Assembly: GCF_004804275.1 (NCBI RefSeq)
Contig: NZ_STGI01000005.1
Coordinates: 248,001-312,000 of the forward strand
Direction: 5' to 3'
From: Herbaspirillum sp. ST 5-3
GTDB lineage: Bacteria > Pseudomonadota > Gammaproteobacteria > Burkholderiales > Burkholderiaceae_D
DNA length: 64,000 nt
The number at the start of each line of letters is the position of its first letter. The stretch's first letter is position 1. Below the pieces are notes generated by a model that was given only the letters and a program-made list of their open reading frames with translations, had not been told where the DNA came from and made no database searches. This document shows positions 1-64,000 of the stretch, piece by piece. The translations under genes were made by a program, and so were the position numbers.

Positions 1-337
1 CTTCCAGCTTGCCCAGATCCTCGTCCGGCGTGGCGTCGTCATGCGTGACCAGGTGGTGGAATTCCTCGAACAGGTGCGCGGCCTCGTCCAGCTTCTTGCC
101 CTTGAGCGCATCGGTCATCAGCGAGGCCGAGGCGGTCGAGATGGCGCAGCCCGTACCCTCAAAGCTCACATCCTGGATCACGTCACCTTCGACATGCAGG
201 TACACCGTCAACTGATCGCCGCACAAGCGGTTGTGGCCGTGCGCAACGTGGTTGGCATCGGCCATCGCGTGACAGTTGCGCGGCTTCTTGTAGTGATCGA
301 AGATCACTTCCTGGTAAAGATCACGCAAATCACTCAT
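1..337 (-). CDS. sufU: SufU-type Fe-S scaffold protein (3' end outside window)
   Basis: IscU/SufU-family protein that receives persulfide sulfur from SufS during Fe-S cluster assembly in the cytoplasm. The visible 112 residues begin MSDLRDLYQEVIFDHYKKPRN, typical of the family, and hold two of the expected metal/sulfur cysteines, in HNRLCGDQ and GTGCAIS. The third cysteine would lie beyond position 1. The ATG at 337 overlaps the sufS stop codon (ATGA), so the two genes are translationally coupled. A SufU rather than a SufE partner for SufS is the less common arrangement in proteobacteria. The call is firm; the C-terminus is simply not in the window. Confidence 0.9.
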   Translation of the reverse strand, partial: MSDLRDLYQEVIFDHYKKPRNCHAMADANHVAHGHNRLCGDQLTVYLHVEGDVIQDVSFEGTGCAISTASASLMTDALKGKKLDEAAHLFEEFHHLVTHDDATPDEDLGKLE

Positions 338-1596
338 CGCTGAAACATCTCCTGTACCTTGTTGATCCCGGCGATCAGGGCATCCACTTCGGCACGCGTG
401 TTGTACAAGGAGAACGACGCCCGCGCGGTGCCGCTGATGCCGAAGCGCTGCATGATCGGCATCGCGCAATGATGGCCGGCGCGTATCGCGACGCCGTCGT
501 GGTCGAGAATGGTGCCGATGTCGTGCGGATGCACGCCCTCCAGCGTGAAGGAAAGGATGCTGGCCTTCTGCTGCGCGGTGCCGATGATCTTCAAGCCCTT
601 GATCCCGCTCGCCAGTTCGGTTGCGTACGCCAGCAGATCGTGCTCATGCGCGGCGATGGCCGCGATGCCGATCGACGTTACATAATCCAGCGCGTGGCCG
701 AGCCCGATGGCGCCCGCGATATTCGGCGTGCCGGCCTCGAATTTGTATGGCAGCTCGTTGTATAGGGTTTCGCCGAAGGAAACCGAACTGATCATGTCGC
801 CGCCACCCTGATAAGGCGGCATCGCATCCAGCAGCGCTTCTTTTCCGTACAAGACACCAATGCCGGTCGGCGCAAAGATCTTGTGTCCCGAGAACGCATA
901 GAAATCGCAGTCAAGCTCGCGCACATCCACGCCAAGGTGCGCAATCGCCTGTGCACCATCCAGCAGCACCGGCACGTCATGCGCATGCGCCATCTCGATG
1001 ATGCGCTTCACCGGCGTAATGGTACCGAGCGCATTCGAGAGATGCGTGATCGCGACCAGCTTTGTGCCGGGACCGATCAAGTGGCCGAGCATCTCGACAT
1101 CCAGCTCGCCGGCTTCGTTCACCGGTACCACGCGCAGTTCCGCGCCAGTCTGGCCGCACACCATCTGCCACGGCACGATGTTGGAGTGATGCTCCATCGC
1201 GCTGACGATGATGTTGTCTTCCGCGGTCAGGCGCGGTCGTGCATAGCTTTGCGCCACCAGGTTGATCGCTTCGGTCGTGCCGCGCACGAACACGATTTCC
1301 CTGGTGCTGGCCGCGTTGATGAAGTGCCGCACCTTTTCGCGCGCCGCTTCATACTGGTCGGTCGCACGCTGGCTCAGCGTATGCACGCCGCGATGCACGT
1401 TGGAATTGGTATGCCGATAGAACGCAGCCTCGGCTTCGATCACCGATACCGGCTTGTGCGTCGTCGCCGCGTTGTCGAGATAGACCAGCGGCTTGCCGCG
1501 AATCGTTTCGCGCAGCACGGGAAAATCCTCGCGCCAGCGGGCGACGTCGCTGTTGATGTGGCCTGGATGTCGCAACACTTCCGATTCCATTTTCAT
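334..1596 (-). CDS. sufS: Cysteine desulfurase SufS
   Basis: PLP-dependent group II cysteine desulfurase that takes sulfur from L-cysteine and passes it to SufU for cluster assembly. It is 420 residues, normal for the family. The PLP lysine is K239 in SGHK and the catalytic cysteine is C377 in RAGHHCAMP. The N-terminal YLDNAATTHKP motif is intact. The ATG at 1596 shares one base with the sufD stop (TGATG), which I prefer over a GTG one codon earlier. The gene is fifth in a six-gene SUF operon and overlaps sufU by four bases. Confidence 0.96.
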   Translation of the reverse strand: MKMESEVLRHPGHINSDVARWREDFPVLRETIRGKPLVYLDNAATTHKPVSVIEAEAAFYRHTNSNVHRGVHTLSQRATDQYEAAREKVRHFINAASTREIVFVRGTTEAINLVAQSYARPRLTAEDNIIVSAMEHHSNIVPWQMVCGQTGAELRVVPVNEAGELDVEMLGHLIGPGTKLVAITHLSNALGTITPVKRIIEMAHAHDVPVLLDGAQAIAHLGVDVRELDCDFYAFSGHKIFAPTGIGVLYGKEALLDAMPPYQGGGDMISSVSFGETLYNELPYKFEAGTPNIAGAIGLGHALDYVTSIGIAAIAAHEHDLLAYATELASGIKGLKIIGTAQQKASILSFTLEGVHPHDIGTILDHDGVAIRAGHHCAMPIMQRFGISGTARASFSLYNTRAEVDALIAGINKVQEMFQR

Positions 1597-2939
1597 CACA
1601 GTTCTCCGAGTCGTTCCTCCTGCCCGATACCGCCCTCCTTCGGAAGACGCGTCAGCAGGATTTGTTCAAGCCGGGACCGCAGGGACGCGACCCGGATGCG
1701 TTCAATCACATCATGCGCGAAGGCATGCACCAGCAGGCTGCGCGCCACGACCTCGTCGATGCCGCGCGAGCGCAGATAGAACAACTGCGTTTCATCCAGC
1801 TGTCCGACCGTCGCGCCGTGATTGCACTTCACATCGTCGGCATAGATTTCCAGTTCCGGCTTGGTGTCGATTTCCGCATCGCGCGACAACAGCAGGTTAT
1901 GGTTGGCCTGATATGCATTGGTCTTCTGCGCGCCGGGCTGCACGATTACCTTGCCGTTGAATACCGCATGCGACTGGCCGTCGAGCACGCCGCGATAGCG
2001 TTCGCGGCTGGTGCCGTTGGGCTGGCGATGGTCGATGCGCGTGTGGTGGTCCACATGCTGCTGCCCGCCGACCAGATACAATCCATTGAAGATCGCGTCG
2101 CATCCCGGTGCCTCAAATGCCGTCGTGATGTCGTTGCGCGCCAGCGTCGCGCCCAGCGAAAACGAGTGCGATTCCAGGCGGCTGTCGCGCTGCTGCAGCG
2201 CGTGAATGCCGGCCACATGGAACGCGCCCGATGCTTCCTGCTGCAGCTTGTGATGTGCGACCGCCGCATTGGCGGCAGCGAAGATCCGTGTCACCACATT
2301 GGTGAAGTACACCGCACCGTCAAGCCCGGCATAGTGTTCAATGATCGTCGCCTGCGCACCTTCTTCGGCAACGATGATATTGCGCGCATGATTTGCGCCG
2401 CCCTCTTCCGTCGAAATGAACAGCAAATGCACCGGCGCTTCCAGCACCGTTCCGCGCTTCAGGTGCACGTAGGCGCCGTCGGCCATGAAAGCGGCATTAA
2501 GCGCACCGAAGGCCGTCGCTTGTTCCTCGTTCGCGAGATAGGGTTCCAGTACTTCCGGCGCCACGTCGAGCGTATCGGCAAGACTGGCCAGCTTCACGCC
2601 GGCAGGCAGCGTGCCGACGGAGGACAGCCACGGCGCATAACGACCGTTATGGAACACCAGCACATGATCGGACGCGCTGCCTTCCGCAAAACGGTCCACC
2701 AGGGCCGCTGCGCCTGCACTGCTGCGGCTTTCAATTGTGGAGCGGAATGCCTGCTTTTCAAACGCCGCCACGCTGGTGTATTTCCATTCCTCGTCATGCC
2801 GCGTCGGGAAACCGCGCTGCGCAAAGACATCCAGCGCACTCTTGCGCAGCCGTCCGAGCCAGGGCACGCCGCTGCCTGGCAACAGGTCGACGACGCGCGC
2901 GAAGTCGGTCAGGTAATGGTTGCGAGCTTCGGACATCAT
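1596..2939 (-). CDS. sufD: Fe-S assembly scaffold subunit SufD
   Basis: Subunit of the SufBCD scaffold complex, which assembles Fe-S clusters and takes up iron. The 447-residue protein has the divergent helical N-terminus ([12 protein letters not shown], then RHDEEWKYT) and the right-handed parallel beta-helix core with the SufB/D-family [11 protein letters not shown] motif near residue 370. Its ATG overlaps the sufC stop (ATGA), and a second ATG follows immediately. It lies between sufC and sufS in the expected order. Nothing appears truncated. Confidence 0.95.
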
Positions 2940-3724
2940 CTTGCCTCCGCGCGTACCGGCGTGCGCTTGGCAGGTGCGGGCGCGGCTTCGTCCAGCCAGC
3001 CATAGCCGCGCTCTTCCAGTTCCAGCGCCAGTTCCTTGCCACCGGACTTGACGATGCGTCCCTTCGACAGCACATGCACGAAATCCGGCACCACATAATC
3101 CAGCAAGCGCTGATAGTGGGTCACGAGAATCATCGAGCGCTCCGGACTGCGCAGCGCATTGATACCCTTGGCGACCACCTGCAGCGCATCGATGTCGAGC
3201 CCGGAGTCGGTTTCATCGAGAATCGCAAGCTTCGGCTCCAGCAAGGCCATCTGCAGAATCTCATTGCGCTTTTTCTCGCCGCCGGAAAAGCCTTCATTGA
3301 CCGAGCGGTACAGCAGCTCGTCGCGCATATCCATCTGCTTCATCTTTTCCTTGATGAGCTTGAGGAATTCCATGGCATCGAGCTCGGGAAGTCCGCGATG
3401 CTTGCGCACATTGTTGACCGCAGCCTTGAGCAAATGGACATTGCTCACGCCGGGAATCTCGACCGGATACTGGAAAGCGAGGAACACGCCTTCGCGCGCG
3501 CGTTCTTCCGGCGCCAGCGGCAGCAGGTCGCGCCCCTGGAACAGGACTTCCCCGCCGGTCACTTCATAGTTTTCGCGTCCGGCCAGCACCTGCGCCAGCG
3601 TGCTCTTGCCCGAGCCGTTCGGCCCCATGATCGCATGCACCTCGCCGGCGTTTACAGTCAGGTTCAGACCGCGCAGGATCGGGTTCTTTTCGACAGATGC
3701 TTGCAGATTGGTGATTTTCAACAT
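2936..3724 (-). CDS. sufC: Fe-S assembly ATPase SufC
   Basis: Cytoplasmic ABC-type ATPase that powers conformational change in the SufBCD scaffold; it is not a transporter. It has 262 residues with Walker [10 protein letters not shown] at 34-42, the family-specific signature GFSGGEKKR near 150 and Walker [13 protein letters not shown] near 170. It ends in a proline/alanine-rich tail of about 20 residues ([10 protein letters not shown]) beyond the usual ABC fold, slightly longer than the common ~250-residue form. Stop and start codons overlap with sufD, and 16 bases separate it from sufB. Confidence 0.97.
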
Positions 3725-3740
3725 GTTTGTTTTTCCTCAG

Positions 3741-5189
<1,449 letters not shown>

Positions 5190-5199
5190 GATGTCCTTC

Positions 5200-5691
5200 C
5201 TATGTTCCGTTAAACCCAGCGGCAGCCGACTTCACCGACCGCTTCAATGTGATCTCGCTGGCATCGATCTTCTGCATGTCCGGCCGCACAAGCGGCTGTA
5301 CCATCTGGTCCAGCGTAATGTCCTGCAGCACGCCCAGCACGGCGCGATTGATGCGTTGCCAGTTGGCGCGCACCGCACATCCGGTTTCCTGCACGCACAG
5401 GCCGGGAGTGACGCTGCACTCCGTCATGCCGATCGGCCCGTCCATCGCATAAATGACATCCGCCATCGAAATCTGCTGCGGCGGACGCGACAGCAGATAA
5501 CCACCCTTCGCACCGCGCAAGGACATCACCAGCCCGCCGCGCGTCAACATCTTGAGAATCTTGCTGACCGTCGGCGCCGGCACATGGATGGCAGCGGCGA
5601 TCTCGGCCGAACTGCGACTGCGCTCCGGCTCGCTGATCATCGCGGTCAGAACCACAGTGCCGTAGTCGGCCATCTTGCTCAGCCTTAACAT
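5200..5691 (-). CDS. Rrf2-family SUF system regulator
   Basis: IscR-like transcription factor of the SUF-associated Rrf2 type. The 163-residue protein begins [18 protein letters not shown], has a winged helix-turn-helix ([18 protein letters not shown], then [10 protein letters not shown]) and a three-cysteine cluster-binding loop, [14 protein letters not shown], near residues 92-105. It is the first gene of the suf operon. By analogy with IscR/SufR it should sense Fe-S status and autoregulate the operon. The cysteine spacing matches the SUF regulator subfamily, but I have not assigned a gene symbol because naming varies. Confidence 0.92.
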
Positions 5692-5706
5692 GGTCTTGTG
5701 CCCACT

Positions 5707-5730
5707 CCTTAATCAGTACCGATTTAGTCC
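5707..5730 (-). promoter_or_regulatory. Candidate Rrf2 operator upstream of the suf operon
   Basis: On the minus strand the segment reads GGACTAAATCGGTACTGATT, followed by AAGG, 16 bases before the regulator ATG. The GACTAAAtCGGTA core resembles Rrf2/IscR-type boxes. I could not define clean -35 and -10 elements around it. The assignment rests on motif resemblance and position only. Confidence 0.35.
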
Positions 5731-5745
5731 TGTAAACATCGTTTA

Positions 5746-5779
5746 AAAATCCCAGGGAAGGGAAATTGCCTGGGATTTT
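5746..5779 (-). terminator. Rho-independent terminator after the HMA-like gene
   Basis: Perfect 11-bp stem (AAAATCCCAGG / CCTGGGATTTT) with a 12-base loop. On the minus strand it is followed by a T-run (TTTTT). It lies 106 bases downstream of the 5885-6139 gene and upstream of the suf regulator, so it separates the two transcription units. Confidence 0.8.
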
Positions 5780-5884
5780 CCCGATGGAAAAGCGAATGTG
5801 TTAAACGAACATCACTTCGCCGACAAGAATCAGCATAGGGCGTCCGGCGGATAGTGCAAGCGCATGCGTTGCACCACGTTCAAC

Positions 5885-6139
5885 TTAGCCGCCGCAGCTT
5901 CCGCAGCACATGCCTTCTTCGCCGTGCGCAACTTTCTTCAGGGTCACGCCCGCTTGCTGCAAGGTCGTGCGCAATTCTTGAAGCGACGTCACGTCGTCGT
6001 CGAAGTCGATATTGATCTTCGCCGCCGCGGTCTCGATACCAACCTTGCTCACGCCTTTGACGGAGTTGAGCACGCGTGCAACGATCAGGGCGCCAGCTTC
6101 ATCCAATGCGCCTGCCAGGGAAAGAGTTTCAGATTTCAT
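5885..6139 (-). CDS. Small HMA-like protein with CCGSCGG tail
   Basis: 84-residue protein with the beta-alpha-beta pattern of heavy-metal-associated domains (VARVLNSVKGVSKVGIETAAAKINIDFDDD, given here only as the block at residues 20-49). The usual MxCxxC metal loop is absent. Instead four glycine-spaced cysteine/glycine residues form the extreme C-terminus, CCGSCGG. This suggests metal or thiol chemistry carried by the tail rather than the fold. It is monocistronic, with its own terminator. The function is unknown. A metal-trafficking role next to the Fe-S operon is only inference. Confidence 0.7.
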   Translation of the reverse strand: MKSETLSLAGALDEAGALIVARVLNSVKGVSKVGIETAAAKINIDFDDDVTSLQELRTTLQQAGVTLKKVAHGEEGMCCGSCGG

Positions 6140-6168
6140 GTGAGTTCCTCGGGTTCGTCTGAATTAAG

Positions 6169-6181
6169 TCCAGTAACTGGA
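6169..6181. promoter_or_regulatory. 13-bp palindrome upstream of the HMA-like gene
   Basis: Perfect dyad TCCAGTaACTGGA, 30 bases upstream of the start codon at 6139, in the position expected for an operator or promoter-proximal binding site. No regulator can be assigned from the sequence. Confidence 0.35.
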
Positions 6182-6533
6182 TAACGACACTTTACCATAA
6201 GATTCATTTTGAATGCATCTTTAAAGGCGAATTTTTCTGCTTGGGTTACGGATCGCGTTGATGGTCTCCCGGAAACCGACCGATCGTCGCCGAGCCAACT
6301 CATGCTACGCTCGCCATCAAAAGCGCGATCAGCGATCCCTTATCCGTCAAATCACTTGGGTGCCGCTTCAGTGGCTTTGCCCGAGCCGCCACTCGCTGAG
6401 CCGGGTTGAACGCAGCGTTGAATGGAACGCCATGCCGAAAACCGCTCGATCATGGCGTGCATCAATTTTGTCGCTTCAGCCGGAGAGGTGATTACGCCGA
6501 TTCCGGCTGTACGAGATTGTTTTCAGCAACAAG
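6182..6533. other. Intergenic stretch with no supported gene
   Basis: About 350 bases between the HMA-like gene and the GST gene. Short open frames occur here, but none has a recognisable family motif or a good ribosome-binding site. It must contain the promoter of the HMA-like gene at its left end. I see no strong hairpin or repeat. Confidence 0.5.
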
Positions 6534-7127
6534 TCAAATACCCGGCATCGGCACGAAACCCGGCAATTCCTTGATTCGTCCTATCCATCGGCGAATGTGT
6601 GGATATGGCTCTAGTGAGACCGCGCCTTCCGGTGCAAGTGCAACGTAGGGCATGACTGCGCAGTCGGCGATAGTGGGGCGCTCCATGGCAAGCCAGCGGT
6701 GCCTGCTCAGATGCGCATCGATCAGTGGAAGAATATGAGCAGAGCGCTTGAGCGTATCCGCCTTGTCAATTGCATACCCGAATTTGTCGACCAGCCTGGC
6801 AGCTCCAGGTCCGTTCTGCACTTCATTGGCAGAAGTCGAGAGCCATTGAACCACTTGCGCCATGCCTGCGGCATCCTTGGGTAACCAGGTTTCGTCGCCG
6901 TACTTCGCGGCAAGATAGACGAGAATCGCGTGAGAGTCGCGTAGCACTACATCGCCATCCGCAAGAATCGGAATCTCACCCCAGGGATTCAGATTGATGA
7001 GTGGCGGTTGCTTGTGCTCTCCCGCGAGGAAATCGACCGCGACAATTTGGAGAGGAATTTTCGCCAAGGCTGCAAACAAACGGACCTTGTAGCAATTACC
7101 GGACAGTTCCAGGTCGTATAGCTTCAT
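6534..7127 (-). CDS. Glutathione S-transferase family protein
   Basis: 197-residue cytosolic GST. The N-terminal thioredoxin-like domain starts MKLYDLELSGNCYKVRLFAA, with the glutathione-binding NPWGEIPIL and RDSHAILVYLA blocks. The C-terminal helical domain contains the conserved RPTIADCAVMPY N-capping motif near residue 150. The substrate cannot be predicted. It is 44 bases downstream of the PNPOx-like gene on the same strand, and both are divergent from a LysR regulator, which suggests a small inducible detoxification unit. Confidence 0.88.
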   Translation of the reverse strand: MKLYDLELSGNCYKVRLFAALAKIPLQIVAVDFLAGEHKQPPLINLNPWGEIPILADGDVVLRDSHAILVYLAAKYGDETWLPKDAAGMAQVVQWLSTSANEVQNGPGAARLVDKFGYAIDKADTLKRSAHILPLIDAHLSRHRWLAMERPTIADCAVMPYVALAPEGAVSLEPYPHIRRWIGRIKELPGFVPMPGI

Positions 7128-7171
7128 ATATCTTTCCTTGAGAGTGGGTTGGGCAAATCAAGATGGGTGCA

Positions 7172-7720
7172 TCAACATGAAAGCATTTCGCTTTCGATAT
7201 AACGAGGGGCAATCTGTTGAGAGCAATTCCAGTCGAACGCGGCCACCGTGATCAGCAAGACGCGTTCAACGGGAATTTCAATGAATGGCGGGAGCACTGC
7301 GGCGATCAATTCGGGTGATGCATCGACCGTGTCGACCACTTGCACGCGCCCAAGGATCTTCAGCCGGCGACGGTTGGGATAATCAACCAGGATGAGCGCA
7401 GCCTTATCGTTGTACCGCAGGTTGCCAATACTGACATACTGACGATTGCCCCGATAGTCGGCGAAACCGAGGATATCCGAACCCAAGACCTTGAGAAAAC
7501 CTGGAGAACCACCGCGATGCTGAACGTGCGGCCAGCCGGTTTCGCTCACCGTCGCAAGATAAAAGCTGTCCCGGGCCAGAATGTATTCCCTCTCGCGAAC
7601 GCCGAATTCCACTGCCGCACCCTCCGTTGGCACAACGGGAAGCTCGTAGCCGTCATATCGACGCTGTGTCGTCTTGACGCTCTGAGTAAACATGACTTCT
7701 GCAAAATGACGGCGGGACAT
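7172..7720 (-). CDS. Pyridoxamine 5'-phosphate oxidase-like flavin-binding protein
   Basis: 182-residue split-barrel protein of the PNPOx-like/general stress class. Typical features are the FYLATVSETGWPHVQHRGGSPGFL strand-turn region (residues ~50-73) and the DYRGNRQYVSIGNL block. The start at 7720 (MSRRHFAEV) is chosen because a GGAG motif lies nine bases upstream; an in-frame ATG seven codons earlier lacks one. Members bind FMN or F420 and reduce varied substrates. The substrate here is unknown. It is probably cotranscribed with the downstream GST gene. Confidence 0.82.
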   Translation of the reverse strand: MSRRHFAEVMFTQSVKTTQRRYDGYELPVVPTEGAAVEFGVREREYILARDSFYLATVSETGWPHVQHRGGSPGFLKVLGSDILGFADYRGNRQYVSIGNLRYNDKAALILVDYPNRRRLKILGRVQVVDTVDASPELIAAVLPPFIEIPVERVLLITVAAFDWNCSQQIAPRYIESEMLSC

Positions 7721-7840
7721 CTCGATTTCTCCAAAGACCATATGTGGAAAAGTAACAGATCAATATTGATAGAATCGATAGCCGGAATAAATAGATCAAA
7801 ACGCAATAGATAAATCCGAAAATCGGTTTAATATCATCTG

Positions 7841-8779
7841 ATGGATAAACTTCGAGCCATGACAACATTCGTCCGGATTGTGGAGGCAGGCAGTCTTACC
7901 AGCGCCGCCGAACGGCTGGATACCTCGCTGACGTCGGTGGTACGCTCGCTCTCCGCCTTGGAAGAAACCTTGGGAATACGGCTGCTGAATCGCACAACAC
8001 GCCGTATTGCGCTGACGGACGAGGGGCGGGAATATTTCGAGCGCTGCCAGGACTTGCTGGTCGAAATCGAAGAGATGGAGGCGGCCCTCTCGGCGCGTCA
8101 GTTGAAACCGTCGGGCAAGATATCAATCACGGCCCCGGTCATGTTTGGCCGGTTGCATGTGGCGTCTGCGGTTACGGGGTTTCTCAGCGCCTATCCGGAA
8201 ATGCGAGCGGAGTTGCTACTTCTCGACCGCGTCGTCGATTTATTGGAGGAAGGTATCGATGTTGCGATCCGGATCGGTCCCCTGCCCGACTCATCGCTCG
8301 TCGCGGTTCCTTTAGGCTCGACCCGCACCATCGTCTGCGCCAGCCCGAGCTACCTCGCACACCATGGGACTCCCCGCACGCCTGCCGCGCTTGCGCACCA
8401 AAGCTGCATTCACTTTACCGGGCTTTCGTCAAATGGAGGGGAGTGGGAATTCCGGCATGAAGGGCTGCCTCAGCGGGTAAAGATCAACGCCACGTTCACT
8501 ACGAACCAGTGCGACTCCGCGCTTGACGCCTGTGCGAACGGACTCGGATACGGGCGCTTTCTCGCGTATCAGGTGCATAAATTACTCGAGGTCGGAAAAC
8601 TGGTACAGGTGTTGACCGAATACGAACCTGCGCCTTTGCCAATCCATCTTGTCTATCCACATTCCCGCCTGCTGTCTTCTCGAGTACGCGCATTCGTGGA
8701 CTGGGCAGTACCACAGCTGCGTGAGCTTCTTCTCACGAAAGTGACCTGTCCTGAGATTTTCGGGCCACAGGAAATTTGA
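7841..8779 (+). CDS. LysR-family transcriptional regulator
   Basis: 312-residue LysR-type regulator. The N-terminal winged helix-turn-helix (MTTFVRIVEAGSLTSAAERL, then SLSALEETLGIRLLNRTTRR) is followed by a substrate-binding domain of the CrgA/AaeR-like subgroup (GKISITAPVMFGRLHV). It is divergent from the PNPOx/GST pair across a short AT-rich gap (7742-7840). By the usual LysR pattern it should control that pair and itself. The inducer is unknown. Confidence 0.93.
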   Translation: MDKLRAMTTFVRIVEAGSLTSAAERLDTSLTSVVRSLSALEETLGIRLLNRTTRRIALTDEGREYFERCQDLLVEIEEMEAALSARQLKPSGKISITAPVMFGRLHVASAVTGFLSAYPEMRAELLLLDRVVDLLEEGIDVAIRIGPLPDSSLVAVPLGSTRTIVCASPSYLAHHGTPRTPAALAHQSCIHFTGLSSNGGEWEFRHEGLPQRVKINATFTTNQCDSALDACANGLGYGRFLAYQVHKLLEVGKLVQVLTEYEPAPLPIHLVYPHSRLLSSRVRAFVDWAVPQLRELLLTKVTCPEIFGPQEI

Positions 8780-8806
8780 GAAGTACCATCAGGCACCTGC
8801 AAAGAA

Positions 8807-8838
8807 AAAGGCTTATAGTGTTTCCACTATAAGCCTTT
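8807..8838. terminator. Bidirectional hairpin terminator between lysR and the tRNA
   Basis: Perfect 14-bp stem (AAAGGCTTATAGTG / CACTATAAGCCTTT) with a TTTC loop. It has T-rich flanks on both strands: TTTGATTTT on plus, and TTTTTCTTT on minus. It can stop lysR from the left and the tRNA transcript from the right. Confidence 0.85.
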
Positions 8839-8846
8839 GATTTTAC

Positions 8847-8925
<79 letters not shown>

Positions 8926-8942
8926 TGTTGAAGCTGCCAAAA

Positions 8943-8968
8943 ACTTGGGCGGTGTTACCCGCCCAAGT
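8943..8968 (-). terminator. rpoD terminator
   Basis: 10-bp GC-rich stem (ACTTGGGCGG / CCGCCCAAGT) with a six-base loop. On the minus strand it is followed by TTTTT, 20 bases after the rpoD stop. It is a classic rho-independent terminator closing the macromolecular synthesis region. Confidence 0.85.
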
Positions 8969-8988
8969 GTTTTGACAATGTTATCCGA

Positions 8989-11493
<2,505 letters not shown>

Positions 11494-11669
11494 GGAATCA
11501 ATACCAACTGGTTTGCTCTCGTGCGCCGAGTGAATTGCGCTTGGTGGAGCCGATGAATCTGTACTGGCTTCGGCATTCGCCCGCGCGACATCCTTGGTAA
11601 TTCGTTCTGTGACTTATGAACCCGGTCAGGCAAACGATCTTACCTAAGGTCTTGAATCAAAAGCTTTAA

Positions 11670-11678
11670 ATTATACCA
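11670..11678 (-). promoter_or_regulatory. Probable rpoD promoter (extended -10)
   Basis: The minus strand reads TGGTATAAT, a perfect -10 with an extended TG element, inside the 226-base dnaG-rpoD gap. A convincing -35 is not visible at 17 bases, as is common for extended -10 promoters. Transcription would begin near 11663, leaving a leader of about 170 nt. Confidence 0.5.
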
Positions 11679-11719
11679 CAGAGAGCAACGTTTCTCCATC
11701 ACAAAGGCATTGGGGCAAA

Positions 11720-13513
11720 TTACCGCGGTATGCTTTCGACCGCGGCTTGCTGCCGGAGTTGCTCTTGTTGTTGCATCAGTTCGCGATATCGTGTACGCGT
11801 CTCCTCGGTCGCCAACCCGGTGGCTGCCAAGCGATCCATCTCCGCCTTGATTACTTGCATTTTAGTCTGCCGCACCGCGCCGACAAGCTCAAGGCGCGCA
11901 GCTTCGGCATCCGACTCGCTTTCTGCAGCAATTTCGGCGATCAGGGGGTCAAAATCGTTGTTTATTGCACGAAGCTGTTCGGCCAGCGCCGCAAAATTGG
12001 CCTGCGGGCCGAGCGCGAGGCAGGCCTCGACCAGTTGCCGCAGCATCTCGGCATTGTCCGGAGCAAGCTGGGCGGTGGCATCCATTGCCGATTGATCAAT
12101 CCCGGAAGCCAGCGATGGATGGGCGACCAGCAGGCGGATCATTTGCCGCTCCAGGCCCATCGGCGGCGTGCGTTTGGTGCGCGGCGGTGCAATCTTGGTG
12201 CGCGCGACCGGCTGCGCCAGCTCGAACAGCGCCTCGATTTCGGCCGGGGTCGTCTGCGTTACCTGGGCCAGACGGCGCACGATCTGCAGGCGCAGCGACG
12301 AGGGTGGCATGGCCTGCAGCAGCGGCTTGGCATCGAACTGGGCCCGCGCCCGTCCTTCCGAGGTATTCAAGTCGACATCCTGGGTCACTTCGTTGAGCAG
12401 GAATTGCGACAAGGGCATGGCGTTGCGCACCTGCTGCTCGAAGGCTTCCGTACCGAGCTCGCGGATGTAGCTGTCCGGGTCGTGCTCGGTGGGCAGAAAG
12501 AGAAATTTCAGGGTCTTGTTGTCCGTGGCGTGCGGCAGACAGGCATCGAGTGCGCGCCGCGCGGCGCGGCGGCCGGCTGCATCGCCGTCGAAGCTGAAGA
12601 CGACGTGATCAGTCTGGCGCAGCAGCTTCTGCACATGCGTCGCGGTACAGGCGGTGCCGAGCGTCGCCACGGCTTGCGGAAAACCGAGCTGCGCGAGTGC
12701 GACCACGTCCATGTAACCCTCGGTCACCAGCACGTAGCCGGCATCGCGTATCGCCTGGCGCGCTTCGAACAAGCCGTACAACTCATGCCCTTTTTGAAAC
12801 AGCGGGGTTTCCGGGGAATTCAGGTATTTGGGCTCGCCGCCGTCCAGCACGCGTCCGCCGAAACCGATCACCTGCCCCTTGGTGTTGCGAATGGGGAACA
12901 TGATGCGATCGCGGAAGCGGTCATAACGCTTGCGCCCATGCCCCTCTTCCTCGCTCTTGTCGATCACGAGGCCAGCTTCGACCAGGGCGGGGGAATCATA
13001 GTCGGGGAAAACGCCGCGCAGGCTGTCCCAGCCGTCGGGCGCATAACCGAGTGCGAATTTCGCGGCGATTTCACCGGTCAGGCCACGATTCTTGAGATAG
13101 GCGATGGCCGGCTGCGCGCCGCGCAGTTGATGGCGGTAGAAGTCGCAAGCCTTGCTCATCACCTCGGACAGGGCAAGGCTCTTCGCCTGCACTTCCGCGC
13201 GCTGCGCGGGCGGCAGGCGATCCTCGTCGGGCACGATCATGCCGACGCCCTGCGCGAGGTCTTTCACCGCCTCGACGAAGCCCAGGCCGGAATACTCGAT
13301 CAGGAAGCCGATCGCGGTGCCATGCGCGCCGCACCCGAAGCAGTGATAGAACTGCTTGGTCGGACTGACCGTAAAGCTGGGGGATTTTTCGTTATGGAAT
13401 GGGCACAGGCCCATGAAGTTGGCGCCGCCCTTCTTCAGTTGCACGTAGCGGCCGACCACATCGACAATGTCGACCCGGTTGAGCAAATCCTGAATGAAGG
13501 TCTGTGGAATCAC
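11720..13513 (-). CDS. dnaG: DNA primase DnaG
   Basis: Synthesises RNA primers at the replication fork. 597 residues. The CHC2 zinc finger uses C37, H40, C58 and C61 (LCPFHNEKSPSF, YHCFGCG). The TOPRIM catalytic core carries VTEGYMDVVALAQ near 265 and the metal-binding FSFDGDAAGRRAA near 310. The C-terminal part (~430-597) is the DnaB-binding helical region, ending in a Gln-rich stretch (LMQQQEQLRQQ). It lies between yqeY and rpoD in the conserved order. Confidence 0.98.
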   Translation of the reverse strand: MIPQTFIQDLLNRVDIVDVVGRYVQLKKGGANFMGLCPFHNEKSPSFTVSPTKQFYHCFGCGAHGTAIGFLIEYSGLGFVEAVKDLAQGVGMIVPDEDRLPPAQRAEVQAKSLALSEVMSKACDFYRHQLRGAQPAIAYLKNRGLTGEIAAKFALGYAPDGWDSLRGVFPDYDSPALVEAGLVIDKSEEEGHGRKRYDRFRDRIMFPIRNTKGQVIGFGGRVLDGGEPKYLNSPETPLFQKGHELYGLFEARQAIRDAGYVLVTEGYMDVVALAQLGFPQAVATLGTACTATHVQKLLRQTDHVVFSFDGDAAGRRAARRALDACLPHATDNKTLKFLFLPTEHDPDSYIRELGTEAFEQQVRNAMPLSQFLLNEVTQDVDLNTSEGRARAQFDAKPLLQAMPPSSLRLQIVRRLAQVTQTTPAEIEALFELAQPVARTKIAPPRTKRTPPMGLERQMIRLLVAHPSLASGIDQSAMDATAQLAPDNAEMLRQLVEACLALGPQANFAALAEQLRAINNDFDPLIAEIAAESESDAEAARLELVGAVRQTKMQVIKAEMDRLAATGLATEETRTRYRELMQQQEQLRQQAAVESIPR

Positions 13514-13645
13514 GGCGAAATACGGATTGTCCCGGGTAGCTGTCGAGGAGTCGATTCGATCATTGTCGCACCCGATCGCCGGGTGCGGACATGAACCGAA
13601 AATGGGGACGAAGCGGGCTTTTTAAACCGCCCCGCCCGGAATACC

Positions 13646-14095
13646 TCAGGCTTTGGACAAGGCTGCCTTGACCAGGCCGGAGACTGTGGTCATATCGGCA
13701 CGACCGGCCAGCTTCGGCTTGAGCACGCCCATCACCTTGCCCATGTCCTGCGGACCGGCAGCTCCGCTTGCCGCGACGGCCGCGGCCACTTCCGCCTGGA
13801 TTTCCGCCTCCGACATCGCGGCCGGCATGTAAGCAGACAGCACCGCAACTTCGGCCTTTTCGGCATCGGCCAGATCCTGGCGGCCGCCGGCTTCGAACTG
13901 GGTGATGGAGTCCTTGCGCTGCTTGATCATCTTTTCAATGATCGCCAGGACCTGCGCGTCGTTCAGCTCGATACGCTCATCGACTTCCTTCTGCTTCATC
14001 GCGGCAGTCAGCATGCGGATCGTCCCGAGCCGCGCACTGTCCTTGGCGCGCATCGCGGCCTTCATGTCTTCGGTAATCTGCTCTTTGAGGCTCAT
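13646..14095 (-). CDS. yqeY: GatB/YqeY-domain protein
   Basis: 149-residue YqeY protein, homologous to the tail domain of the GatB amidotransferase subunit and possibly involved in tRNA-related functions; its exact role is not settled. It begins MSLKEQITEDMKAAMRAKD. The start at 14095 is supported by a GGAGAG ribosome-binding site. The open frame extends 72 codons upstream, but that part overlaps a structured intergenic region and has no family similarity. It sits between rpsU and dnaG, as in many proteobacteria. Confidence 0.92.
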   Translation of the reverse strand: MSLKEQITEDMKAAMRAKDSARLGTIRMLTAAMKQKEVDERIELNDAQVLAIIEKMIKQRKDSITQFEAGGRQDLADAEKAEVAVLSAYMPAAMSEAEIQAEVAAAVAASGAAGPQDMGKVMGVLKPKLAGRADMTTVSGLVKAALSKA

Positions 14096-14128
14096 TTTTT
14101 CTCTCCAATGCGAGTTCCGCCAATGGGA

Positions 14129-14249
14129 CATGTGGCAAAGAAAGCGTAGCGAGCGGGTTGAGTTTCGTTCGAGGAGCGCAGCCGTACTGGCGTACGGCGA
14201 GCACCACAGAGCGAAAATCAGCCCGCGCAGTAGCTTTATTTGCCACATG
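14129..14249. repeat. 121-nt imperfect hairpin between rpsU and yqeY
   Basis: The outer arms CATGTGGCAAAGAAAGC and its complement (CATGTGGCAAATAAAGC) match at 16 of 17 bases. The middle arms pair imperfectly, and the apex GCCGTAC-TGGC-GTACGGC is a perfect 7-bp stem. The whole element could fold as one long hairpin in RNA, or it could be a small palindromic insertion. It lies inside the transcribed region between rpsU and yqeY. Confidence 0.6.
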
Positions 14250-14257
14250 AAACGCCA

Positions 14258-14291
14258 AAACCCGCTGCGGGAACTCTTCCGGAGCGGGTTT
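14258..14291 (-). terminator. Probable attenuator/terminator after rpsU
   Basis: Hairpin with a 9-bp outer stem AAACCCGCT / AGCGGGTTT. On the minus strand it is followed by a short T-run, 37 bases downstream of the rpsU stop. In the classic rpsU-dnaG-rpoD operon a terminator at this place reduces readthrough from rpsU. The T-run is short, so partial termination is likely. Confidence 0.5.
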
Positions 14292-14327
14292 GCACGCCAT
14301 ACCGCACACAACGTGCGGCAGCAAAAA

Positions 14328-14540
14328 TCAGTACAGTTTCTTCGGCAATTGCTGGCTGCGGATGCGCTTGTAGTGGCGCTTCACGGCAGCGGCGAGCTTG
14401 CGCTTGCGCTCGGCAGTCGGCTTCTCGTAGAACTCGCGCGCACGCAACTCGGTCAGCAGACCGGTTTTCTCGATGGTGCGCTTGAAGCGACGCATGGCGA
14501 CTTCGAAAGGCTCGTTTTCTTTAAGGCGAATTGTGGTCAT
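14328..14540 (-). CDS. rpsU: 30S ribosomal protein S21
   Basis: 70-residue basic protein starting [20 protein letters not shown] and ending [10 protein letters not shown], diagnostic of bS21. It contributes to mRNA binding and initiation on the small ribosomal subunit. It is the first gene of the rpsU-yqeY-dnaG-rpoD region and is preceded by a strong promoter. Confidence 0.98.
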
Positions 14541-14577
14541 GTAAACTCAAACCGAGGGTTTTTAGGGAAAGACTCAA

Positions 14578-14606
14578 AGTATAACACGCTCAACAAGGCA
14601 TTGCAA
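14578..14606 (-). promoter_or_regulatory. Sigma70 promoter of rpsU
   Basis: The minus strand carries TTGCAA, 17 bases, then TATACT, close to consensus -35/-10. The predicted start near 14571 gives a 30-nt leader to the rpsU ATG. Confidence 0.75.
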
Positions 14607-14643
14607 AGCCTGTCATTCGAAGCGTCGCTTATGTGCAAACATA

Positions 14644-15840
14644 TCAAATCGACAAACCTGCCGCCGTGCCGGATGCCCATGCCCACTGGAAGTTGTATCC
14701 GCCCAGCCAGCCGGTCACGTCGACGGCTTCACCGATGAAGTGCAGGCCCGGCACCTTGTTGGCCATCATGCTTTGCTGCGACAGTTCACGGGTGTCCACG
14801 CCGCCGCGCGTGACTTCGGCTTTCTTGTAGCCTTCGGAACCGTTCGGGATGATGACCCAGCGATTGAGCGATTCGCCCAGCTTGCGCAGGGCCTTGTCCT
14901 GCATGTCGGCCAGCCGCGCATCCGGCTTGAATCCGTTTGCCAGCAGCCAGCCTTCCGCGAGACGCGCGGGCATCCACTGCGCCAGCAGGTTGCCGAGATT
15001 CTTCTTGAACGTGCCCTTGCCTTCGATCAGGGTCTGCGCGACATCGGTTTCCGGCAGCAGGTTCAGAATCAGCGGCGCGCCCGGTTCCCAGAAGCTCGAT
15101 ATTTGCAGGACCGCCGGACCGGACAGGCCGCGATGGGTAAACAGCAAGTCCTCGCGAAAATGCGCGCGCGACTTTTTCTCGCCGGTTTCGATGTCGAGCT
15201 CGAGGGCGATCCCTGCCAGCGGAACAAAAGGCTCCCAGGCGGCATGGTCGAAGGTCAGCGGCACCAGCGCGGGACGCGGTTCGACCAGCTTGAGGCCGAA
15301 TTGCTTTGCGATGCGGAAGGCGAAATCGGTGGCGCCGATCTTGGGAATCGACAAGCCGCCGGTGGCGATCACGACATTATCGGCCAGCAGCACGCCGGCG
15401 TCGGTATCGAGCCGAAAAGCCTCGCCCTGCTTGCCGATGGCTTCGATCCTGCAGGGCATGCGCCACGCTACATGGCCCAGATCGCATTCGGCCTTGAGCA
15501 TGTCGATGATCTGCTCCGAGGAATGGTCGCAGAACAACTGCCCCTTGTGCTTCTCGTGATAGGCGATGCGGTAACGCTTGACCAGCGTAAGGAAATCCTG
15601 CGGCGTGTAGCGCGCCAGCGCGCTGCGGCAGAAGTGCGGGTTATTCGAGATGAAATTCTGCGGGCCGGCATGCAGGTTCGTGAAATTGCAGCGGCCGCCG
15701 CCGGAAATGCGGATCTTCTCCGCAAGCCGGCTGGCGTGGTCGATCAGCACGACCTTCTTGCCGCGCTGACCGGCGACGGCGGCGCACATCATGCCCGCCG
15801 CGCCGGCGCCGATTACTGCTACATCAAACTGGTTTGCCAT
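14644..15840 (-). CDS. HI0933/BaiN-family NAD(P)/FAD-dependent oxidoreductase
   Basis: 398-residue flavoprotein with an N-terminal Rossmann FAD motif VAVIGAGAAGMMCA and the family-defining block KIRISGGGRCNFTN near residue 50. The C-terminal VTGWLGGYNFQWAWASG closes the FAD site. The family includes bile-acid-metabolising BaiN and uncharacterised YhiN proteins; the physiological substrate is unknown. The start at MANQFDVAV is chosen by alignment with the Rossmann strand. No strong ribosome-binding site is visible. Confidence 0.88.
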   Translation of the reverse strand: MANQFDVAVIGAGAAGMMCAAVAGQRGKKVVLIDHASRLAEKIRISGGGRCNFTNLHAGPQNFISNNPHFCRSALARYTPQDFLTLVKRYRIAYHEKHKGQLFCDHSSEQIIDMLKAECDLGHVAWRMPCRIEAIGKQGEAFRLDTDAGVLLADNVVIATGGLSIPKIGATDFAFRIAKQFGLKLVEPRPALVPLTFDHAAWEPFVPLAGIALELDIETGEKKSRAHFREDLLFTHRGLSGPAVLQISSFWEPGAPLILNLLPETDVAQTLIEGKGTFKKNLGNLLAQWMPARLAEGWLLANGFKPDARLADMQDKALRKLGESLNRWVIIPNGSEGYKKAEVTRGGVDTRELSQQSMMANKVPGLHFIGEAVDVTGWLGGYNFQWAWASGTAAGLSI

Positions 15841-15874
15841 GGCTTGTATCAATCGGAACAAGCCGTGATTGTAA

Positions 15875-17023
15875 CTAATGGAAGCACGGCGACGACGAAT
15901 GCTTCATCCATAACTCCGATGAAAGACGCATCACGTCATTGAGCGAGCCGCGCTGCTTGTAGGTGTCGCGCAGCCAGGTTGCATCGTTGAGACGTTCGTA
16001 GGCCATGTGGCGCAGCTTCTTGAGCGCCTGCAAGTCGGCGTCGTTCTGCGCGTAGCGTTTCAGATCCTGCAGTCGGTTCAGGATGCTGACGTAAATCGAT
16101 TGCTTGGCCGAGGTCTTGTCCGCGGACTGCTGCGCGATCTCGCCGTCGAGTCCGTAGCGGCTGGCTTCGAAACGGTTGTACTGATACAGCAGATAGAAAT
16201 CCTCGTCGATGGTGATCGGCCGTTCGGTCAGCAGCCAGCGCGCCAGCAGTTGCGCGTAGCAGCCGAGCAGCGCCGCATGCTCCAGCGTCAGCGGCGTGTC
16301 GCATACACGGATCTCGACCGTGCCGTATTCGGGTTTGGGGCGGATGTCCCAGTAAAAATCCTTCATGCTGCCGATGATCCCGAGCTGCATCAATTCATCG
16401 TAATAGCTCTCGAATTCGCTCCACTTGGTCAGCACGGGTACTGTGCCGGCCAGCGGGAACGCTCGGACCACGTTGCTGCGCGAGGAGTCGAAGGCGGTGT
16501 CGACGCCCTGGTAGAACGGCGATGCGGCCGACAATGCGATGAAGTGCGGCACGAAGCGCGAGAATCCGTGCGTCAGGTACAAGGCGTCGTCACCATTGGC
16601 AACGCCGATATGAATATGCTGGCCGAACACGGTGAATGTCTTGGCAAGATAGCCATACCTGCGATGAATGTGATGGAAACGTTCGCTCGGCGTGATGCGC
16701 TGCTCGCTCCAGCTCTGGAAGGGATGCGCGCCGCCGCCGGCGACGTCGATGTTCAGCCGCTGCGCGCCTCGCAGCAAGGCCGAGCGCAGGTCTTTCAACT
16801 CGGCGAGCAATTCGTCGACACGGGTATGGATGCCGGAATTCAGCTCGATCATGCCTTGCGTGATTTCCAGCTTGATCTGGTCCTGCAGCTTGCGCGGCTC
16901 GATCCATGCCAGCAGGTCGAGCGCGTCGGTCGCGAGGTTGTAATTGCGGCGGTTCACGAGTTGCAGTTCAAGCTCGATGCCCATCGTGAAGGGTGTCGAG
17001 GATGTGAAAGGCAGGATGCCCAT
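15875..17023 (-). CDS. YbdK-type carboxylate-amine ligase
   Basis: 382-residue member of the glutamate-cysteine ligase 2 (YbdK) family, ATP-dependent enzymes with weak gamma-glutamylcysteine synthetase activity in vitro. Family blocks are TMGIELELQLVN, the metal/ATP-binding GGGAHPFQSW and HIHIGV, and RPKPEYGTVEIRVCDTPL. The ATG at 17023 has AGGAGAG eight bases upstream and is preferred over one seven codons earlier. It is 32 bases downstream of the antiporter gene and probably cotranscribed. The real substrate is unknown. Confidence 0.88.
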   Translation of the reverse strand: MGILPFTSSTPFTMGIELELQLVNRRNYNLATDALDLLAWIEPRKLQDQIKLEITQGMIELNSGIHTRVDELLAELKDLRSALLRGAQRLNIDVAGGGAHPFQSWSEQRITPSERFHHIHRRYGYLAKTFTVFGQHIHIGVANGDDALYLTHGFSRFVPHFIALSAASPFYQGVDTAFDSSRSNVVRAFPLAGTVPVLTKWSEFESYYDELMQLGIIGSMKDFYWDIRPKPEYGTVEIRVCDTPLTLEHAALLGCYAQLLARWLLTERPITIDEDFYLLYQYNRFEASRYGLDGEIAQQSADKTSAKQSIYVSILNRLQDLKRYAQNDADLQALKKLRHMAYERLNDATWLRDTYKQRGSLNDVMRLSSELWMKHSSSPCFH

Positions 17024-17055
17024 GTGTCTCTCCTTGGTTTTCATTATTTAGTCGC

Positions 17056-18261
17056 TTATTCGCGTCCGCTCTCGCCGGACTTGATCAGTGCAAATTGCGT
17101 CGCGATCGGGCCGAACAGTTCAAGCACGATGAGGCTGCCGGCGAGCAGCGGCGCCACCGCTGCCGCGGTGTGCGGATAGACGGCGGAAATCTGTCCCAGC
17201 ACCAGGCTTGCTTCCGCCATCGGCAGCGCGCCGAGGGTGAGCAAGCCTGCCTGCCGCCATTTCAGTTTCGCCGGGCGTGCGAACGCAAAGATGCTGCATG
17301 CCATGGCGGCAAAGCGCGCGCCGATCAGCACCGCGACCGAGCCGCCGATCGCAACCAGCTCGGAGACATGGATGGATGCGCCGACCGTCATGAACAGCAT
17401 GACGATGAACAGCTCGCTGGCAACGCCGAATTCGAGTTCCATCAAGTCGTACTGCAGGTCCAGGTTCTTGGACAGGATGGCGAAGATCAGCATGGTCAGC
17501 AGCACCGGCAGACGCAACGCATGCGCCGCGCCGATCGTGAGCGTGATGATGGCGATCACCAGCACGAACTGGCGGCTGCGCTCGCGGCCGAGCAGGCGCG
17601 CCAGCGGCATCATCAGGCGATAGGTCAGGTAGGCAAGCAAGGCCGAACCGAACACCGAATACAAGGTGCTCGCCAACAAGGTCTGCAAGGGAATGTCGGC
17701 ATCGGTAGCGACCAGCGGCAAGACGATATAGGCAGACAGAAGCGCCACCAGATTGTTCAAGGCGGTCATCGCGGCAAGGCGCCGCGTGATGTGCCCTTCG
17801 GCACCGAGGTCGCGCACGACGACCATCACGACCGCGGGTGCAGTACCGATGGCGAACACGCCGGCCAGCATGGCGAGCGGACGTGCAACGCCGAGCGCTT
17901 CCAGCGCGCCCCAGACGAACAGGAAACACAAGGCGGAGCCGGCGACGACCGTGGCCACCAGCCATTTTTCATGACGCAGCCAGCCGATATCGACGTAGCG
18001 GCCGAGTTGATAGGCGACCAGTGCGAGCGCGATGTCGGCGAAGACATTCGACAGTTTCAGCAGGTCACCCGACAGCCAGTCCAGGCCGCCGGTGCCGAGA
18101 ATCATCCCGACCAGCAGATAACCGGTGATGCGAGGTATCCAGGAATTTTTTGCGACCAGATGGCCGCCGATCATACCCAACAATAACAGGCTGCCGAACA
18201 ACAACAGCGCGTTCCACTGCAGTGGCTGCGCCAGGTCAAATGGCGGTAGCGTCCACGACAT
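17056..18261 (-). CDS. CPA2-family cation:proton antiporter
   Basis: 401-residue integral membrane protein of the Kef/CPA2 class with about 11-12 hydrophobic segments. It has the NhaA-like core only, with no C-terminal TrkA-N nucleotide-binding domain as in KefB/KefC. It probably exchanges Na+ or K+ for H+ across the inner membrane; the ion is not predictable. The first segment begins ALLLFGSLLLLGMIGGHL. The YbdK gene follows 32 bases downstream. Confidence 0.85.
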   Translation of the reverse strand: MSWTLPPFDLAQPLQWNALLLFGSLLLLGMIGGHLVAKNSWIPRITGYLLVGMILGTGGLDWLSGDLLKLSNVFADIALALVAYQLGRYVDIGWLRHEKWLVATVVAGSALCFLFVWGALEALGVARPLAMLAGVFAIGTAPAVVMVVVRDLGAEGHITRRLAAMTALNNLVALLSAYIVLPLVATDADIPLQTLLASTLYSVFGSALLAYLTYRLMMPLARLLGRERSRQFVLVIAIITLTIGAAHALRLPVLLTMLIFAILSKNLDLQYDLMELEFGVASELFIVMLFMTVGASIHVSELVAIGGSVAVLIGARFAAMACSIFAFARPAKLKWRQAGLLTLGALPMAEASLVLGQISAVYPHTAAAVAPLLAGSLIVLELFGPIATQFALIKSGESGRE

Positions 18262-18671
18262 GGATTCTCCCAGATTGAAATGTTTTTAATACAGGAGTGA
18301 GATCAGAAATCCGCTTGAAATCGATGACGAATGCAGGGATGGAAAATCGCAAGCGAATCTTGAAACGCAAAACGCGTGCTGCACGCCCGGCACCATGGCA
18401 TCGAAAAATCAAACGGCGACTCTGAACTCCTCTTGCTAATAATGATGTCGCGGCCGAGACATTAGGAACTGCAAAGCTTTTGTCAGCAGGCAAGTAATAA
18501 AGTTCCTATTAAAAATTCCGTATTGCACTTTTTTGTGGAATCGGTTGTCAGCCATGTAATGAGTGGCGAGCGAGCAGGAAAATGCGTCAAACGTCGCGGC
18601 GTTCGCGGGAGCGGGATGCGATAAGACGGCCTGCTCCGCTCGGAGAGGCCGTCCCATGCAGGAAGCGCGAA
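18262..18671. other. Intergenic region without a supported gene
   Basis: About 410 bases between the uroporphyrinogen methyltransferase gene and the antiporter. It should contain the antiporter promoter. Short frames here have no family signal, and I see no clear hairpin terminator or repeat. Confidence 0.5.
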
Positions 18672-19433
18672 TCAGGCGGTGCGCTGATCCAGGCCGGGGA
18701 TCATGTCCTGCGACGCACAACGCACGACATCGCCGATCACGATGATGCTCGGGCTGCCGAGCGAGGATGCGGCCAGCGCCTGCGGCAATGCGCCGAGAGT
18801 GGTAATCAATTGCGCCTGCGCGTCCGACGTCGCCGCTTGAATCACGGCAACCGGCGTGGTAGCAGACTTGCCGCCGGCGAGCAGGGCTGTCTGGATTTCA
18901 CGGCAACGCGCGACACCCATGTAAATGACGAGCGTCATGTCGAGCCTCGCCAGCGTTGCCCAGTCGGGATCGGCGTCCGGCGTCTTGCCGTGGCCGGTCA
19001 CGAAGACCGCGCCCTGGCTCCAGTCGCGATGCGTCAGCGGGACGCCGATCGACGCCGGTGCAGCCAGGCCGCTGCTGATGCCGTTGACAACTTCGACATC
19101 GATGCCCGCTGCCTGCAGATGCGCGCGCTCTTCGCCGCCGCGTCCGAAGATGAAGGGATCGCCGCCCTTCAGGCGGACAACAACCTGGCCGGCGCGGGCT
19201 TCGGCGATCATGAGGCGTTCGATGAATTCCTGCGGCGTGGACTGGCAGCCGCCGCGCTTGCCGACGTGGATGATGCGGGCTTCCTGCCGGGCGAACGCGA
19301 GGATGTCGGGATTGACAAGGTCGTCGACCAACAGCACGTCGGCCTTGCCGATCGCCTTCACTGCCTTGAGCGTGAGCAGCTCCGGATCGCCGGGACCGGC
19401 GCCGACGAGAAAGACTTTAGCGGGGCTCGTCAT
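18672..19433 (-). CDS. cobA: Uroporphyrinogen-III C-methyltransferase
   Basis: SAM-dependent enzyme making precorrin-2, the branch point to siroheme and cobalamin. 253 residues, with VGAGPGDPELLTLKA (SAM site), VRLKGGDPFIFGRGGEE and PLTHRD motifs intact. It is the stand-alone methyltransferase, without the CysG dehydrogenase/chelatase domain. The start MTSPAKV follows AAGGTG and overlaps the ybiB 3' end by 17 bases. Siroheme is needed by the nitrite reductase NirB encoded later in the window, so a role in siroheme synthesis is plausible. Confidence 0.93.
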   Translation of the reverse strand: MTSPAKVFLVGAGPGDPELLTLKAVKAIGKADVLLVDDLVNPDILAFARQEARIIHVGKRGGCQSTPQEFIERLMIAEARAGQVVVRLKGGDPFIFGRGGEERAHLQAAGIDVEVVNGISSGLAAPASIGVPLTHRDWSQGAVFVTGHGKTPDADPDWATLARLDMTLVIYMGVARCREIQTALLAGGKSATTPVAVIQAATSDAQAQLITTLGALPQALAASSLGSPSIIVIGDVVRCASQDMIPGLDQRTA

Positions 19434-20409
19434 GGAACACCTTGTTTGCATGTAGACGTCTTGTTACATGCAAACAGTGTTCCACCTGATCGGCGATGGG
19501 TTGCGGGACGGGTTGATCGCCCTTGAGCGCGTCCCTGATCCATTTTGCCGTCGTTTCTGCATCACTTGAGGGCGGTAATGGGGGCAGTTCGTCCACGGGG
19601 CCTTCTTTTTGCACCAGGATCGTGCGTTCATGCTCGTGGAACCATTCGATCTGCTGCGCGCGCTTGGCATTGGCGACTGTTTCACCCTCGGTGCCGCGCA
19701 TCAGGAACACGTCGCCGCGCGCGACCGGTGCGGCGCTGGAAAAATAGGCGCTCAGCATCTCGAGGTATTCCGGATGCGTGTATGAAGTCAGGCGCAGCGC
19801 CGGGCCGGAGAACGGCTGGAGAATCTTGACCAGTGTGTGGGTCGAACTGCGCACGCCCAGTACGCGACGCAGCGCCAGCAAACGCGCCATGCGCGGCGCG
19901 AGCGCTTCGATCGGCATGAAGACCGGCTCCCGTCGCGCGAAGCCTTGTTGCGCTTCCTGCACCGTTTGAGCGAAGGAATAACCGAGCGCCTGGAGAATCT
20001 CGGCGGTCGTTACCCGGCCCGGATCGGTCGTCACGCCATGCACCAGCACCGGCACGCCGCGTTGTGCAAGCAGCAAGGCCAGCAGCGGTGTCAGATTCGC
20101 CATGTGGCGCGAACCGTTGTAGCTGGGTATCACGACGGGCGCGTGCTCACCATCGGGCGCGGCGAGCTTGGTGAACGATGCTTCGGCGGCATCGAGAAAA
20201 CCGGCGATCTCGTCGACCGACTCGCCCTTGATGCGCATCGCCATCACGATGGCACCGAGTTCCAGATCGGAAACGCGGCCGTCGAGCATGGCAGCATAAA
20301 GTTGAGAAGCGTCGTCGCGCGACATACTGCGCGCGCCTTTCTTGCCGCGGCCGATTTCCTTGATGAAGCGGGCGGCGGGAAAGGATTCGTGGGAGTGTGC
20401 GTGTTCCAT
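19417..20409 (-). CDS. ybiB: YbiB-like anthranilate phosphoribosyltransferase paralogue
   Basis: 330-residue TrpD2/YbiB-family protein. It has the two-domain fold of anthranilate phosphoribosyltransferase (AAMLDGRVSDLELGAIVMAMRIKGES; VHGVTTDPGRVTTAEIL), but E. coli YbiB is reported to bind nucleic acid rather than act in tryptophan synthesis. The start MEHAHSHES at 20409 leaves 50 bases after hoxJ on the same strand. It may be read through from the hox operon and is coupled to cobA by overlap. Enzymatic activity is doubtful. Confidence 0.82.
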   Translation of the reverse strand: MEHAHSHESFPAARFIKEIGRGKKGARSMSRDDASQLYAAMLDGRVSDLELGAIVMAMRIKGESVDEIAGFLDAAEASFTKLAAPDGEHAPVVIPSYNGSRHMANLTPLLALLLAQRGVPVLVHGVTTDPGRVTTAEILQALGYSFAQTVQEAQQGFARREPVFMPIEALAPRMARLLALRRVLGVRSSTHTLVKILQPFSGPALRLTSYTHPEYLEMLSAYFSSAAPVARGDVFLMRGTEGETVANAKRAQQIEWFHEHERTILVQKEGPVDELPPLPPSSDAETTAKWIRDALKGDQPVPQPIADQVEHCLHVTRRLHANKVFHDEPR

Positions 20410-20459
20410 GGTGAGAGGGTACACCGAACCGGGACTTGAATGAAAGCCGGCCCGGCCCT

Positions 20460-21842
20460 TCAGCACCGCTCCGCCGCGACCGGCAACTCGATCACGAATT
20501 CCGCGCCGCCGCCGACCACATTGCGCGCGTACATCTTGCCGCCGTGCTGTTCGATGATGCCGTAGCTGATCGACAAGCCGAGCCCGGTGCCCTTGCCCAC
20601 CGGCTTGGTGGTGAAGAAGGGATCGAAGATCTGCGACATGTGTTCGGGGGGAATGCCCGGGCCGTTATCGCGCAGCATCAGCGTCACATGCTGCGCATCC
20701 TTGTGCGCGGAGATCCAGAGTTGCGGTTGCGTCACGTGCGCTGCCGCAGCGGCGTCATAGGCGTTCTGAATCAGGTTCATCAGCACTTGCAGGAGCTGGC
20801 CGGCGTTGCCGATGACGTTCAGGGCTTCGCCGGCTTCCCAGTGCACCGTGAATTCCGGTGCGGTGCCCTTCCTGACCCAGTGAATGGCGCGCTCGACCAC
20901 GGCGGCGAGGTTCACCGTCGTCTTCTCTTCGCGGTCCACCACCGAGAAGCGCTTGAGCCCATTGACGATATCGGCGGTGCGCTGCGCGCCTTCGATGGTT
21001 CCCTCGATCAGCGAGGGCAAGTCCGCCACGATGCGGTCGATGCGCAAGTGCCGGCGCAGTTCGGTCATCTCATGCGACGCGCCCTGCTCGTGCAAGGCGT
21101 TCACATAGGTCGCGAGGCGTTCGCTGTAGCGCTTCAGTGCATGCACATTGCCCAGCACAAAGCTGATCGGATTGTTGAGCTCATGCGCGACGCCAGCGAC
21201 GAGGCGGCCGAGCGATGCCATCTTTTCCGAATGCAGGAGCTGCCGCTGCGTGCGCTTGAGCGCTTCGTGCGTCTCGCGCAGTTCGTGATAGGCGCGCTTG
21301 AGTTCGCCCACGGGACGTCCGACGAAGACGTAGCCGACATGCCTGCCGCTGCTGTCTATGCGTGGCGTGCAATTGACATCGACGGGGACGGCGCCGTGCG
21401 CGGCATTGCTCAGATTGAGTTCGGTCACTTCGCACACGCGCCGTGGTTCGGCCTGCTCGATCACCTTGCGCACGCACTCGACGCTTTCGCTGTCGGCCAG
21501 CAGCCGGTAGATCTGCATGCCGTGCAAATCGGCTTCACTGATGCCGACCAGTGCACGCAGCGCCGCATTGGTTTCCTCGATCTCGCCGAGATGGTTGCAG
21601 GCGATCAGCACATCCGACATGGCCGACAGCAGGCTGAAGATGAACTGCTGCGAACGCTCCAGCGCCTCGTTCTTTTCTTCGAGGGCGATCTCGTCGCGCA
21701 CCAGTTGCGAATATACCTCGTCCATCTTGTGGATCACGTCGACCCAGGTGGCTTCATCGACGCCTTCGATGGGCGGCTGGTTGGGCAGCGCGCCGATCTG
21801 GGGGAGCGGCGGTGATTTGGTTTTCGATCTGCTCTGTGGCAT
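20460..21842 (-). CDS. hoxJ: Hydrogen-sensing histidine kinase HoxJ
   Basis: 460-residue soluble kinase. An N-terminal coiled region and a PAS domain (~60-190) are followed by HisKA with the phospho-acceptor in GRLVAGVAHELNNP and an ATPase domain with N-box NLIQNAYDA, G1 DNGPGIPPE and G2 GKGTGLGLS, all intact. There are no membrane segments. In Ralstonia eutropha the homologue docks on the regulatory hydrogenase and phosphorylates HoxA to switch it off until H2 is sensed. Here it is last in the run hoxA-hoxB-hoxC-hoxJ, separated from hoxC by a palindromic insert. Confidence 0.9.
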   Translation of the reverse strand: MPQSRSKTKSPPLPQIGALPNQPPIEGVDEATWVDVIHKMDEVYSQLVRDEIALEEKNEALERSQQFIFSLLSAMSDVLIACNHLGEIEETNAALRALVGISEADLHGMQIYRLLADSESVECVRKVIEQAEPRRVCEVTELNLSNAAHGAVPVDVNCTPRIDSSGRHVGYVFVGRPVGELKRAYHELRETHEALKRTQRQLLHSEKMASLGRLVAGVAHELNNPISFVLGNVHALKRYSERLATYVNALHEQGASHEMTELRRHLRIDRIVADLPSLIEGTIEGAQRTADIVNGLKRFSVVDREEKTTVNLAAVVERAIHWVRKGTAPEFTVHWEAGEALNVIGNAGQLLQVLMNLIQNAYDAAAAAHVTQPQLWISAHKDAQHVTLMLRDNGPGIPPEHMSQIFDPFFTTKPVGKGTGLGLSISYGIIEQHGGKMYARNVVGGGAEFVIELPVAAERC

Positions 21843-21868
21843 GGTTGTTGGTCCGGAAAAGCTGGGTG

Positions 21869-22010
21869 TCCACGGAAATCACGGAAGACACGGAAAAAAT
21901 CTTTTCACATGGTTGGCGTCTGTTCGGACAGACGTAACGAACACTGGCTATTGGCTACGTACTTCCACAAGATTTTCATTTCTTTCCGTGTCTTCCGTGT
22001 TTTCCGTGGA
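21869..22010. repeat. 142-bp palindromic element with CACGGAA repeats
   Basis: The two 28-base arms are inverted copies differing at one base: TCCACGGAAATCACGGAAGA extended by CACGGAAA, and its complement. Each arm holds three tandem CACGGAA units. The ~86-base centre includes a short GTCTG/CAGAC hairpin. The element fills the hoxC-hoxJ gap almost exactly and begins 26 bases before the hoxJ start. It looks like a MITE or intergenic repeat and may act as an RNA stem within the operon. Confidence 0.8.
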
Positions 22011-22018
22011 CAAAAAAT

Positions 22019-23479
22019 TCAATGCACAGTACATACCATGCATGGATCAAACGAGCGAACGATGTGCTGGACCGCGACCGGCGTGTCTTCGCCCTCGCGC
22101 ACCGGTGCGCCGACCAACGCTGCTTCCAGCGCGCCGGGAACGCCTTGGGCATCGCGCGGCGAGAAATTCCAGGAGGTCGGCGCGACGATCTGGTAATTCA
22201 GGATCTTGCCGTCGCGGATCGCGATCCAGTGGCCGAGGCTGCCGCGCGCCGCTTCGGTCAGGCCGGTGCCTTCCGCATGGTCGGGCAAAGGCGATTCCGT
22301 GAAATAGGGGTCGCCGATGCGCACCGCGCCCAGCCATTTTTCCATTGCCGGCACGACCAGCGCGAGTTCCAGCAGGCGCGCCAGCACGCGGCTGTAGACC
22401 GTGCCGCCGCAGCGCTCGGCCGCATCGCGTACCAGCGGGTGGCCGTTGACGAGCTGGCGGGCCAGCGCTCCGGTTTCCAGTACGCGGCCGCCGAGGCGCG
22501 GCGCCTTGTTCCAGGTATAGGCATCGGGTTTGTCCGGTGTCGGCAAGGTCAGGCCTTCGCGCGGATGGCGCGGACCGCCCTGGTCGGACAGCCAGGCGCG
22601 CGTTGCGTCTTCTTCTATCGCGGCGGTATCGAGCGGAGTCGTCGCCTTCTGCGCGGCATCCCAGACACCGGGTACGAAGCGCATTGTTGCATCGTGTTGC
22701 GGATAGGCGCCGTAGGACAGGTAGAGTCCCGGGCCTTGCCCGAGGCGGTCGAGGCCGGCATCCTGCGCAATCGTGAGAAACAGACGGAAATCGCCATGAT
22801 CCGGTGGCGCGCTTGCATGCCACGCGCGCAAGGCTTCTTCATTGTCGAGGGCGGCGATCTGCTCCAGCGGCGCGGCAAACAGGGTGCGTTCCAGGAATGC
22901 GCGGAATTCGCGGATGCGCGCGAGCATGCGCACGCGTTCGGACGCATCGATGGCGCGTGCCGAGCCGCCGGGGTGGATGGATTGCGTATGCGGCCATTTT
23001 CCGCCCAGGGTCCCCAGCAGCGTGAACCAGCGCTGGCGGGCAGCGATGGCCTGCCGTGCATGCTCGCCCTGCTGCGCGGCGAAGCGCTGCCGCACCTGCG
23101 CATGCCAGGGCAATCCGGCATAGACGGGGCGCGCGAAGTCGGGCATGAAGAACAGGTAGAAATGGCTCAGGTGATCGGCCAGATTTTCCGCGGCGAGCAT
23201 CAGGTTGGTAACGATCAGCCCGTTCGGCGGTGGCGCAACCTGCATGGCGTCGGCCAGTGCGCGCGCGGCGGCGACCGATTGCGAAACGGAACAGATGCCG
23301 CAGATGCGCGGCACGTACACCATCGCATCGAAGGGATGCTTCTGCTGCAGGATCTGCTCGAAGCCGCGATACATGGGCGCGTTCACCTGCGCCGAACGCA
23401 CGCTGCCATCGACGACATCGAGCTGCACTTCGAGGTCGCCCTCGACGCGGTTGAAAGGGCCGACGATCAGGCGTGACAT
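22019..23479 (-). CDS. hoxC: Regulatory [NiFe] hydrogenase large subunit HoxC
   Basis: 486-residue catalytic subunit of the H2 sensor. The nickel/iron ligands are C60 and C63 (PRICGIC) and C480 and C483 (DPCMVC). The protein stops exactly at the terminal CTVH, with no C-terminal peptide, so no maturation protease is needed, as known for regulatory (group 2b) hydrogenases. It pairs with HoxB and feeds the signal to HoxJ. It is eight bases downstream of hoxB. Confidence 0.95.
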   Translation of the reverse strand: MSRLIVGPFNRVEGDLEVQLDVVDGSVRSAQVNAPMYRGFEQILQQKHPFDAMVYVPRICGICSVSQSVAAARALADAMQVAPPPNGLIVTNLMLAAENLADHLSHFYLFFMPDFARPVYAGLPWHAQVRQRFAAQQGEHARQAIAARQRWFTLLGTLGGKWPHTQSIHPGGSARAIDASERVRMLARIREFRAFLERTLFAAPLEQIAALDNEEALRAWHASAPPDHGDFRLFLTIAQDAGLDRLGQGPGLYLSYGAYPQHDATMRFVPGVWDAAQKATTPLDTAAIEEDATRAWLSDQGGPRHPREGLTLPTPDKPDAYTWNKAPRLGGRVLETGALARQLVNGHPLVRDAAERCGGTVYSRVLARLLELALVVPAMEKWLGAVRIGDPYFTESPLPDHAEGTGLTEAARGSLGHWIAIRDGKILNYQIVAPTSWNFSPRDAQGVPGALEAALVGAPVREGEDTPVAVQHIVRSFDPCMVCTVH

Positions 23480-23486
23480 GGCGCTC

Positions 23487-24521
23487 TCATTTCAGCCGCG
23501 TCTTGCGAATGGCGGGATTGACCACCTGATGGTCGACCCGCGCATTGTCGCGCACGCGTTTGGGCGTGGCCGATTTCGACAAGGACGAGAGTGCGACGAA
23601 CCAGGCTTTCGGCATGTCGGACGGCAGGCCGATCGGAATGCCGGCGATTTTCGGCGTCACGTGGAAGGGATGGCCCGGCTCCTCGAAACCGGGTTCGGTG
23701 CAGCTGATGCAGGCGTAGCCGCCGCGCAGGCAGGAGCCCTCGCCGTTCCATGGACGCGCGCCGCAATCGGCGTGTGCCTGCGTGCCCTTGCACCCCATGT
23801 TTTCCATGAGACAGCCGAGGTCGGAAGGCTTGGCCGCGCTGGCCTTGAATTCATAGAATTCGTTGCGGGTGCAGCCGTGGTGCACCAGGCGGTCCGCATA
23901 AAAGCGCGGACGGCCGAGCGCATCGATCTGGCTGGCGTCGAACTGGTCGGCCGCGAGCGCCATCAGGGTTTCGATCACCCACTGCGGATGGGTCGGGCAT
24001 CCCGCGACGTTGATGACCGGCAGGCCGGAGCGCGCGCGATAGTGCGCGCCGAGCAGGCCGCCGATCTGGTCGCCGTCATACTGCAGGCCGCAGGCGTCGG
24101 TCGGATTGCCGCCGCCGGCGGTGATGCCGCCATAGGCCGCGCAACTACCGACTGCGATCGCATGGTCGGCTACCGCAGCAAGCTCGCGCACCCACGCGAT
24201 CATCGGCTTGCCGGTACCGGACAACATATGGAATCGCCCGCTGCCGCCGGGACCGCGCAGCAGCGCGCCTTCGACGCACAAGGCATTCAAGGGAATTTCG
24301 CGCTCGCAGCAGGCGCGCAGGATGTTCAGGGCATCGCTGCCGCTTTCGAGCGACAGCGAGGGATGCCACAGCATGTTGATGCCGGCATCGGTGAGCGATC
24401 CGAAAAAATCCGCCGTGTCTGCGCACAGCAGCGACATGGTGCAACCGCCGCAGCCGCCGGACTGCAGCCACAAGACATTGAAGCCGGGGCGTCGCTCGGG
24501 AATGTCGTCATGCGGCATCAT
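23487..24521 (-). CDS. hoxB: Regulatory [NiFe] hydrogenase small subunit HoxB
   Basis: 344-residue Fe-S subunit of the H2-sensing hydrogenase. It has no Tat signal, so it is cytoplasmic, unlike the energy-converting small subunit at 32752. Proximal-cluster ligands begin C24 and C27 (GGCGGCTMS), with AVGSCAAYGG and VAGCPTHPQW further on. The medial/distal cluster region includes LGCLMENMGCKG and YACISCTEPGF. A ~50-residue C-terminal extension beyond the last cluster fits the HoxB tail known to contact the kinase. The ATG overlaps the hoxA stop (ATGA). Confidence 0.95.
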   Translation of the reverse strand: MMPHDDIPERRPGFNVLWLQSGGCGGCTMSLLCADTADFFGSLTDAGINMLWHPSLSLESGSDALNILRACCEREIPLNALCVEGALLRGPGGSGRFHMLSGTGKPMIAWVRELAAVADHAIAVGSCAAYGGITAGGGNPTDACGLQYDGDQIGGLLGAHYRARSGLPVINVAGCPTHPQWVIETLMALAADQFDASQIDALGRPRFYADRLVHHGCTRNEFYEFKASAAKPSDLGCLMENMGCKGTQAHADCGARPWNGEGSCLRGGYACISCTEPGFEEPGHPFHVTPKIAGIPIGLPSDMPKAWFVALSSLSKSATPKRVRDNARVDHQVVNPAIRKTRLK

Positions 24522-25990
24522 TTTTCCTCCAGTCCGAAGCGCACCAGCTTGCTGCGCAGACCGACGCGCGACAGGCCGAGTTCCTTCGATGCATGCGTCT
24601 TGTTCCAGCGGTAGCGCAGCAGGGTTTCCTTCAGGATCACCGCCTCGATCGCATCAAGCCGTTCCTGCAGTGTGCCGGACTGCGGCATGCCGGGATAGCC
24701 AGGTGTACCGGTGCCGTGCAATGCCGCGGTGCCGGGCTGCCCCTGCAGCACCTTGCTGGAAAAGGCGCGCGCGCCCACTTCGCTGCCTTCGGTGAGCGCG
24801 ACCGCGCGGTAGATCTCGTTGCGCAATTCGCGGATATTGCCGGGCCACGGATACGACATCATGCTGGCGACGGCGTCGGGATGGAATCGCTCGATGGGTT
24901 TGGCCAGCTCGCGCACGGCATGCTGCAGCAGCGATTCGGCGATCGGCGGAATATCGCCGGGCCGTTCGCGCAGGGGCGGTATCGCCATCGTCATGCCTGC
25001 AAGGCGGTAATACAGGTCCTGGCGGAATCGCCCGGCGTGCACGTCGTCTTCGAGGTTGCGGTGGGTGGCGGCAATCACGCGCACGTTGACGGGTATCGCG
25101 CGCGTCGCGCCCACGGGACGCACTTCGCCCTCCTGCAGGACGCGCAGCAGCTTGACCTGGAAGCCGGGCGAAGTGTCACCGATCTCATCGAGAAAAACCG
25201 TTCCGCCATCGGCGCGCTGGAACAGCCCGACATGGTCTTCATACGCGCCGGTGAAGGAGCCGCGCTTGTGGCCGAACAGTTCCGATTCCAGCAGCGTCTC
25301 CGACATCGCTGCGCAGTTCTCCATCACGAAGGCGCGCGATGCGCGCGGGCTGGCATAGTGCATTGCGCGTGCGAGCAGTTCCTTGCCGCTTCCCGATTCG
25401 CCGAGAACCAGCACGGACAGATCGTAGCGTGCGATGCGCGCGGCGATCTCGCAGACCTGATCCATCGGGCTGCCCTGCGCGCGCACGATGCGGCTGAAGT
25501 CGAAGGCATCGCGCACGCTGGCCTGCTTTTCGGCGGCACGTGCGCGCAATACCGGCGTGCTGGTGCGCAATTCAATGTTGAGGCGATGCATGTCGGACTG
25601 CAGTCCCTGCGCCTCCACCGCGCGCCGGACTGTTTCCAGCAAGTGGTCGGGCAGCCAGGGCTTGAGCAGGTATTGATAGATGCCTGCCTCGTTGATGCCT
25701 TCGATGATGTCTTCCGAATCGGTGTAGCCGGAAATGATGATGCGCACCACGTCCGGCCAGCGCTCGCGCACTTCCTTGAGAAACTGCACGCCTGTCGTGC
25801 CGGGCATGCGCTGGTCGCACAGGATGACGGAGACGGAATGCCGCTCCATCAGCTCGCGTCCATCGTCGGCCGCGCCGGCCGTGATCACGTTGAAGTCCTC
25901 TTCGAGGGTGCGCCGGATCGCGTCTTGCGATCGCGGTTCGTCGTCGATCACGAGGACGGTCGGCAGGCTGGTCGGAAGGGCGGCATTCAT
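24518..25990 (-). CDS. hoxA: NtrC-family hydrogenase regulator HoxA
   Basis: 490-residue sigma54-dependent activator. The receiver domain has phosphorylation site D59 (VILCDQRMPG). The AAA+ domain carries Walker A GESGSGKE near 196. The sigma54-contact loop reads GSFTGA rather than the usual GAFTGA, and Walker B is GGTVFLDEIGD. A Fis-type helix-turn-helix (ASKELGLSRVGLRSKLVRFG) ends the protein. By homology its unphosphorylated form activates hydrogenase transcription, and the sigma54 promoter at 32567 is its likely target. It lies ten bases after hoxX. Confidence 0.94.
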   Translation of the reverse strand: MNAALPTSLPTVLVIDDEPRSQDAIRRTLEEDFNVITAGAADDGRELMERHSVSVILCDQRMPGTTGVQFLKEVRERWPDVVRIIISGYTDSEDIIEGINEAGIYQYLLKPWLPDHLLETVRRAVEAQGLQSDMHRLNIELRTSTPVLRARAAEKQASVRDAFDFSRIVRAQGSPMDQVCEIAARIARYDLSVLVLGESGSGKELLARAMHYASPRASRAFVMENCAAMSETLLESELFGHKRGSFTGAYEDHVGLFQRADGGTVFLDEIGDTSPGFQVKLLRVLQEGEVRPVGATRAIPVNVRVIAATHRNLEDDVHAGRFRQDLYYRLAGMTMAIPPLRERPGDIPPIAESLLQHAVRELAKPIERFHPDAVASMMSYPWPGNIRELRNEIYRAVALTEGSEVGARAFSSKVLQGQPGTAALHGTGTPGYPGMPQSGTLQERLDAIEAVILKETLLRYRWNKTHASKELGLSRVGLRSKLVRFGLEEK

Positions 25991-25999
25991 GAGATGTGA

Positions 26000-27721
26000 T
26001 CAGCGGTGGATAGCGAGGTGGCGCGGTGTCCACGCATGCGGCATTTTATGCACAAAATGGTAGCGCGCGACATGGTAACTGGGATCGAATCCGTAAAAAT
26101 TGCGGCGCATTCTTGCCAATTCCTCATCGCGGTAGGCTTGCAGCGGCTTGGCTGCTTCATCGCGGCTGCGGCGCTCGCGCTTGGCCGCCAGCCGTTCGCC
26201 GTAGTCGTCCGCTTGCGCGAGCGCCGTGGCGCGGCGCCTCACTTCCTGCAGAAATTCTTGGGCGTCGCGCTCGAACGCGGCATCGATCAGTCCCTGCCGC
26301 GCCGCCTGCATGGCCGAGATCGGCATGCGGTTCTGCGTGATGGCGCGCGCCTGGTCCGTGCCCACCCGCCGCGGCAGCAGATAGGTCCAGTACTCGGAGC
26401 CGTACAGGTTGCCCATGTTCTTGTAATGCGGATTGAGCAGCACGCCTTCATGCGCCCAGACCATGTCGGCCGCCAGCGCCAGGAAGGCACCGCCGGCGCC
26501 GGCGTTGCCGCGCATGGCAGCGATCGTCAGCTGCTCATTGGCGGTCAGGATTTCGAGCGCGAGGTCGTCCATCGCATTGATGTTATGCCAGGACTCGTCG
26601 GCCGCGCTCTCGTCGGGCCGGTGGGCGGCCGCTTCGATGCAATTCAGGTGGATGCCGTTGCTGAAGAAATCCTCGCCGCCCAGCAGTACCAGAACGCGCG
26701 TCGGTCGTTGCCTGGCTTCCAGTACCGCGTCGCGCAGGCGCCGGCATTGTGCGGTCGACATCGCGCCATTGTAGAAATCGAAAGACAGATAGCCGACCGC
26801 ACCCTCTTCGCGGTAACGCAGCTCGCCCCATTCCTCGTCGGCGCGTTGCAGCGGAACTGCCAGCTCGGGCAAGTCCGCGGTCTCGGCGGGAAAGGCCACC
26901 GCAACAGGGAGTTTCAACTGCTTGTCGAGATCCTCGGCGCCCGGCGCGCGGCGCGCATGGCCTATCCACACGCCGCCATCGCGCGTGCGGCGCAAGACGG
27001 CTTCATCGCGGCGTGCGACGATATCGCCCGGACTGCCCTTCACTGCCGCCAGGGCCACACTCGTGGCGGGGTGCGCGTCGTACAGATAGCAAGGTGTGCC
27101 GAACAGGCTGTCGACTACACCCGGAAATCCGTCCGCGCCGTGGATCTTCGCCAGCACCGTCGCGCTGTCGTCGTTGTGCCAGTCGATGCGGCGTTGCTCC
27201 TGCCGCAGCAGCGGACGCAACTGCCCCTGCGTGTCGCCCGCCTCGGCCAAGGGCAGCGGGCGTTCTCCGCGTTCGAATTTGGCTATCGCCTCCAGCACGG
27301 CGGCGACGGCGGCATTGGTCACTTCATTGCGGTACAGGCTGCTCTTCATCGCAGTCCGCATCGGGAAGCCGGCAGTCGCCCAGATGTCGCCCGCGTCCAT
27401 CTCGGCATTGGCTTGCAGCACCGTCACGCCCCAGCGCGCTTCGCGGTTCAGGATGGCCCAGTCGAGCGCCGACGGTCCGCGGTCGCCGACGATGCCGGGA
27501 TGGACAATCAGGCACACGTGCTTCTGCCAGATCGAGGCAGGCACCGCGCGTTTCAGAAAGGGCGCGACGATCAGGTCGGGCTTGTACATGGCCACCGCTT
27601 CTTCGCTCACGGAATCGGCGATGTCCAGTTCGATCGATACCTCATGGCCGCGCGCGCACAGTTCGACGAACAGCCGCTGCGTGAGGCTGTTGAAGCTGTG
27701 GGAAATGAAGAGAATGCGCAT
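26000..27721 (-). CDS. hoxX: HoxX/HypX, aerobic CO-ligand synthesis enzyme
   Basis: 573-residue two-domain protein. The N-terminal ~270 residues resemble formyltetrahydrofolate-dependent transferases (HPGIVGDRGPSALDWAI). The C-terminal part is enoyl-CoA hydratase-like (LLGGEDFFSNGIHLNCIEAA; MRGNAGAGGAFLALAADM). Characterised HypX makes the active-site CO ligand from formyl-tetrahydrofolate through formyl-CoA under aerobic conditions. Its presence indicates that hydrogenase is matured in air. It lies seven bases after hypE. Confidence 0.93.
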   Translation of the reverse strand: MRILFISHSFNSLTQRLFVELCARGHEVSIELDIADSVSEEAVAMYKPDLIVAPFLKRAVPASIWQKHVCLIVHPGIVGDRGPSALDWAILNREARWGVTVLQANAEMDAGDIWATAGFPMRTAMKSSLYRNEVTNAAVAAVLEAIAKFERGERPLPLAEAGDTQGQLRPLLRQEQRRIDWHNDDSATVLAKIHGADGFPGVVDSLFGTPCYLYDAHPATSVALAAVKGSPGDIVARRDEAVLRRTRDGGVWIGHARRAPGAEDLDKQLKLPVAVAFPAETADLPELAVPLQRADEEWGELRYREEGAVGYLSFDFYNGAMSTAQCRRLRDAVLEARQRPTRVLVLLGGEDFFSNGIHLNCIEAAAHRPDESAADESWHNINAMDDLALEILTANEQLTIAAMRGNAGAGGAFLALAADMVWAHEGVLLNPHYKNMGNLYGSEYWTYLLPRRVGTDQARAITQNRMPISAMQAARQGLIDAAFERDAQEFLQEVRRRATALAQADDYGERLAAKRERRSRDEAAKPLQAYRDEELARMRRNFYGFDPSYHVARYHFVHKMPHAWTPRHLAIHR

Positions 27722-27728
27722 GACGGCC

Positions 27729-28781
27729 TCAGCAGATGCGCGGCAATTGCTCGCCCGACAGCCAGTCGACCACGCGTCGACCGCCGAAGCGGGTTTTCAT
27801 CTGCACGAAGCCGTGCGTGTCCTCGATCACGCTGCCGATGCGCGCCGCGTCCTTGCCGAGCGGATGGGCGCGCATGGCGGCAAGCAATGTGTCCGCATCC
27901 TGCTCCGCGCAGATGGCGATCAGTTTTCCTTCGTTGGCGACATAGAGCGGATCGAGGCCGAGAAATTCGCACGCCGCTTCCACTTGCGGCAGCACGGGGA
28001 TCGTTGCCTCGTCCAGCAGCATGCCGACACCGGACTGCTTGGCGATTTCATTGAGCGTAGTGGCAAGGCCACCGCGCGTGGGGTCACGCAACACATGCAC
28101 ACGCGGCATCGCCGCCAGCATGTCGGCGACCAGTCCGTGCAGCGCTGCGGTATCGGACAGGATTTCGGTCTCGAAGGCCAGTGATTCGCGCTTGGACATG
28201 ATGGCAACACCATGGCTGCCGATATGACCGGACACGAGAATCGCATCGCCCGGCTTGGCGTAGGCGCCGTCGATATCGATGCCGGGCGGCACCACGCCCA
28301 CGCCGGTGGTGCTGATAAACACGCCGTCGCCCTTGCCACGCTCGACCACCTTGGTGTCGCCGGTCACGACGGGTACGCCGGCGTCGCGCGAGGCCTGCGC
28401 CATGGATTCGACAATGCGCTTCAACTCCGACAGCGCGAAGCCTTCCTCCAGGATGAAGCTGGCCGACAGGTAGAGCGGCGTCGCGCCGTTCATCGCGACG
28501 TCGTTGACGGTGCCGTGCACCGACAGGCAGCCGATATCGCCGCCGGGGAAGAACAGCGGCGACACCACATGCGCATCGGTGGCCATCACCACGCGCCCTG
28601 CCGGCAGTGTCATGCGTGCGCCGTCATTGCCCTGGCGCAGCCATTCATTGTCGAAGGCGGTGACGAACAATTCCTCGATCAGTTGCGCCGATGCGCGTCC
28701 TCCCGCGCCGTGTCCCATATCGATGCGTCCATTCTTGAAATCGAGCGGACGGATGTAATTTTTCTTCACTGTTCCATTCAT
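27729..28781 (-). CDS. hypE: Hydrogenase maturation factor HypE
   Basis: 350-residue ATP-dependent dehydratase that turns the carbamoyl group received from HypF into the thiocyanate carried on its C-terminal cysteine. It has DMGHGAGGRASAQLIEE near the N-terminus, nucleotide-binding LRDPTRGGLATTLNEIA, and the essential terminal PRIC. The start at 28781 overlaps the hypD stop (ATGA). The open frame further upstream is a shadow of hypD. Confidence 0.97.
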   Translation of the reverse strand: MNGTVKKNYIRPLDFKNGRIDMGHGAGGRASAQLIEELFVTAFDNEWLRQGNDGARMTLPAGRVVMATDAHVVSPLFFPGGDIGCLSVHGTVNDVAMNGATPLYLSASFILEEGFALSELKRIVESMAQASRDAGVPVVTGDTKVVERGKGDGVFISTTGVGVVPPGIDIDGAYAKPGDAILVSGHIGSHGVAIMSKRESLAFETEILSDTAALHGLVADMLAAMPRVHVLRDPTRGGLATTLNEIAKQSGVGMLLDEATIPVLPQVEAACEFLGLDPLYVANEGKLIAICAEQDADTLLAAMRAHPLGKDAARIGSVIEDTHGFVQMKTRFGGRRVVDWLSGEQLPRIC

Positions 28782-29917
28782 GCAGTCACCACTGGAATAT
28801 CCTTGAATCGTCCATACGAATAATGCGCGGCGCAGGCGCCCTCGCTCGACACCATGCACGAACCCATCGGGTTTTCCGGCGTGCACACGGTGCCGAACAG
28901 CTTGCAATCGGTCGGGCCTTTCACGCCGCGCAGGATGGCGCCGCATTCGCAAGCCTTGTTGTCAGCCACCGGCCGATAAGTGAGGCCGAACTTCTTCTCC
29001 GCGTCGTAGGCCGCGTAGGCGGGGCGGATGCGCAAGGCGCTGTACGGCACTTCACCCAGGCCGCGCCATTCGAAGGTGGTGCGCAACTCGAACACGTCGG
29101 ACACCAGCGTCTGCGCGGTGAGATTGCCTTCGGTGGTGACGGCGCGCATGAATTCGTTCTCGACTTCGCTGCGCCCTTCATTGACCTGGCGCACCAGCAT
29201 CAGGATCGCCTGGATCACGTCCAATGGTTCGAAGCCGGCGACGACCACCGGCTTGCGGTATTCCTCGGCAAAGTGTTCATACGGGCCGGAGCCGATCACG
29301 ATACTCACATGCGCCGGGCCGATGAAACCGTCGATCGGCACCGTGCCGTAGTCGCGCACTTCCGGCGATTCGAGGATGTGCGTGATTGCGGACGGCGTCA
29401 GCACGTGGCAGCACAGCACGCTGAAGTTGTCCACCTTGCGCGCGGCCGCATCGCGCAGCACCAGCGCGGTCGGTGGCGTGGTGGTTTCGAAGCCGATGGC
29501 GAAGAAGACGACTTCGCGCTCGGGATTGTCGATCGCCGTCTTCAATGCATCCGCCGCCGAGTACACCATGCGGATATCCGCGCCGCGCGCCTTGGCCTTG
29601 ATCAGCGACAGGCCGTCCGACGCCGGAACGCGCATGGTGTCGCCGTAGGTGCAGACGATCGCATTGCGCTCCAGTGCGAGATGGATGGCGTGGTCGATGC
29701 GCCCGATGGGCAGCACGCAGACCGGGCATCCGGGGCCGTGGATCATGCGCACATTCGGCGGCAGCAGCTCGCTCACGCCATAGCGCGAAATCGCGTGCGT
29801 ATGGCCGCCGCAGAATTCCATGAAGCTGTAGCGCCGCTCCGGGCTGGCTTCGTCACGGATGCGTGCGGCGATCTTTTGCGCCAGCTCGCCGTCCCGGTAT
29901 TCAGCGATGTATTTCAT
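28778..29917 (-). CDS. hypD: Hydrogenase maturation factor HypD
   Basis: 379-residue Fe-S protein that, with HypC, holds the Fe(CN)2CO unit. Conserved blocks are FMEFCGGHTHAI, HGPGCPVCVLP, FFAIGFETTTPPTA, and the C-terminal [4Fe-4S] region CECGAILRGVKGPTDCKLF plus GTVCTPENPMGSCMVSSEG. The start at 29917 (MKYIAEYRDG) overlaps hypC by 17 bases. Confidence 0.97.
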   Translation of the reverse strand: MKYIAEYRDGELAQKIAARIRDEASPERRYSFMEFCGGHTHAISRYGVSELLPPNVRMIHGPGCPVCVLPIGRIDHAIHLALERNAIVCTYGDTMRVPASDGLSLIKAKARGADIRMVYSAADALKTAIDNPEREVVFFAIGFETTTPPTALVLRDAAARKVDNFSVLCCHVLTPSAITHILESPEVRDYGTVPIDGFIGPAHVSIVIGSGPYEHFAEEYRKPVVVAGFEPLDVIQAILMLVRQVNEGRSEVENEFMRAVTTEGNLTAQTLVSDVFELRTTFEWRGLGEVPYSALRIRPAYAAYDAEKKFGLTYRPVADNKACECGAILRGVKGPTDCKLFGTVCTPENPMGSCMVSSEGACAAHYSYGRFKDIPVVTA

Positions 29918-30161
29918 GGGAACCTTCTTCGTGTCGCAAGGCCTGCGCCTTTTCAAGCTCGTTGAACATGTCGAGCGTGCGCTGCGCCTCTTCCGGATCG
30001 ACCTTGCCGATCGCATAACCGACGTGCACGATCACGTAGTCGTCGACGGACACGGCATCGACCAGCGCCGTCGAGATTTCCTTGCGCACGCCGGCCAGAT
30101 CGATCACTGCGAGCTGGCCCGATCGCACTTCCACCACGCGTGCGGGAATTGCTAAACACAT
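29901..30161 (-). CDS. hypC: Hydrogenase maturation chaperone HypC
   Basis: 86-residue chaperone starting [13 protein letters not shown]2 (after Met removal, the N-terminal cysteine) binds iron. It transfers the Fe(CN)2CO group with HypD to a large subunit. It overlaps hypF by ten bases and hypD by 17. A shorter paralogue is encoded at 38279 beside the uptake hydrogenase, so the two may serve different large subunits. Confidence 0.95.
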   Translation of the reverse strand: MCLAIPARVVEVRSGQLAVIDLAGVRKEISTALVDAVSVDDYVIVHVGYAIGKVDPEEAQRTLDMFNELEKAQALRHEEGSHEIHR

Positions 30162-31315
30162 GCATCCGCTCCTGTTTCGATGAGTTGTTGCGCCGCGACC
30201 CAGGCCTGGCCGAGCGCCAATCCGGCATCGCCGCAGGACACCTTTTGCGGCAGAAAGACATGCAGTCCGCGGCGGTCGAGGTCGGCGCTCAGGCGCGAGG
30301 TCAGCACGCGATTGAGAAAGCATCCGCCGCCGAGTGCCACGGCGCGCACGTCATACTGCTTTGCCGCCTGCTCGGCCCACTCGGCGAGCGCGCCGGCGAG
30401 CGTGGTGTGAAACAGCGCGGCGCCGCGTGCGATGCTCTTCGCGTCGCCGTTATCGGCCAGTGCGAACAGTTGGGTGAACAGAGGCCGCAGATCGAGTACG
30501 CCTGCGTCATCGATCATATAGTCGCCTGTGCGGCCCGGCTCGCCGTGTTCGGCAAGATAGGCAGAGGCCAGCTTTTCCAGCGCGATTGCCGCCTCCGCTT
30601 CGAAGGCCTGCCTGACGCTGATGTCGAGTGCGCCGGCAGCGGCGTCGAACCAGCGTCCGGCGCCGGTTGCAAGCGGGCAGTTCAGCCCGCGCGTCAGCAT
30701 GGTCTGCACGGTCTGCGCGGCGGGCATGCCGACCGTTTCACCGTAACGCGTCGTGATTTCCGCATTGCGTCCCATCGCATGCAAGGCCGATGCGGCCATG
30801 CGCCAGGGTTCGCGGGCAGCGACGTCGCCGCCGGGCAAGGCGAGCGCAAGCAGATGCCCCGGCCGCTGCCACTGCGCGCCATCCACCCAGATCAGTTCGC
30901 CACCCCAGGCGACGCCGTCGGTGCCGAGGCCGACTCCATCGAGCGCAAGGCCGATCATCGGTTCCCGCATGCCGTATTCGGCGGCTACAGCAGCAATGTG
31001 TGCGTGATGATGCTGTACGCCGATTGCCGGAACGCCCAGTTCGCCGGCAATGCGCACGGCCAGTTGCGTGCTGAAAAAATCGGGATGAAGGTCGTGCGCC
31101 ACCGCATCGACGCGGCCGTCCGCTTGTGCGAGCAAGGTTTCAAGCGACTGTTCCAGGGCGATGCAATTGGCCGGGTCGCCGAGGTCGCCGTGCACCGGGG
31201 ACCATTGCACATGCTGTCGATGCAGCAGGCAGGTGGCGTTCTTGAGCCACGCGCCGCAGGCGAGAATTTTCGTGTCCGATGCCGCGGCTGGCAGATCGAG
31301 AGAGACGGTAGTCAT
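30152..31315 (-). CDS. hypF: Short-form HypF carbamoyltransferase domain
   Basis: 387 residues, about half the usual ~750. Only the Kae1-like carbamoyltransferase domain is present (iron-binding HHHAH at 102-106, [31 protein letters not shown]). The N-terminal acylphosphatase, zinc-finger and YrdC-like domains are missing. The upstream frame is occupied by hypB, so this is not a sequencing truncation: the ATG at 31315 overlaps the hypB stop (ATGA). Short HypF1 proteins are known from Ralstonia eutropha. Whether it acts alone or with a full HypF elsewhere cannot be told. Confidence 0.9.
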
Positions 31316-32277
31316 AGGGACTCCGCCAATACCCGGCGCTCTTGCGCGATCCAGTCGAGCCAGGCGTCCATGCCCTGGCCGTTGGTAGCGGACACTTGCA
31401 GCACTTCGATGGCCGGGTTGACGCGCCGTGCGTAGGCGATGCATTGATCGAGGTCGAAACGCAAATACGGCAACAGATCGACCTTGTTCAGGATCATCAA
31501 TCGCGCGGCGGCGAACATGTCGGGATACTTGAGCGGCTTGTCTTCGCCTTCGGTCACGGACAGGATCGCGACCTTGGCTGCCTCGCCAAGATCCCACATC
31601 GCGGGACACACAAGGTTGCCGACGTTTTCGATAAACAGGATGCCGCCCTGCCCTTCATGCCCGCCGTGTCCGTCATGCGCATGCAGCGGCAATCGCGCAA
31701 ACGCATTGCCGACCATCTGCGCGTCGAGATGGCAGCCCTTGCCGGTATTGATCTGGATAGCCGGTGCACCGGTGGCGCGAATGCGATCGGCGTCGTTGCT
31801 GGTCTGCTGGTCGCCTTCGATGACTGCGACCGGAGGGAAGTTTCCGCGCTGCCTGATCGCTTCGATGGTCGCGCACAGCAGCGTCGTCTTGCCGGAGCCG
31901 GGACTGGAGACGAGATTGAGCGCCAGGATACCGTGATGCGCGAAGTGCTCGCGATTCTGCGCGGCGAAGCGGTTGTTCTTGCCAAGCACATCCTGTTCAA
32001 GCTTGATGGTGCGCGCCTGGCTGACGCCGGGAATCGAGACGCAGGCCGGTCCATGGCCGAAGTGCAGGTCGCCGGTGGCCGCGTCGACTGCAACATGATC
32101 GTGCTCATGTTCGTGCGCGTGGTCATGCTCGTGGTCATGATCGTGATGATGGCCATGCGGGTGATGATGCAGACTGCCCGCCGGTCGCTGCACTTGCCGA
32201 TATGGCAATCCGGTTTCCATCGATTGATCCTGCGCGTTGCCGGTCCCCTTGTTTCCACATCCGCATACGACACACAT
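31312..32277 (-). CDS. hypB: Nickel-insertion GTPase HypB
   Basis: 321-residue GTPase that delivers nickel with HypA. It carries the N-terminal high-affinity metal motif CVVCGC (C2, C5, C7), a histidine-rich stretch at residues 37-61 with about 16 histidines alternating with Asp/Glu, the P-loop SSPGSGKTT near 124-132, and the C-terminal NKVDLLPY G4 motif. The His-rich segment suggests nickel storage. It is the first gene of the long minus-strand hyp/hox run. Confidence 0.97.
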
Positions 32278-32319
32278 TGTCTGTCTCCTCGCCGACTCTG
32301 CGTCGACTTTTCTTCGTTG

Positions 32320-32349
32320 AGTTTAATGAGCTTCCACTACCGTGTCCAA
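32320..32349 (-). promoter_or_regulatory. Candidate sigma70 promoter for hypB-hox operon
   Basis: Minus strand TTGGAC, 18 bases, TAAACT, placed 43 bases upstream of the hypB ATG. It is the best match in the gap. No sigma54 motif was found for this direction. A constitutive promoter would fit the need to make the H2 sensor before H2 appears. Confidence 0.4.
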
Positions 32350-32566
32350 CCTGGAAAGCAAACTTCCGCTTCGCACAGCAAGCGACACATTGATTTGTGC
32401 CGATCCGCTGGAAACCCGCTTTGCGTCTGCCCTCCAAAACGGCACTTGTGATTGCAGCTGCAGTCATCGTCCGACGCCGGCCGCGCTCTGCTCTCGCGCA
32501 TCACCGCTCCCCGCTCAGCAAGGCCCAGCCTCGATTTGCCGCGCCCGTGATGAAAAAAATGCGCCG
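32350..32566. other. Upstream regulatory region of the hyb operon
   Basis: No gene is supported here. It lies between the divergent hypB and hybO genes and should contain the activator sites for the sigma54 promoter at 32567. Visible dyads are ACACAttgatTTGTG-like sequence at 32386-32400 and GCAGCTGC near 32455. Near 32386-32398 the minus strand partly matches an IHF site (AATCAA-N4-TCG). I cannot assign a HoxA box. Confidence 0.35.
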
Positions 32567-32582
32567 TGGCACAAAAGTTGCG
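32567..32582 (+). promoter_or_regulatory. Sigma54 promoter of the hyb hydrogenase operon
   Basis: TGGCACA-AAAG-TTGCG has the invariant GG and GC dinucleotides at correct spacing and near-perfect -24/-12 elements. Transcription should begin near 32593, giving a leader of about 160 nt before hybO. HoxA, encoded at 24518, is the expected activator. Confidence 0.8.
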
Positions 32583-32751
32583 CATCACCATTCGTCCCGT
32601 CAGGTGTTCCGTACTTGCAATATTCGTGACAGCTCATGACGGCGACAGCAGACGACTCGGCAGGAATGCATTGTTGCGCATCGCGCCTGTCGTCATTTGT
32701 CTTACATATTCCAGTCGATGCGTTTCGAACATCAACGGAGAGGGGAGCGGG

Positions 32752-33927
32752 ATGAACAAGAACAAGCACGGCCGCAAGGAAGATCACGTTGCGGCGGTCG
32801 AGAAACGGCTCGGCATTTCGCGCCGCAGTTTTCTGCAGTTATGCACGGCAATGGCATCGACCATGGGCCTGCCCACAGGCGCCGATGCGGCAATCGTGCA
32901 GGCAGTGGCCAACAAGAAGCGGCCTTCGGTAATCTGGCTGCACTTTCAGGAATGCACCGGCTGCACCGAGTCAATGTTGCGTGCGGAACATCCGACGCTC
33001 GAGAAGCTGATCCTCGACGTCATTTCGCTCGATTATCACGAGACCCTGTTCGCCGCGGCGGGCCATCAGGCCGAGGCAGCACGGCGCGCGGCGATGAAGG
33101 CCAACAAGGGCAAATATCTGCTCGTGGTGGAAGGCGCGATCCCGACCAAGGACAACGGCGTCTATTGCAAGATCGGCGGCCAGACCGCGATCGATATGCT
33201 GAAGGAATGCGCAGCCGATGCTGCGGCGGTGATCGCCATCGGCAGTTGCGCTGCCTGGGGCGGCATGCCCTCCACCGGGCCGAATCCCACAGGTGCGTCG
33301 AGCGCGGCGCAAGTGCTCGGCAAGCCGGTAGCGAACATTCCCGGCTGCCCGCCGAATCCGTATAACTTCCTTTCGACGGTGGTGCACTTCCTGACCTTCG
33401 GCAAATTGCCGGAACTCGATGCCAAGAGCCGCCCGAAGTTCGCCTATTCGCGCCTGGTGCACGACAACTGCGAACGGCGCGCGCACTTCGATGCCGGCCG
33501 CTTCGCGATGGAATTCGGCGACGAGGGCCATCGCAAGGGATGGTGCCTGTACAAGCTCGGTTGCAAGGGACCGGAGACTTACGCCAACTGTCCGTCCATC
33601 CTGTTCGGCGACGTGGGCAATGCGAGCTGGCCGGTCGGCACGGGCCATCCCTGCATCGGCTGCACCGAGCAAGGCGTGGGCTTCGCGAAACCGATCCATG
33701 CGCTGGCCGAACTCAAGACCAATGTGCCGCCGGTCAGTTATCCGCGCGTCGAGGAAGAAAAGGGCCATGGCGCGACCATGGGCGCGGTCGCGGTCGTTGC
33801 GGGTGTTGCCGGCGCGGTCGTGGGCGGCACTGTCGCGATGGCGAAGAATCTCGGCAAGTGCCAGACGGAATGTCCGAGCAAATCCACCGGCAAGCCGTCC
33901 GCTGACACCGAGAGGACGGAATCATGA
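32752..33927 (+). CDS. hybO: Membrane-bound [NiFe] hydrogenase small subunit (Hyd-2 type)
   Basis: 391-residue Fe-S subunit of an uptake hydrogenase. The Tat signal SRRSFLQL (23-30) directs folded export with the large subunit. The proximal-cluster ligands are C68 and C71 (CTGC) and C166 (GSCAAWGG). The two extra cysteines of oxygen-tolerant enzymes are absent; G70 and G171 take their places. A hydrophobic C-terminal anchor spans about 341-367. The start at 32752 follows GGGAGCGG. The set hybO-A-B-C matches E. coli hydrogenase 2. Confidence 0.93.
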   Translation: MNKNKHGRKEDHVAAVEKRLGISRRSFLQLCTAMASTMGLPTGADAAIVQAVANKKRPSVIWLHFQECTGCTESMLRAEHPTLEKLILDVISLDYHETLFAAAGHQAEAARRAAMKANKGKYLLVVEGAIPTKDNGVYCKIGGQTAIDMLKECAADAAAVIAIGSCAAWGGMPSTGPNPTGASSAAQVLGKPVANIPGCPPNPYNFLSTVVHFLTFGKLPELDAKSRPKFAYSRLVHDNCERRAHFDAGRFAMEFGDEGHRKGWCLYKLGCKGPETYANCPSILFGDVGNASWPVGTGHPCIGCTEQGVGFAKPIHALAELKTNVPPVSYPRVEEEKGHGATMGAVAVVAGVAGAVVGGTVAMAKNLGKCQTECPSKSTGKPSADTERTES

Positions 33928-34928
33928 CCATCGACCGGCGCGATTTCCTGAAGGGCGCGCTGGGTGGCGGAGCATTGCTCGCCACGGCCACTTCGGTGGA
34001 GGCCCGCGACAACAAGCCGATACCGCCGGAAGCGGTCGGCCTGTTGTTCGACAGCACGCTATGCATCGGCTGCAAAGCCTGCGTCGCGGCGTGCAAGGAA
34101 GCCAACGGCATGCCTCCGGAATTTTCCACTGAAGACCAGCTCTGGGACACACCGCTCGACCTGTCCGGCAAGACGCTCAACGTCATCAAGCTGTACAAGA
34201 ACGGCACGGGCGAGAAGAAGGACAGCGAGATCAACGGCTTTGCCTTCAACAAGGCGTCCTGCCTGCACTGCGCGGACCCGTCCTGCGTGTCGGCCTGCCC
34301 GGTGAAGGCGATGACGAAAGACCCGGTGACGGGCATCGTCAGCTACAACAAGGATGCCTGCATCGGCTGCCGCTACTGCGTTGCCGCCTGCCCGTTCGGC
34401 GTGCCGCGCTTCGAGTACGACAAGGCGATCCCGAAGATCTCCAAGTGCCAGTTGTGCAAGCACCGCATGGCGGAAGGCAAGTATGCCGCTTGCGCGGAAG
34501 TGTGCCCGACCGGCGCGACACTGTTCGGCAAGGTGAAGGACCTCAAGGTGGAGGCGAAACGCCGGATGGAACTCAAGCCCGGCGTGGAAACCGCTTTCCC
34601 GCGCGGCAACCTCAACACCCGTGACCAGTCACCGCATGTGGCGAAGATCCCGAACTATGTGCAGAAGGTGTACGGCGACAAGGAAGTCGGCGGCACGCAG
34701 GTGATTCGCCTGTCCGCCGTGCCGTTCGAGAAGCTGGGCATGCCCACGCTGCCCGAACGCTCCTTCGCGGCCAATTCGGAAACCATACAGCACGGCCTGT
34801 ACAGCGGCATGGTGCTGCCGATCGCCTTCCTCGGTGTGCTCGGCTTCATTGCGAAGCGCAACGTGAAGGACGACGACAGCCACGACACCAAGCCGACGGA
34901 CAAGACACAAGGAGGTTCCGATGTCTGA
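33924..34928 (+). CDS. hybA: HybA-type periplasmic ferredoxin subunit
   Basis: 334-residue electron-transfer subunit with a Tat signal (DRRDFLKG, residues 4-11). Four [4Fe-4S] sets are visible: CIGCKACVAAC, CLHCADPSCVSACP, CIGCRYCVAACP and CQLCKHRMAEGKYAACAEVCP-type. A C-terminal hydrophobic segment (~290-310) anchors it in the membrane. It passes electrons between the small subunit and the quinone-reactive HybB. It overlaps hybO by four bases and hybB by eight. Confidence 0.93.
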   Translation: MTIDRRDFLKGALGGGALLATATSVEARDNKPIPPEAVGLLFDSTLCIGCKACVAACKEANGMPPEFSTEDQLWDTPLDLSGKTLNVIKLYKNGTGEKKDSEINGFAFNKASCLHCADPSCVSACPVKAMTKDPVTGIVSYNKDACIGCRYCVAACPFGVPRFEYDKAIPKISKCQLCKHRMAEGKYAACAEVCPTGATLFGKVKDLKVEAKRRMELKPGVETAFPRGNLNTRDQSPHVAKIPNYVQKVYGDKEVGGTQVIRLSAVPFEKLGMPTLPERSFAANSETIQHGLYSGMVLPIAFLGVLGFIAKRNVKDDDSHDTKPTDKTQGGSDV

Positions 34929-36072
34929 TGCACATCACGCCGCCCCTGCTCCGCTCGGCGGACCGATGGTGACGCCGACTACCGTTACGCTCGCCATCCT
35001 GGCAGCGATCGCGGTCGTCATCCTCGGCGTTCGCTTCCTGTACGGCATGGGCGCGGTCAGCAATATCAGCGACGGACAGACCTGGGGCATCTGGGTCGTG
35101 TACGACGTCATGATCGGCTCCGCCTTCGCCTGCGGCGGCTACGTCATGGCGATCCTGGTCTATATCTTCAACAAGGGCGAGTACCACCCGATGGTGCGGC
35201 CGGCGCTGCTGGGCAGCCTGTTCGGCTACACGCTGGCCGGCCTTTCGGCAGCCATCGACCTCGGCCGCTACTGGAATTTCTGGCATGTGTTCTGGCCGGG
35301 CTACGCGCAGCTCAATTCGGTGATGCTGGAAGTGGCCTTGTGCGTGTCGGCCTATATCCTCGTGATGTGGATCGAGTTCGCGCCGGCGCTGCTGGAGAAG
35401 TTCGGCCTCAACGTGGCGAAGAAAAAACTGAGCAAGGTGCTGTTCTTCTTCATCGCGCTCGGTGTGGTATTGCCGTCCATGCACCAGTCCTCGCTCGGCG
35501 CCATGCTCACGGTGTTCGGCTATCACGTGCATCCGCTGTGGCAAAGTCCGGTCATTTCGCTGCTGTTTCTGATGACTGCGGTGACGACCGGCTTCGCGGT
35601 GGTGATCTTCGAATCCTGCCTGTCCTCGTCCGGATTCCGGCGCGCATTGGAAATGGATTTGATGACCAAACTGTCGCGCCTGATGGTATGGACAGTGGCG
35701 GCGTACATCATCATCCGCCTGGCAGATCTGGCGATGCGCGGTGCGTTCGGCTTCATGTTCGAACCCGGACTCAAGGCCTTGATGTTCTGGATCGAGATGA
35801 TCGCCTTCATCGTGCCGGTGTTCATGCTGCGCGACGAGAAGCGCCGCACTCAGCCGGCCAAGCTGTTCGTCGCCGCCGTGCTGCTGATGGCGGGCGCCTT
35901 CCTGCTGCGCATCAACGCCTATATCGTCGGTTACAGCACCGGGCTGGGCTGGAGCTACTTCCCCTCGGTGCCGGAACTCATGGTCAGCATCGGCATTATC
36001 GCAATCGAAATCCTGGGCTACATCGTGCTGGTTCGGTATCTGCCGATCCTGCCGCAAGAAGAATCAATTTAG
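34921..36072 (+). CDS. hybB: HybB/NrfD-type integral membrane subunit
   Basis: 383-residue NrfD-family protein with about ten hydrophobic helices, lacking haem ligands typical of HyaC/HoxZ cytochrome b. It should connect the hydrogenase to the quinone pool. It includes the family's TWGIWVVYDVMIGSAFACGGY helix region near residues 54-74 and SSLGAMLTVFGYHVHPLWQS near 190. Translation is coupled to hybA by an eight-base overlap. Confidence 0.92.
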   Translation: MSDAHHAAPAPLGGPMVTPTTVTLAILAAIAVVILGVRFLYGMGAVSNISDGQTWGIWVVYDVMIGSAFACGGYVMAILVYIFNKGEYHPMVRPALLGSLFGYTLAGLSAAIDLGRYWNFWHVFWPGYAQLNSVMLEVALCVSAYILVMWIEFAPALLEKFGLNVAKKKLSKVLFFFIALGVVLPSMHQSSLGAMLTVFGYHVHPLWQSPVISLLFLMTAVTTGFAVVIFESCLSSSGFRRALEMDLMTKLSRLMVWTVAAYIIIRLADLAMRGAFGFMFEPGLKALMFWIEMIAFIVPVFMLRDEKRRTQPAKLFVAAVLLMAGAFLLRINAYIVGYSTGLGWSYFPSVPELMVSIGIIAIEILGYIVLVRYLPILPQEESI

Positions 36073-36081
36073 GAGACAAGC

Positions 36082-37785
36082 ATGACAAAGAGAATCACGA
36101 TCGATCCGATCACCAGGATTGAGGGCCATCTCCGGATCGACTGCGAGGTTGACGGCGGCAAGGTCAAGAAGGCATGGGCCTCGGGCCAGATGTGGCGCGG
36201 CGTGGAGCAGATCCTGGTAGGACGCGATCCGCGCGACGCCTGGTCGATCACGCAGCGCATCTGCGGCGTCTGCACCACCGTGCATGCAATCACCTCGGTG
36301 CGCGCCATCGAAAACGCGCTGAAGATGGAAATCCCGCTCAACGCGCAATACATCCGCAACCTGATCATCACGGCGCACGCGATCCACGACCACATCGTGC
36401 ACTTCTACCATCTGTCCGCGCTGGACTGGGTGGACGTCACCTCGGCACTCAAGGGAGACCCGGCGAAGACCGCTCAACTGGCGGAAAGCCTGTCGACCTG
36501 GAGCGGCAACAGCAAGCATGAATTCGCGAAGGTGAAAGAGCGCCTGTCCGGCTTCGTCGGCACCGGGCAGCTCGGCATCTTCACCAATGGCTACTGGGGC
36601 CACCCGGCGATGAAGCTGACGCCGGAAGTAAACCTGCTGGCGACCACGCACTATCTGCAGGCGCTGGATATCCAGCGCAAGGCGAACAAGATCGTGTCCA
36701 TCCTCGGCGCGAAGACACCGCACATCCAGAACATTGCCGTGGGCGGCGTGTCCAACCCGATCGATTTCGATTCGCAATCCTCGCTGACCATGGAACGCCT
36801 GATGGCGGTCAAGGGCTGGATCGACGAGCTGGCCGATTTCGTGAAGAACGTGTATCTGGTCGACGTGGCCGCCATTGGCGCCTTCTATGCCGACTGGACC
36901 GGCATCGGCGCCGGCGTCATGGAGTACCTCGCAGTGCCGGATATTCCGCTCGACACCAAGGGCACACAGTTCGCCATGCCGGGCGGCTACATCCAGGGGG
37001 GCGATCTCGCTTCCTTCAAGCAGATCAAGAGCTTCAGCGACCAGTATTTCCGCGACGGCGTCGAGGAGAGCGTCAAGCACGCCTGGTACAAGGGCGGCAA
37101 GGGCGCGCTGCATCCGTTCAAGGGCGAGACCGAGCCGCAATACACCGACTTCCAGGACGACGGCAAATATTCCTGGGTCAAGTCGCCGACCTTCTATGGC
37201 AAGCCGGCGCAAGTCGGCCCCTTGTCGCGCGTGCTGACCATGGTCGCGGCCAAGCATGAGCCGACCATCAAGTATGTGAACCAGACGCTCGACACAGTCA
37301 GTGCACTGGCGAAAACCAAGGTCCCGGTCGCCGCCCTGCACTCCACCATCGGCCGCCACGCAGCGCGCGCCGTGTCCTGCGCGGTGCAGGTCGACATCCT
37401 CGCGCAGCAGTGGCAACTGCTGGTCGAGAACATTGCCAAGGGCGACCAGAAGACCTTCAACAAGCCGAGCTTCCCGAAAGGCGAAGTCACCGGCGTCGGT
37501 TTCCACGAAGCGCCGCGCGGCGCGCTGTCGCACTGGGTCGTTCTCAATGACGGCAAGATCAGCAATTATCAATGCGTCGTGCCGACCACATGGAACGCGG
37601 CGCCGCGCAACGAGCATGACGCCATCGGGCCGTACGAGGCATCGCTGCTGAATACGCCGGTGGCCGATCCGGAGCGCCCGCTGGAAGTGCTGCGCACGGT
37701 GCACTCCTTCGACCCCTGCCTCGCCTGTGCGGTGCATGTGCTCGACGCTGACCAGCAGGAGGTTGTGAAAGTTCAGGTGTTATAG
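36082..37785 (+). CDS. hybC: Membrane-bound [NiFe] hydrogenase large subunit
   Basis: 567-residue catalytic subunit. The active-site ligands are C61 and C64 (RICGVC) and C546 and C549 (DPCLAC). The precursor continues 15 residues past H552 (VLDADQQEVVKVQVL), the peptide removed by the HybD protease after nickel insertion. This distinguishes it from HoxC. It follows AGGAGA, ten bases after hybB. It oxidises H2 in the periplasm. Confidence 0.96.
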   Translation: MTKRITIDPITRIEGHLRIDCEVDGGKVKKAWASGQMWRGVEQILVGRDPRDAWSITQRICGVCTTVHAITSVRAIENALKMEIPLNAQYIRNLIITAHAIHDHIVHFYHLSALDWVDVTSALKGDPAKTAQLAESLSTWSGNSKHEFAKVKERLSGFVGTGQLGIFTNGYWGHPAMKLTPEVNLLATTHYLQALDIQRKANKIVSILGAKTPHIQNIAVGGVSNPIDFDSQSSLTMERLMAVKGWIDELADFVKNVYLVDVAAIGAFYADWTGIGAGVMEYLAVPDIPLDTKGTQFAMPGGYIQGGDLASFKQIKSFSDQYFRDGVEESVKHAWYKGGKGALHPFKGETEPQYTDFQDDGKYSWVKSPTFYGKPAQVGPLSRVLTMVAAKHEPTIKYVNQTLDTVSALAKTKVPVAALHSTIGRHAARAVSCAVQVDILAQQWQLLVENIAKGDQKTFNKPSFPKGEVTGVGFHEAPRGALSHWVVLNDGKISNYQCVVPTTWNAAPRNEHDAIGPYEASLLNTPVADPERPLEVLRTVHSFDPCLACAVHVLDADQQEVVKVQVL

Positions 37786-37787
37786 CC

Positions 37788-38279
37788 ATGCGCATCGTCA
37801 TCCTCGGCGTCGGCAACATCCTTCTCTCCGACGAAGGTGTCGGCGTGCGTGCGGTCGAACGCTTCCAGCGCGAGTACCGCGTGCCGCCCGGTGTCGAGGT
37901 GATCGACGGCGGAACCGCCGGCATGGAATTGCTGGAAGACCTCGCCAATGCCACGCACCTGATCATCGTCGATGCGGTGCGCAGCAGGAAAGCGCCCGGC
38001 ACCATGGTGCGCATCGCCGGTCCCGATGTGCCGGTGTTTTTCAAGACCAAGCTGTCGCCGCATCAGGTCGGCCTGTCCGATGTGCTGGCGACGCTGGCGT
38101 TCAATGATGAACAACCCGGCGGCGTGACCGTGTTCGGCGTCGAACCGGTGTCGCTCGACACCGGCATGGCGCTCACGCCGCAAGTGGAAGCCTTGTTGCC
38201 GGCGCTGACCTCCCACCTGGTCGCCGAGCTGGCCCTGCTCGGCATCGCGGTCGAACCGATCGCACAGGAGGCGGCCTGA
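37788..38279 (+). CDS. hybD: Hydrogenase maturation endopeptidase HybD
   Basis: 163-residue nickel-dependent protease that trims the HybC C-terminus. The three metal-sensing residues of the HybD family are present: E16 in LLSDEGVG, the Asp in IIVDAV near 62 and the His in LSPHQVG near 92. It starts two bases after the hybC stop and shares one base with the following hypC-like gene (TGATG). Confidence 0.95.
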   Translation: MRIVILGVGNILLSDEGVGVRAVERFQREYRVPPGVEVIDGGTAGMELLEDLANATHLIIVDAVRSRKAPGTMVRIAGPDVPVFFKTKLSPHQVGLSDVLATLAFNDEQPGGVTVFGVEPVSLDTGMALTPQVEALLPALTSHLVAELALLGIAVEPIAQEAA

Positions 38280-38509
38280 TGTGCATGGCCATCCCTTCGC
38301 GCATCGTTGCCATCGACGGCGACATGGCAACGGTCGAAGCATTCGGCCGGCAACGTCATGTGAGCCTGCTCCTGATGCAGCACCCGGTGCAGCTCGGCGA
38401 GTATCTGCTGATCCAGGCCGGGGGCTTCGCCTACGAATGCGTGGCGCCGGATCGCGCGCTGGAAACACTGGCTATTTTGGACGGGATCGTCGATCATGCG
38501 GAAAATTGA
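38279..38509 (+). CDS. Second HypC/HybG-type chaperone
   Basis: 76-residue HypC-family protein starting MCMAIPSRIVAI, with the essential N-terminal Cys2. It is divergent from the HypC at 29901 and ten residues shorter. Located directly behind the uptake hydrogenase genes, it is the natural dedicated chaperone for HybC, equivalent to HybG or HoxL-like proteins. The gene name is left open because HypC, HybG and HoxL are hard to separate by sequence alone. Confidence 0.9.
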   Translation: MCMAIPSRIVAIDGDMATVEAFGRQRHVSLLLMQHPVQLGEYLLIQAGGFAYECVAPDRALETLAILDGIVDHAEN

Positions 38510-38541
38510 CCGCGACCTCTGACTGAATTTCCTATTGCACC

Positions 38542-39663
38542 GTGAGCCTGGAAGGGAAAATCCGCATCAAGCTGGACTGGGACGGCAGGCACGTCACTGC
38601 CGCCGCACTGCAGCCGCGCAAGCTCGTTCCCATCCAGACACTTCTGCACGGCAAGCGTCCCGAGCACGCATTGCAAATCATCTCCATGCTCTTCAGCCTG
38701 TGCGGCAAGGCGCAAACCGCTGCTGCGGCAACGGCATTGCAGGCTGCAGGCGACGCTACGTCGCGCGTTCCGGCGTGGCGCGAACGTGCGGTTGCCGCTG
38801 AAGCCTTGCAGGAATTGCTGTGGCGCTTCCTGATTGATCTGCCGCGCCTGATGGAATTGCCCACCGATACACGTGCGCTGGCACGCTTCAGGCAGGGTCT
38901 GATGGCGTACTGTGATGCCGATAATGACGAGCGTGCATCGCAGGCCGATCTGGCGGAGCTCGAAGCCGATGTCCACCGGACGCTTCTCGGGCAGGTCACC
39001 TTGGGCGATGTTCGAACCATGAGGGAGCTGCTGCAATGCCTGCGAGAGGCCAATACCACCACGGCGTCGATCTTGCTGCAATGCCGGCAACTGGAAACCG
39101 GTCGCCCTGCCAATGACGTCCCCCTGATGCCGCATGCAGAACGAAATTGCGTGCTGGAGGAACTGATGCCGGTCATGACAGAGACGAATTATTCGATCTG
39201 CCCGCACTGGAACGGTCGGGCAATGGAAACCGGCTCACTGGCGCGCATGCAGCATCACCCTCTTCTTGCCTGGCTGCTGCAACAAGAGGGGCGATCCCTG
39301 TTTGCCCGCCTTCTTGCGCGACTGTGCGAGATCCATGCGCTGTTCGCGCATCTGCGCGCGCCGGACGACTCAGGCAGCGCATGGGTACAGGGAGCGACGC
39401 CGGCAGAGGGGATCGGCCTGGCCTGGGTGCAGAATGCGCGCGGTCTCTTGCTGCATCATGCCGTGCTCGACGCGGCAGGAAACATTCACGACTACCGTAT
39501 CGTCGCTCCCACCGAATGGAATTTCCACCCGCAAGGCATCTGCACCCGCACTCTGACCGGCATGGCCGCGCCCAGCGAGAACGCGCTGCGTCACCACGTC
39601 GAATTACTGGTCCAATCGCTGGACCCCTGCGTTTCCCATGAAGTCGAGGTTTACCATGCATGA
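38542..39663 (+). CDS. HupK/HoxV-type accessory protein, degenerate large-subunit paralogue
   Basis: 373-residue protein related to [NiFe] large subunits but without their active site. NWNGRAMETGS-like sequence (PHWNGRAMETGSLAR, ~220-234) mirrors the MEVGPLAR block. The N-terminal RxCGxC is missing, and the C-terminal motif is DPCVSHEVEVYHA, keeping only the first cysteine. HoxV/HupK proteins are thought to be scaffolds for the Fe(CN)2CO group before transfer to the large subunit. The start is GTG at 38542 with a weak ribosome-binding site. It overlaps hypA by eight bases. Confidence 0.8.
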   Translation: MSLEGKIRIKLDWDGRHVTAAALQPRKLVPIQTLLHGKRPEHALQIISMLFSLCGKAQTAAAATALQAAGDATSRVPAWRERAVAAEALQELLWRFLIDLPRLMELPTDTRALARFRQGLMAYCDADNDERASQADLAELEADVHRTLLGQVTLGDVRTMRELLQCLREANTTTASILLQCRQLETGRPANDVPLMPHAERNCVLEELMPVMTETNYSICPHWNGRAMETGSLARMQHHPLLAWLLQQEGRSLFARLLARLCEIHALFAHLRAPDDSGSAWVQGATPAEGIGLAWVQNARGLLLHHAVLDAAGNIHDYRIVAPTEWNFHPQGICTRTLTGMAAPSENALRHHVELLVQSLDPCVSHEVEVYHA

Positions 39664-39997
39664 AATGTCGCTCGCGGAAGGCGTGCTTCAGGTCATCGAA
39701 GACAGCGCCCGCGCCAATGGCTTCACCCACGTGAAGACAGTGTGGCTGGAAATCGGCGCACTGGCCGGAGTGGAGGTGGAAGCGATGCGCTTTTGCTTCG
39801 ATGCGGTGGTCAAGGACACGCTGGCCGACGGCACGCGCCTGGAGATCATCGAAACCGAAGGACAGGGATGGTGCATGACCTGCAACAAGACCGTTCCGAT
39901 CAGCCAGCGCTACGACCCCTGCCCCGATTGCGGCGGCTACCAGGTGCAGGCGACCGGCGGCATGGAATTGAAGGTCAGGGAACTGGAAGTCGAATAG
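39656..39997 (+). CDS. hypA: Nickel metallochaperone HypA
   Basis: 113-residue partner of HypB. The nickel-binding MHEMSLAEGV N-terminus (H2) and the structural zinc site C73, C76, C89, C92 (CMTC, CPDC) are intact. It is the last gene of the hyb operon, separated from the other hyp genes, which are on the opposite strand. Its 3' end overlaps the convergent nickel permease gene by 23 bases. Confidence 0.96.
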   Translation: MHEMSLAEGVLQVIEDSARANGFTHVKTVWLEIGALAGVEVEAMRFCFDAVVKDTLADGTRLEIIETEGQGWCMTCNKTVPISQRYDPCPDCGGYQVQATGGMELKVRELEVE

Positions 39998-40799
39998 GAG
40001 ATTGCTCCGCCGTCTGGCTGATGCGCCGTGCAAGCGCATAACCGGCAAGGATGAGAGTCAGCACCAATGCGCCGAAGAGCAGTTCCTTGCCGTCGGCCCA
40101 GGCATCAAACACGTCGGAAGCCAGTTTCGACACGCCGAGCCCGGCCACCAGCAGCGCGCTGGCGGCGACCAGCAGCGAGAACAGGCGGCTGGCGTTCTGC
40201 ACGAAGCGTTCGCTGCGCCGGATCAGGCTCGCGACCACCAATCCGTTGAGCGTGTCGGTCAGAATCATGCCTCCGACGAAGCACAGCGCGAGAATCAGCG
40301 TCGCGCTCATTCCGTCATGGCGGCTTCCCGCGAGGCCGAACCATGCTGCCAGCGACATCGCATCAAAGGACACGGCAAACAAGGCGCCGACCAGGATGCT
40401 GCCGAAAAAGCCCTCGGGCAAGGGCAAGCGCGCAATCAGGCGCGCCAGCGGCGACGCAACCGGCGTGCTGCGTTCCGCGCGCATGACATTGCACAGGTTG
40501 ACGATGCCGATCGAGCCGAGAAAGACGATGGAGATCCACGCACCGAGCGGTTCGAGCCACTGCGGCATATGGCCGACGCCCGCCCGCACGAAAATCCATG
40601 CCGCGCCCAGCACCGTCATTCCGTGCCCGAGCGAGAACAGCAATCCCGCGCTGCGTGCCAGGCGCTTGTGTCCGCGCCGCGACTGCAGCCGCGCCAGGCC
40701 GTCGATGCTGGCGAGATGATCCGCATCGAAGCCGTGTTTCAGCCCGAATAGCAAGGCGAAGGCCATCAGGCTGCTGAACGCGAGTGAAGCTTCGGGCAT
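39975..40799 (-). CDS. NiCoT/UreH-like nickel permease
   Basis: 274-residue membrane protein with six to eight hydrophobic segments and the nickel-permease signature GLKHGFDADHLASIDG (HX4DH) in the first helix, plus LFSLGHGMTVLGAAW and SFDAMSLAAWFGLAGS further on. It imports Ni2+ for hydrogenase and is a functional equivalent of HoxN, though shorter than the ~350-residue R. eutropha protein. It converges on hypA and is preceded by a possible sigma54 promoter. Confidence 0.85.
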   Translation of the reverse strand: MPEASLAFSSLMAFALLFGLKHGFDADHLASIDGLARLQSRRGHKRLARSAGLLFSLGHGMTVLGAAWIFVRAGVGHMPQWLEPLGAWISIVFLGSIGIVNLCNVMRAERSTPVASPLARLIARLPLPEGFFGSILVGALFAVSFDAMSLAAWFGLAGSRHDGMSATLILALCFVGGMILTDTLNGLVVASLIRRSERFVQNASRLFSLLVAASALLVAGLGVSKLASDVFDAWADGKELLFGALVLTLILAGYALARRISQTAEQSPIRLPVP

Positions 40800-40838
40800 G
40801 CGTGTCTCCGTGTATGCATGAGATTTTTTTGGTTCTCA

Positions 40839-40854
40839 TACAAGAAACGTGCCA
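40839..40854 (-). promoter_or_regulatory. Possible sigma54 promoter of the nickel permease
   Basis: Minus strand TGGCACG-TTTC-TTGTA. The -24 element is perfect and spacing is correct, but the -12 GC is GT, which usually weakens the promoter. Transcription would start near 40828. If real, nickel uptake is coexpressed with hydrogenase. Confidence 0.45.
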
Positions 40855-40972
40855 CTGAACTTCATCTCGACCCAGCTTGCAGCGTACGGCGGTGATGCAC
40901 GTAATTCGCGGCAAATAGGGGCATGAACGAGTTACATGCTCCGGGCCGGGCCGGGTGAGACGGACAGCGGGC

Positions 40973-40996
40973 TTGCATCTGGCATCCAGGCTGCAA
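40973..40996. other. Hairpin downstream of nasA
   Basis: Stem TTGCA-n-CTGG / CCAG-nn-TGCAA around a CAT loop, within the gap after the nasA stop. There is no T-run on either strand, so it may be a processing hairpin or part of a rho-dependent end rather than an intrinsic terminator. Confidence 0.3.
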
Positions 40997-41030
40997 ACCT
41001 CGCTTCCAGCGGCCCTGTTTCACACTCCTG

Positions 41031-43814
41031 TCAGGCAACGGCCCTGGCGGAAGGCGTCCGCTCCAGAATGATCTTCTTCAGCTCGGGCACGCAGGATCCG
41101 CAATTCATTCCGCACTTCAGCTTCTGCTGCACGCTGGCCAGCACCGCGTTCGGCGTGCCGGCATTGATCCAGTCCTGCTTTGCCAGCGCATCCCCGATCT
41201 GGCTTTCGGCAACGTTGAAGCAATTGCAAACGATCTTGCCGCGCGCCTTGAAGCCCTGCGGCGCCTTGGTGGACGGCATCAGCAGCAGACGTCCAAGTGC
41301 GGCGACCGGCTGCTCGCTCTCCAGGTATTCCTTCAGCCAGCGCTCGGCCGAGATATCGCCGGACAGGGACACCGCCGCCAGCTTGCCGTCGCGCACGAGG
41401 ATATGCCGCGCATTGCCGCGCTTGGCATCGTCGTAGCGCAGCACATCGGCGCCCGCGATGCCGAAGCGCGTCTCGATGTCCCTGACCAGTTCCGTCGCGG
41501 CCGGATAATCATCGGCGGCGCGAAACAGCACGCCTACCTTGTCGCGCCCGAACAAGGTGCAGGAGGCATAGGCAAACTGCCGCATCGACGGCCGCAGCGC
41601 GGATTGCAGCGTTGCGACCTGCGAGGGCGCTATCCATCCGAATACCAGGAAGCGCCACGGCAGTTCGGCTTTCAGGATCTTCACCGCCGCATGCTTGAGT
41701 TCCGGCTGCCTGGAACTCGGGCAAAGCGCCGGCAAGGTCAAGGCGTTCACGCCGTAGGTGCCGTCGCCGTCGCGGCCGCGTCCGGACACGAATTCCTCGC
41801 CCCAGTGCATGCCGATGAACGCCTGCCCCGGCCGCATGTCGTCGCTGGCCGCCGCGGGCAGAATCTGCGAGCCGCGCTTGCTGGTGACATGCACCAGGTC
41901 GCCGCTGGCGATCATGCGCCTGTCCATGTCTGCCTGCGCCATCAGCACCGCCGGTTCGGGCGCGTGCGCAAAAAGCTGCGCCACCGTGCCGGTGCGGCTC
42001 ATGCCGTGCCACTGGTCGCGCAGGCGGCCGGTGTTCAGGCGAAACGGGAAACGCGCATCGACCGCCTCGGCCACCGGCCGGTACACGGTGTCGGCGAACT
42101 TCGCGCGGCCGTTGGCCGTCGGATAGATGCCGTCTTCATAGAGACGTTTCCTGCCTGTCGATGCGCCTTCGGGAAAGGGCCATTGCTGCGGCCCCTGCTC
42201 TTCCAGAATCTGGTAGGACAGGCCGGTGATGTCGAGATCGCGCCCGCGCGTCGATTCGCGATGTTCGTTCCAGATCTCCTCCACGGTCGCGTAGGGAAAG
42301 ATGGTCTTGTCCTTGCCCATCAGTTTTTCGAGCCGGCGCGCGAAGTCGACGACGATCTCCCAGTCGTGACGCGTTTGCGCCGGCTTGGGCAACACCGGCT
42401 TGAATCGCGTGATGCGGCGCTCGGAGTTGGTGACCGTGCCTTCCTTTTCGCTCCAGGTGGTCGCCGGCAGCAACACGTCGGCGTAATCCACCGTGGCGGT
42501 CGTCTTGTAGGCCTCCTGCACGATCACCAGGTCGGCGTGCTTCAGTGCTTCGCGCACCAGCTTCTGCTCGGGCAGCGATTGGGCCGGGTTGGTGCAGGCG
42601 ATCCAGACAATCCTGATCTCGCCGGAACGCAGCGCTTCAAACATTTCTACGGCAGTTTTCCCCGGCTTGGCGGGCACCTCGTCCACGCCCCACAATGTGG
42701 CCACTTGCGCGCGATGTTCGGGATTGCCCATGTCGCGATGCGCGGACAGCAGGTTGGCCATGCCGCCGACTTCGCGACCGCCCATCGCATTCGGCTGCCC
42801 CGTCAGCGAAAACGGGCCGGCACCGGGCTTGCCGATCTGGTGCGTCGCCAGATGCAGGTTGATCAGGGCCGCGTTCTTCGCGGTGCCGTGCGAGGACTGA
42901 TTCAGCCCCTGGCAGTACAGCGAGAGCGCAGCCTTCGATGCACCGAACCAGCGCGCCGCCGTAGTCAGGTCTTCCTCGCTGATGCCGCAGGTGTCGGCCA
43001 CGAATTTCGGCGTGTAGTCGCGTACCGTGCGTTTCAGTTCGACGAAACCGTCGGTATGCGCTTCGATGTACGCGTTGTCGATCAGGTCTTCCCACAGGCA
43101 GATATGCAGCATGCCGTTGAACAGCGCGACGTCGGTGCCGGGCAGAATCGGAAGGAACAGATCGACGTCGCGCGCGGTGTCGGTGCGGCGCGGATCGGCG
43201 ACGATCATCTTCAGGCGCGGATTCTTCTTGCGCGCGTCTTCGATGCGGCGATAGAGAATGGGATGCGCGTAAGCGGTATTGGAGCCGACGATGAAGATCA
43301 CATCCGCATGATCGATATCCTCGTAGCACGCCGGCGGCGCATCGGCGCCGAGCGTCTGCTTGTAACCGGCGACCGCGCTCGACATGCACAGGCGCGAATT
43401 GGTGTCGATATTGTTGGTGCCGATCAGCCCCTTCGACAGCTTGTTGAAGACGTAATAGTCTTCGGTCAGCAACTGGCCGGAGATATAGAAGCCGACGCTG
43501 TCGGGCCCGTGGTCGCGAATCGTGGCGGCGAATTTCTTCGCGATGAAATCCAGCGTGGCATCCCATGAGGCGCGTTCACGCGGCGCTTCCCGCGTGACGC
43601 GCATCTCCGGATGCAGCGCCCGCGTCTGCATCTGCACGAGCGGGTCAGCACTCAGGTGCAGCGTGCCGCCCTTGGTGCACAGCCGCCCGAAGTTGGCCGG
43701 ATGGTCGGGGTCGCCCCGCACGCCGACCACCTTCTCGCCGTCGCTCTGGACGATGACGCCGCAGCCGACGCCGCAATAGCAGCAAGTCGCTTTTGATTCG
43801 CGTATTGCAGTCAT
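41031..43814 (-). CDS. nasA: Assimilatory nitrate reductase catalytic subunit NasA
   Basis: 927-residue cytoplasmic molybdenum enzyme reducing nitrate to nitrite. The N-terminal [4Fe-4S] motif CCYCGVGCGV (11-20) is completed by LCTKGG. Molybdopterin-guanine dinucleotide domains follow, including TNNIDTNSRLCMSSAV and GQPNAMGGREVGG. A C-terminal BFD-like [2Fe-2S] domain (CNCFNV and CGMNCGSCVPELKK, last ~70 residues) is characteristic of the NasA class that receives electrons from a reductase partner. The start at 43814 overlaps the nirD stop (ATGA). Confidence 0.94.
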   Translation of the reverse strand: MTAIRESKATCCYCGVGCGVIVQSDGEKVVGVRGDPDHPANFGRLCTKGGTLHLSADPLVQMQTRALHPEMRVTREAPRERASWDATLDFIAKKFAATIRDHGPDSVGFYISGQLLTEDYYVFNKLSKGLIGTNNIDTNSRLCMSSAVAGYKQTLGADAPPACYEDIDHADVIFIVGSNTAYAHPILYRRIEDARKKNPRLKMIVADPRRTDTARDVDLFLPILPGTDVALFNGMLHICLWEDLIDNAYIEAHTDGFVELKRTVRDYTPKFVADTCGISEEDLTTAARWFGASKAALSLYCQGLNQSSHGTAKNAALINLHLATHQIGKPGAGPFSLTGQPNAMGGREVGGMANLLSAHRDMGNPEHRAQVATLWGVDEVPAKPGKTAVEMFEALRSGEIRIVWIACTNPAQSLPEQKLVREALKHADLVIVQEAYKTTATVDYADVLLPATTWSEKEGTVTNSERRITRFKPVLPKPAQTRHDWEIVVDFARRLEKLMGKDKTIFPYATVEEIWNEHRESTRGRDLDITGLSYQILEEQGPQQWPFPEGASTGRKRLYEDGIYPTANGRAKFADTVYRPVAEAVDARFPFRLNTGRLRDQWHGMSRTGTVAQLFAHAPEPAVLMAQADMDRRMIASGDLVHVTSKRGSQILPAAASDDMRPGQAFIGMHWGEEFVSGRGRDGDGTYGVNALTLPALCPSSRQPELKHAAVKILKAELPWRFLVFGWIAPSQVATLQSALRPSMRQFAYASCTLFGRDKVGVLFRAADDYPAATELVRDIETRFGIAGADVLRYDDAKRGNARHILVRDGKLAAVSLSGDISAERWLKEYLESEQPVAALGRLLLMPSTKAPQGFKARGKIVCNCFNVAESQIGDALAKQDWINAGTPNAVLASVQQKLKCGMNCGSCVPELKKIILERTPSARAVA

Positions 43815-44164
43815 GCGGCCTTGGCCTCGATCGCCAGCGTGTTCAATTCGTCGAGGTCGAGAAAGACCTTGCCGTCCTCGACCTTGACGCTGAATTTCTG
43901 CGTGCAACCCTCGTCCGGCGCAGTGGCGCAACCCGAATCCAGCTGGATGTTCCAGTTGTGCAGCGGGCAGGCGACGCGCTCGCCGAAGACAATGCCTTGC
44001 GACAGCGGGCCGCCCTTGTGCGGACAGCGGTCGAGCAGCGCGAAGATCTTGTCTTCACTGTTGCGGAAGATCGCGACGTCCGGTTTCGCGCTGCGTGTGA
44101 CGACTCGCGCGCCGAGCATCGGCACATCATTGACATTGCAGACGGCTTTCCATTGTTTCGACAT
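43811..44164 (-). CDS. nirD: Nitrite reductase small subunit NirD
   Basis: 117-residue Rieske-type subunit of NADH-dependent assimilatory nitrite reductase. C47/H49 (RCPHKGG) and C66/H69 (ACPLHNW) retain the full Rieske ligand set, which many NirD proteins lose. It lies 39 bases downstream of nirB and overlaps nasA by four bases, so nirB-nirD-nasA is one transcription unit. Confidence 0.94.
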   Translation of the reverse strand: MSKQWKAVCNVNDVPMLGARVVTRSAKPDVAIFRNSEDKIFALLDRCPHKGGPLSQGIVFGERVACPLHNWNIQLDSGCATAPDEGCTQKFSVKVEDGKVFLDLDELNTLAIEAKAA

Positions 44165-44203
44165 GGTGTTCCCTTGATGAAGTTGATCTGTGTGGACGGA
44201 TGC

Positions 44204-46642
44204 TTACATGTTGATCGGCTCGAACTGCCTCTTATCGACCTGTGCCTTGTCCTTCTCGTGCCACGGATCAGGCTCGCCGTCGAGCGAGAACAGCAGGCGC
44301 TCATACAAGGCCTTGCGATTTTCCGCATCCTCCAGAATCTTCTTCTTCACATAATCGAGTCCCACCCGCGCGATGTAATGCACGGTGCGTTCGAGATACC
44401 AGCCCTCTTCGCGATACAGTTGCAGGAATGCGCCGGAGTACTCCAGGACTTCCTCGTGGGTTTTCAGCTTGACGAAGAACTGCGCCACCTCGGTCTTGAT
44501 GCCGCCGTTGCCGCCGACATAGATTTCCCAGCCCGAGTCGACACCGATCACGCCGACATCCTTGATGCCTGATTCGGCGCAGTTGCGCGGGCAGCCGGAA
44601 ACCGCGATCTTGACCTTGTGCGGCGCGTACATGCGCCACAGCGCGCGCTCCAGTTCCTGGCCCATGCGTGTCGAATCCTGCGTGCCGAAACGGCACCATT
44701 CGGAGCCGACGCAAGTCTTCACCGTGCGCAGCGCCTTCGCATAGGCATGGCCGGACGGCATGCCGAGGTCTTGCCACACCGCCGGCAAATCTTCCTTCTT
44801 CACGCCCAGCAAATCGATGCGCTGGCCGCCGGTCACCTTCACCGTCGGAATGTGGTACTTGTCGACCACATCGGCAATGCGGCGCAGCTCGGATGCATTG
44901 GTCTCGCCGCCCCACATGCGCGGGATCACCGAGTAGGTGCCGTCCTTCTGGATGTTGGCATGCGCGCGTTCGTTGATGAAGCGTGATTGCGGATCGTCCT
45001 TCGCTTCATGCGGCCAGGTGGAGATCAGGTAGTAGTTGAGCGCCGGGCGGCAAGTCGCACAGCCGTTCGGCGTGCGCCATTCCATGAACTGCATGGTATC
45101 GGCGATGGTCAGCAGCTTGTTGACCTTGATCGCATCGCGCACTTCCTGATGCGTGCGATCGGTGCAGGAGCACAAGGGCTTGGCCTTGTTGGCGGAAGAG
45201 TAATCGCCGCCGGCGGTTGCCATGATGATCTGCTCGACCAGACCGGTGCAGGAGCCGCAGGACGCGGATGCCTTGGTGTGCTTGCGCACGTCTTCCAGCG
45301 TGAACAAGCCCTTTTCCTTGATCGACTTGACGATGGTTCCCTTGCACACGCCGTTGCAGCCGCAGACTTCCGCATCGTCGGGCATGGACGCCGCCTTGGT
45401 AAAGCCTGCATGGCCGGTATCGCCCGGACGTCCGGTGTTGGATTCGCCAAACATCAGGGTATCGCGGATGTCGCTGATGTCCTTGCCTTCGCGCAGCAAC
45501 TTGAAATACCAGCTGCCGTCGACCGTGTCGCCGTACAGGCAGGCGCCGACCAGCTTGTCTTCCTTGATCACCAGCTTCTTGTACACGCCGCCGATCGGGT
45601 CGGCCAGCACGATTTCTTCCGTGCCTTCGCCGCCCATGAATTCGCCGGCGGAGAACAGGTCGATGCCGGTCACCTTCAGCTTGGTCGAGGTGACCGAACC
45701 CTGATAGCGGCCGATGCCGAAGTTCGCCAGATGGTTGGCGCACACCTTTGCCATTTCAAACAGCGGCGCGACGAGGCCATAGGCGGTGCCGCGATGGTTG
45801 ACGCATTCTCCGACCGCATAGATGCGCGGATCGTAGGTTTGCATGGTGTCGTTGACGACGATGCCGCGATTGCAATACAGGCCGGCGGATTCCGCCAGCG
45901 CGGTATTGGGGCGAATGCCGACCGCCATCACGACCAGCTCCGCCGGGACTTCGAGGCCGTCGGTGAAACGGATCGCCTTCACCTGCCCGTTTTCATCGCC
46001 GACGATTTCCCTGGTGTTCTTGTCGAGCAGGAATTTCAGGCCGCGGTCTTCCAGTGACTTCTGCAGCATCTTGCCCGCAGTCGGATCGAGCTGCCGCTCC
46101 ATCAGCCAGGTGGGAAGATGCACAACGCTCACGTCCATGCCGCGCTGCTTCAGGCCATTGGCCGCTTCCAGGCCGAGCAGGCCGCCGCCGATCACGATCG
46201 CGTGCTTGCGCGTCTTCGCGGCTTCGATCATGGCGTTGGTGTCGTGGATGTCGCGATAGGAGATCACTCCTTTCAGATCCTTGCCCGGCACCGGCAGCAT
46301 GAAGGGCGTGGAGCCGGTCGCCAGCAGCAGCCGGTCATATTCCGCGACGGTGCCGTCTTCCGCGATCACCTGGCGCTTGACGCGATCGATGCGGGCGATC
46401 TTCTTTCCCAGGTGAAGCGTGATGCGGTTTTGCGCATACCAGTCGACATCGTTGAGCATGATGTCATTGATGGTCTGCTCGCCAGCCAGCACCGGGGACA
46501 GCAGGATGCGGTTGTAGTTCGCGTACGGCTCGGCGCCGAACACCGTGATGTCGTAGATGTCGGGGGCGATCTTGAGCAACTCTTCGAGCGTGCGCACACC
46601 CGCCATGCCATTGCCGACCATGACCAACTTCAGCTTCTTCAT
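44204..46642 (-). CDS. nirB: Nitrite reductase large subunit NirB
   Basis: 812-residue enzyme reducing nitrite to ammonium. Domains in order are an NAD(P)H/FAD reductase (MVGNGMAGVRTLEEL; VIGGGLLGLEAANGL), two BFD-type [2Fe-2S] segments around residues 420-540, a ferredoxin-like half domain, and the sirohaem/[4Fe-4S] site CVGSEWC plus SGCPRNCAES. The ATG at 46642 follows GGAG; the open frame runs further upstream through the sigma54 promoter, which excludes earlier starts. Sirohaem may come via the CobA at 18672. Confidence 0.95.
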   Translation of the reverse strand: MKKLKLVMVGNGMAGVRTLEELLKIAPDIYDITVFGAEPYANYNRILLSPVLAGEQTINDIMLNDVDWYAQNRITLHLGKKIARIDRVKRQVIAEDGTVAEYDRLLLATGSTPFMLPVPGKDLKGVISYRDIHDTNAMIEAAKTRKHAIVIGGGLLGLEAANGLKQRGMDVSVVHLPTWLMERQLDPTAGKMLQKSLEDRGLKFLLDKNTREIVGDENGQVKAIRFTDGLEVPAELVVMAVGIRPNTALAESAGLYCNRGIVVNDTMQTYDPRIYAVGECVNHRGTAYGLVAPLFEMAKVCANHLANFGIGRYQGSVTSTKLKVTGIDLFSAGEFMGGEGTEEIVLADPIGGVYKKLVIKEDKLVGACLYGDTVDGSWYFKLLREGKDISDIRDTLMFGESNTGRPGDTGHAGFTKAASMPDDAEVCGCNGVCKGTIVKSIKEKGLFTLEDVRKHTKASASCGSCTGLVEQIIMATAGGDYSSANKAKPLCSCTDRTHQEVRDAIKVNKLLTIADTMQFMEWRTPNGCATCRPALNYYLISTWPHEAKDDPQSRFINERAHANIQKDGTYSVIPRMWGGETNASELRRIADVVDKYHIPTVKVTGGQRIDLLGVKKEDLPAVWQDLGMPSGHAYAKALRTVKTCVGSEWCRFGTQDSTRMGQELERALWRMYAPHKVKIAVSGCPRNCAESGIKDVGVIGVDSGWEIYVGGNGGIKTEVAQFFVKLKTHEEVLEYSGAFLQLYREEGWYLERTVHYIARVGLDYVKKKILEDAENRKALYERLLFSLDGEPDPWHEKDKAQVDKRQFEPINM

Positions 46643-46704
46643 TAAAGCTCCTTCTTTAATCGGCTTCGTCATCAAAGCCATGAAAACAGTCCTGTCGCCA
46701 TATA

Positions 46705-46720
46705 AGCAAGAGAGGTGCCA
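46705..46720 (-). promoter_or_regulatory. Sigma54 promoter of nirB-nirD-nasA
   Basis: Minus strand TGGCACC-TCTC-TTGCT, matching consensus at all key positions. The expected start is near 46694, leaving a ~50-nt leader. The NtrC-type box at 46761-46777 is centred about 75 bases upstream. Confidence 0.8.
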
Positions 46721-46760
46721 AACCCTGAAGCGCCAAAACGCACCGAGATGAAGACGAAAT

Positions 46761-46777
46761 TGCACCGCCGCAGTGCA
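46761..46777. promoter_or_regulatory. NtrC-type binding site shared by nirB and narK
   Basis: TGCACCGCCGCAGTGCA fits the GCACY-N5-RGTGC NtrC consensus with full dyad arms. It sits between two divergent sigma54 promoters, about -75 from the nirB start and -105 from the narK start, both normal distances for an enhancer site. Confidence 0.65.
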
Positions 46778-46847
46778 GCAGGCCTGTTCGCGTGGTGCAT
46801 TGCACATGGAAGAGCAGAAGCAGCTTAATGAATGCTAAAGAATTCGA

Positions 46848-46863
46848 TGGCACAACGCTTGCA
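46848..46863 (+). promoter_or_regulatory. Sigma54 promoter of narK
   Basis: TGGCACA-ACGC-TTGCA is a full match to the -24/-12 consensus. Transcription would start near 46874. The element overlaps an in-frame ATG at 46847, so translation must start downstream. Confidence 0.75.
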
Positions 46864-46903
46864 TCAGAACGTGCAATTCCAACCCAAGGCACAAAGGAAC
46901 ATT

Positions 46904-48118
46904 GTGAAAAAATCCTCGTTCTGGAAGGCGGGTCACACGCCGACCCTGCTCGCTTCCTTCTTCTATTTCGACCTGAGCTTCATGGTCTGGGTGCTGCTCG
47001 GCCCGCTCGCGGTGCAGATATCGAAAGACCTCGGATTGACTCCGGCCCAGAAAGGATTGATGGTCGCGACGCCGCTGCTGGCAGGCGCGCTGTTGCGCAT
47101 CGTGATGGGCGTGCTGGTCGATCACCTGAAGCCCAAGAAAGCCGGCGCCATCGGCCAGCTGATCGTGATCGCAGGTCTGATGTGGGCCTGGCTCGGCAGC
47201 CTGAAGACTTATGAATCGATGCTCACCCTCGGCATCCTGCTCGGCGTGGCGGGCGCGGCATTCGCCGTTGCATTGCCATTGGCGTCGCGCTGGTATCCGC
47301 CCGAGCACCAGGGCACGGCGCTCGGCATCGCGGGCGCAGGCAATTCGGGCACCGCGTTCGCCGCACTGTTCGCGCCGTCACTGGCGATCGCATTCGGCTG
47401 GCAGAACGTGTTCGGCCTGTGCCTGATTCCGCTCGGCGTCGCATTTCTGGTGTACATGATCTTTGCCAAGGATTCCCCGGCCGCGCCGCCGCCGAAAGCG
47501 ATGATCGAATACCTGCATGTGCTGAAGGACAAGGACGCCTGGTGGTTCATGTTCTTCTACAGCGTCACCTTCGGCGGCTTCTCCGGGCTGGCGTCTTCGC
47601 TGACGATCTACTTCAACACGCAATACGGCCTGTCGCCTGTGACCGCCGGCTATTTCACCGCCGCATGCGTGTTCGCCGGCTCGCTGGTGCGCCCGATGGG
47701 CGGCATCATCGCCGACCGCATCGGCGGGATCAAGACCCTGTCCTTCATGTATATCGTCGCTGCGCTGTTCCTGTTCATCGCCAGCCTCGGCCTGCAGTCC
47801 TATGCCCTGGCACTGCCGGTATTCGTGGTGGCGATGCTGGCGCTGGGCACCGGAAACGGTGCGGTGTTCCAGCTGGTGCCGCAGCGCTTTCGCAAGGAGA
47901 TCGGCGTGATGACCGGGCTGGTCGGCATGGCAGGCGGCATCGGCGGTTTTTATCTGGCATCCAGCCTCGGCTATTCGAAGCAGATCACCGGAAGCTACCA
48001 GTTCGGCCTCACCGTCTTCGCCTCCCTGGCCATCGCCGCACTGCTCGGCTTGAGCGCGGTCAAGGAACGCTGGCGTACTACCTGGGGCAGCGCCGCAATG
48101 ACGACCGCCAGGATCTAA
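46904..48118 (+). CDS. narK: MFS nitrate/nitrite transporter (NarK/NasA type)
   Basis: 404-residue, 12-helix major facilitator protein importing nitrate. The nitrate-porter signature appears as GNSGTAFAALFAPSLA (~140-155) and GTGNGAVFQLVPQRF (~320). The GTG at 46904 is chosen as start: it is preceded by AAAGGA, gives the family-typical N-terminus KKSSFWKAGHTPTLL, and lies after the sigma54 promoter. In-frame ATGs at 46832 and 46847 would lie upstream of the predicted transcript. It diverges from nirB. Confidence 0.9.
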   Translation: MKKSSFWKAGHTPTLLASFFYFDLSFMVWVLLGPLAVQISKDLGLTPAQKGLMVATPLLAGALLRIVMGVLVDHLKPKKAGAIGQLIVIAGLMWAWLGSLKTYESMLTLGILLGVAGAAFAVALPLASRWYPPEHQGTALGIAGAGNSGTAFAALFAPSLAIAFGWQNVFGLCLIPLGVAFLVYMIFAKDSPAAPPPKAMIEYLHVLKDKDAWWFMFFYSVTFGGFSGLASSLTIYFNTQYGLSPVTAGYFTAACVFAGSLVRPMGGIIADRIGGIKTLSFMYIVAALFLFIASLGLQSYALALPVFVVAMLALGTGNGAVFQLVPQRFRKEIGVMTGLVGMAGGIGGFYLASSLGYSKQITGSYQFGLTVFASLAIAALLGLSAVKERWRTTWGSAAMTTARI

Positions 48119-48134
48119 ATCTGTTTAAAATCAG

Positions 48135-48174
48135 CTACGGCGGCTGCGACGAAAATTCGACGCAGCCGCCGTAG
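48135..48174. terminator. Hairpin between narK and the phosphatase-kinase gene
   Basis: Perfect 14-bp stem CTACGGCGGCTGCG / CGCAGCCGCCGTAG, extended by an interior CGA-AAAT-TCG, just after the narK stop. No T-run follows, so it could be a weak terminator, mRNA stabiliser or attenuator controlling expression of the downstream gene. Confidence 0.5.
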
Positions 48175-48208
48175 TCATATCCATCCCACATATCGGGTGA
48201 CATCCACC

Positions 48209-49912
48209 ATGCCCCTGTCCATCAGCATCGGTCATGCGACGCGCGCCGGCCCGCGCGAGCGCAACGAGGATTTCGTGGGCATGGTCACGCCCAATGAACC
48301 GGAACTGTCGACCAAGGGATTCATCGCGGCGATTGCCGATGGCGTGTCGGGCAACGATGGCGGACGCGAAGCCTCGGAATACACCGTGCGCGGCCTGCTC
48401 GCCGACTACTATGCGACACCCGATACCTGGCCGGTGACGCAATCGCTCGACCGCGTCATCAAGGCGATCAACAGCTGGGTGCAGAAGCAGGGATCGGCGC
48501 GCGCGGAATTGTCGGGCATGGCAACCACGCTCACGGCGGTGGTGCTGCGCGGCGGCTACTACTATTTTTCGCATATCGGCGACACGCGGCTGTACCTGCT
48601 GCGCGGCGGTGCCCTGACCCGCCTGACCACCGATCATGTGTGGGATCGCGCGGAAATGCGTCACGTCCTGACGCGCGCCATCGGCCTCGATTCCCATGTC
48701 GCGCTCGACCACGGCATGGGCGAGCTGCAGGAACGCGACGTGTTCCTGCTGGTGTCGGACGGTGTATGGGCGTGGACGACCGAATACGACATGACGCATC
48801 ATCTGTCGCAGCTCGCACTGGGACAGCTCGACGCCGGCGACACGGCGGACATGCTCGTCGATAATGCGCTGGCCGCGGGCTCGGTCGACAACTGCAGCGC
48901 CCTGGTCCTGAGAATCGACGCCTTGCCTGAAGTGAACCTGCGCGATGCCCTGTCGGCGTCGCAGCAATTGCCGGTCCCGCCGAAGCTGAAACCGGGACAG
49001 AGCATCGACGGCCTGGAGGTGGAGGCCATCGTTCACTCCTCGCAGGCGACCGTGCTGTACCGCGTGTTCGACCCGAAATCGCAGCGCCAGCTGGTGCTGA
49101 AGACCTTGCAGGCCGACCGTGCCAGCGACCCGCACGAGCGATCCGCGTTTGCGCAGGAGGAATGGCTGGCCAAGCGCGTGGTCGCACGCTTCTTTCCGCA
49201 AGTGATCACACCGGAACACAAGAACTACCTGTATTACCTGACCACCTGGCACGACGGCCAGACGCTGCAGCAGGCACTGGACAAGGGCGCGCATTTCACC
49301 GCACCGGAAGCCGTGGCAATCGGCGAAAAACTGGCGCGCGCGGTCGGCGCCCTGCATCGCCGCAACATCATTCATCGCGATATCAAGCCGGCCAATGTGC
49401 ATCTCGGCACGGACGGCGAGCTGCGGCTGCTCGATCTGGGCGTCGCTCTCTCCGGCGCCGAAGAAGACCATCCCATCGAAGCCCCGCAGGCGGGCACCCC
49501 GTCCTTCCTCGCGCCCGAACAGTTCGACGGCGCACCGCCTTCGCCCCAGACCGATATTTACGCGGCGGGCGTGACGCTGTATCGCATGCTCACGCGCCAT
49601 TATCCCTATGGCGAGATCGAACCGTTCCAGCGGCCACGATTCGGCGAACCGACGCCGCCCGGGCGTTATCGTCCGGATGTTCCGATCTGGCTGGAAAACG
49701 TCTTGCTGAAGGCGGTGGCGCGCGATCCCGCCGACCGCTTCGAAACGGCCGAGGAATTGCTGGTTGCGCTCGGGCGCGGCGCCAGCAATCCACCGGCGCC
49801 GCGCGTCGCCGCACCGCTCGCCAAGCGCGATCCGGTTGCACTATGGCGAGCGGTGGCAGTGATCTCGATCGTGATCAATCTCTTGCTAATCTATCTGATC
49901 GCCGCACGCTAG
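48209..49912 (+). CDS. PP2C phosphatase-Ser/Thr kinase fusion, membrane anchored
   Basis: 567-residue bifunctional signalling protein. The N-terminal PP2C domain (~1-235) has metal-binding RNEDF, ADGVSG, GDTRLYL, SDGVW and DNCS. The C-terminal Hanks-type kinase (~270-530) has K in LVLKTL, catalytic IIHRDIKPANV, DLG in place of DFG, and FLAPEQF; the glycine loop is poor. A single helix (AVAVISIVINLLLIYLIAA) ends the protein, placing both domains in the cytoplasm. The ATG at 48209 follows GGGTGA. It is beside nitrate-transport genes, so it may tune uptake; substrates are unknown. Confidence 0.85.
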   Translation: MPLSISIGHATRAGPRERNEDFVGMVTPNEPELSTKGFIAAIADGVSGNDGGREASEYTVRGLLADYYATPDTWPVTQSLDRVIKAINSWVQKQGSARAELSGMATTLTAVVLRGGYYYFSHIGDTRLYLLRGGALTRLTTDHVWDRAEMRHVLTRAIGLDSHVALDHGMGELQERDVFLLVSDGVWAWTTEYDMTHHLSQLALGQLDAGDTADMLVDNALAAGSVDNCSALVLRIDALPEVNLRDALSASQQLPVPPKLKPGQSIDGLEVEAIVHSSQATVLYRVFDPKSQRQLVLKTLQADRASDPHERSAFAQEEWLAKRVVARFFPQVITPEHKNYLYYLTTWHDGQTLQQALDKGAHFTAPEAVAIGEKLARAVGALHRRNIIHRDIKPANVHLGTDGELRLLDLGVALSGAEEDHPIEAPQAGTPSFLAPEQFDGAPPSPQTDIYAAGVTLYRMLTRHYPYGEIEPFQRPRFGEPTPPGRYRPDVPIWLENVLLKAVARDPADRFETAEELLVALGRGASNPPAPRVAAPLAKRDPVALWRAVAVISIVINLLLIYLIAAR

Positions 49913-49925
49913 CTGCCTCCCGACG

Positions 49926-50729
49926 TCAGGCCGCTGCCGGGTGCGCCTGCCGGTGATACAGGAACTCCAGCACCGAAGTACGGTACTCGATGTAAAGCGG
50001 ATCAAGCGCCAGCGCAACGCGGTCGCGCGGGCGAGGCAGGCGCACCTGGACGATGTCGCCGATGGTCGCCGCAGGACCGTTGGTCATCATGACGATGCGG
50101 TCCGACAGCAGCACCGCTTCATCCACGTCATGCGTGACCATCACCACGGTTGATCCGGTCTTGCCGACGATCTTCATCAATTCGTCCTGGAGATGCGCGC
50201 GGGTCAGCGCATCGAGCGCGCCGAAGGGCTCGTCCATCAGCAAGACCTTCGGCTCCATCGACAGTGCACGCGCAATGCCGACGCGCTGCTTCATGCCGCC
50301 GGAGATTTCATGCGGGCGCTTCTGCGCGGCATGACTCAGGTCGACCAGCGCAAGCGCGGCCATGGTGCGTTGCTTCAGCTCCGCCCTGTTTTCGGTTGTG
50401 CCGAAAACGCGTTCGACCGCCAGATAGACATTTTCATAGCAGCTCAGCCAGGGCAGCAGCGAATGATTCTGGAACACGACAGCCCGTTCCGGCGACGGCC
50501 CGGCGATTTCCCGATTGGCGCAGATCAGCGTACCGCCCGTCGCGTCCAGCAGTCCGGCGATCAGGTTCAGCAGCGTCGACTTGCCGCAACCGGAGTGACC
50601 GATCAGCGTGACGAACTCGCCTTTTCTGACGCTCAGGTCGATGTCCTTCAAGGCCGGAAAGATCCCGTTCCTGGTGGAGAAGCTCATTTCCGCGTGTTGA
50701 ATCTCGATGAATTTGCCTGCCTTGTCCAT
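49926..50729 (-). CDS. nrtD: Nitrate ABC transporter ATPase NrtD
   Basis: 267-residue ATPase of a nitrate/sulfonate/taurine-type ABC importer. Walker A GHSGCGKST (44-52), Q-loop VVFQNHSLLPWL, signature SGGMKQRVGIARAL, Walker B VLLMDEPFGALD and H-loop VTHDVDEA are intact. The start at 50729 is chosen; the open frame before it is a shadow of nrtB. It is 17 bases downstream of nrtB. Confidence 0.92.
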   Translation of the reverse strand: MDKAGKFIEIQHAEMSFSTRNGIFPALKDIDLSVRKGEFVTLIGHSGCGKSTLLNLIAGLLDATGGTLICANREIAGPSPERAVVFQNHSLLPWLSCYENVYLAVERVFGTTENRAELKQRTMAALALVDLSHAAQKRPHEISGGMKQRVGIARALSMEPKVLLMDEPFGALDALTRAHLQDELMKIVGKTGSTVVMVTHDVDEAVLLSDRIVMMTNGPAATIGDIVQVRLPRPRDRVALALDPLYIEYRTSVLEFLYHRQAHPAAA

Positions 50730-50746
50730 GATGCTTTCCTTTCCGA

Positions 50747-51649
50747 TCAACTGCGCACCTCTTCGTAGGTAAATGCCCTGGCAAGCGCGACCAGCGCCTG
50801 CTCCAGCAACAAGCCAACGACACCGATCACGACGATGGCGATGATGATGTGCGGCACGTTCAGGTTGTTCCATTCGTCCCAGACCCAGAAGCCGATGCCC
50901 ACGCCGCCGGTCAGCATTTCCGCGGCGACGATGACCAGCCAGGCAGTGCCGATCGCCAGGCGCACGCCGGTCAGCATGTACGGCAGCACCGAAGGGAACA
51001 GGATCTTGGTGACGATCTTCCACTCGGACAGGTTGAGCACCTTCGCCACGTTCATGTAGTCCTGCGGCACGCGCTGCACGCCGATGGCGGTGTTGATGAT
51101 CATCGGCCAGATCGAGCAGATGAAGATGCCCCAGATCGCAGCCGGGTTGGCGGCCTGGAACACCAGCAGGCCTATCGGCAGCCATGCCAGCGGCGACACT
51201 GGCTTCAACAGGCTCACGATCGGACTGAACATGCCGGACAGGAAGCGAAAGCGCCCGATCAGAAAGCCGAGCGGGATGCCGACCGCGGCCGCCATGCCGA
51301 AGCCGGTCGCGACGCGCTTGAGCGAGGCCAGCAGGTTCCAGCCTATGCCCTGGTCGTTGGGTCCTCGCTGATAAAAGGGATCGGAGAAGACGACGATGGC
51401 TTCCCGCAGGGTGAGCAGCGGCGAGGGAAAGCCCTTGCTGCTCGCGGCCACGATTTCCCATGCCAGCACAAGGAGCGCCATGCCGAGAACGGGCGGCAAT
51501 ACGGCCAGGAAGAAGGGTTTCAGTGAAACCTGTTTCCTGGCAAGGGCTACCGTGCGCTTCCTGCTTCTTGTTGGGGCTTCCCTGGTGCCGGCTCTCTTCG
51601 ATGCGGATCCTGCAAGCGGCTCAAATTCCTTTTCCAATACTGCGCTCAT
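50747..51649 (-). CDS. nrtB: Nitrate ABC transporter permease NrtB
   Basis: 300-residue inner-membrane permease with about six helices and the ABC importer EAA-type loop (NVAKVLNLSEWKIVTKILFPSVLPY, at ~200-225). A 40-residue basic cytoplasmic N-terminus precedes the first helix. It forms the channel with NrtD ATPase and receives nitrate from NrtA. It is nine bases after nrtA. Confidence 0.92.
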   Translation of the reverse strand: MSAVLEKEFEPLAGSASKRAGTREAPTRSRKRTVALARKQVSLKPFFLAVLPPVLGMALLVLAWEIVAASSKGFPSPLLTLREAIVVFSDPFYQRGPNDQGIGWNLLASLKRVATGFGMAAAVGIPLGFLIGRFRFLSGMFSPIVSLLKPVSPLAWLPIGLLVFQAANPAAIWGIFICSIWPMIINTAIGVQRVPQDYMNVAKVLNLSEWKIVTKILFPSVLPYMLTGVRLAIGTAWLVIVAAEMLTGGVGIGFWVWDEWNNLNVPHIIIAIVVIGVVGLLLEQALVALARAFTYEEVRS

Positions 51650-51658
51650 GATGCGTCC

Positions 51659-52909
51659 TTACGCTTTGATCTTGAATGAACCGGCATACAGCTTCGGATT
51701 CCTGCCGTCCCACACCGCGCCGTCGATGAGTTTCGACGAACGCATGACGTCCTTCGGCACGCTGACCTTCGCCATGCCCGCAGCGTCCTTGTACAGATCG
51801 ATGCGATTGATCTGTCGCGCCACGGCGAGGTAATCGATGTCTTCCTTCAGCAAACCCCAGCGCCGATGCTGTGTCAGGAACCACATGCCGTCGGACAGAT
51901 AGGGAAAGTTCACATAACCGTCGTTGTAGAACTTCATGTGGTTCGGATCGTCCCAGGTCTTGCCGAGGCCGTTCTGGTAGCGGCCGAGGATGCGCTGGTT
52001 GATCGCATCGACGCCGGTATTGACATAGGACTTGCCGGCGACCGTCTCCGCCATCTTCATCTTGTTCTGCAAGCCGGCATCGATCCACCTGCCGGCTTCC
52101 AGAACCGCCGCGGTCATGGCGCGCGCGGTGTTCGGATATTTCGCCACCCACTCGGCGGTGGTGCCGAGAATCTTTTCCGGATGATCCTTCCAGATATCCT
52201 GCGTGGTGACGGCCGTCATGCCGATGCCATCCATGATTGCGCGATGGCCCCAGGGCTCGCCGACGCAGAAGCCGTCCATGTTGCCGACGCGCATATTGGC
52301 CACCATTTGCGGCGGCGGCACGGTGACGATCTTCGCATCCTTCATGGGATCGATGCCGTTGGCGGCCAGCCAGTAATACAGCCACATCGCATGCGTGCCG
52401 GTGGGGAAGGTCTGCGCAAAGCTGTATTCGCGCTTGTCGGACTTCATCAGCTTCGCCAGCGATGCGCCGTCGACCGCGCCCTTGTCGGCCAGCTTCTTCG
52501 ACAGCGTGATCGCCTGTCCGTTATGGTTGAGCGTCATCAGCATGGCCATGTCTTTTTTCGGACCGCTGATGCCGAGATGGACACCGTACACCAGGCCATA
52601 CAGCACATGTGCCGCATCGAGTTCGCCGTTGACCAGCTTGTCGCGCACGCCGGCCCAGGACGCTTCCTTGCTCGGCACGATCTTGATGCCGTATTTCTTG
52701 TCGAAGCCGAGCACGGAGGCCATCACCACCGAAGCGCAGTCGGTCAGCGGAATGAAGCCGACCTTCACCTCCTCCTTTTCCGGCTTGTCCGAGCCGGCCG
52801 CCCACACACCTTGCGTGGCCAATCCGCCGAGAGTACCGGCAGCCGCGGCGGCGCCCGCCTTGATGATGCGGCGGCGGGTCAAGTTCGTTGTCGTGTCTTT
52901 TGCTGTCAT
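51659..52909 (-). CDS. nrtA: Nitrate-binding protein NrtA
   Basis: 416-residue substrate-binding protein of the NrtA/NasS family. The N-terminus has a Tat signal (TRRRIIKAG, ~10-18) and an Ala-rich hydrophobic stretch, so it is exported; this argues against the cytoplasmic sensor NasS. Binding-pocket blocks include VGFIPLTDCASVVMAS, SLAKLMKSDKREYSFAQTFP near 170 and GNMDGFCVGEPWGHRAI. The ATG at 52909 has GGGGACC upstream. An intrinsic terminator lies 31 bases before the start, so expression depends on antitermination. Confidence 0.93.
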   Translation of the reverse strand: MTAKDTTTNLTRRRIIKAGAAAAAGTLGGLATQGVWAAGSDKPEKEEVKVGFIPLTDCASVVMASVLGFDKKYGIKIVPSKEASWAGVRDKLVNGELDAAHVLYGLVYGVHLGISGPKKDMAMLMTLNHNGQAITLSKKLADKGAVDGASLAKLMKSDKREYSFAQTFPTGTHAMWLYYWLAANGIDPMKDAKIVTVPPPQMVANMRVGNMDGFCVGEPWGHRAIMDGIGMTAVTTQDIWKDHPEKILGTTAEWVAKYPNTARAMTAAVLEAGRWIDAGLQNKMKMAETVAGKSYVNTGVDAINQRILGRYQNGLGKTWDDPNHMKFYNDGYVNFPYLSDGMWFLTQHRRWGLLKEDIDYLAVARQINRIDLYKDAAGMAKVSVPKDVMRSSKLIDGAVWDGRNPKLYAGSFKIKA

Positions 52910-52939
52910 GAGGTCCCCATGCTGAATATCGAAAAGGCC

Positions 52940-52995
52940 AAAAAGAAAGGCGTCCGAACCGCCCCGAGTTTCACTCAGGGGATTCGGACGCCTTT
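52940..52995 (-). terminator. Leader terminator in front of nrtA
   Basis: 13-bp outer stem AAAGGCGTCCGAA / TTCGGACGCCTTT, with an inner stem around a short loop. On the minus strand the hairpin is followed by CTTTTT. It is located in the 5' leader, before the ribosome-binding site, so it stops transcription before nrtA unless relieved. Confidence 0.88.
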
Positions 52996-53006
52996 GTCCT
53001 GTTGTC

Positions 53007-53059
53007 CCGACCTGCACTGGTCAGAACGGCATTGCTGATCCTTGCGCCTTCATTGGCAC
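53007..53059 (-). promoter_or_regulatory. ANTAR-target RNA: two hexaloop hairpins (P1, P2)
   Basis: P1 at 53059-53044 is GTGCC[AATGAA]GGCGC. P2 at 53024-53007 is CTGACC[AGTGCA]GGTCGG. Both loops are six bases with A at loop position 1 and G at position 4, the defining residues for ANTAR-domain binding. They are 19 bases apart, and P2 is 11 bases before the terminator stem. NasT, encoded just upstream, is the obvious ligand: its binding should favour P1/P2 and relieve termination. Confidence 0.8.
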
Positions 53060-53071
53060 TTGCCTGCTATT

Positions 53072-53087
53072 TGCAATTGGCATGCCA
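53072..53087 (-). promoter_or_regulatory. Sigma54 promoter of nrtABD
   Basis: Minus strand TGGCATG-CCAA-TTGCA, with perfect GG/GC spacing. The predicted start near 53061 places hairpin P1 within two bases of the RNA 5' end, consistent with a leader dedicated to antitermination. Confidence 0.8.
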
Positions 53088-53130
53088 GCACGCTTTGCTT
53101 GCATTTGACCCGAAAATGAACCGGAAACGC

Positions 53131-53145
53131 GCACTGAATTTGTGC
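53131..53145. promoter_or_regulatory. NtrC-type box upstream of nrtA
   Basis: GCACTGAATTTGTGC has the two GCAC/GTGC half-sites with correct 7-base spacing, though the inner Y/R bases differ from consensus. Its centre is about -77 from the predicted nrtA start, nearly the same as at nirB (-75). Confidence 0.5.
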
Positions 53146-53167
53146 GGCTCCTCAAAAAAGGGCGCAC

Positions 53168-53791
53168 TCACAGCAACAGATCGGCCACATCGATCATGCG
53201 CTGCGCCACTTCGGACAGCTTCAGGTTCTTGTCCATCGCGAGACGACGCAGCTTGCGATAGGCCTCGTCCTCGGAATAGTGATGGCGCTCCATCAGCAGG
53301 CCCTTCGCACGCTCGATGACCTTGCGTTCGGCCAGCCGGAGTTTCGTCTCGGACAGTTCATGACGCAGCTTCTGATCCACCTCGAAGCGCGCCAGCGCGA
53401 CATCAAGCACCGCCTTCACGCGCTCGGCCGACAGGCCGGCGACAACATAGGCAGACACGCCTGCCTCGATCGCCGCATGCATCGAGTCCTTGTCCTTGTT
53501 CTCCGTAAAACACACGATCGGTCGCCGCTGGTTGGCGGTGGCGGCGACCACCTTCCTCAATGCGGCATCGGACTGTTCGTCCACGATGATCAGGTCCGGC
53601 TGCAATTGCGCAATCTGCTTTGCCAGATCCGCGTCCGGCGGCAACGCGGCCAGGATGTTGTAGCCGCCCTGCAGCAGGCCGATGCGCAGTGCGCGCGCCC
53701 GTTCCGCCTGCACCTGCGCCGCGCGATCGGCGCCCTCCGGCGCGACCAGGGAATTGATGACAACGATCTTGAGTTGTTTGGAATCGGTCAT
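53168..53791 (-). CDS. nasT: ANTAR-domain antiterminator NasT
   Basis: 207-residue response-regulator-like protein. The N-terminal receiver-like domain (LKIVVINSL, DLIIVDEQ, VCFTENKDKD) is followed by a coiled segment and a C-terminal ANTAR RNA-binding domain (ERKVIERAKGLLMERHHYSEDEAYRKLRRLAM, at ~150-181). It should bind the double-hairpin leader before nrtA. The partner nitrate sensor NasS is not encoded in the window. It is directly upstream of the nrtA leader on the same strand. Confidence 0.92.
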   Translation of the reverse strand: MTDSKQLKIVVINSLVAPEGADRAAQVQAERARALRIGLLQGGYNILAALPPDADLAKQIAQLQPDLIIVDEQSDAALRKVVAATANQRRPIVCFTENKDKDSMHAAIEAGVSAYVVAGLSAERVKAVLDVALARFEVDQKLRHELSETKLRLAERKVIERAKGLLMERHHYSEDEAYRKLRRLAMDKNLKLSEVAQRMIDVADLLL

Positions 53792-53844
53792 GATGATATA
53801 AGCGCTGATATAGGCGAATTGCGCTTTCCTTTAAAATGGAGCTT

Positions 53845-53860
53845 TGCAAAAAGCTTGCCA
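53845..53860 (-). promoter_or_regulatory. Probable sigma54 promoter of nasT
   Basis: Minus strand TGGCAAG-CTTT-TTGCA, with correct spacing and only one departure from the -24 consensus. The start near 53834 gives a 43-nt leader for nasT. It abuts the tsaD start codon at 53863 on the other strand. I could not find a matching NtrC box upstream. Confidence 0.5.
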
Positions 53861-53862
53861 TC

Positions 53863-54891
53863 ATGATTGTTCTCGGCGTCGAATCCTCCTGCGATGAAAC
53901 CGGCCTGGCCTTGTATGACACACAACACGGCCTGCTGGCGCATGCGCTCCACTCCCAGGTCGCGATGCACGAGGAATACGGCGGCGTGGTGCCGGAGCTC
54001 GCCTCGCGCGACCATATCCGGCGCGCGATTCCCTTGCTGGAACAGGTGTTGCACCAGGCCGGCGTGCCGCGTTCGGCCGTCGACGCCATCGCCTACACGC
54101 AGGGGCCGGGGCTGGCCGGTGCACTGCTGGTCGGCGCATCGATTGCCTGCGGGCTCGGACTGTCGCTCGACAAGCCGGTGCTGGGCGTGCATCACCTTGA
54201 AGGACATCTGTTGTCGCCGTTGCTGTCGCGCGACCCGCCGGTTTTTCCGTTTGTCGCCCTGCTCATCTCCGGCGGCCACACGCAACTGATGCGCGTGGAC
54301 GGCGTCGGCCAGTACACCTTGCTGGGCGAAACGATGGACGACGCGGCGGGTGAAGCATTCGACAAGTCGGCCAAGCTGCTCGGCCTCGGCTATCCGGGCG
54401 GCCCGGCGATTTCCCGCCTGGCGGACTTCGGCGATCCCGGCGTCTATGAATTGCCGCGTCCGATGCTGCATTCCAAGGACCTGAACTTCAGCTTTTCCGG
54501 TTTGAAGACGGCGGTACTGACGCTGGTGAAGAATCGCATTGCCAACATTTGCGAACAGGACAAGGCGAACGTCGCGCGTGCCTTCGTCGATGCAATTGTC
54601 GATGTGCTGGTGGCGAAATGCCTCACCGCGCTCAAGCAGACCGGCATGAAGCGACTGGTGATCGCGGGCGGCGTCGGCGCCAACCGGCAGTTGCGCGACG
54701 CGCTCAACGCGGCGGCGCAGAAGCGACGCTTTCGCGTGTACTACCCGGAACTGGAATTCTGCACCGACAACGGCGCAATGATCGCGTTCGCCGGTGCAAT
54801 GCGCCTGCAAATCAATCCCGATGCAGCAAAGCGCGACTACGCGTTCAATGTGCGGCCGCGCTGGCCGCTGGATGAAATCAAGACGATCTGA
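53863..54891 (+). CDS. tsaD: tRNA N6-adenosine threonylcarbamoyltransferase TsaD
   Basis: 342-residue Kae1/Qri7-family enzyme that adds threonylcarbamoyl to A37 of ANN-decoding tRNAs. It begins [19 protein letters not shown]. The iron site uses H111 and H115 (HHLEGH), with LISGGHTQL and the C-terminal [13 protein letters not shown] block. It is essential in most bacteria and unrelated in role to the neighbouring nitrate genes, although it shares its fold with the carbamoyltransferase domain of HypF. Confidence 0.97.
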
Positions 54892-55016
54892 CGCAAACGC
54901 GTTGAGCGCGGCGCGGGAACCTTGGAGCGGGTTGCCGTACTAAAGAAGCGAGCGGGAGCTTGAATGAAAGCAATTTCATCAACAAGCCCGCGCCCTCTCC
55001 TTGAGCGTCCAACAAC

Positions 55017-56102
55017 ATGCATTGCAAACCTCCGCTCATCAGATTGCTTTTCACCCGATCGCTCCTGGCGCTGGCCGTCGCGTGCGGGCTGTCGCCTGTC
55101 CTGTGCCACGCCGGCGACCTCGATCATGACGAAGATGACATCGCGCAGAGTCTGCCGGAACTGCCTGGCGGCGATCATGCGGCGCCCGGCTATTTCGATC
55201 TGGCCAGGGAAAGCGCCGCTGTCGGATATGAAACGCGCTTCGAAACACTGAACGCGACGCTCGACCAGTACTTCGGCCTTGCGCCTTCCGTCACGCTCGA
55301 TTACGGCCTGCAGCTCGCCGACAAGGTCGGCGCGGGCGGTATCTATCGACGCGACAGCACGCAATCGGAGCTGGTACTCAACGGAATCTATGCGCCCAAG
55401 CGCAATCTCCGCTTCCGGCTCACCGGCGCGCAATTGCGCAGCGTCGGCCAATCCTTCGACGGCGAATCGGAAACGGTCTTTCAAACCAGTTACCTGGTCG
55501 GCGCAAAAAAATACTGGAACAGCTACCGCTATCTTTCCGACATCGGCATCGCGACCTATGTCGTCAGGGCGAATGCCGCGCCAGAGCCGATAACGACCGA
55601 TGCGGAGTCGATCGATGGCAGCGACATGCCGGCCGGCCCTCTCCCGCTCGGCGATCTGCGTGGCTACCGGCTGGATCTCGGCATGCAGCCCGGCCCACAG
55701 TCACGCATCGAATGGCGTCGCGAAATCGGACGCCTGACTTACTTTTCCGACGGCGACCGGATCGATGCATCGATCGTCTCCAATCGTGTCCGGTATTCGC
55801 ATCACCTCGGCGATTGCACGAAACTGCAAGGCGCGTACAACACGAATTCCGCTGCGGATCACATGGATCTGAAGCTCGCCAGGAATAGCTGGTCGCTGGG
55901 CGTTTCGCAGGAGATGGAAGGCGCGCGCGCTACCGCGATCAGCTTCAGCTATGCGATACCGCTCGGCACCTCCGCACATCATCAGGACAATTGCAACGAT
56001 GCCGTCGAGGGCCCGCCACGCTTCGCTCCCCTGCTGGATGCTGCGATACAGCGGCCGCCGCAATTGCCGGAAGAACCCTTGACGACCATCGTCGCGCCTT
56101 GA
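55017..56102 (+). CDS. Exported protein of unknown function
   Basis: 361 residues with a clear Sec signal peptide (basic start, hydrophobic LLALAVACGLSPVLCHAG, cleavage near 32). The mature part alternates polar and hydrophobic residues in many short strands (YGLQLADKVGAGGIYRRD, YAPKRNLRFRLTGAQLR, WSLGVSQEMEGARATAISF), as in outer-membrane or periplasmic beta-barrel proteins. The C-terminus is proline-rich rather than ending in Phe, which weakens a barrel call. I recognise no family. It appears monocistronic between tsaD and the convergent marR. Confidence 0.7.
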   Translation: MHCKPPLIRLLFTRSLLALAVACGLSPVLCHAGDLDHDEDDIAQSLPELPGGDHAAPGYFDLARESAAVGYETRFETLNATLDQYFGLAPSVTLDYGLQLADKVGAGGIYRRDSTQSELVLNGIYAPKRNLRFRLTGAQLRSVGQSFDGESETVFQTSYLVGAKKYWNSYRYLSDIGIATYVVRANAAPEPITTDAESIDGSDMPAGPLPLGDLRGYRLDLGMQPGPQSRIEWRREIGRLTYFSDGDRIDASIVSNRVRYSHHLGDCTKLQGAYNTNSAADHMDLKLARNSWSLGVSQEMEGARATAISFSYAIPLGTSAHHQDNCNDAVEGPPRFAPLLDAAIQRPPQLPEEPLTTIVAP

Positions 56103-56112
56103 TGCTGGGAAT

Positions 56113-56649
56113 TTAGTCGACGTCCGGCTGCGACAACATGAACGACAGTGGTTGCATGCCGGAGGCATCGTCGCCTTGCTCGATCACATCGAGCAAGGCC
56201 TGCAAACCCTTGTCCAGTTCCGACAACCCGCCCTGGTCGAGTTTGCCCAAGGCTTCGGCCAGCAGGCCGCGCGCCGGCTTCGGCGCTTTTGTGAGCAAGT
56301 CGCCGCCCTTCTTCGACAGCATCAGCTTGACCACCCGTTGATCCTGCGGGTCGCGCGTCTTTTGCACGTATCCGTTCTTCACGAGGACATCCAGCAGATT
56401 GCTGGCAGTGGTCTGGTGGATCGCGAGCTTGCCTGCAATTTCACCAACGCGCAGCCCCGGAGAATCATGCAATTCCTGCAACATCCAAAGCTGCGCGCCG
56501 CTGATACCGCATTGTTTTTCTATCCATGCCGAATGCCTCTGTGCGGCACGAATGACAATGCGCAGCTTTTTCAATACTTGCATATGCGTCATCTCCGCAT
56601 TTTCGGATGTTGTGGCGCAAGTTTTACTCTTTGTATTTCTTGTTGCCAT
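56113..56649 (-). CDS. MarR-family transcriptional regulator
   Basis: 178-residue winged-helix regulator. The DNA-binding domain spans about 50-125 (GISGAQLWMLQELHDSPG; VGEIAGKLAIHQTTASNLLDVLV; TRDPQDQRVVKLMLSKKG). The ATG at 56649 has GGAG nine bases upstream. The C-terminal ~50 residues are longer than in minimal MarR proteins. An inverted repeat at 56667 directly before the start suggests autoregulation. The ligand is unknown. Confidence 0.88.
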   Translation of the reverse strand: MATRNTKSKTCATTSENAEMTHMQVLKKLRIVIRAAQRHSAWIEKQCGISGAQLWMLQELHDSPGLRVGEIAGKLAIHQTTASNLLDVLVKNGYVQKTRDPQDQRVVKLMLSKKGGDLLTKAPKPARGLLAEALGKLDQGGLSELDKGLQALLDVIEQGDDASGMQPLSFMLSQPDVD

Positions 56650-56666
56650 TCGGACTGCTCCAGATG

Positions 56667-56700
56667 TATATTTCCCCGGGTATATATTTGGGGAAATATA
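56667..56700. promoter_or_regulatory. Perfect 11-bp inverted repeat before marR
   Basis: TATATTTCCCC-12 bases-GGGGAAATATA. It lies 17 bases upstream of the marR start and about 180 bases before the pal-like gene. Position and symmetry fit an operator bound by the MarR protein; the AT-rich spacer could include a promoter -10. Confidence 0.55.
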
Positions 56701-56879
56701 TTAACTGGATCGATTGTAATGTTTTTATGGAATGTCGACTTGGCGGCCAGACAGCTGGTTCCTGACGACGGCACCTCCACCCTCAAGGCAAGTGCTCCCA
56801 TTTCATTTCTTTCGCTTGCCGCAACGCGGCAGGCTCGATTCATTCTCAACCATTTCAACAATCCGATAAGGGGAATTGC

Positions 56880-57398
56880 ATGCATCACATCAAATTGAAA
56901 GCATTGATCGCATTTGGCACTATCGCACTGGCAGCCTGCTCGTCGACTCCGGTCAACACGCCTGCCGACAGCAGCGCAGCAAAGCCGGCAGCCGCCGCAC
57001 AAGCCGACACGCGCCAGGTGGCGACCGTTGATGCTACCAAGGATCCTTTGAACGACCCGAACGGCCCCTTGGCAAAGCGCAGCGTGTATTTCGACTATGA
57101 CAGCTACCTGCTGAAAGACAACGCCAAGCCGGTCGTCGAAACGCACGCGAAGTATTTGAGCTCGAACAAGGCACGCAAGGTTGTCATCCAGGGCAATACC
57201 GATGAACGCGGTGGCGCCGAGTACAATCTGGCCCTGGGCCAGAAGCGTGCGGAAGCCGTTCGCAAGTCCCTCGGCGTGCTGGGCGTGCCGGATTCGCAGA
57301 TGGAAGCCGTTTCCTTCGGCAAGGAAAAGCCCAAGGCAGCTGGCCACGATGAAGCTTCGTGGGCCGAGAACCGCCGCGCAGACATCGTCTACCGTTAA
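56880..57398 (+). CDS. Pal/OmpA-like peptidoglycan-associated lipoprotein
   Basis: 172-residue lipoprotein. The lipobox LAAC places the lipidated cysteine at C20. An Ala/Thr-rich linker precedes an OmpA-C domain with SVYFDYDSYLLKDN, the peptidoglycan-binding NTDERGGAEYNLALGQKRAEAV and ENRRADIVY. It anchors the outer membrane to peptidoglycan. It is not beside tolB, so it may be a Pal paralogue rather than the Tol-Pal protein itself. Confidence 0.9.
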   Translation: MHHIKLKALIAFGTIALAACSSTPVNTPADSSAAKPAAAAQADTRQVATVDATKDPLNDPNGPLAKRSVYFDYDSYLLKDNAKPVVETHAKYLSSNKARKVVIQGNTDERGGAEYNLALGQKRAEAVRKSLGVLGVPDSQMEAVSFGKEKPKAAGHDEASWAENRRADIVYR

Positions 57399-57484
57399 TC
57401 GCGGCATCGTCGACGCCGGCCGGCGTCGGCAAGTGTCGTGACCGTCCGGATTGCTGCACGCATTACATCGTCAATGAGGTAAGC

Positions 57485-58729
57485 ATGGGAAGCAGTCTTC
57501 ACGCCGCCGCGTTCGCGCGGCATGTCGCACGAGGGTCACGACACTGTTGCATGGCCGTCGCACTGGTATTGCTCAGTGCCTGCGCCACGCGACAACCCAT
57601 CCCAAGGACTGCACCAAAGCCAGTCAGCCCACCGGTTGCCACGCCGACACAACCCGTTCCCGCAGCACCGCCTGCTGCACCTGTTGCACCTGCCGTACCT
57701 GCGACGCCGCCTGTATTATCAGCACCCCAACCCGCATTGCCCCCTGCCGCAGCACCGTCACCGGCGCCGCCCGACAAGGCCGTCGCATTGCAAGCCTGGG
57801 TCGATCAACAAGAGCGCCTCTATCGCGTAGCCGGCCCTTTGCTGATCAACAATACCGAGCTGTGCCCGCGTCATGTCCGCAATCTGCTCGGCTTTACCGC
57901 GAAAAACCAGTATTCATACACGGATGATCTGACCGCTGTCGCCCATTCCGCACTCGGCCTCGATGCGCGCTTGCGCGTGATGAGCGTGCTGCCCGGCAGC
58001 GGTGCCGAACAAGCCGGCCTGCGCAAGGGAGACATCCTGCTTGCCAGCGGGGTCGACCCCTTGCCGGAAGGACCGAACGCGGAACATGAAGCAGCCTCGC
58101 TCATCCGCGCGGAAATGCAGGGCCGTTCCAGCATCGACCTGAGCATCCTGCGAGACGGCGAACGGGTGGCGCTGGAAGTGCCGCTGACCTCCGCCTGCGC
58201 CATGTCAGTCGATACCGGCAATTCCGGCCAGGTCAACAGCTATGCGGACGGCAATCGCGTGCTGGTCACGCAAGGCATGCTGAAGTTCGTGCTGTCCGAT
58301 GAAGATCTGGCGTATGTGCTGGCAAAGGAAATCGCGCACAACATCCTGGATCCCTTGGAGCGGGCGGATATGGCGGCGGTCATCGACCGCTTGAAGGTGC
58401 CGGCATTCGACGGCGCAAGCCCGCCTGTTGTGAATGAAGTCCGCCCCTATCCGGCGACGCTCGATGCCGACGCCGACAGACTGGCGCTTTATCTGCTCGC
58501 GCGCGCGGGAGTCGACATCGAGCATGCGCCGGCATTCTGGAAGCGGCTTGCAGACACCTATCCGGAAACCGTTTCCGGCAGCTACACCGCGCTGCATCCC
58601 GCAACGGCCGAGCGCCTGTCGGTCATGACGGAAACCATCCGGGCCATCAAGGACAAGCAGGCGCAGAACCTTCCCTTGCTGCCGGCAGACGCGGAATCCG
58701 GCGCCACATCCGGAGTTACGCAGCGCTGA
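57485..58729 (+). CDS. PDZ-containing M48-like lipoprotein with degenerate zinc site
   Basis: 414-residue lipoprotein (lipobox LLSAC, C33). A ~75-residue Pro/Ala-rich linker is followed by an unknown domain, a PDZ domain (VLPGSGAEQAGLRKGDILLASG, ~165-186) and an M48-like region. The zinc motif reads KEIAH at 281-285 instead of HEIAH, so the first ligand is lost, and proteolysis is doubtful. ADADRLALYLLARAGVD matches the downstream M48 glutamate region with Asp replacing Glu. It follows the Pal-like gene by 86 bases. Confidence 0.8.
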   Translation: MGSSLHAAAFARHVARGSRHCCMAVALVLLSACATRQPIPRTAPKPVSPPVATPTQPVPAAPPAAPVAPAVPATPPVLSAPQPALPPAAAPSPAPPDKAVALQAWVDQQERLYRVAGPLLINNTELCPRHVRNLLGFTAKNQYSYTDDLTAVAHSALGLDARLRVMSVLPGSGAEQAGLRKGDILLASGVDPLPEGPNAEHEAASLIRAEMQGRSSIDLSILRDGERVALEVPLTSACAMSVDTGNSGQVNSYADGNRVLVTQGMLKFVLSDEDLAYVLAKEIAHNILDPLERADMAAVIDRLKVPAFDGASPPVVNEVRPYPATLDADADRLALYLLARAGVDIEHAPAFWKRLADTYPETVSGSYTALHPATAERLSVMTETIRAIKDKQAQNLPLLPADAESGATSGVTQR

Positions 58730-59375
58730 GAGCGCGGCGGTGCTTGTCCACCCAGTAGGCCCACAGCACCAGCAGCCACTGCGCCTGGCCAACCCAGGCA
58801 ATTGCCATTGCGCTCGGCGGAGGATCGCCGAACAGATTGCCGGCGTGGATGGCCAGCATGAACAGCACCAGCGACCACAGCGCCCACTTGCCAGTCGCAT
58901 CGATCGCCCTGGTCTTGCGCGCGTAGAGCCAGACGCCGATAGCAAAAAGCGGCATTTCGACGGCGAGCGTTTTCGGCAGAGAAGCCCAGAGATTCATGCC
59001 CACCATCGTCGCGCTTCCCGGAAACAGCGGGAGATCCGGCCGATGGACGATGGCGTCGAGCAACCAGTGGCTCAGAACAAGCATCGCTATCACTAGCGCG
59101 CTGCGGGTTTCCCGCCGTATCAGCCAGTAGATCAATGCGACGCCGACAGCCCATGCCGATGCGCCGAGCAGGCTGTGCGAGATCGGGTAGTGCTCGAATA
59201 CGAGCGGGGTCAAGCCTTGTTCGTGCGGCGCGATGCGCACCGTTTCCAGGCCGAGCAGCAACAGTGTCGGCCACAGCAGATCGAGAAACTGCGCGGCGAG
59301 AAACAGCGCGCCAAGCGAGATGCGGGGCGCAGCCGCCTTGGCGCCGAAGCCGACACCAAAGTGACCGATGAACAT
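58716..59375 (-). CDS. Membrane-bound metal-dependent hydrolase-like protein
   Basis: 219 residues with six or seven hydrophobic segments. The start [14 protein letters not shown], the inner HYPISHSLLGA and the later LSHWLLDAIVHRPDLP resemble YdjM/DUF457-type proteins, whose clustered His and Asp residues suggest metal binding. The ATG at 59375 overlaps the plsY stop (TAATG). Its 3' end overlaps the convergent M48-like gene by 14 bases. No defined substrate. Confidence 0.75.
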   Translation of the reverse strand: MFIGHFGVGFGAKAAAPRISLGALFLAAQFLDLLWPTLLLLGLETVRIAPHEQGLTPLVFEHYPISHSLLGASAWAVGVALIYWLIRRETRSALVIAMLVLSHWLLDAIVHRPDLPLFPGSATMVGMNLWASLPKTLAVEMPLFAIGVWLYARKTRAIDATGKWALWSLVLFMLAIHAGNLFGDPPPSAMAIAWVGQAQWLLVLWAYWVDKHRRALSAA

Positions 59376-59980
59376 TATTTCTTCTTGCTGCCGATGCGGC
59401 TTTCCTTGCCGGCCATCAGATTCGCGATGTTCTGGCGGTGGCGGAAAATCAGCAGGCCGCTCATCACCAGGATCGCCAGCAGAATGGCGTCAAAGCCGAA
59501 CAGCAAGCCGTAATAAAACGGTGCGAAGATGCTGGCGATCAGCGCGGCCAACGACGAATAGCGGAAGGCATAGGCGATCACCAGCCAGGTGATCATGCTT
59601 GCCAGGCCCAGCCAGCCGTTGATGCCGAGGAGTACGCCGAGCATGGTCGCCACGCCCTTGCCGCCAACGAACCTGAAGAACACCGGCCACAGGTGGCCGA
59701 GAAACGCCGCCACCGCGACGAGTGCAAGGCCGGTATCGTCCACGCCGAATTGCGGCCCGTAGTGCTGCGCAATCCACACGGCGAACCAGCCTTTCGCGCC
59801 ATCGCCCAGCAGCGTCAATGCCGCAGCCGCCTTCTTGCCGCTGCGCAGGACGTTGGTGGCACCCGGATTCTTGGACCCATAGGTGCGCGGGTCGGACAGG
59901 CCGAACAACTTGCTGACCACGACAGCAAAGGAAATCGACCCGATCAGATAGGCGCCGATCACAAACAACACTGTATTCAT
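59375..59980 (-). CDS. plsY: Acyl-phosphate:glycerol-3-phosphate acyltransferase PlsY
   Basis: 201-residue integral membrane enzyme that makes lysophosphatidic acid from acyl phosphate. It has five to seven hydrophobic segments and the three PlsY motifs: [30 protein letters not shown] and [13 protein letters not shown]. It ends in a basic SRIGSKKK tail. Translation is coupled to the following hydrolase-like gene. Confidence 0.95.
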
Positions 59981-60018
59981 TCTCTCCCTCTCACAATTTG
60001 CGCGGCTGCACCCGCGTG

Positions 60019-60510
60019 TCAGTCTTCCAACGCGCAGTTGACCGGCTTGGCGGGCAAGACCCTGGGCAGGATCGCCGGGTCGATGCCGACCAGGAATCCT
60101 CGCCGGCCGCCGTTGATATAGATCTTGTCGAGCGCAAGGATACTCTCTTCGACATACACCGGCATCGCCTTCCGGGTCCCGAAAGGCGAGGTGCCGCCGA
60201 CCAGATAGCCGGAATGCCGGTTTGCCACTTCCGGTTTGCAGGGCTCGACCGACTTGCAGCCGATCTGCCGCGCCAGGTTCTTGGTCGACACCTTGCGATC
60301 GCCGTGCATCAGCACGATCAGCGGCTTGGCCGCCTCATCCTGCATGACCAGGGTCTTGACCACATGATGCTCGTCAACACCCAGTTCGCGCGCGGAAACG
60401 GCGGTGCCGCCGTGCTCCTCGTAGGTGTACGGATGCTCGGAAAACGCAATGCCGTGCTTGCGCAAAAACTGCGTCGCCGGCGTTTCGGAAACGTGCTCTT
60501 TCTTTGCCAT
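60019..60510 (-). CDS. ybaK: YbaK-type Cys-tRNA(Pro)/aminoacyl-tRNA deacylase
   Basis: 163-residue trans-editing protein that hydrolyses mischarged Cys-tRNA(Pro). Recognisable blocks are [42 protein letters not shown] (at ~85-108) and [21 protein letters not shown] with the catalytic GxxP-type region. The start at 60510 ([12 protein letters not shown]) is chosen by family length. It is 38 bases upstream of plsY on the same strand. Confidence 0.92.
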
Positions 60511-60589
60511 TGCTTCACTCGAAAATTGCTGCACATTATGCAGCAAGATGGCTTGTTTCGGAGAGCTTGCAGTGGGTGTTGTGGACAAA

Positions 60590-63500
60590 TCAAGCCGCCG
60601 GCAATATCGACGGCCGCCGCAGCAATTCGGCGAACTCCTCCGCCGTCACCGGCTTGCTGTAGTAATAACCTTGCGCCAGCACGCATTGATTGGCGCGCAG
60701 GAAAGCCGCCTGCTCTGCCGTCTCCACGCCTTCCGCGATGACGTTCAGGTTCAGGCTGCGCGCCATCGCGATGATGGCGCTGATGATGGCTGAGTCGTTC
60801 TGCCCGTGGCCGATGCCGCGCACGAATGATTGATCGATTTTCAATGCGTCGATCGGGAAACGCTTCAGGTAGGACAGGCTGGAATACCCCGTGCCGAAAT
60901 CGTCCACCCACAACTGCACGCCCATGTCGCTCAGGAGCGTCAGCGGCGCGAGATTTTCCTCGCTCGGCTGCATCAGCATGCTTTCGGTAATCTCGAGTTC
61001 GAGCGCGGTCGGCGGCACGCCGGATTCCTCCAGCGCGCGCGCGACCATGTCCGCAAAGCCCGGCTGCAGCAACTGGCGTGCCGACAGATTGACGGCGATG
61101 CCCAGATCCACACATCCCGCATCGCGCCAGCGCCGCAACTGCGCGCAGGCTTCGCGCAGGACCCACTCGCCGATCGGCTGGATCAGCCCTGTCTCTTCGG
61201 CGATCGGAATGAATTCAATCGGAGGAATCGTGCCGCGCTCCGGCTGATGCCAGCGCAGCAAGGCCTCGGCCGAGCAAATCACGCCGCGCTCCATGTCGAC
61301 CTGCGGCTGAAAGGCCAGGCTGAATTCGCCGCGCGCGATGGCCTGGCGCAGCTGGTTGGCGATGATCAGGCGATGCTGTACCGCCGCGTTCAGGCTCTCG
61401 GTGTAGAACTGATAATTGCCGCGCCCTTTCGCCTTGGCGTGATACATCGCGGTGTCGGCGGCGCGCATCAGGCCGTCGGCATCCTCGCCATCGGTCGGAT
61501 ACAGGCTGATGCCGATGCTGGCGCTCACATGCAGTTCGTGAACACCCACATGGAAGTCCGTCTTCAGTTCGTCCAGGATCTTTTGCGCCACGACTGCGGC
61601 CGCATGATCGTTCTCCGTATCCGGCAGAATCAGCAGAAACTCGTCGCCGCCCAGGCGCGCCAGGCTGTCGCCCTTGCGCAGGCATGCTTGCAGTCGCTCG
61701 GCGACCATCTGCAGCAATTGATCGCCGATCTGGTGGCCGAGCGAATCGTTGATGTGCTTGAAATAGTCGAGGTCGATGAACATCACCGCGACCGACTTGC
61801 CGGTGCGCTGGACCTGCACCACGGACTGTTTCAGGCGGTCCTGCAGCAATGCACGATTGGGCAGGCCGGTGAGTGCGTCGTGATGCGCCATGTAGCTGAT
61901 GCGTTCTTCGGCCTGCTTGCGCTCGATTGCAATGCCGGCGATGCGGGCGGCGATATCGGCCAGGCGCAATTCCGCCGGCGCCGGCTCCGACACGACCGGG
62001 TAGTACATGCCGAACGCGCCGAGCACCGTTCCGTTCTGCGACACGATGGGCGTCGACCAACAGGCACGCAGGCCGTGGCTCAATGCCAGGGCGCAATAAT
62101 CCTTCCACAGCGGATCGTTTTCGATGTCGGTGACGATGACGCGCTCGCGGCGGTACATCGCCGTGCCGCAGGAGCCGACCTGCGGACCGATCGCCAGCCC
62201 CTCTAGGCTCGCGGAATAGCTCTCCGGCAGACTCGGCGCGGCGCCCATGCGCACATGCACGCCATCCTCGTCGAGCAGCATGATGAAGCCGCGCATGTCT
62301 TCCGCCTGCGACTCGATCATCAGCACCAGGCTGGCGAGCACATCGCACAGCGGCGCACCGGTGGCAATCATTTCCAGCACACGAGCCTGTCCGACATGCA
62401 GGGCTTCCGCCTGCTTGCGCTCCGTGATTTCCTTGCCGGTGCCGCGATAGCCCTTGAATACGCCATCCTCGTCGAACACCGGTTCGCCGCTGACGCTGTG
62501 CCAATGCCAGCGCCCGTCCGAGGCGCGCACCTTGTACTCCATGTTGAAGAAAGGCTGGTGCGCGTTGAGGGTCTGCGCATGCGTCTCCCGCAGCGCGGAA
62601 TCCATGGACGACAACTCCGTCAGCAAGTCCTGGCGCCTCTTTCCGATCACGTATTCCGGCGCGATGCCGCCGACCCGCCGCACGCCTTCCGACAACATGG
62701 TGTAACGGAAATTCTCGTCCTGCTCCCAGTACCAGTCCGACGACAGGCTGGTCAGGCTGCGGAAGCGCTCCTCGCTCTTGACCAGCGCCTGCTCGGCGCG
62801 CTTGCGCTCGATGAACTGGCCGATCTGGCTGCCGAGGATCAGCATCATGTCGATGGTTTCCGGATCGGGGCCGCGCACCTGCCTGGTGAAAAACGCCATC
62901 ATGCTGTTCACCTTGCCGCCGGTCAGGATGGGAAACGCGAAATTGCCGCGCAAGCCGATCTCGACCGCTTCCCGCGCGCGCCGGAAACCGGGTTCGCCGG
63001 TGACGTCGGATACCCAGATCGGACGCCGCGTCTGCATCACGCGACCGGGCAATCCGGTCGAGGGCGACACCAGCTTCTTCCATCCCGCGGCGACAAATTT
63101 CGACGGTGCCACCGACGGCACTTCCCAGCATTCCGCCAGCCGCAACACGTCGGCTTTCTCGTGTACCTGCCACACCTCTCCGATCTCCCAGCCGAACTGC
63201 TCGCAAATCACTTGCAGAACTTGCGCCGCCGCGTCGTTGAACGAGGCAGCGTCGGCCAGTACGCGCGTGACGGCGAACTGCAAGGCCTGGCGCTGCTCGC
63301 TTCGTTTGCGGTCGGTAATGTCGCGGATATTGCACTGCACGACCCGCACCTCATCCACGCTGTAGGCGCTGCAAACGAATTCGGCATCGATCACGCGCCC
63401 GCCCCGGGTGCTGAGCGGCAGCGAGTCGCAACGCACCGCGTCCTTGCTCTGCATTTCGCCGAACACCGCGCGGTAGACCGTCAGCTCCGCGAAGGAGCCG

Positions 63501-64000
63501 ATCTCCCACAGTTTCTTGCCGACGAATTCTTCGTAGCGATAGCCCAGCATGTCCAGCAGATACGAATTCGCATCCGTGACGACGCCCGAGTCGGAACGCA
63601 ACAGCAGGATGCCGTCCTTCGCCGTTTCGAACAGGCGGCGGTAGTGCGCCTCCGACAGTTGCAGCTCATGCTCCATGCGGCGGCGCACGGCATTTTCATC
63701 CTGAAGGCTGGCATAGAGACGGGCATTCTCGAGCGAGATGGCGGCCTGCGCCGACAGCAGTTCAAGCACGCCGAGCGCATCGGGCGAAAAGGCGCCGGCA
63801 AGCAAGCTGTTTTCCAGGTACAGCAAGCCGACCAGTTCCGCCTGCTTGAAAATCGGCTGGCACAGCACTGACTTCGGCTGATGCTGGGCAAGGTAGGGAT
63901 CGGATGCGAAACGGGTATCGGCGGCCAGGTTCTCGAGCAGCAGTGTCTGGCGTGTGCGCCAGACATAATGGACCACCGAGATCGGCAGCAGACCGGATGA
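60590..64000 (-). CDS. Multisensor GAF/PAS GGDEF-EAL cyclic-di-GMP protein (5' end outside window)
   Basis: At least 1136 residues; the reading frame stays open to the window edge. Visible domains in order are GAF (begins VHYVWRTRQTLLLEN), PAS (~125-235), GAF (~255-395), PAS (~405-525), GAF (~540-690), GGDEF and EAL. The GGDEF has an intact active site and an I-site RKGD five residues before it. The EAL has AEALLRW, EITESMLM and DDFGTGYSSL, so both activities are possible. The N-terminal GAF resembles those in large AAA/kinase sensor proteins, so the missing part may be long. Confidence 0.92.
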   Translation of the reverse strand, partial: SSGLLPISVVHYVWRTRQTLLLENLAADTRFASDPYLAQHQPKSVLCQPIFKQAELVGLLYLENSLLAGAFSPDALGVLELLSAQAAISLENARLYASLQDENAVRRRMEHELQLSEAHYRRLFETAKDGILLLRSDSGVVTDANSYLLDMLGYRYEEFVGKKLWEIGSFAELTVYRAVFGEMQSKDAVRCDSLPLSTRGGRVIDAEFVCSAYSVDEVRVVQCNIRDITDRKRSEQRQALQFAVTRVLADAASFNDAAAQVLQVICEQFGWEIGEVWQVHEKADVLRLAECWEVPSVAPSKFVAAGWKKLVSPSTGLPGRVMQTRRPIWVSDVTGEPGFRRAREAVEIGLRGNFAFPILTGGKVNSMMAFFTRQVRGPDPETIDMMLILGSQIGQFIERKRAEQALVKSEERFRSLTSLSSDWYWEQDENFRYTMLSEGVRRVGGIAPEYVIGKRRQDLLTELSSMDSALRETHAQTLNAHQPFFNMEYKVRASDGRWHWHSVSGEPVFDEDGVFKGYRGTGKEITERKQAEALHVGQARVLEMIATGAPLCDVLASLVLMIESQAEDMRGFIMLLDEDGVHVRMGAAPSLPESYSASLEGLAIGPQVGSCGTAMYRRERVIVTDIENDPLWKDYCALALSHGLRACWSTPIVSQNGTVLGAFGMYYPVVSEPAPAELRLADIAARIAGIAIERKQAEERISYMAHHDALTGLPNRALLQDRLKQSVVQVQRTGKSVAVMFIDLDYFKHINDSLGHQIGDQLLQMVAERLQACLRKGDSLARLGGDEFLLILPDTENDHAAAVVAQKILDELKTDFHVGVHELHVSASIGISLYPTDGEDADGLMRAADTAMYHAKAKGRGNYQFYTESLNAAVQHRLIIANQLRQAIARGEFSLAFQPQVDMERGVICSAEALLRWHQPERGTIPPIEFIPIAEETGLIQPIGEWVLREACAQLRRWRDAGCVDLGIAVNLSARQLLQPGFADMVARALEESGVPPTALELEITESMLMQPSEENLAPLTLLSDMGVQLWVDDFGTGYSSLSYLKRFPIDALKIDQSFVRGIGHGQNDSAIISAIIAMARSLNLNVIAEGVETAEQAAFLRANQCVLAQGYYYSKPVTAEEFAELLRRPSILPAA

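Follow-up and report, generated by a model that had tools for sequence, protein, structure and literature searches.

A predicted NasT-bound antitermination leader with three hexaloop hairpins between nasT and nrtABD in a Noviherbaspirillum-like genome

The short intergenic region between nasT and nrtA in Herbaspirillum sp. ST 5-3 raises the question of how the nitrate transporter operon nrtABD is switched on, and which signals would act on the start and on the completion of its transcript. The region lies within a stretch of 64,000 nucleotides (contig NZ_STGI01000005.1, positions 248,001 to 312,000; hereafter the window) of a 5.8 Mb genome with Noviherbaspirillum-like affinity, and the closest named nasT loci, those of N. 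malthae and N. aerium, are 92% identical to that of the window. A first-pass annotation had described a sigma54 promoter and NtrC box followed by a complete antitermination leader of the NasT type, forming a two-level switch in which nitrogen limitation allows initiation and nitrate allows elongation. The analysis gives good grounds for regarding the region as a transcription-antitermination leader bound by NasT and started by NtrC and sigma54, with a third hairpin (H3) as the competitor of the terminator, a reading carried by the elements themselves, the covariation of their stems, the overlap of H3 with the terminator and the co-occurrence of the leader with NasT. It is very likely that the antitermination switch is real and that its working hairpin is other than the one previously named. 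A leader of this type behind such a promoter is supported, the P11 RNA and the NalA leader being laid out alike.

The promoter, TGGCATGCCAATTGCA, is the sole perfect match within the window to TGGCAYGNNNNTTGCW, and the NtrC-type dyad claimed beside it was found as GCAC-N7-GTGC (Table 1). A perfect NtrC box no more than 160 nt 5' of the -24 element is present at 31 of 58 nasT-linked loci and at 16 of 19 other nrtA loci, counts that include the window's own locus and compare with a background of 17 in 3850 mononucleotide shuffles. The host genome encodes both NtrC (684.5 bits against a cut-off of 558.6) and sigma54 (223.3 bits against 22.8), and the region therefore combines the -24/-12 consensus, a predicted NtrC box and the two regulator genes expected of a promoter of this class. 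NtrC would presumably act at the nrt leader promoter, and initiation permitted by nitrogen limitation is well supported by these sequence elements. The transcript is predicted to begin near position 53061 on the minus strand, with the first hairpin starting two bases downstream, just as had been proposed.

Comparable motifs occur elsewhere in the window. The gap between nirB (minus strand) and narK (plus strand) contains divergent sigma54-like sites at 46705-46720 (-) and 46848-46863 (+), each with one mismatch, on either side of a GCAC-N7-GTGC box (46762-46776). No match to R1, the covariance model of the leader, was found at this gap (46705-46863). A gene encoding a PP2C phosphatase fused to a protein kinase (48197-49912) lies between narK and the nrt operon, and the region 34921-40799, beside the nitrate reductase gene (41031-43931), is presumably a cluster for a [NiFe] hydrogenase and a nickel transporter.

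Table 1. Features of the nasT-nrtABD region, numbered from the first nucleotide of the window.
Feature	Position	Strand	Basis or remark
NtrC-type box GCAC-N7-GTGC, GCACAAATTCAGTGC	53131..53145	(-)	Motif match
sigma54 -24/-12 promoter TGGCATGCCAATTGCA	53072..53087	(-)	Kept in relatives
H1, first hexaloop hairpin GTGCC[AATGAA]GGCGC (P1 of the first-pass annotation)	53044..53059	(-)	Fold, shuffles, covariation
H2, second hexaloop hairpin GTTCTGACC[AGTGCA]GGTCGGGAC (P2 of the first-pass annotation)	53004..53027	(-)	Canonical P1 position
H3, third hexaloop hairpin GGAC[AAAGGC]GTCC	52986..52999	(-)	Likely antiterminator, canonical P2
Intrinsic terminator, 15 bp + 8 bp stem	52946..52995, T5 tail to 52940	(-)	Fold
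nasT, 207 aa, receiver-like domain + ANTAR RNA-binding domain	53168..53791	(-)	Pfam ANTAR, 78 bits
sigma54-type site before nasT, TGGCAAGCTTTTTGCA, one mismatch	53845..53860	(-)	Motif match
nrtA, nitrate-binding protein, Tat-type signal TRRRIIKAG	51659..52909	(-)	NrtA 2g29, E 7e-81
nrtB, nitrate ABC permease	50747..51649	(-)	TIGR01183, 249.1 bits, cut-off 209
nrtD, nitrate ABC ATPase	49926..50729	(-)	TIGR01184, 330 bits, cut-off 291.8

Two hairpins with six-base loops bearing A at position 1 and G at position 4 (A1/G4) had been claimed for the leader, and both exist, as H1 and H2; the count is in fact three, H3 having been overlooked. A1, G4 and a closing C:G pair are common to all three, as in the motif that SELEX yielded for NasR (PMC7496416, in part). 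In the published ANTAR model, as given in the relevant sections of PMC3369931 and PMC3369936, the distal hexaloop hairpin overlaps the terminator and its protein-stabilised pairing blocks termination. H3 is likely to be the antiterminator, since it alone among the three hexaloops overlaps the terminator, its loop and 3' arm forming the start of the terminator 5' arm. H1 and H2 have no sequence in common with the terminator, and therefore H2 and H3, with 23 nt between their loops, make up the canonical pair and H1 is an addition, so that the assignment of H1 and H2 to this pair does not hold. That pair alone would not keep the terminator from forming either: when 26 leaders were folded without protein, H1 closed in 24, H2 in 26 and H3 in none, and H1 and H2 coexist with the terminator. 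Forcing H3 in the protein-free window RNA costs 12.4 kcal/mol. The intrinsic terminator itself had been correctly placed ahead of the nrtA start codon (ATG at 52909), and part of it also appears in a separate listing. Of the features set out for ANTAR-target RNAs (Ramesh 2012), the leader has at least two tandem A1/G4 six-base-loop stems (here three), a distal hairpin that overlaps and excludes the terminator (H3) and, as its predicted binding partner, an ANTAR protein in the genome (a single, adjacent NasT).

A chance origin of the hairpins was ruled out by shuffling and by covariation. When the leader was dinucleotide-shuffled 5000 times, three A1/G4 hexaloop hairpins never arose together; two were present in 7 shuffles and one in 387. 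The folding z of the leader is -4.89. The covariance search for ANTAR RNA that had been suggested placed the window leader at the top with 68.3 bits (E 6.4e-13), no other site in the genome exceeding 17 bits (E 0.99); the model's alignment includes the window leader, its sequences were picked partly for having the loops, and scoring covered 150 of the 2434 first-look candidates. Within that same scope the search for a wider regulon in the host genome returned this single leader. In an alignment of 38 relatives (A2), 88.7% of stem cells are paired and two-sided changes affect 12 of 18 pairs; on four of the five measures no shuffle out of 500 reached the observed value, on the fifth 21 did, and sliding the stem partners cuts pairing to 30-52%. 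Two-sided changes are found in 5 of 6 pairs of H1, 6 of 8 of H2 and 1 of 4 of H3. Two of the H3 pairs are invariant and one varies on one side, with 100% of cells paired, and the two-sided change, from GC to AU, is carried by 16 of the 38 relatives.

The elements suggest the following course of events. Under nitrogen limitation, NtrC and sigma54 would start the transcript, H1 and H2 would fold on emerging, and NasT would dock through their A1/G4 hexaloops before capturing the emerging H3. Formation of H3 would consume the terminator 5' arm, leaving a terminator that is shortened and parted from the U tract, and the polymerase could then read through into nrtABD. Without active NasT the terminator would win, releasing a short RNA on which H1 and H2 are exposed. 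Both the binding of NasT to the leader and the order of docking are what we infer from the layout of the RNA and its neighbouring gene.

The nasT gene does lie immediately upstream, as had been claimed, its end preceding the leader. Its product is the genome's single ANTAR match, and its nearest solved sequences are 6wsh, which we take to be EutV, and 1s8n ('putative antiterminator'). The EutV residues reported to contact RNA, K143, Y164 and M172 (PMC8934654, in part), are matched by spacing by K157, Y178 and M186 of NasT, which are conserved in 85, 83 and 85 of 85 rows. In the receiver-like domain D71 and T96 are present, whereas the acidic pair is replaced by N13 and S/T14 and strand 5 ends without the lysine, as counted over all 85 rows with NasS-positive and NasS-negative genomes pooled. 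Phosphorylation was set aside as the obvious input to NasT, given that the acidic pair and the lysine are absent, though D71 and T96 remain.

Across the host family the leader goes together with NasT. R1 matched 96 of 145 genomes (E <=0.1), comprising 80 of the 85 with NasT, counted at an identity of at least about 50%, versus 16 of the 60 without such a NasT, several of these 16 having different ANTAR proteins. R1 gave no match in five genomes in which nasT is present (G003, G004, G007, G029 and G055). All five genomes with nrtA and no NasT (G031, G033, G064, G086 and G027, where the NasT search gave no match or matches with E about 1e-4) were without an R1 match before nrtA at E <=1; they keep the sigma54 promoter of nrtA, and the hairpins and terminator are missing. 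Ten more nrtA promoters, from genomes in which nasT, if any, lies elsewhere, likewise gave no R1 match. In three genomes whose long ANTAR proteins (open frames of 425-427 codons) were classed as NasR-like on length alone, the H1 loop has lost G4, with H2, H3 and the terminator still in place.

It is on the protein side that the description of a complete system fails. The transporter genes are nrtA, nrtB and nrtD (the nrtD start being set at the MDKAGKF methionine), and the RR motif is found in the window's NrtA and most of its nrtA relatives. NasS, however, was not found in the host genome, where a search with NrtA (E <=0.001) returned nrtA only and four further PF13379 relatives scored 17.8-29.1 bits on the NasS profile versus 670 for NrtA. 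Host-family NasS shares 51-67% identity with NrtA, falling to 43-45% at four divergent loci, and a protein this close would have been detected if present. Of the two parts of a NasS-NasT nitrate system, the genome thus has NasT and, in place of a cytoplasmic NrtA-like sensor, only the NrtA with a Tat signal. Of the 85 host-family genomes with NasT, 24 yielded a NasS and 61 did not, a count that includes the window's genome and some drafts, a few of them less than 90% complete. In the NrtA tree (midpoint root; L056, L057 and L073 read as mislabelled by the simple motif rule) the cytoplasmic forms are separate groups adjoining the Tat forms, among which the window protein falls, and seven changes are required to explain the label 'NasS adjacent' on the NasT tree, well-supported branches forcing two of them. 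NasS is the described partner of NasT, freeing it on binding nitrate or nitrite, and Paracoccus without nasS loses nitrate perception and is deregulated (PMC3795266, in the sections concerned). The proposal that nitrate allows elongation is consequently unsupported here; of the two-level switch, the two-step layout stands, as does nitrogen-limited initiation on the basis of sequence, and the nitrate gate is unproven.

The reading that requires the fewest assumptions, to which we would give nearly an even chance, is that loss of NasS leaves NasT constitutively active as soon as it is synthesised, with nasT and the leader both under NtrC and sigma54. The result would be a coherent feed-forward circuit in which nitrogen limitation is the sole signal and nitrate has no part in elongation. 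It accords with the failure to find NasS in the genome, with the deregulation of Paracoccus lacking nasS (PMC3795266, in part), and with a NasT that retains D71 and T96 but is missing the acidic pair and lysine that a phosphorylated receiver should have. Within the NasT clade of the window, 16 of 17 loci also carry a sigma54 site before nasT (L024 is the exception), compared with 14 of 1780 shuffles, which suggests that the amount of NasT, at least, may follow nitrogen limitation. This site does not track NasS loss, however, being present at 8 of 28 NasS-linked loci and 5 of 44 other loci without adjacent NasS, and a terminator and three hexaloops would be retained for little gain; another sensor is possible. 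Nitrogen-gated feed-forward on NasT dose nevertheless fits at least as well as nitrate-gated elongation, while the data do not choose between it, NrtA as a sensor and another ligand.

Tat substrates fold ahead of export, and a substitute sensor could be the NrtA precursor, folded in the cytoplasm and acting as NasS to place NasT under nitrate control. NrtA is the closest relative of host-family NasS, and nasT and nrtA adjoin. The interaction is one that we propose from sequence, and the nine NrtA proteins examined from NasS-positive genomes also carry Tat motifs, so the signal is not specific to genomes without NasS; the explanation is on balance unlikely. A fuller version, in which pre-export NrtA is the nitrate sensor of NasT where NasS is missing and terminated leaders with intact H1 and H2 are a NasT sponge that sets the threshold, appears less probable still. 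If it were true, the first product of the operon would both feed the transporter and gate its own switch. Control of NasT by some other ligand is a further possibility, by analogy with c-di-GMP, which is reported to bind the NasT of Pseudomonas putida and loosen its grip on NalA (review PMC12830290, in part).

With NasT as the probable partner of the leader, the place of H1 has to be considered. Its role as a docking site is proposed and unproven, and is weakened by its spacing, since the H1-H2 loop distance varies across leaders (24-37 nt, and 73 and 83 nt in L061 and L063) as H2-H3 stays constant (19-25 nt, and still 23 in these two). A linker 20 nt longer abolishes antitermination by EutV (PMC8934654, in part). 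A general need for H1 is also argued against by leaders outside the host family: among the 84 of 86 examined that have H3, A1/G4 loops were found in both the H1 and H2 zones in 31, in the H2 zone only in 36, in the H1 zone only in 11 and in neither in 6, the H1 zone being wide enough in this count for a few matches to be chance. The first loop lies 31-36 nt past the promoter TGG in 34 of 35 host-family leaders (39 nt in the other), at 35-37 nt in 11 of 15 three-loop leaders outside the family (range 32-45) and at 35-39 nt in 17 of 27 two-loop leaders (range 35-52). These near-constant distances indicate that the first hexaloop, whichever it is, tends toward the transcript start. H1 might for that reason be a hairpin that stabilises the 5' end and not a NasT site, which would fit its near-fixed place beside the +1 and its variable distance from H2. 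This seems doubtful, as A1/G4 occurs in 41 of the 49 hexaloop hairpins scored without demanding it in the first-hairpin zone of 55 leaders, and the leaders of the three long-ANTAR genomes keep the stem yet lose G4. That H1 and H2 are the working antiterminator and H3 arose by chance is scarcely credible, for although both loops are canonical, neither hairpin overlaps the terminator, and H3 is fully paired with two-sided changes among the 38 relatives.

The leader extends beyond the host family, with R1 matches (E <=0.01) in 66 of 300 genomes of the host order, seven of which are host-family, and in 43 of 369 of the host class, the window's genome counted. A strict automatic scan of 80 sigma54-anchored upstream regions recovered all three hairpins in 35 and none in 19. 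Leaders fetched at other loci within the host family precede, in 20 of 20 cases, genes judged by eye to be NarK-type, and their stem sequences differ; both downstream proteins tested had their best match to TIGR00886 (NarK family), below its cut-off. By script, three A1/G4 hexaloops are present in 18 of these 20, and two in the NasS-positive L162 and L167. A link between the third hairpin and NasS loss was rejected, since the 20 NarK-type leaders include those of 15 NasS-positive genomes; among leaders directly before NasS-like genes, L025, L027 and L055 are without H1 and L035 has it. The layout is not universal. In three leaders 3' of nasT (L019, L020 and L021) H1 is kept, H2 is present in two, and little or nothing is left of H3 or the terminator close to the nrtA start, where control may have shifted to translation. 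In L198, whose A1/G4 hexaloops lie at -94 and -55, inspection by eye shows an extra hairpin with a five-base loop ahead of H3, and this leader is perhaps a four-hairpin version.

No report of a three-hexaloop ANTAR leader was found in the open-access literature, nor of nasT without nasS or of NrtA as a sensor. In that literature ANTAR leaders are described as dual-hexaloop RNAs, with the ANTAR dimer argued to bind one loop at a time (PMC8934654, in part), and the three hairpins reported in a PdtaR-binding RNA are not in a leader of the present kind (PMC8131098, in part). A conserved third loop whose position depends more on the transcript start than on its neighbours offers a natural test of the recruit-then-transfer model. 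The retention of NasT without its described sensor in 61 of 85 host-family genomes raises the question of what NasT senses, and cautions that nasT and a leader alone are insufficient for assigning nitrate control.

An Rfam scan of the window region gave no relevant match at E <=5, and the window scores below the gathering cut-offs of both P11 (RF00625; 17.1 bits against 70) and narK RNA (RF03032; 14.6 bits against 43.2). The P11 consensus nevertheless has the layout of the window leader, with a -24/-12 element, hairpins whose loops in P11 read AACGAU and AUAGAA, and GGACAAAGGCGUCC inside a terminator, so the kind is already known. Aligned to L182, the P11 'sRNA' model shows two A1/G4 hexaloops and a third within the terminator, and P11 reads as a three-hexaloop ANTAR leader on this sequence comparison. 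The narK RNA consensus begins with a GGCAC..UUGC element, followed by a modelled CC[AACGGC]GG hairpin and by CGAC[AAAGAC]GUCG, but the family is named for narK and its consensus is without the first hairpin. Alignment of RF03032 to L189, L182, L173 and L216 shows what looks like a sigma54 promoter and a two-hexaloop ANTAR leader of which only the first hairpin is modelled, and the family may need re-annotation.

Among characterised systems, as far as the sections of the sources concerned describe them, the Klebsiella nasF leader is alike in its A1/G4 hexaloops and the overlap of the distal one with the terminator, but has two hairpins and a regulator, NasR, that itself senses nitrate through a NIT domain. 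Paracoccus nasTS-nasABGHC likewise has a NasT-bound hairpin leader ahead of the target operon, although NasS is present there and an NtrC site was found before nasT, with none yet identified before nasA. The Enterococcus eut leaders share dual A1/G4 hexaloops and a model of successive binding by EutV, but are controlled by phosphorylation and serve other genes. A close counterpart is the Pseudomonas NalA leader of nirBD, which is presumably P11 itself. NalA is described with a sigma54 promoter, a start by phosphorylated NtrC and NasT-dependent read-through (review PMC12830290, in part), and differs in its target, nirBD against the window's nrtABD, and in that NasS is described in Pseudomonas and was not found here. 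The two-step switch is therefore already known in Pseudomonas, and the window leader is a variant of it.
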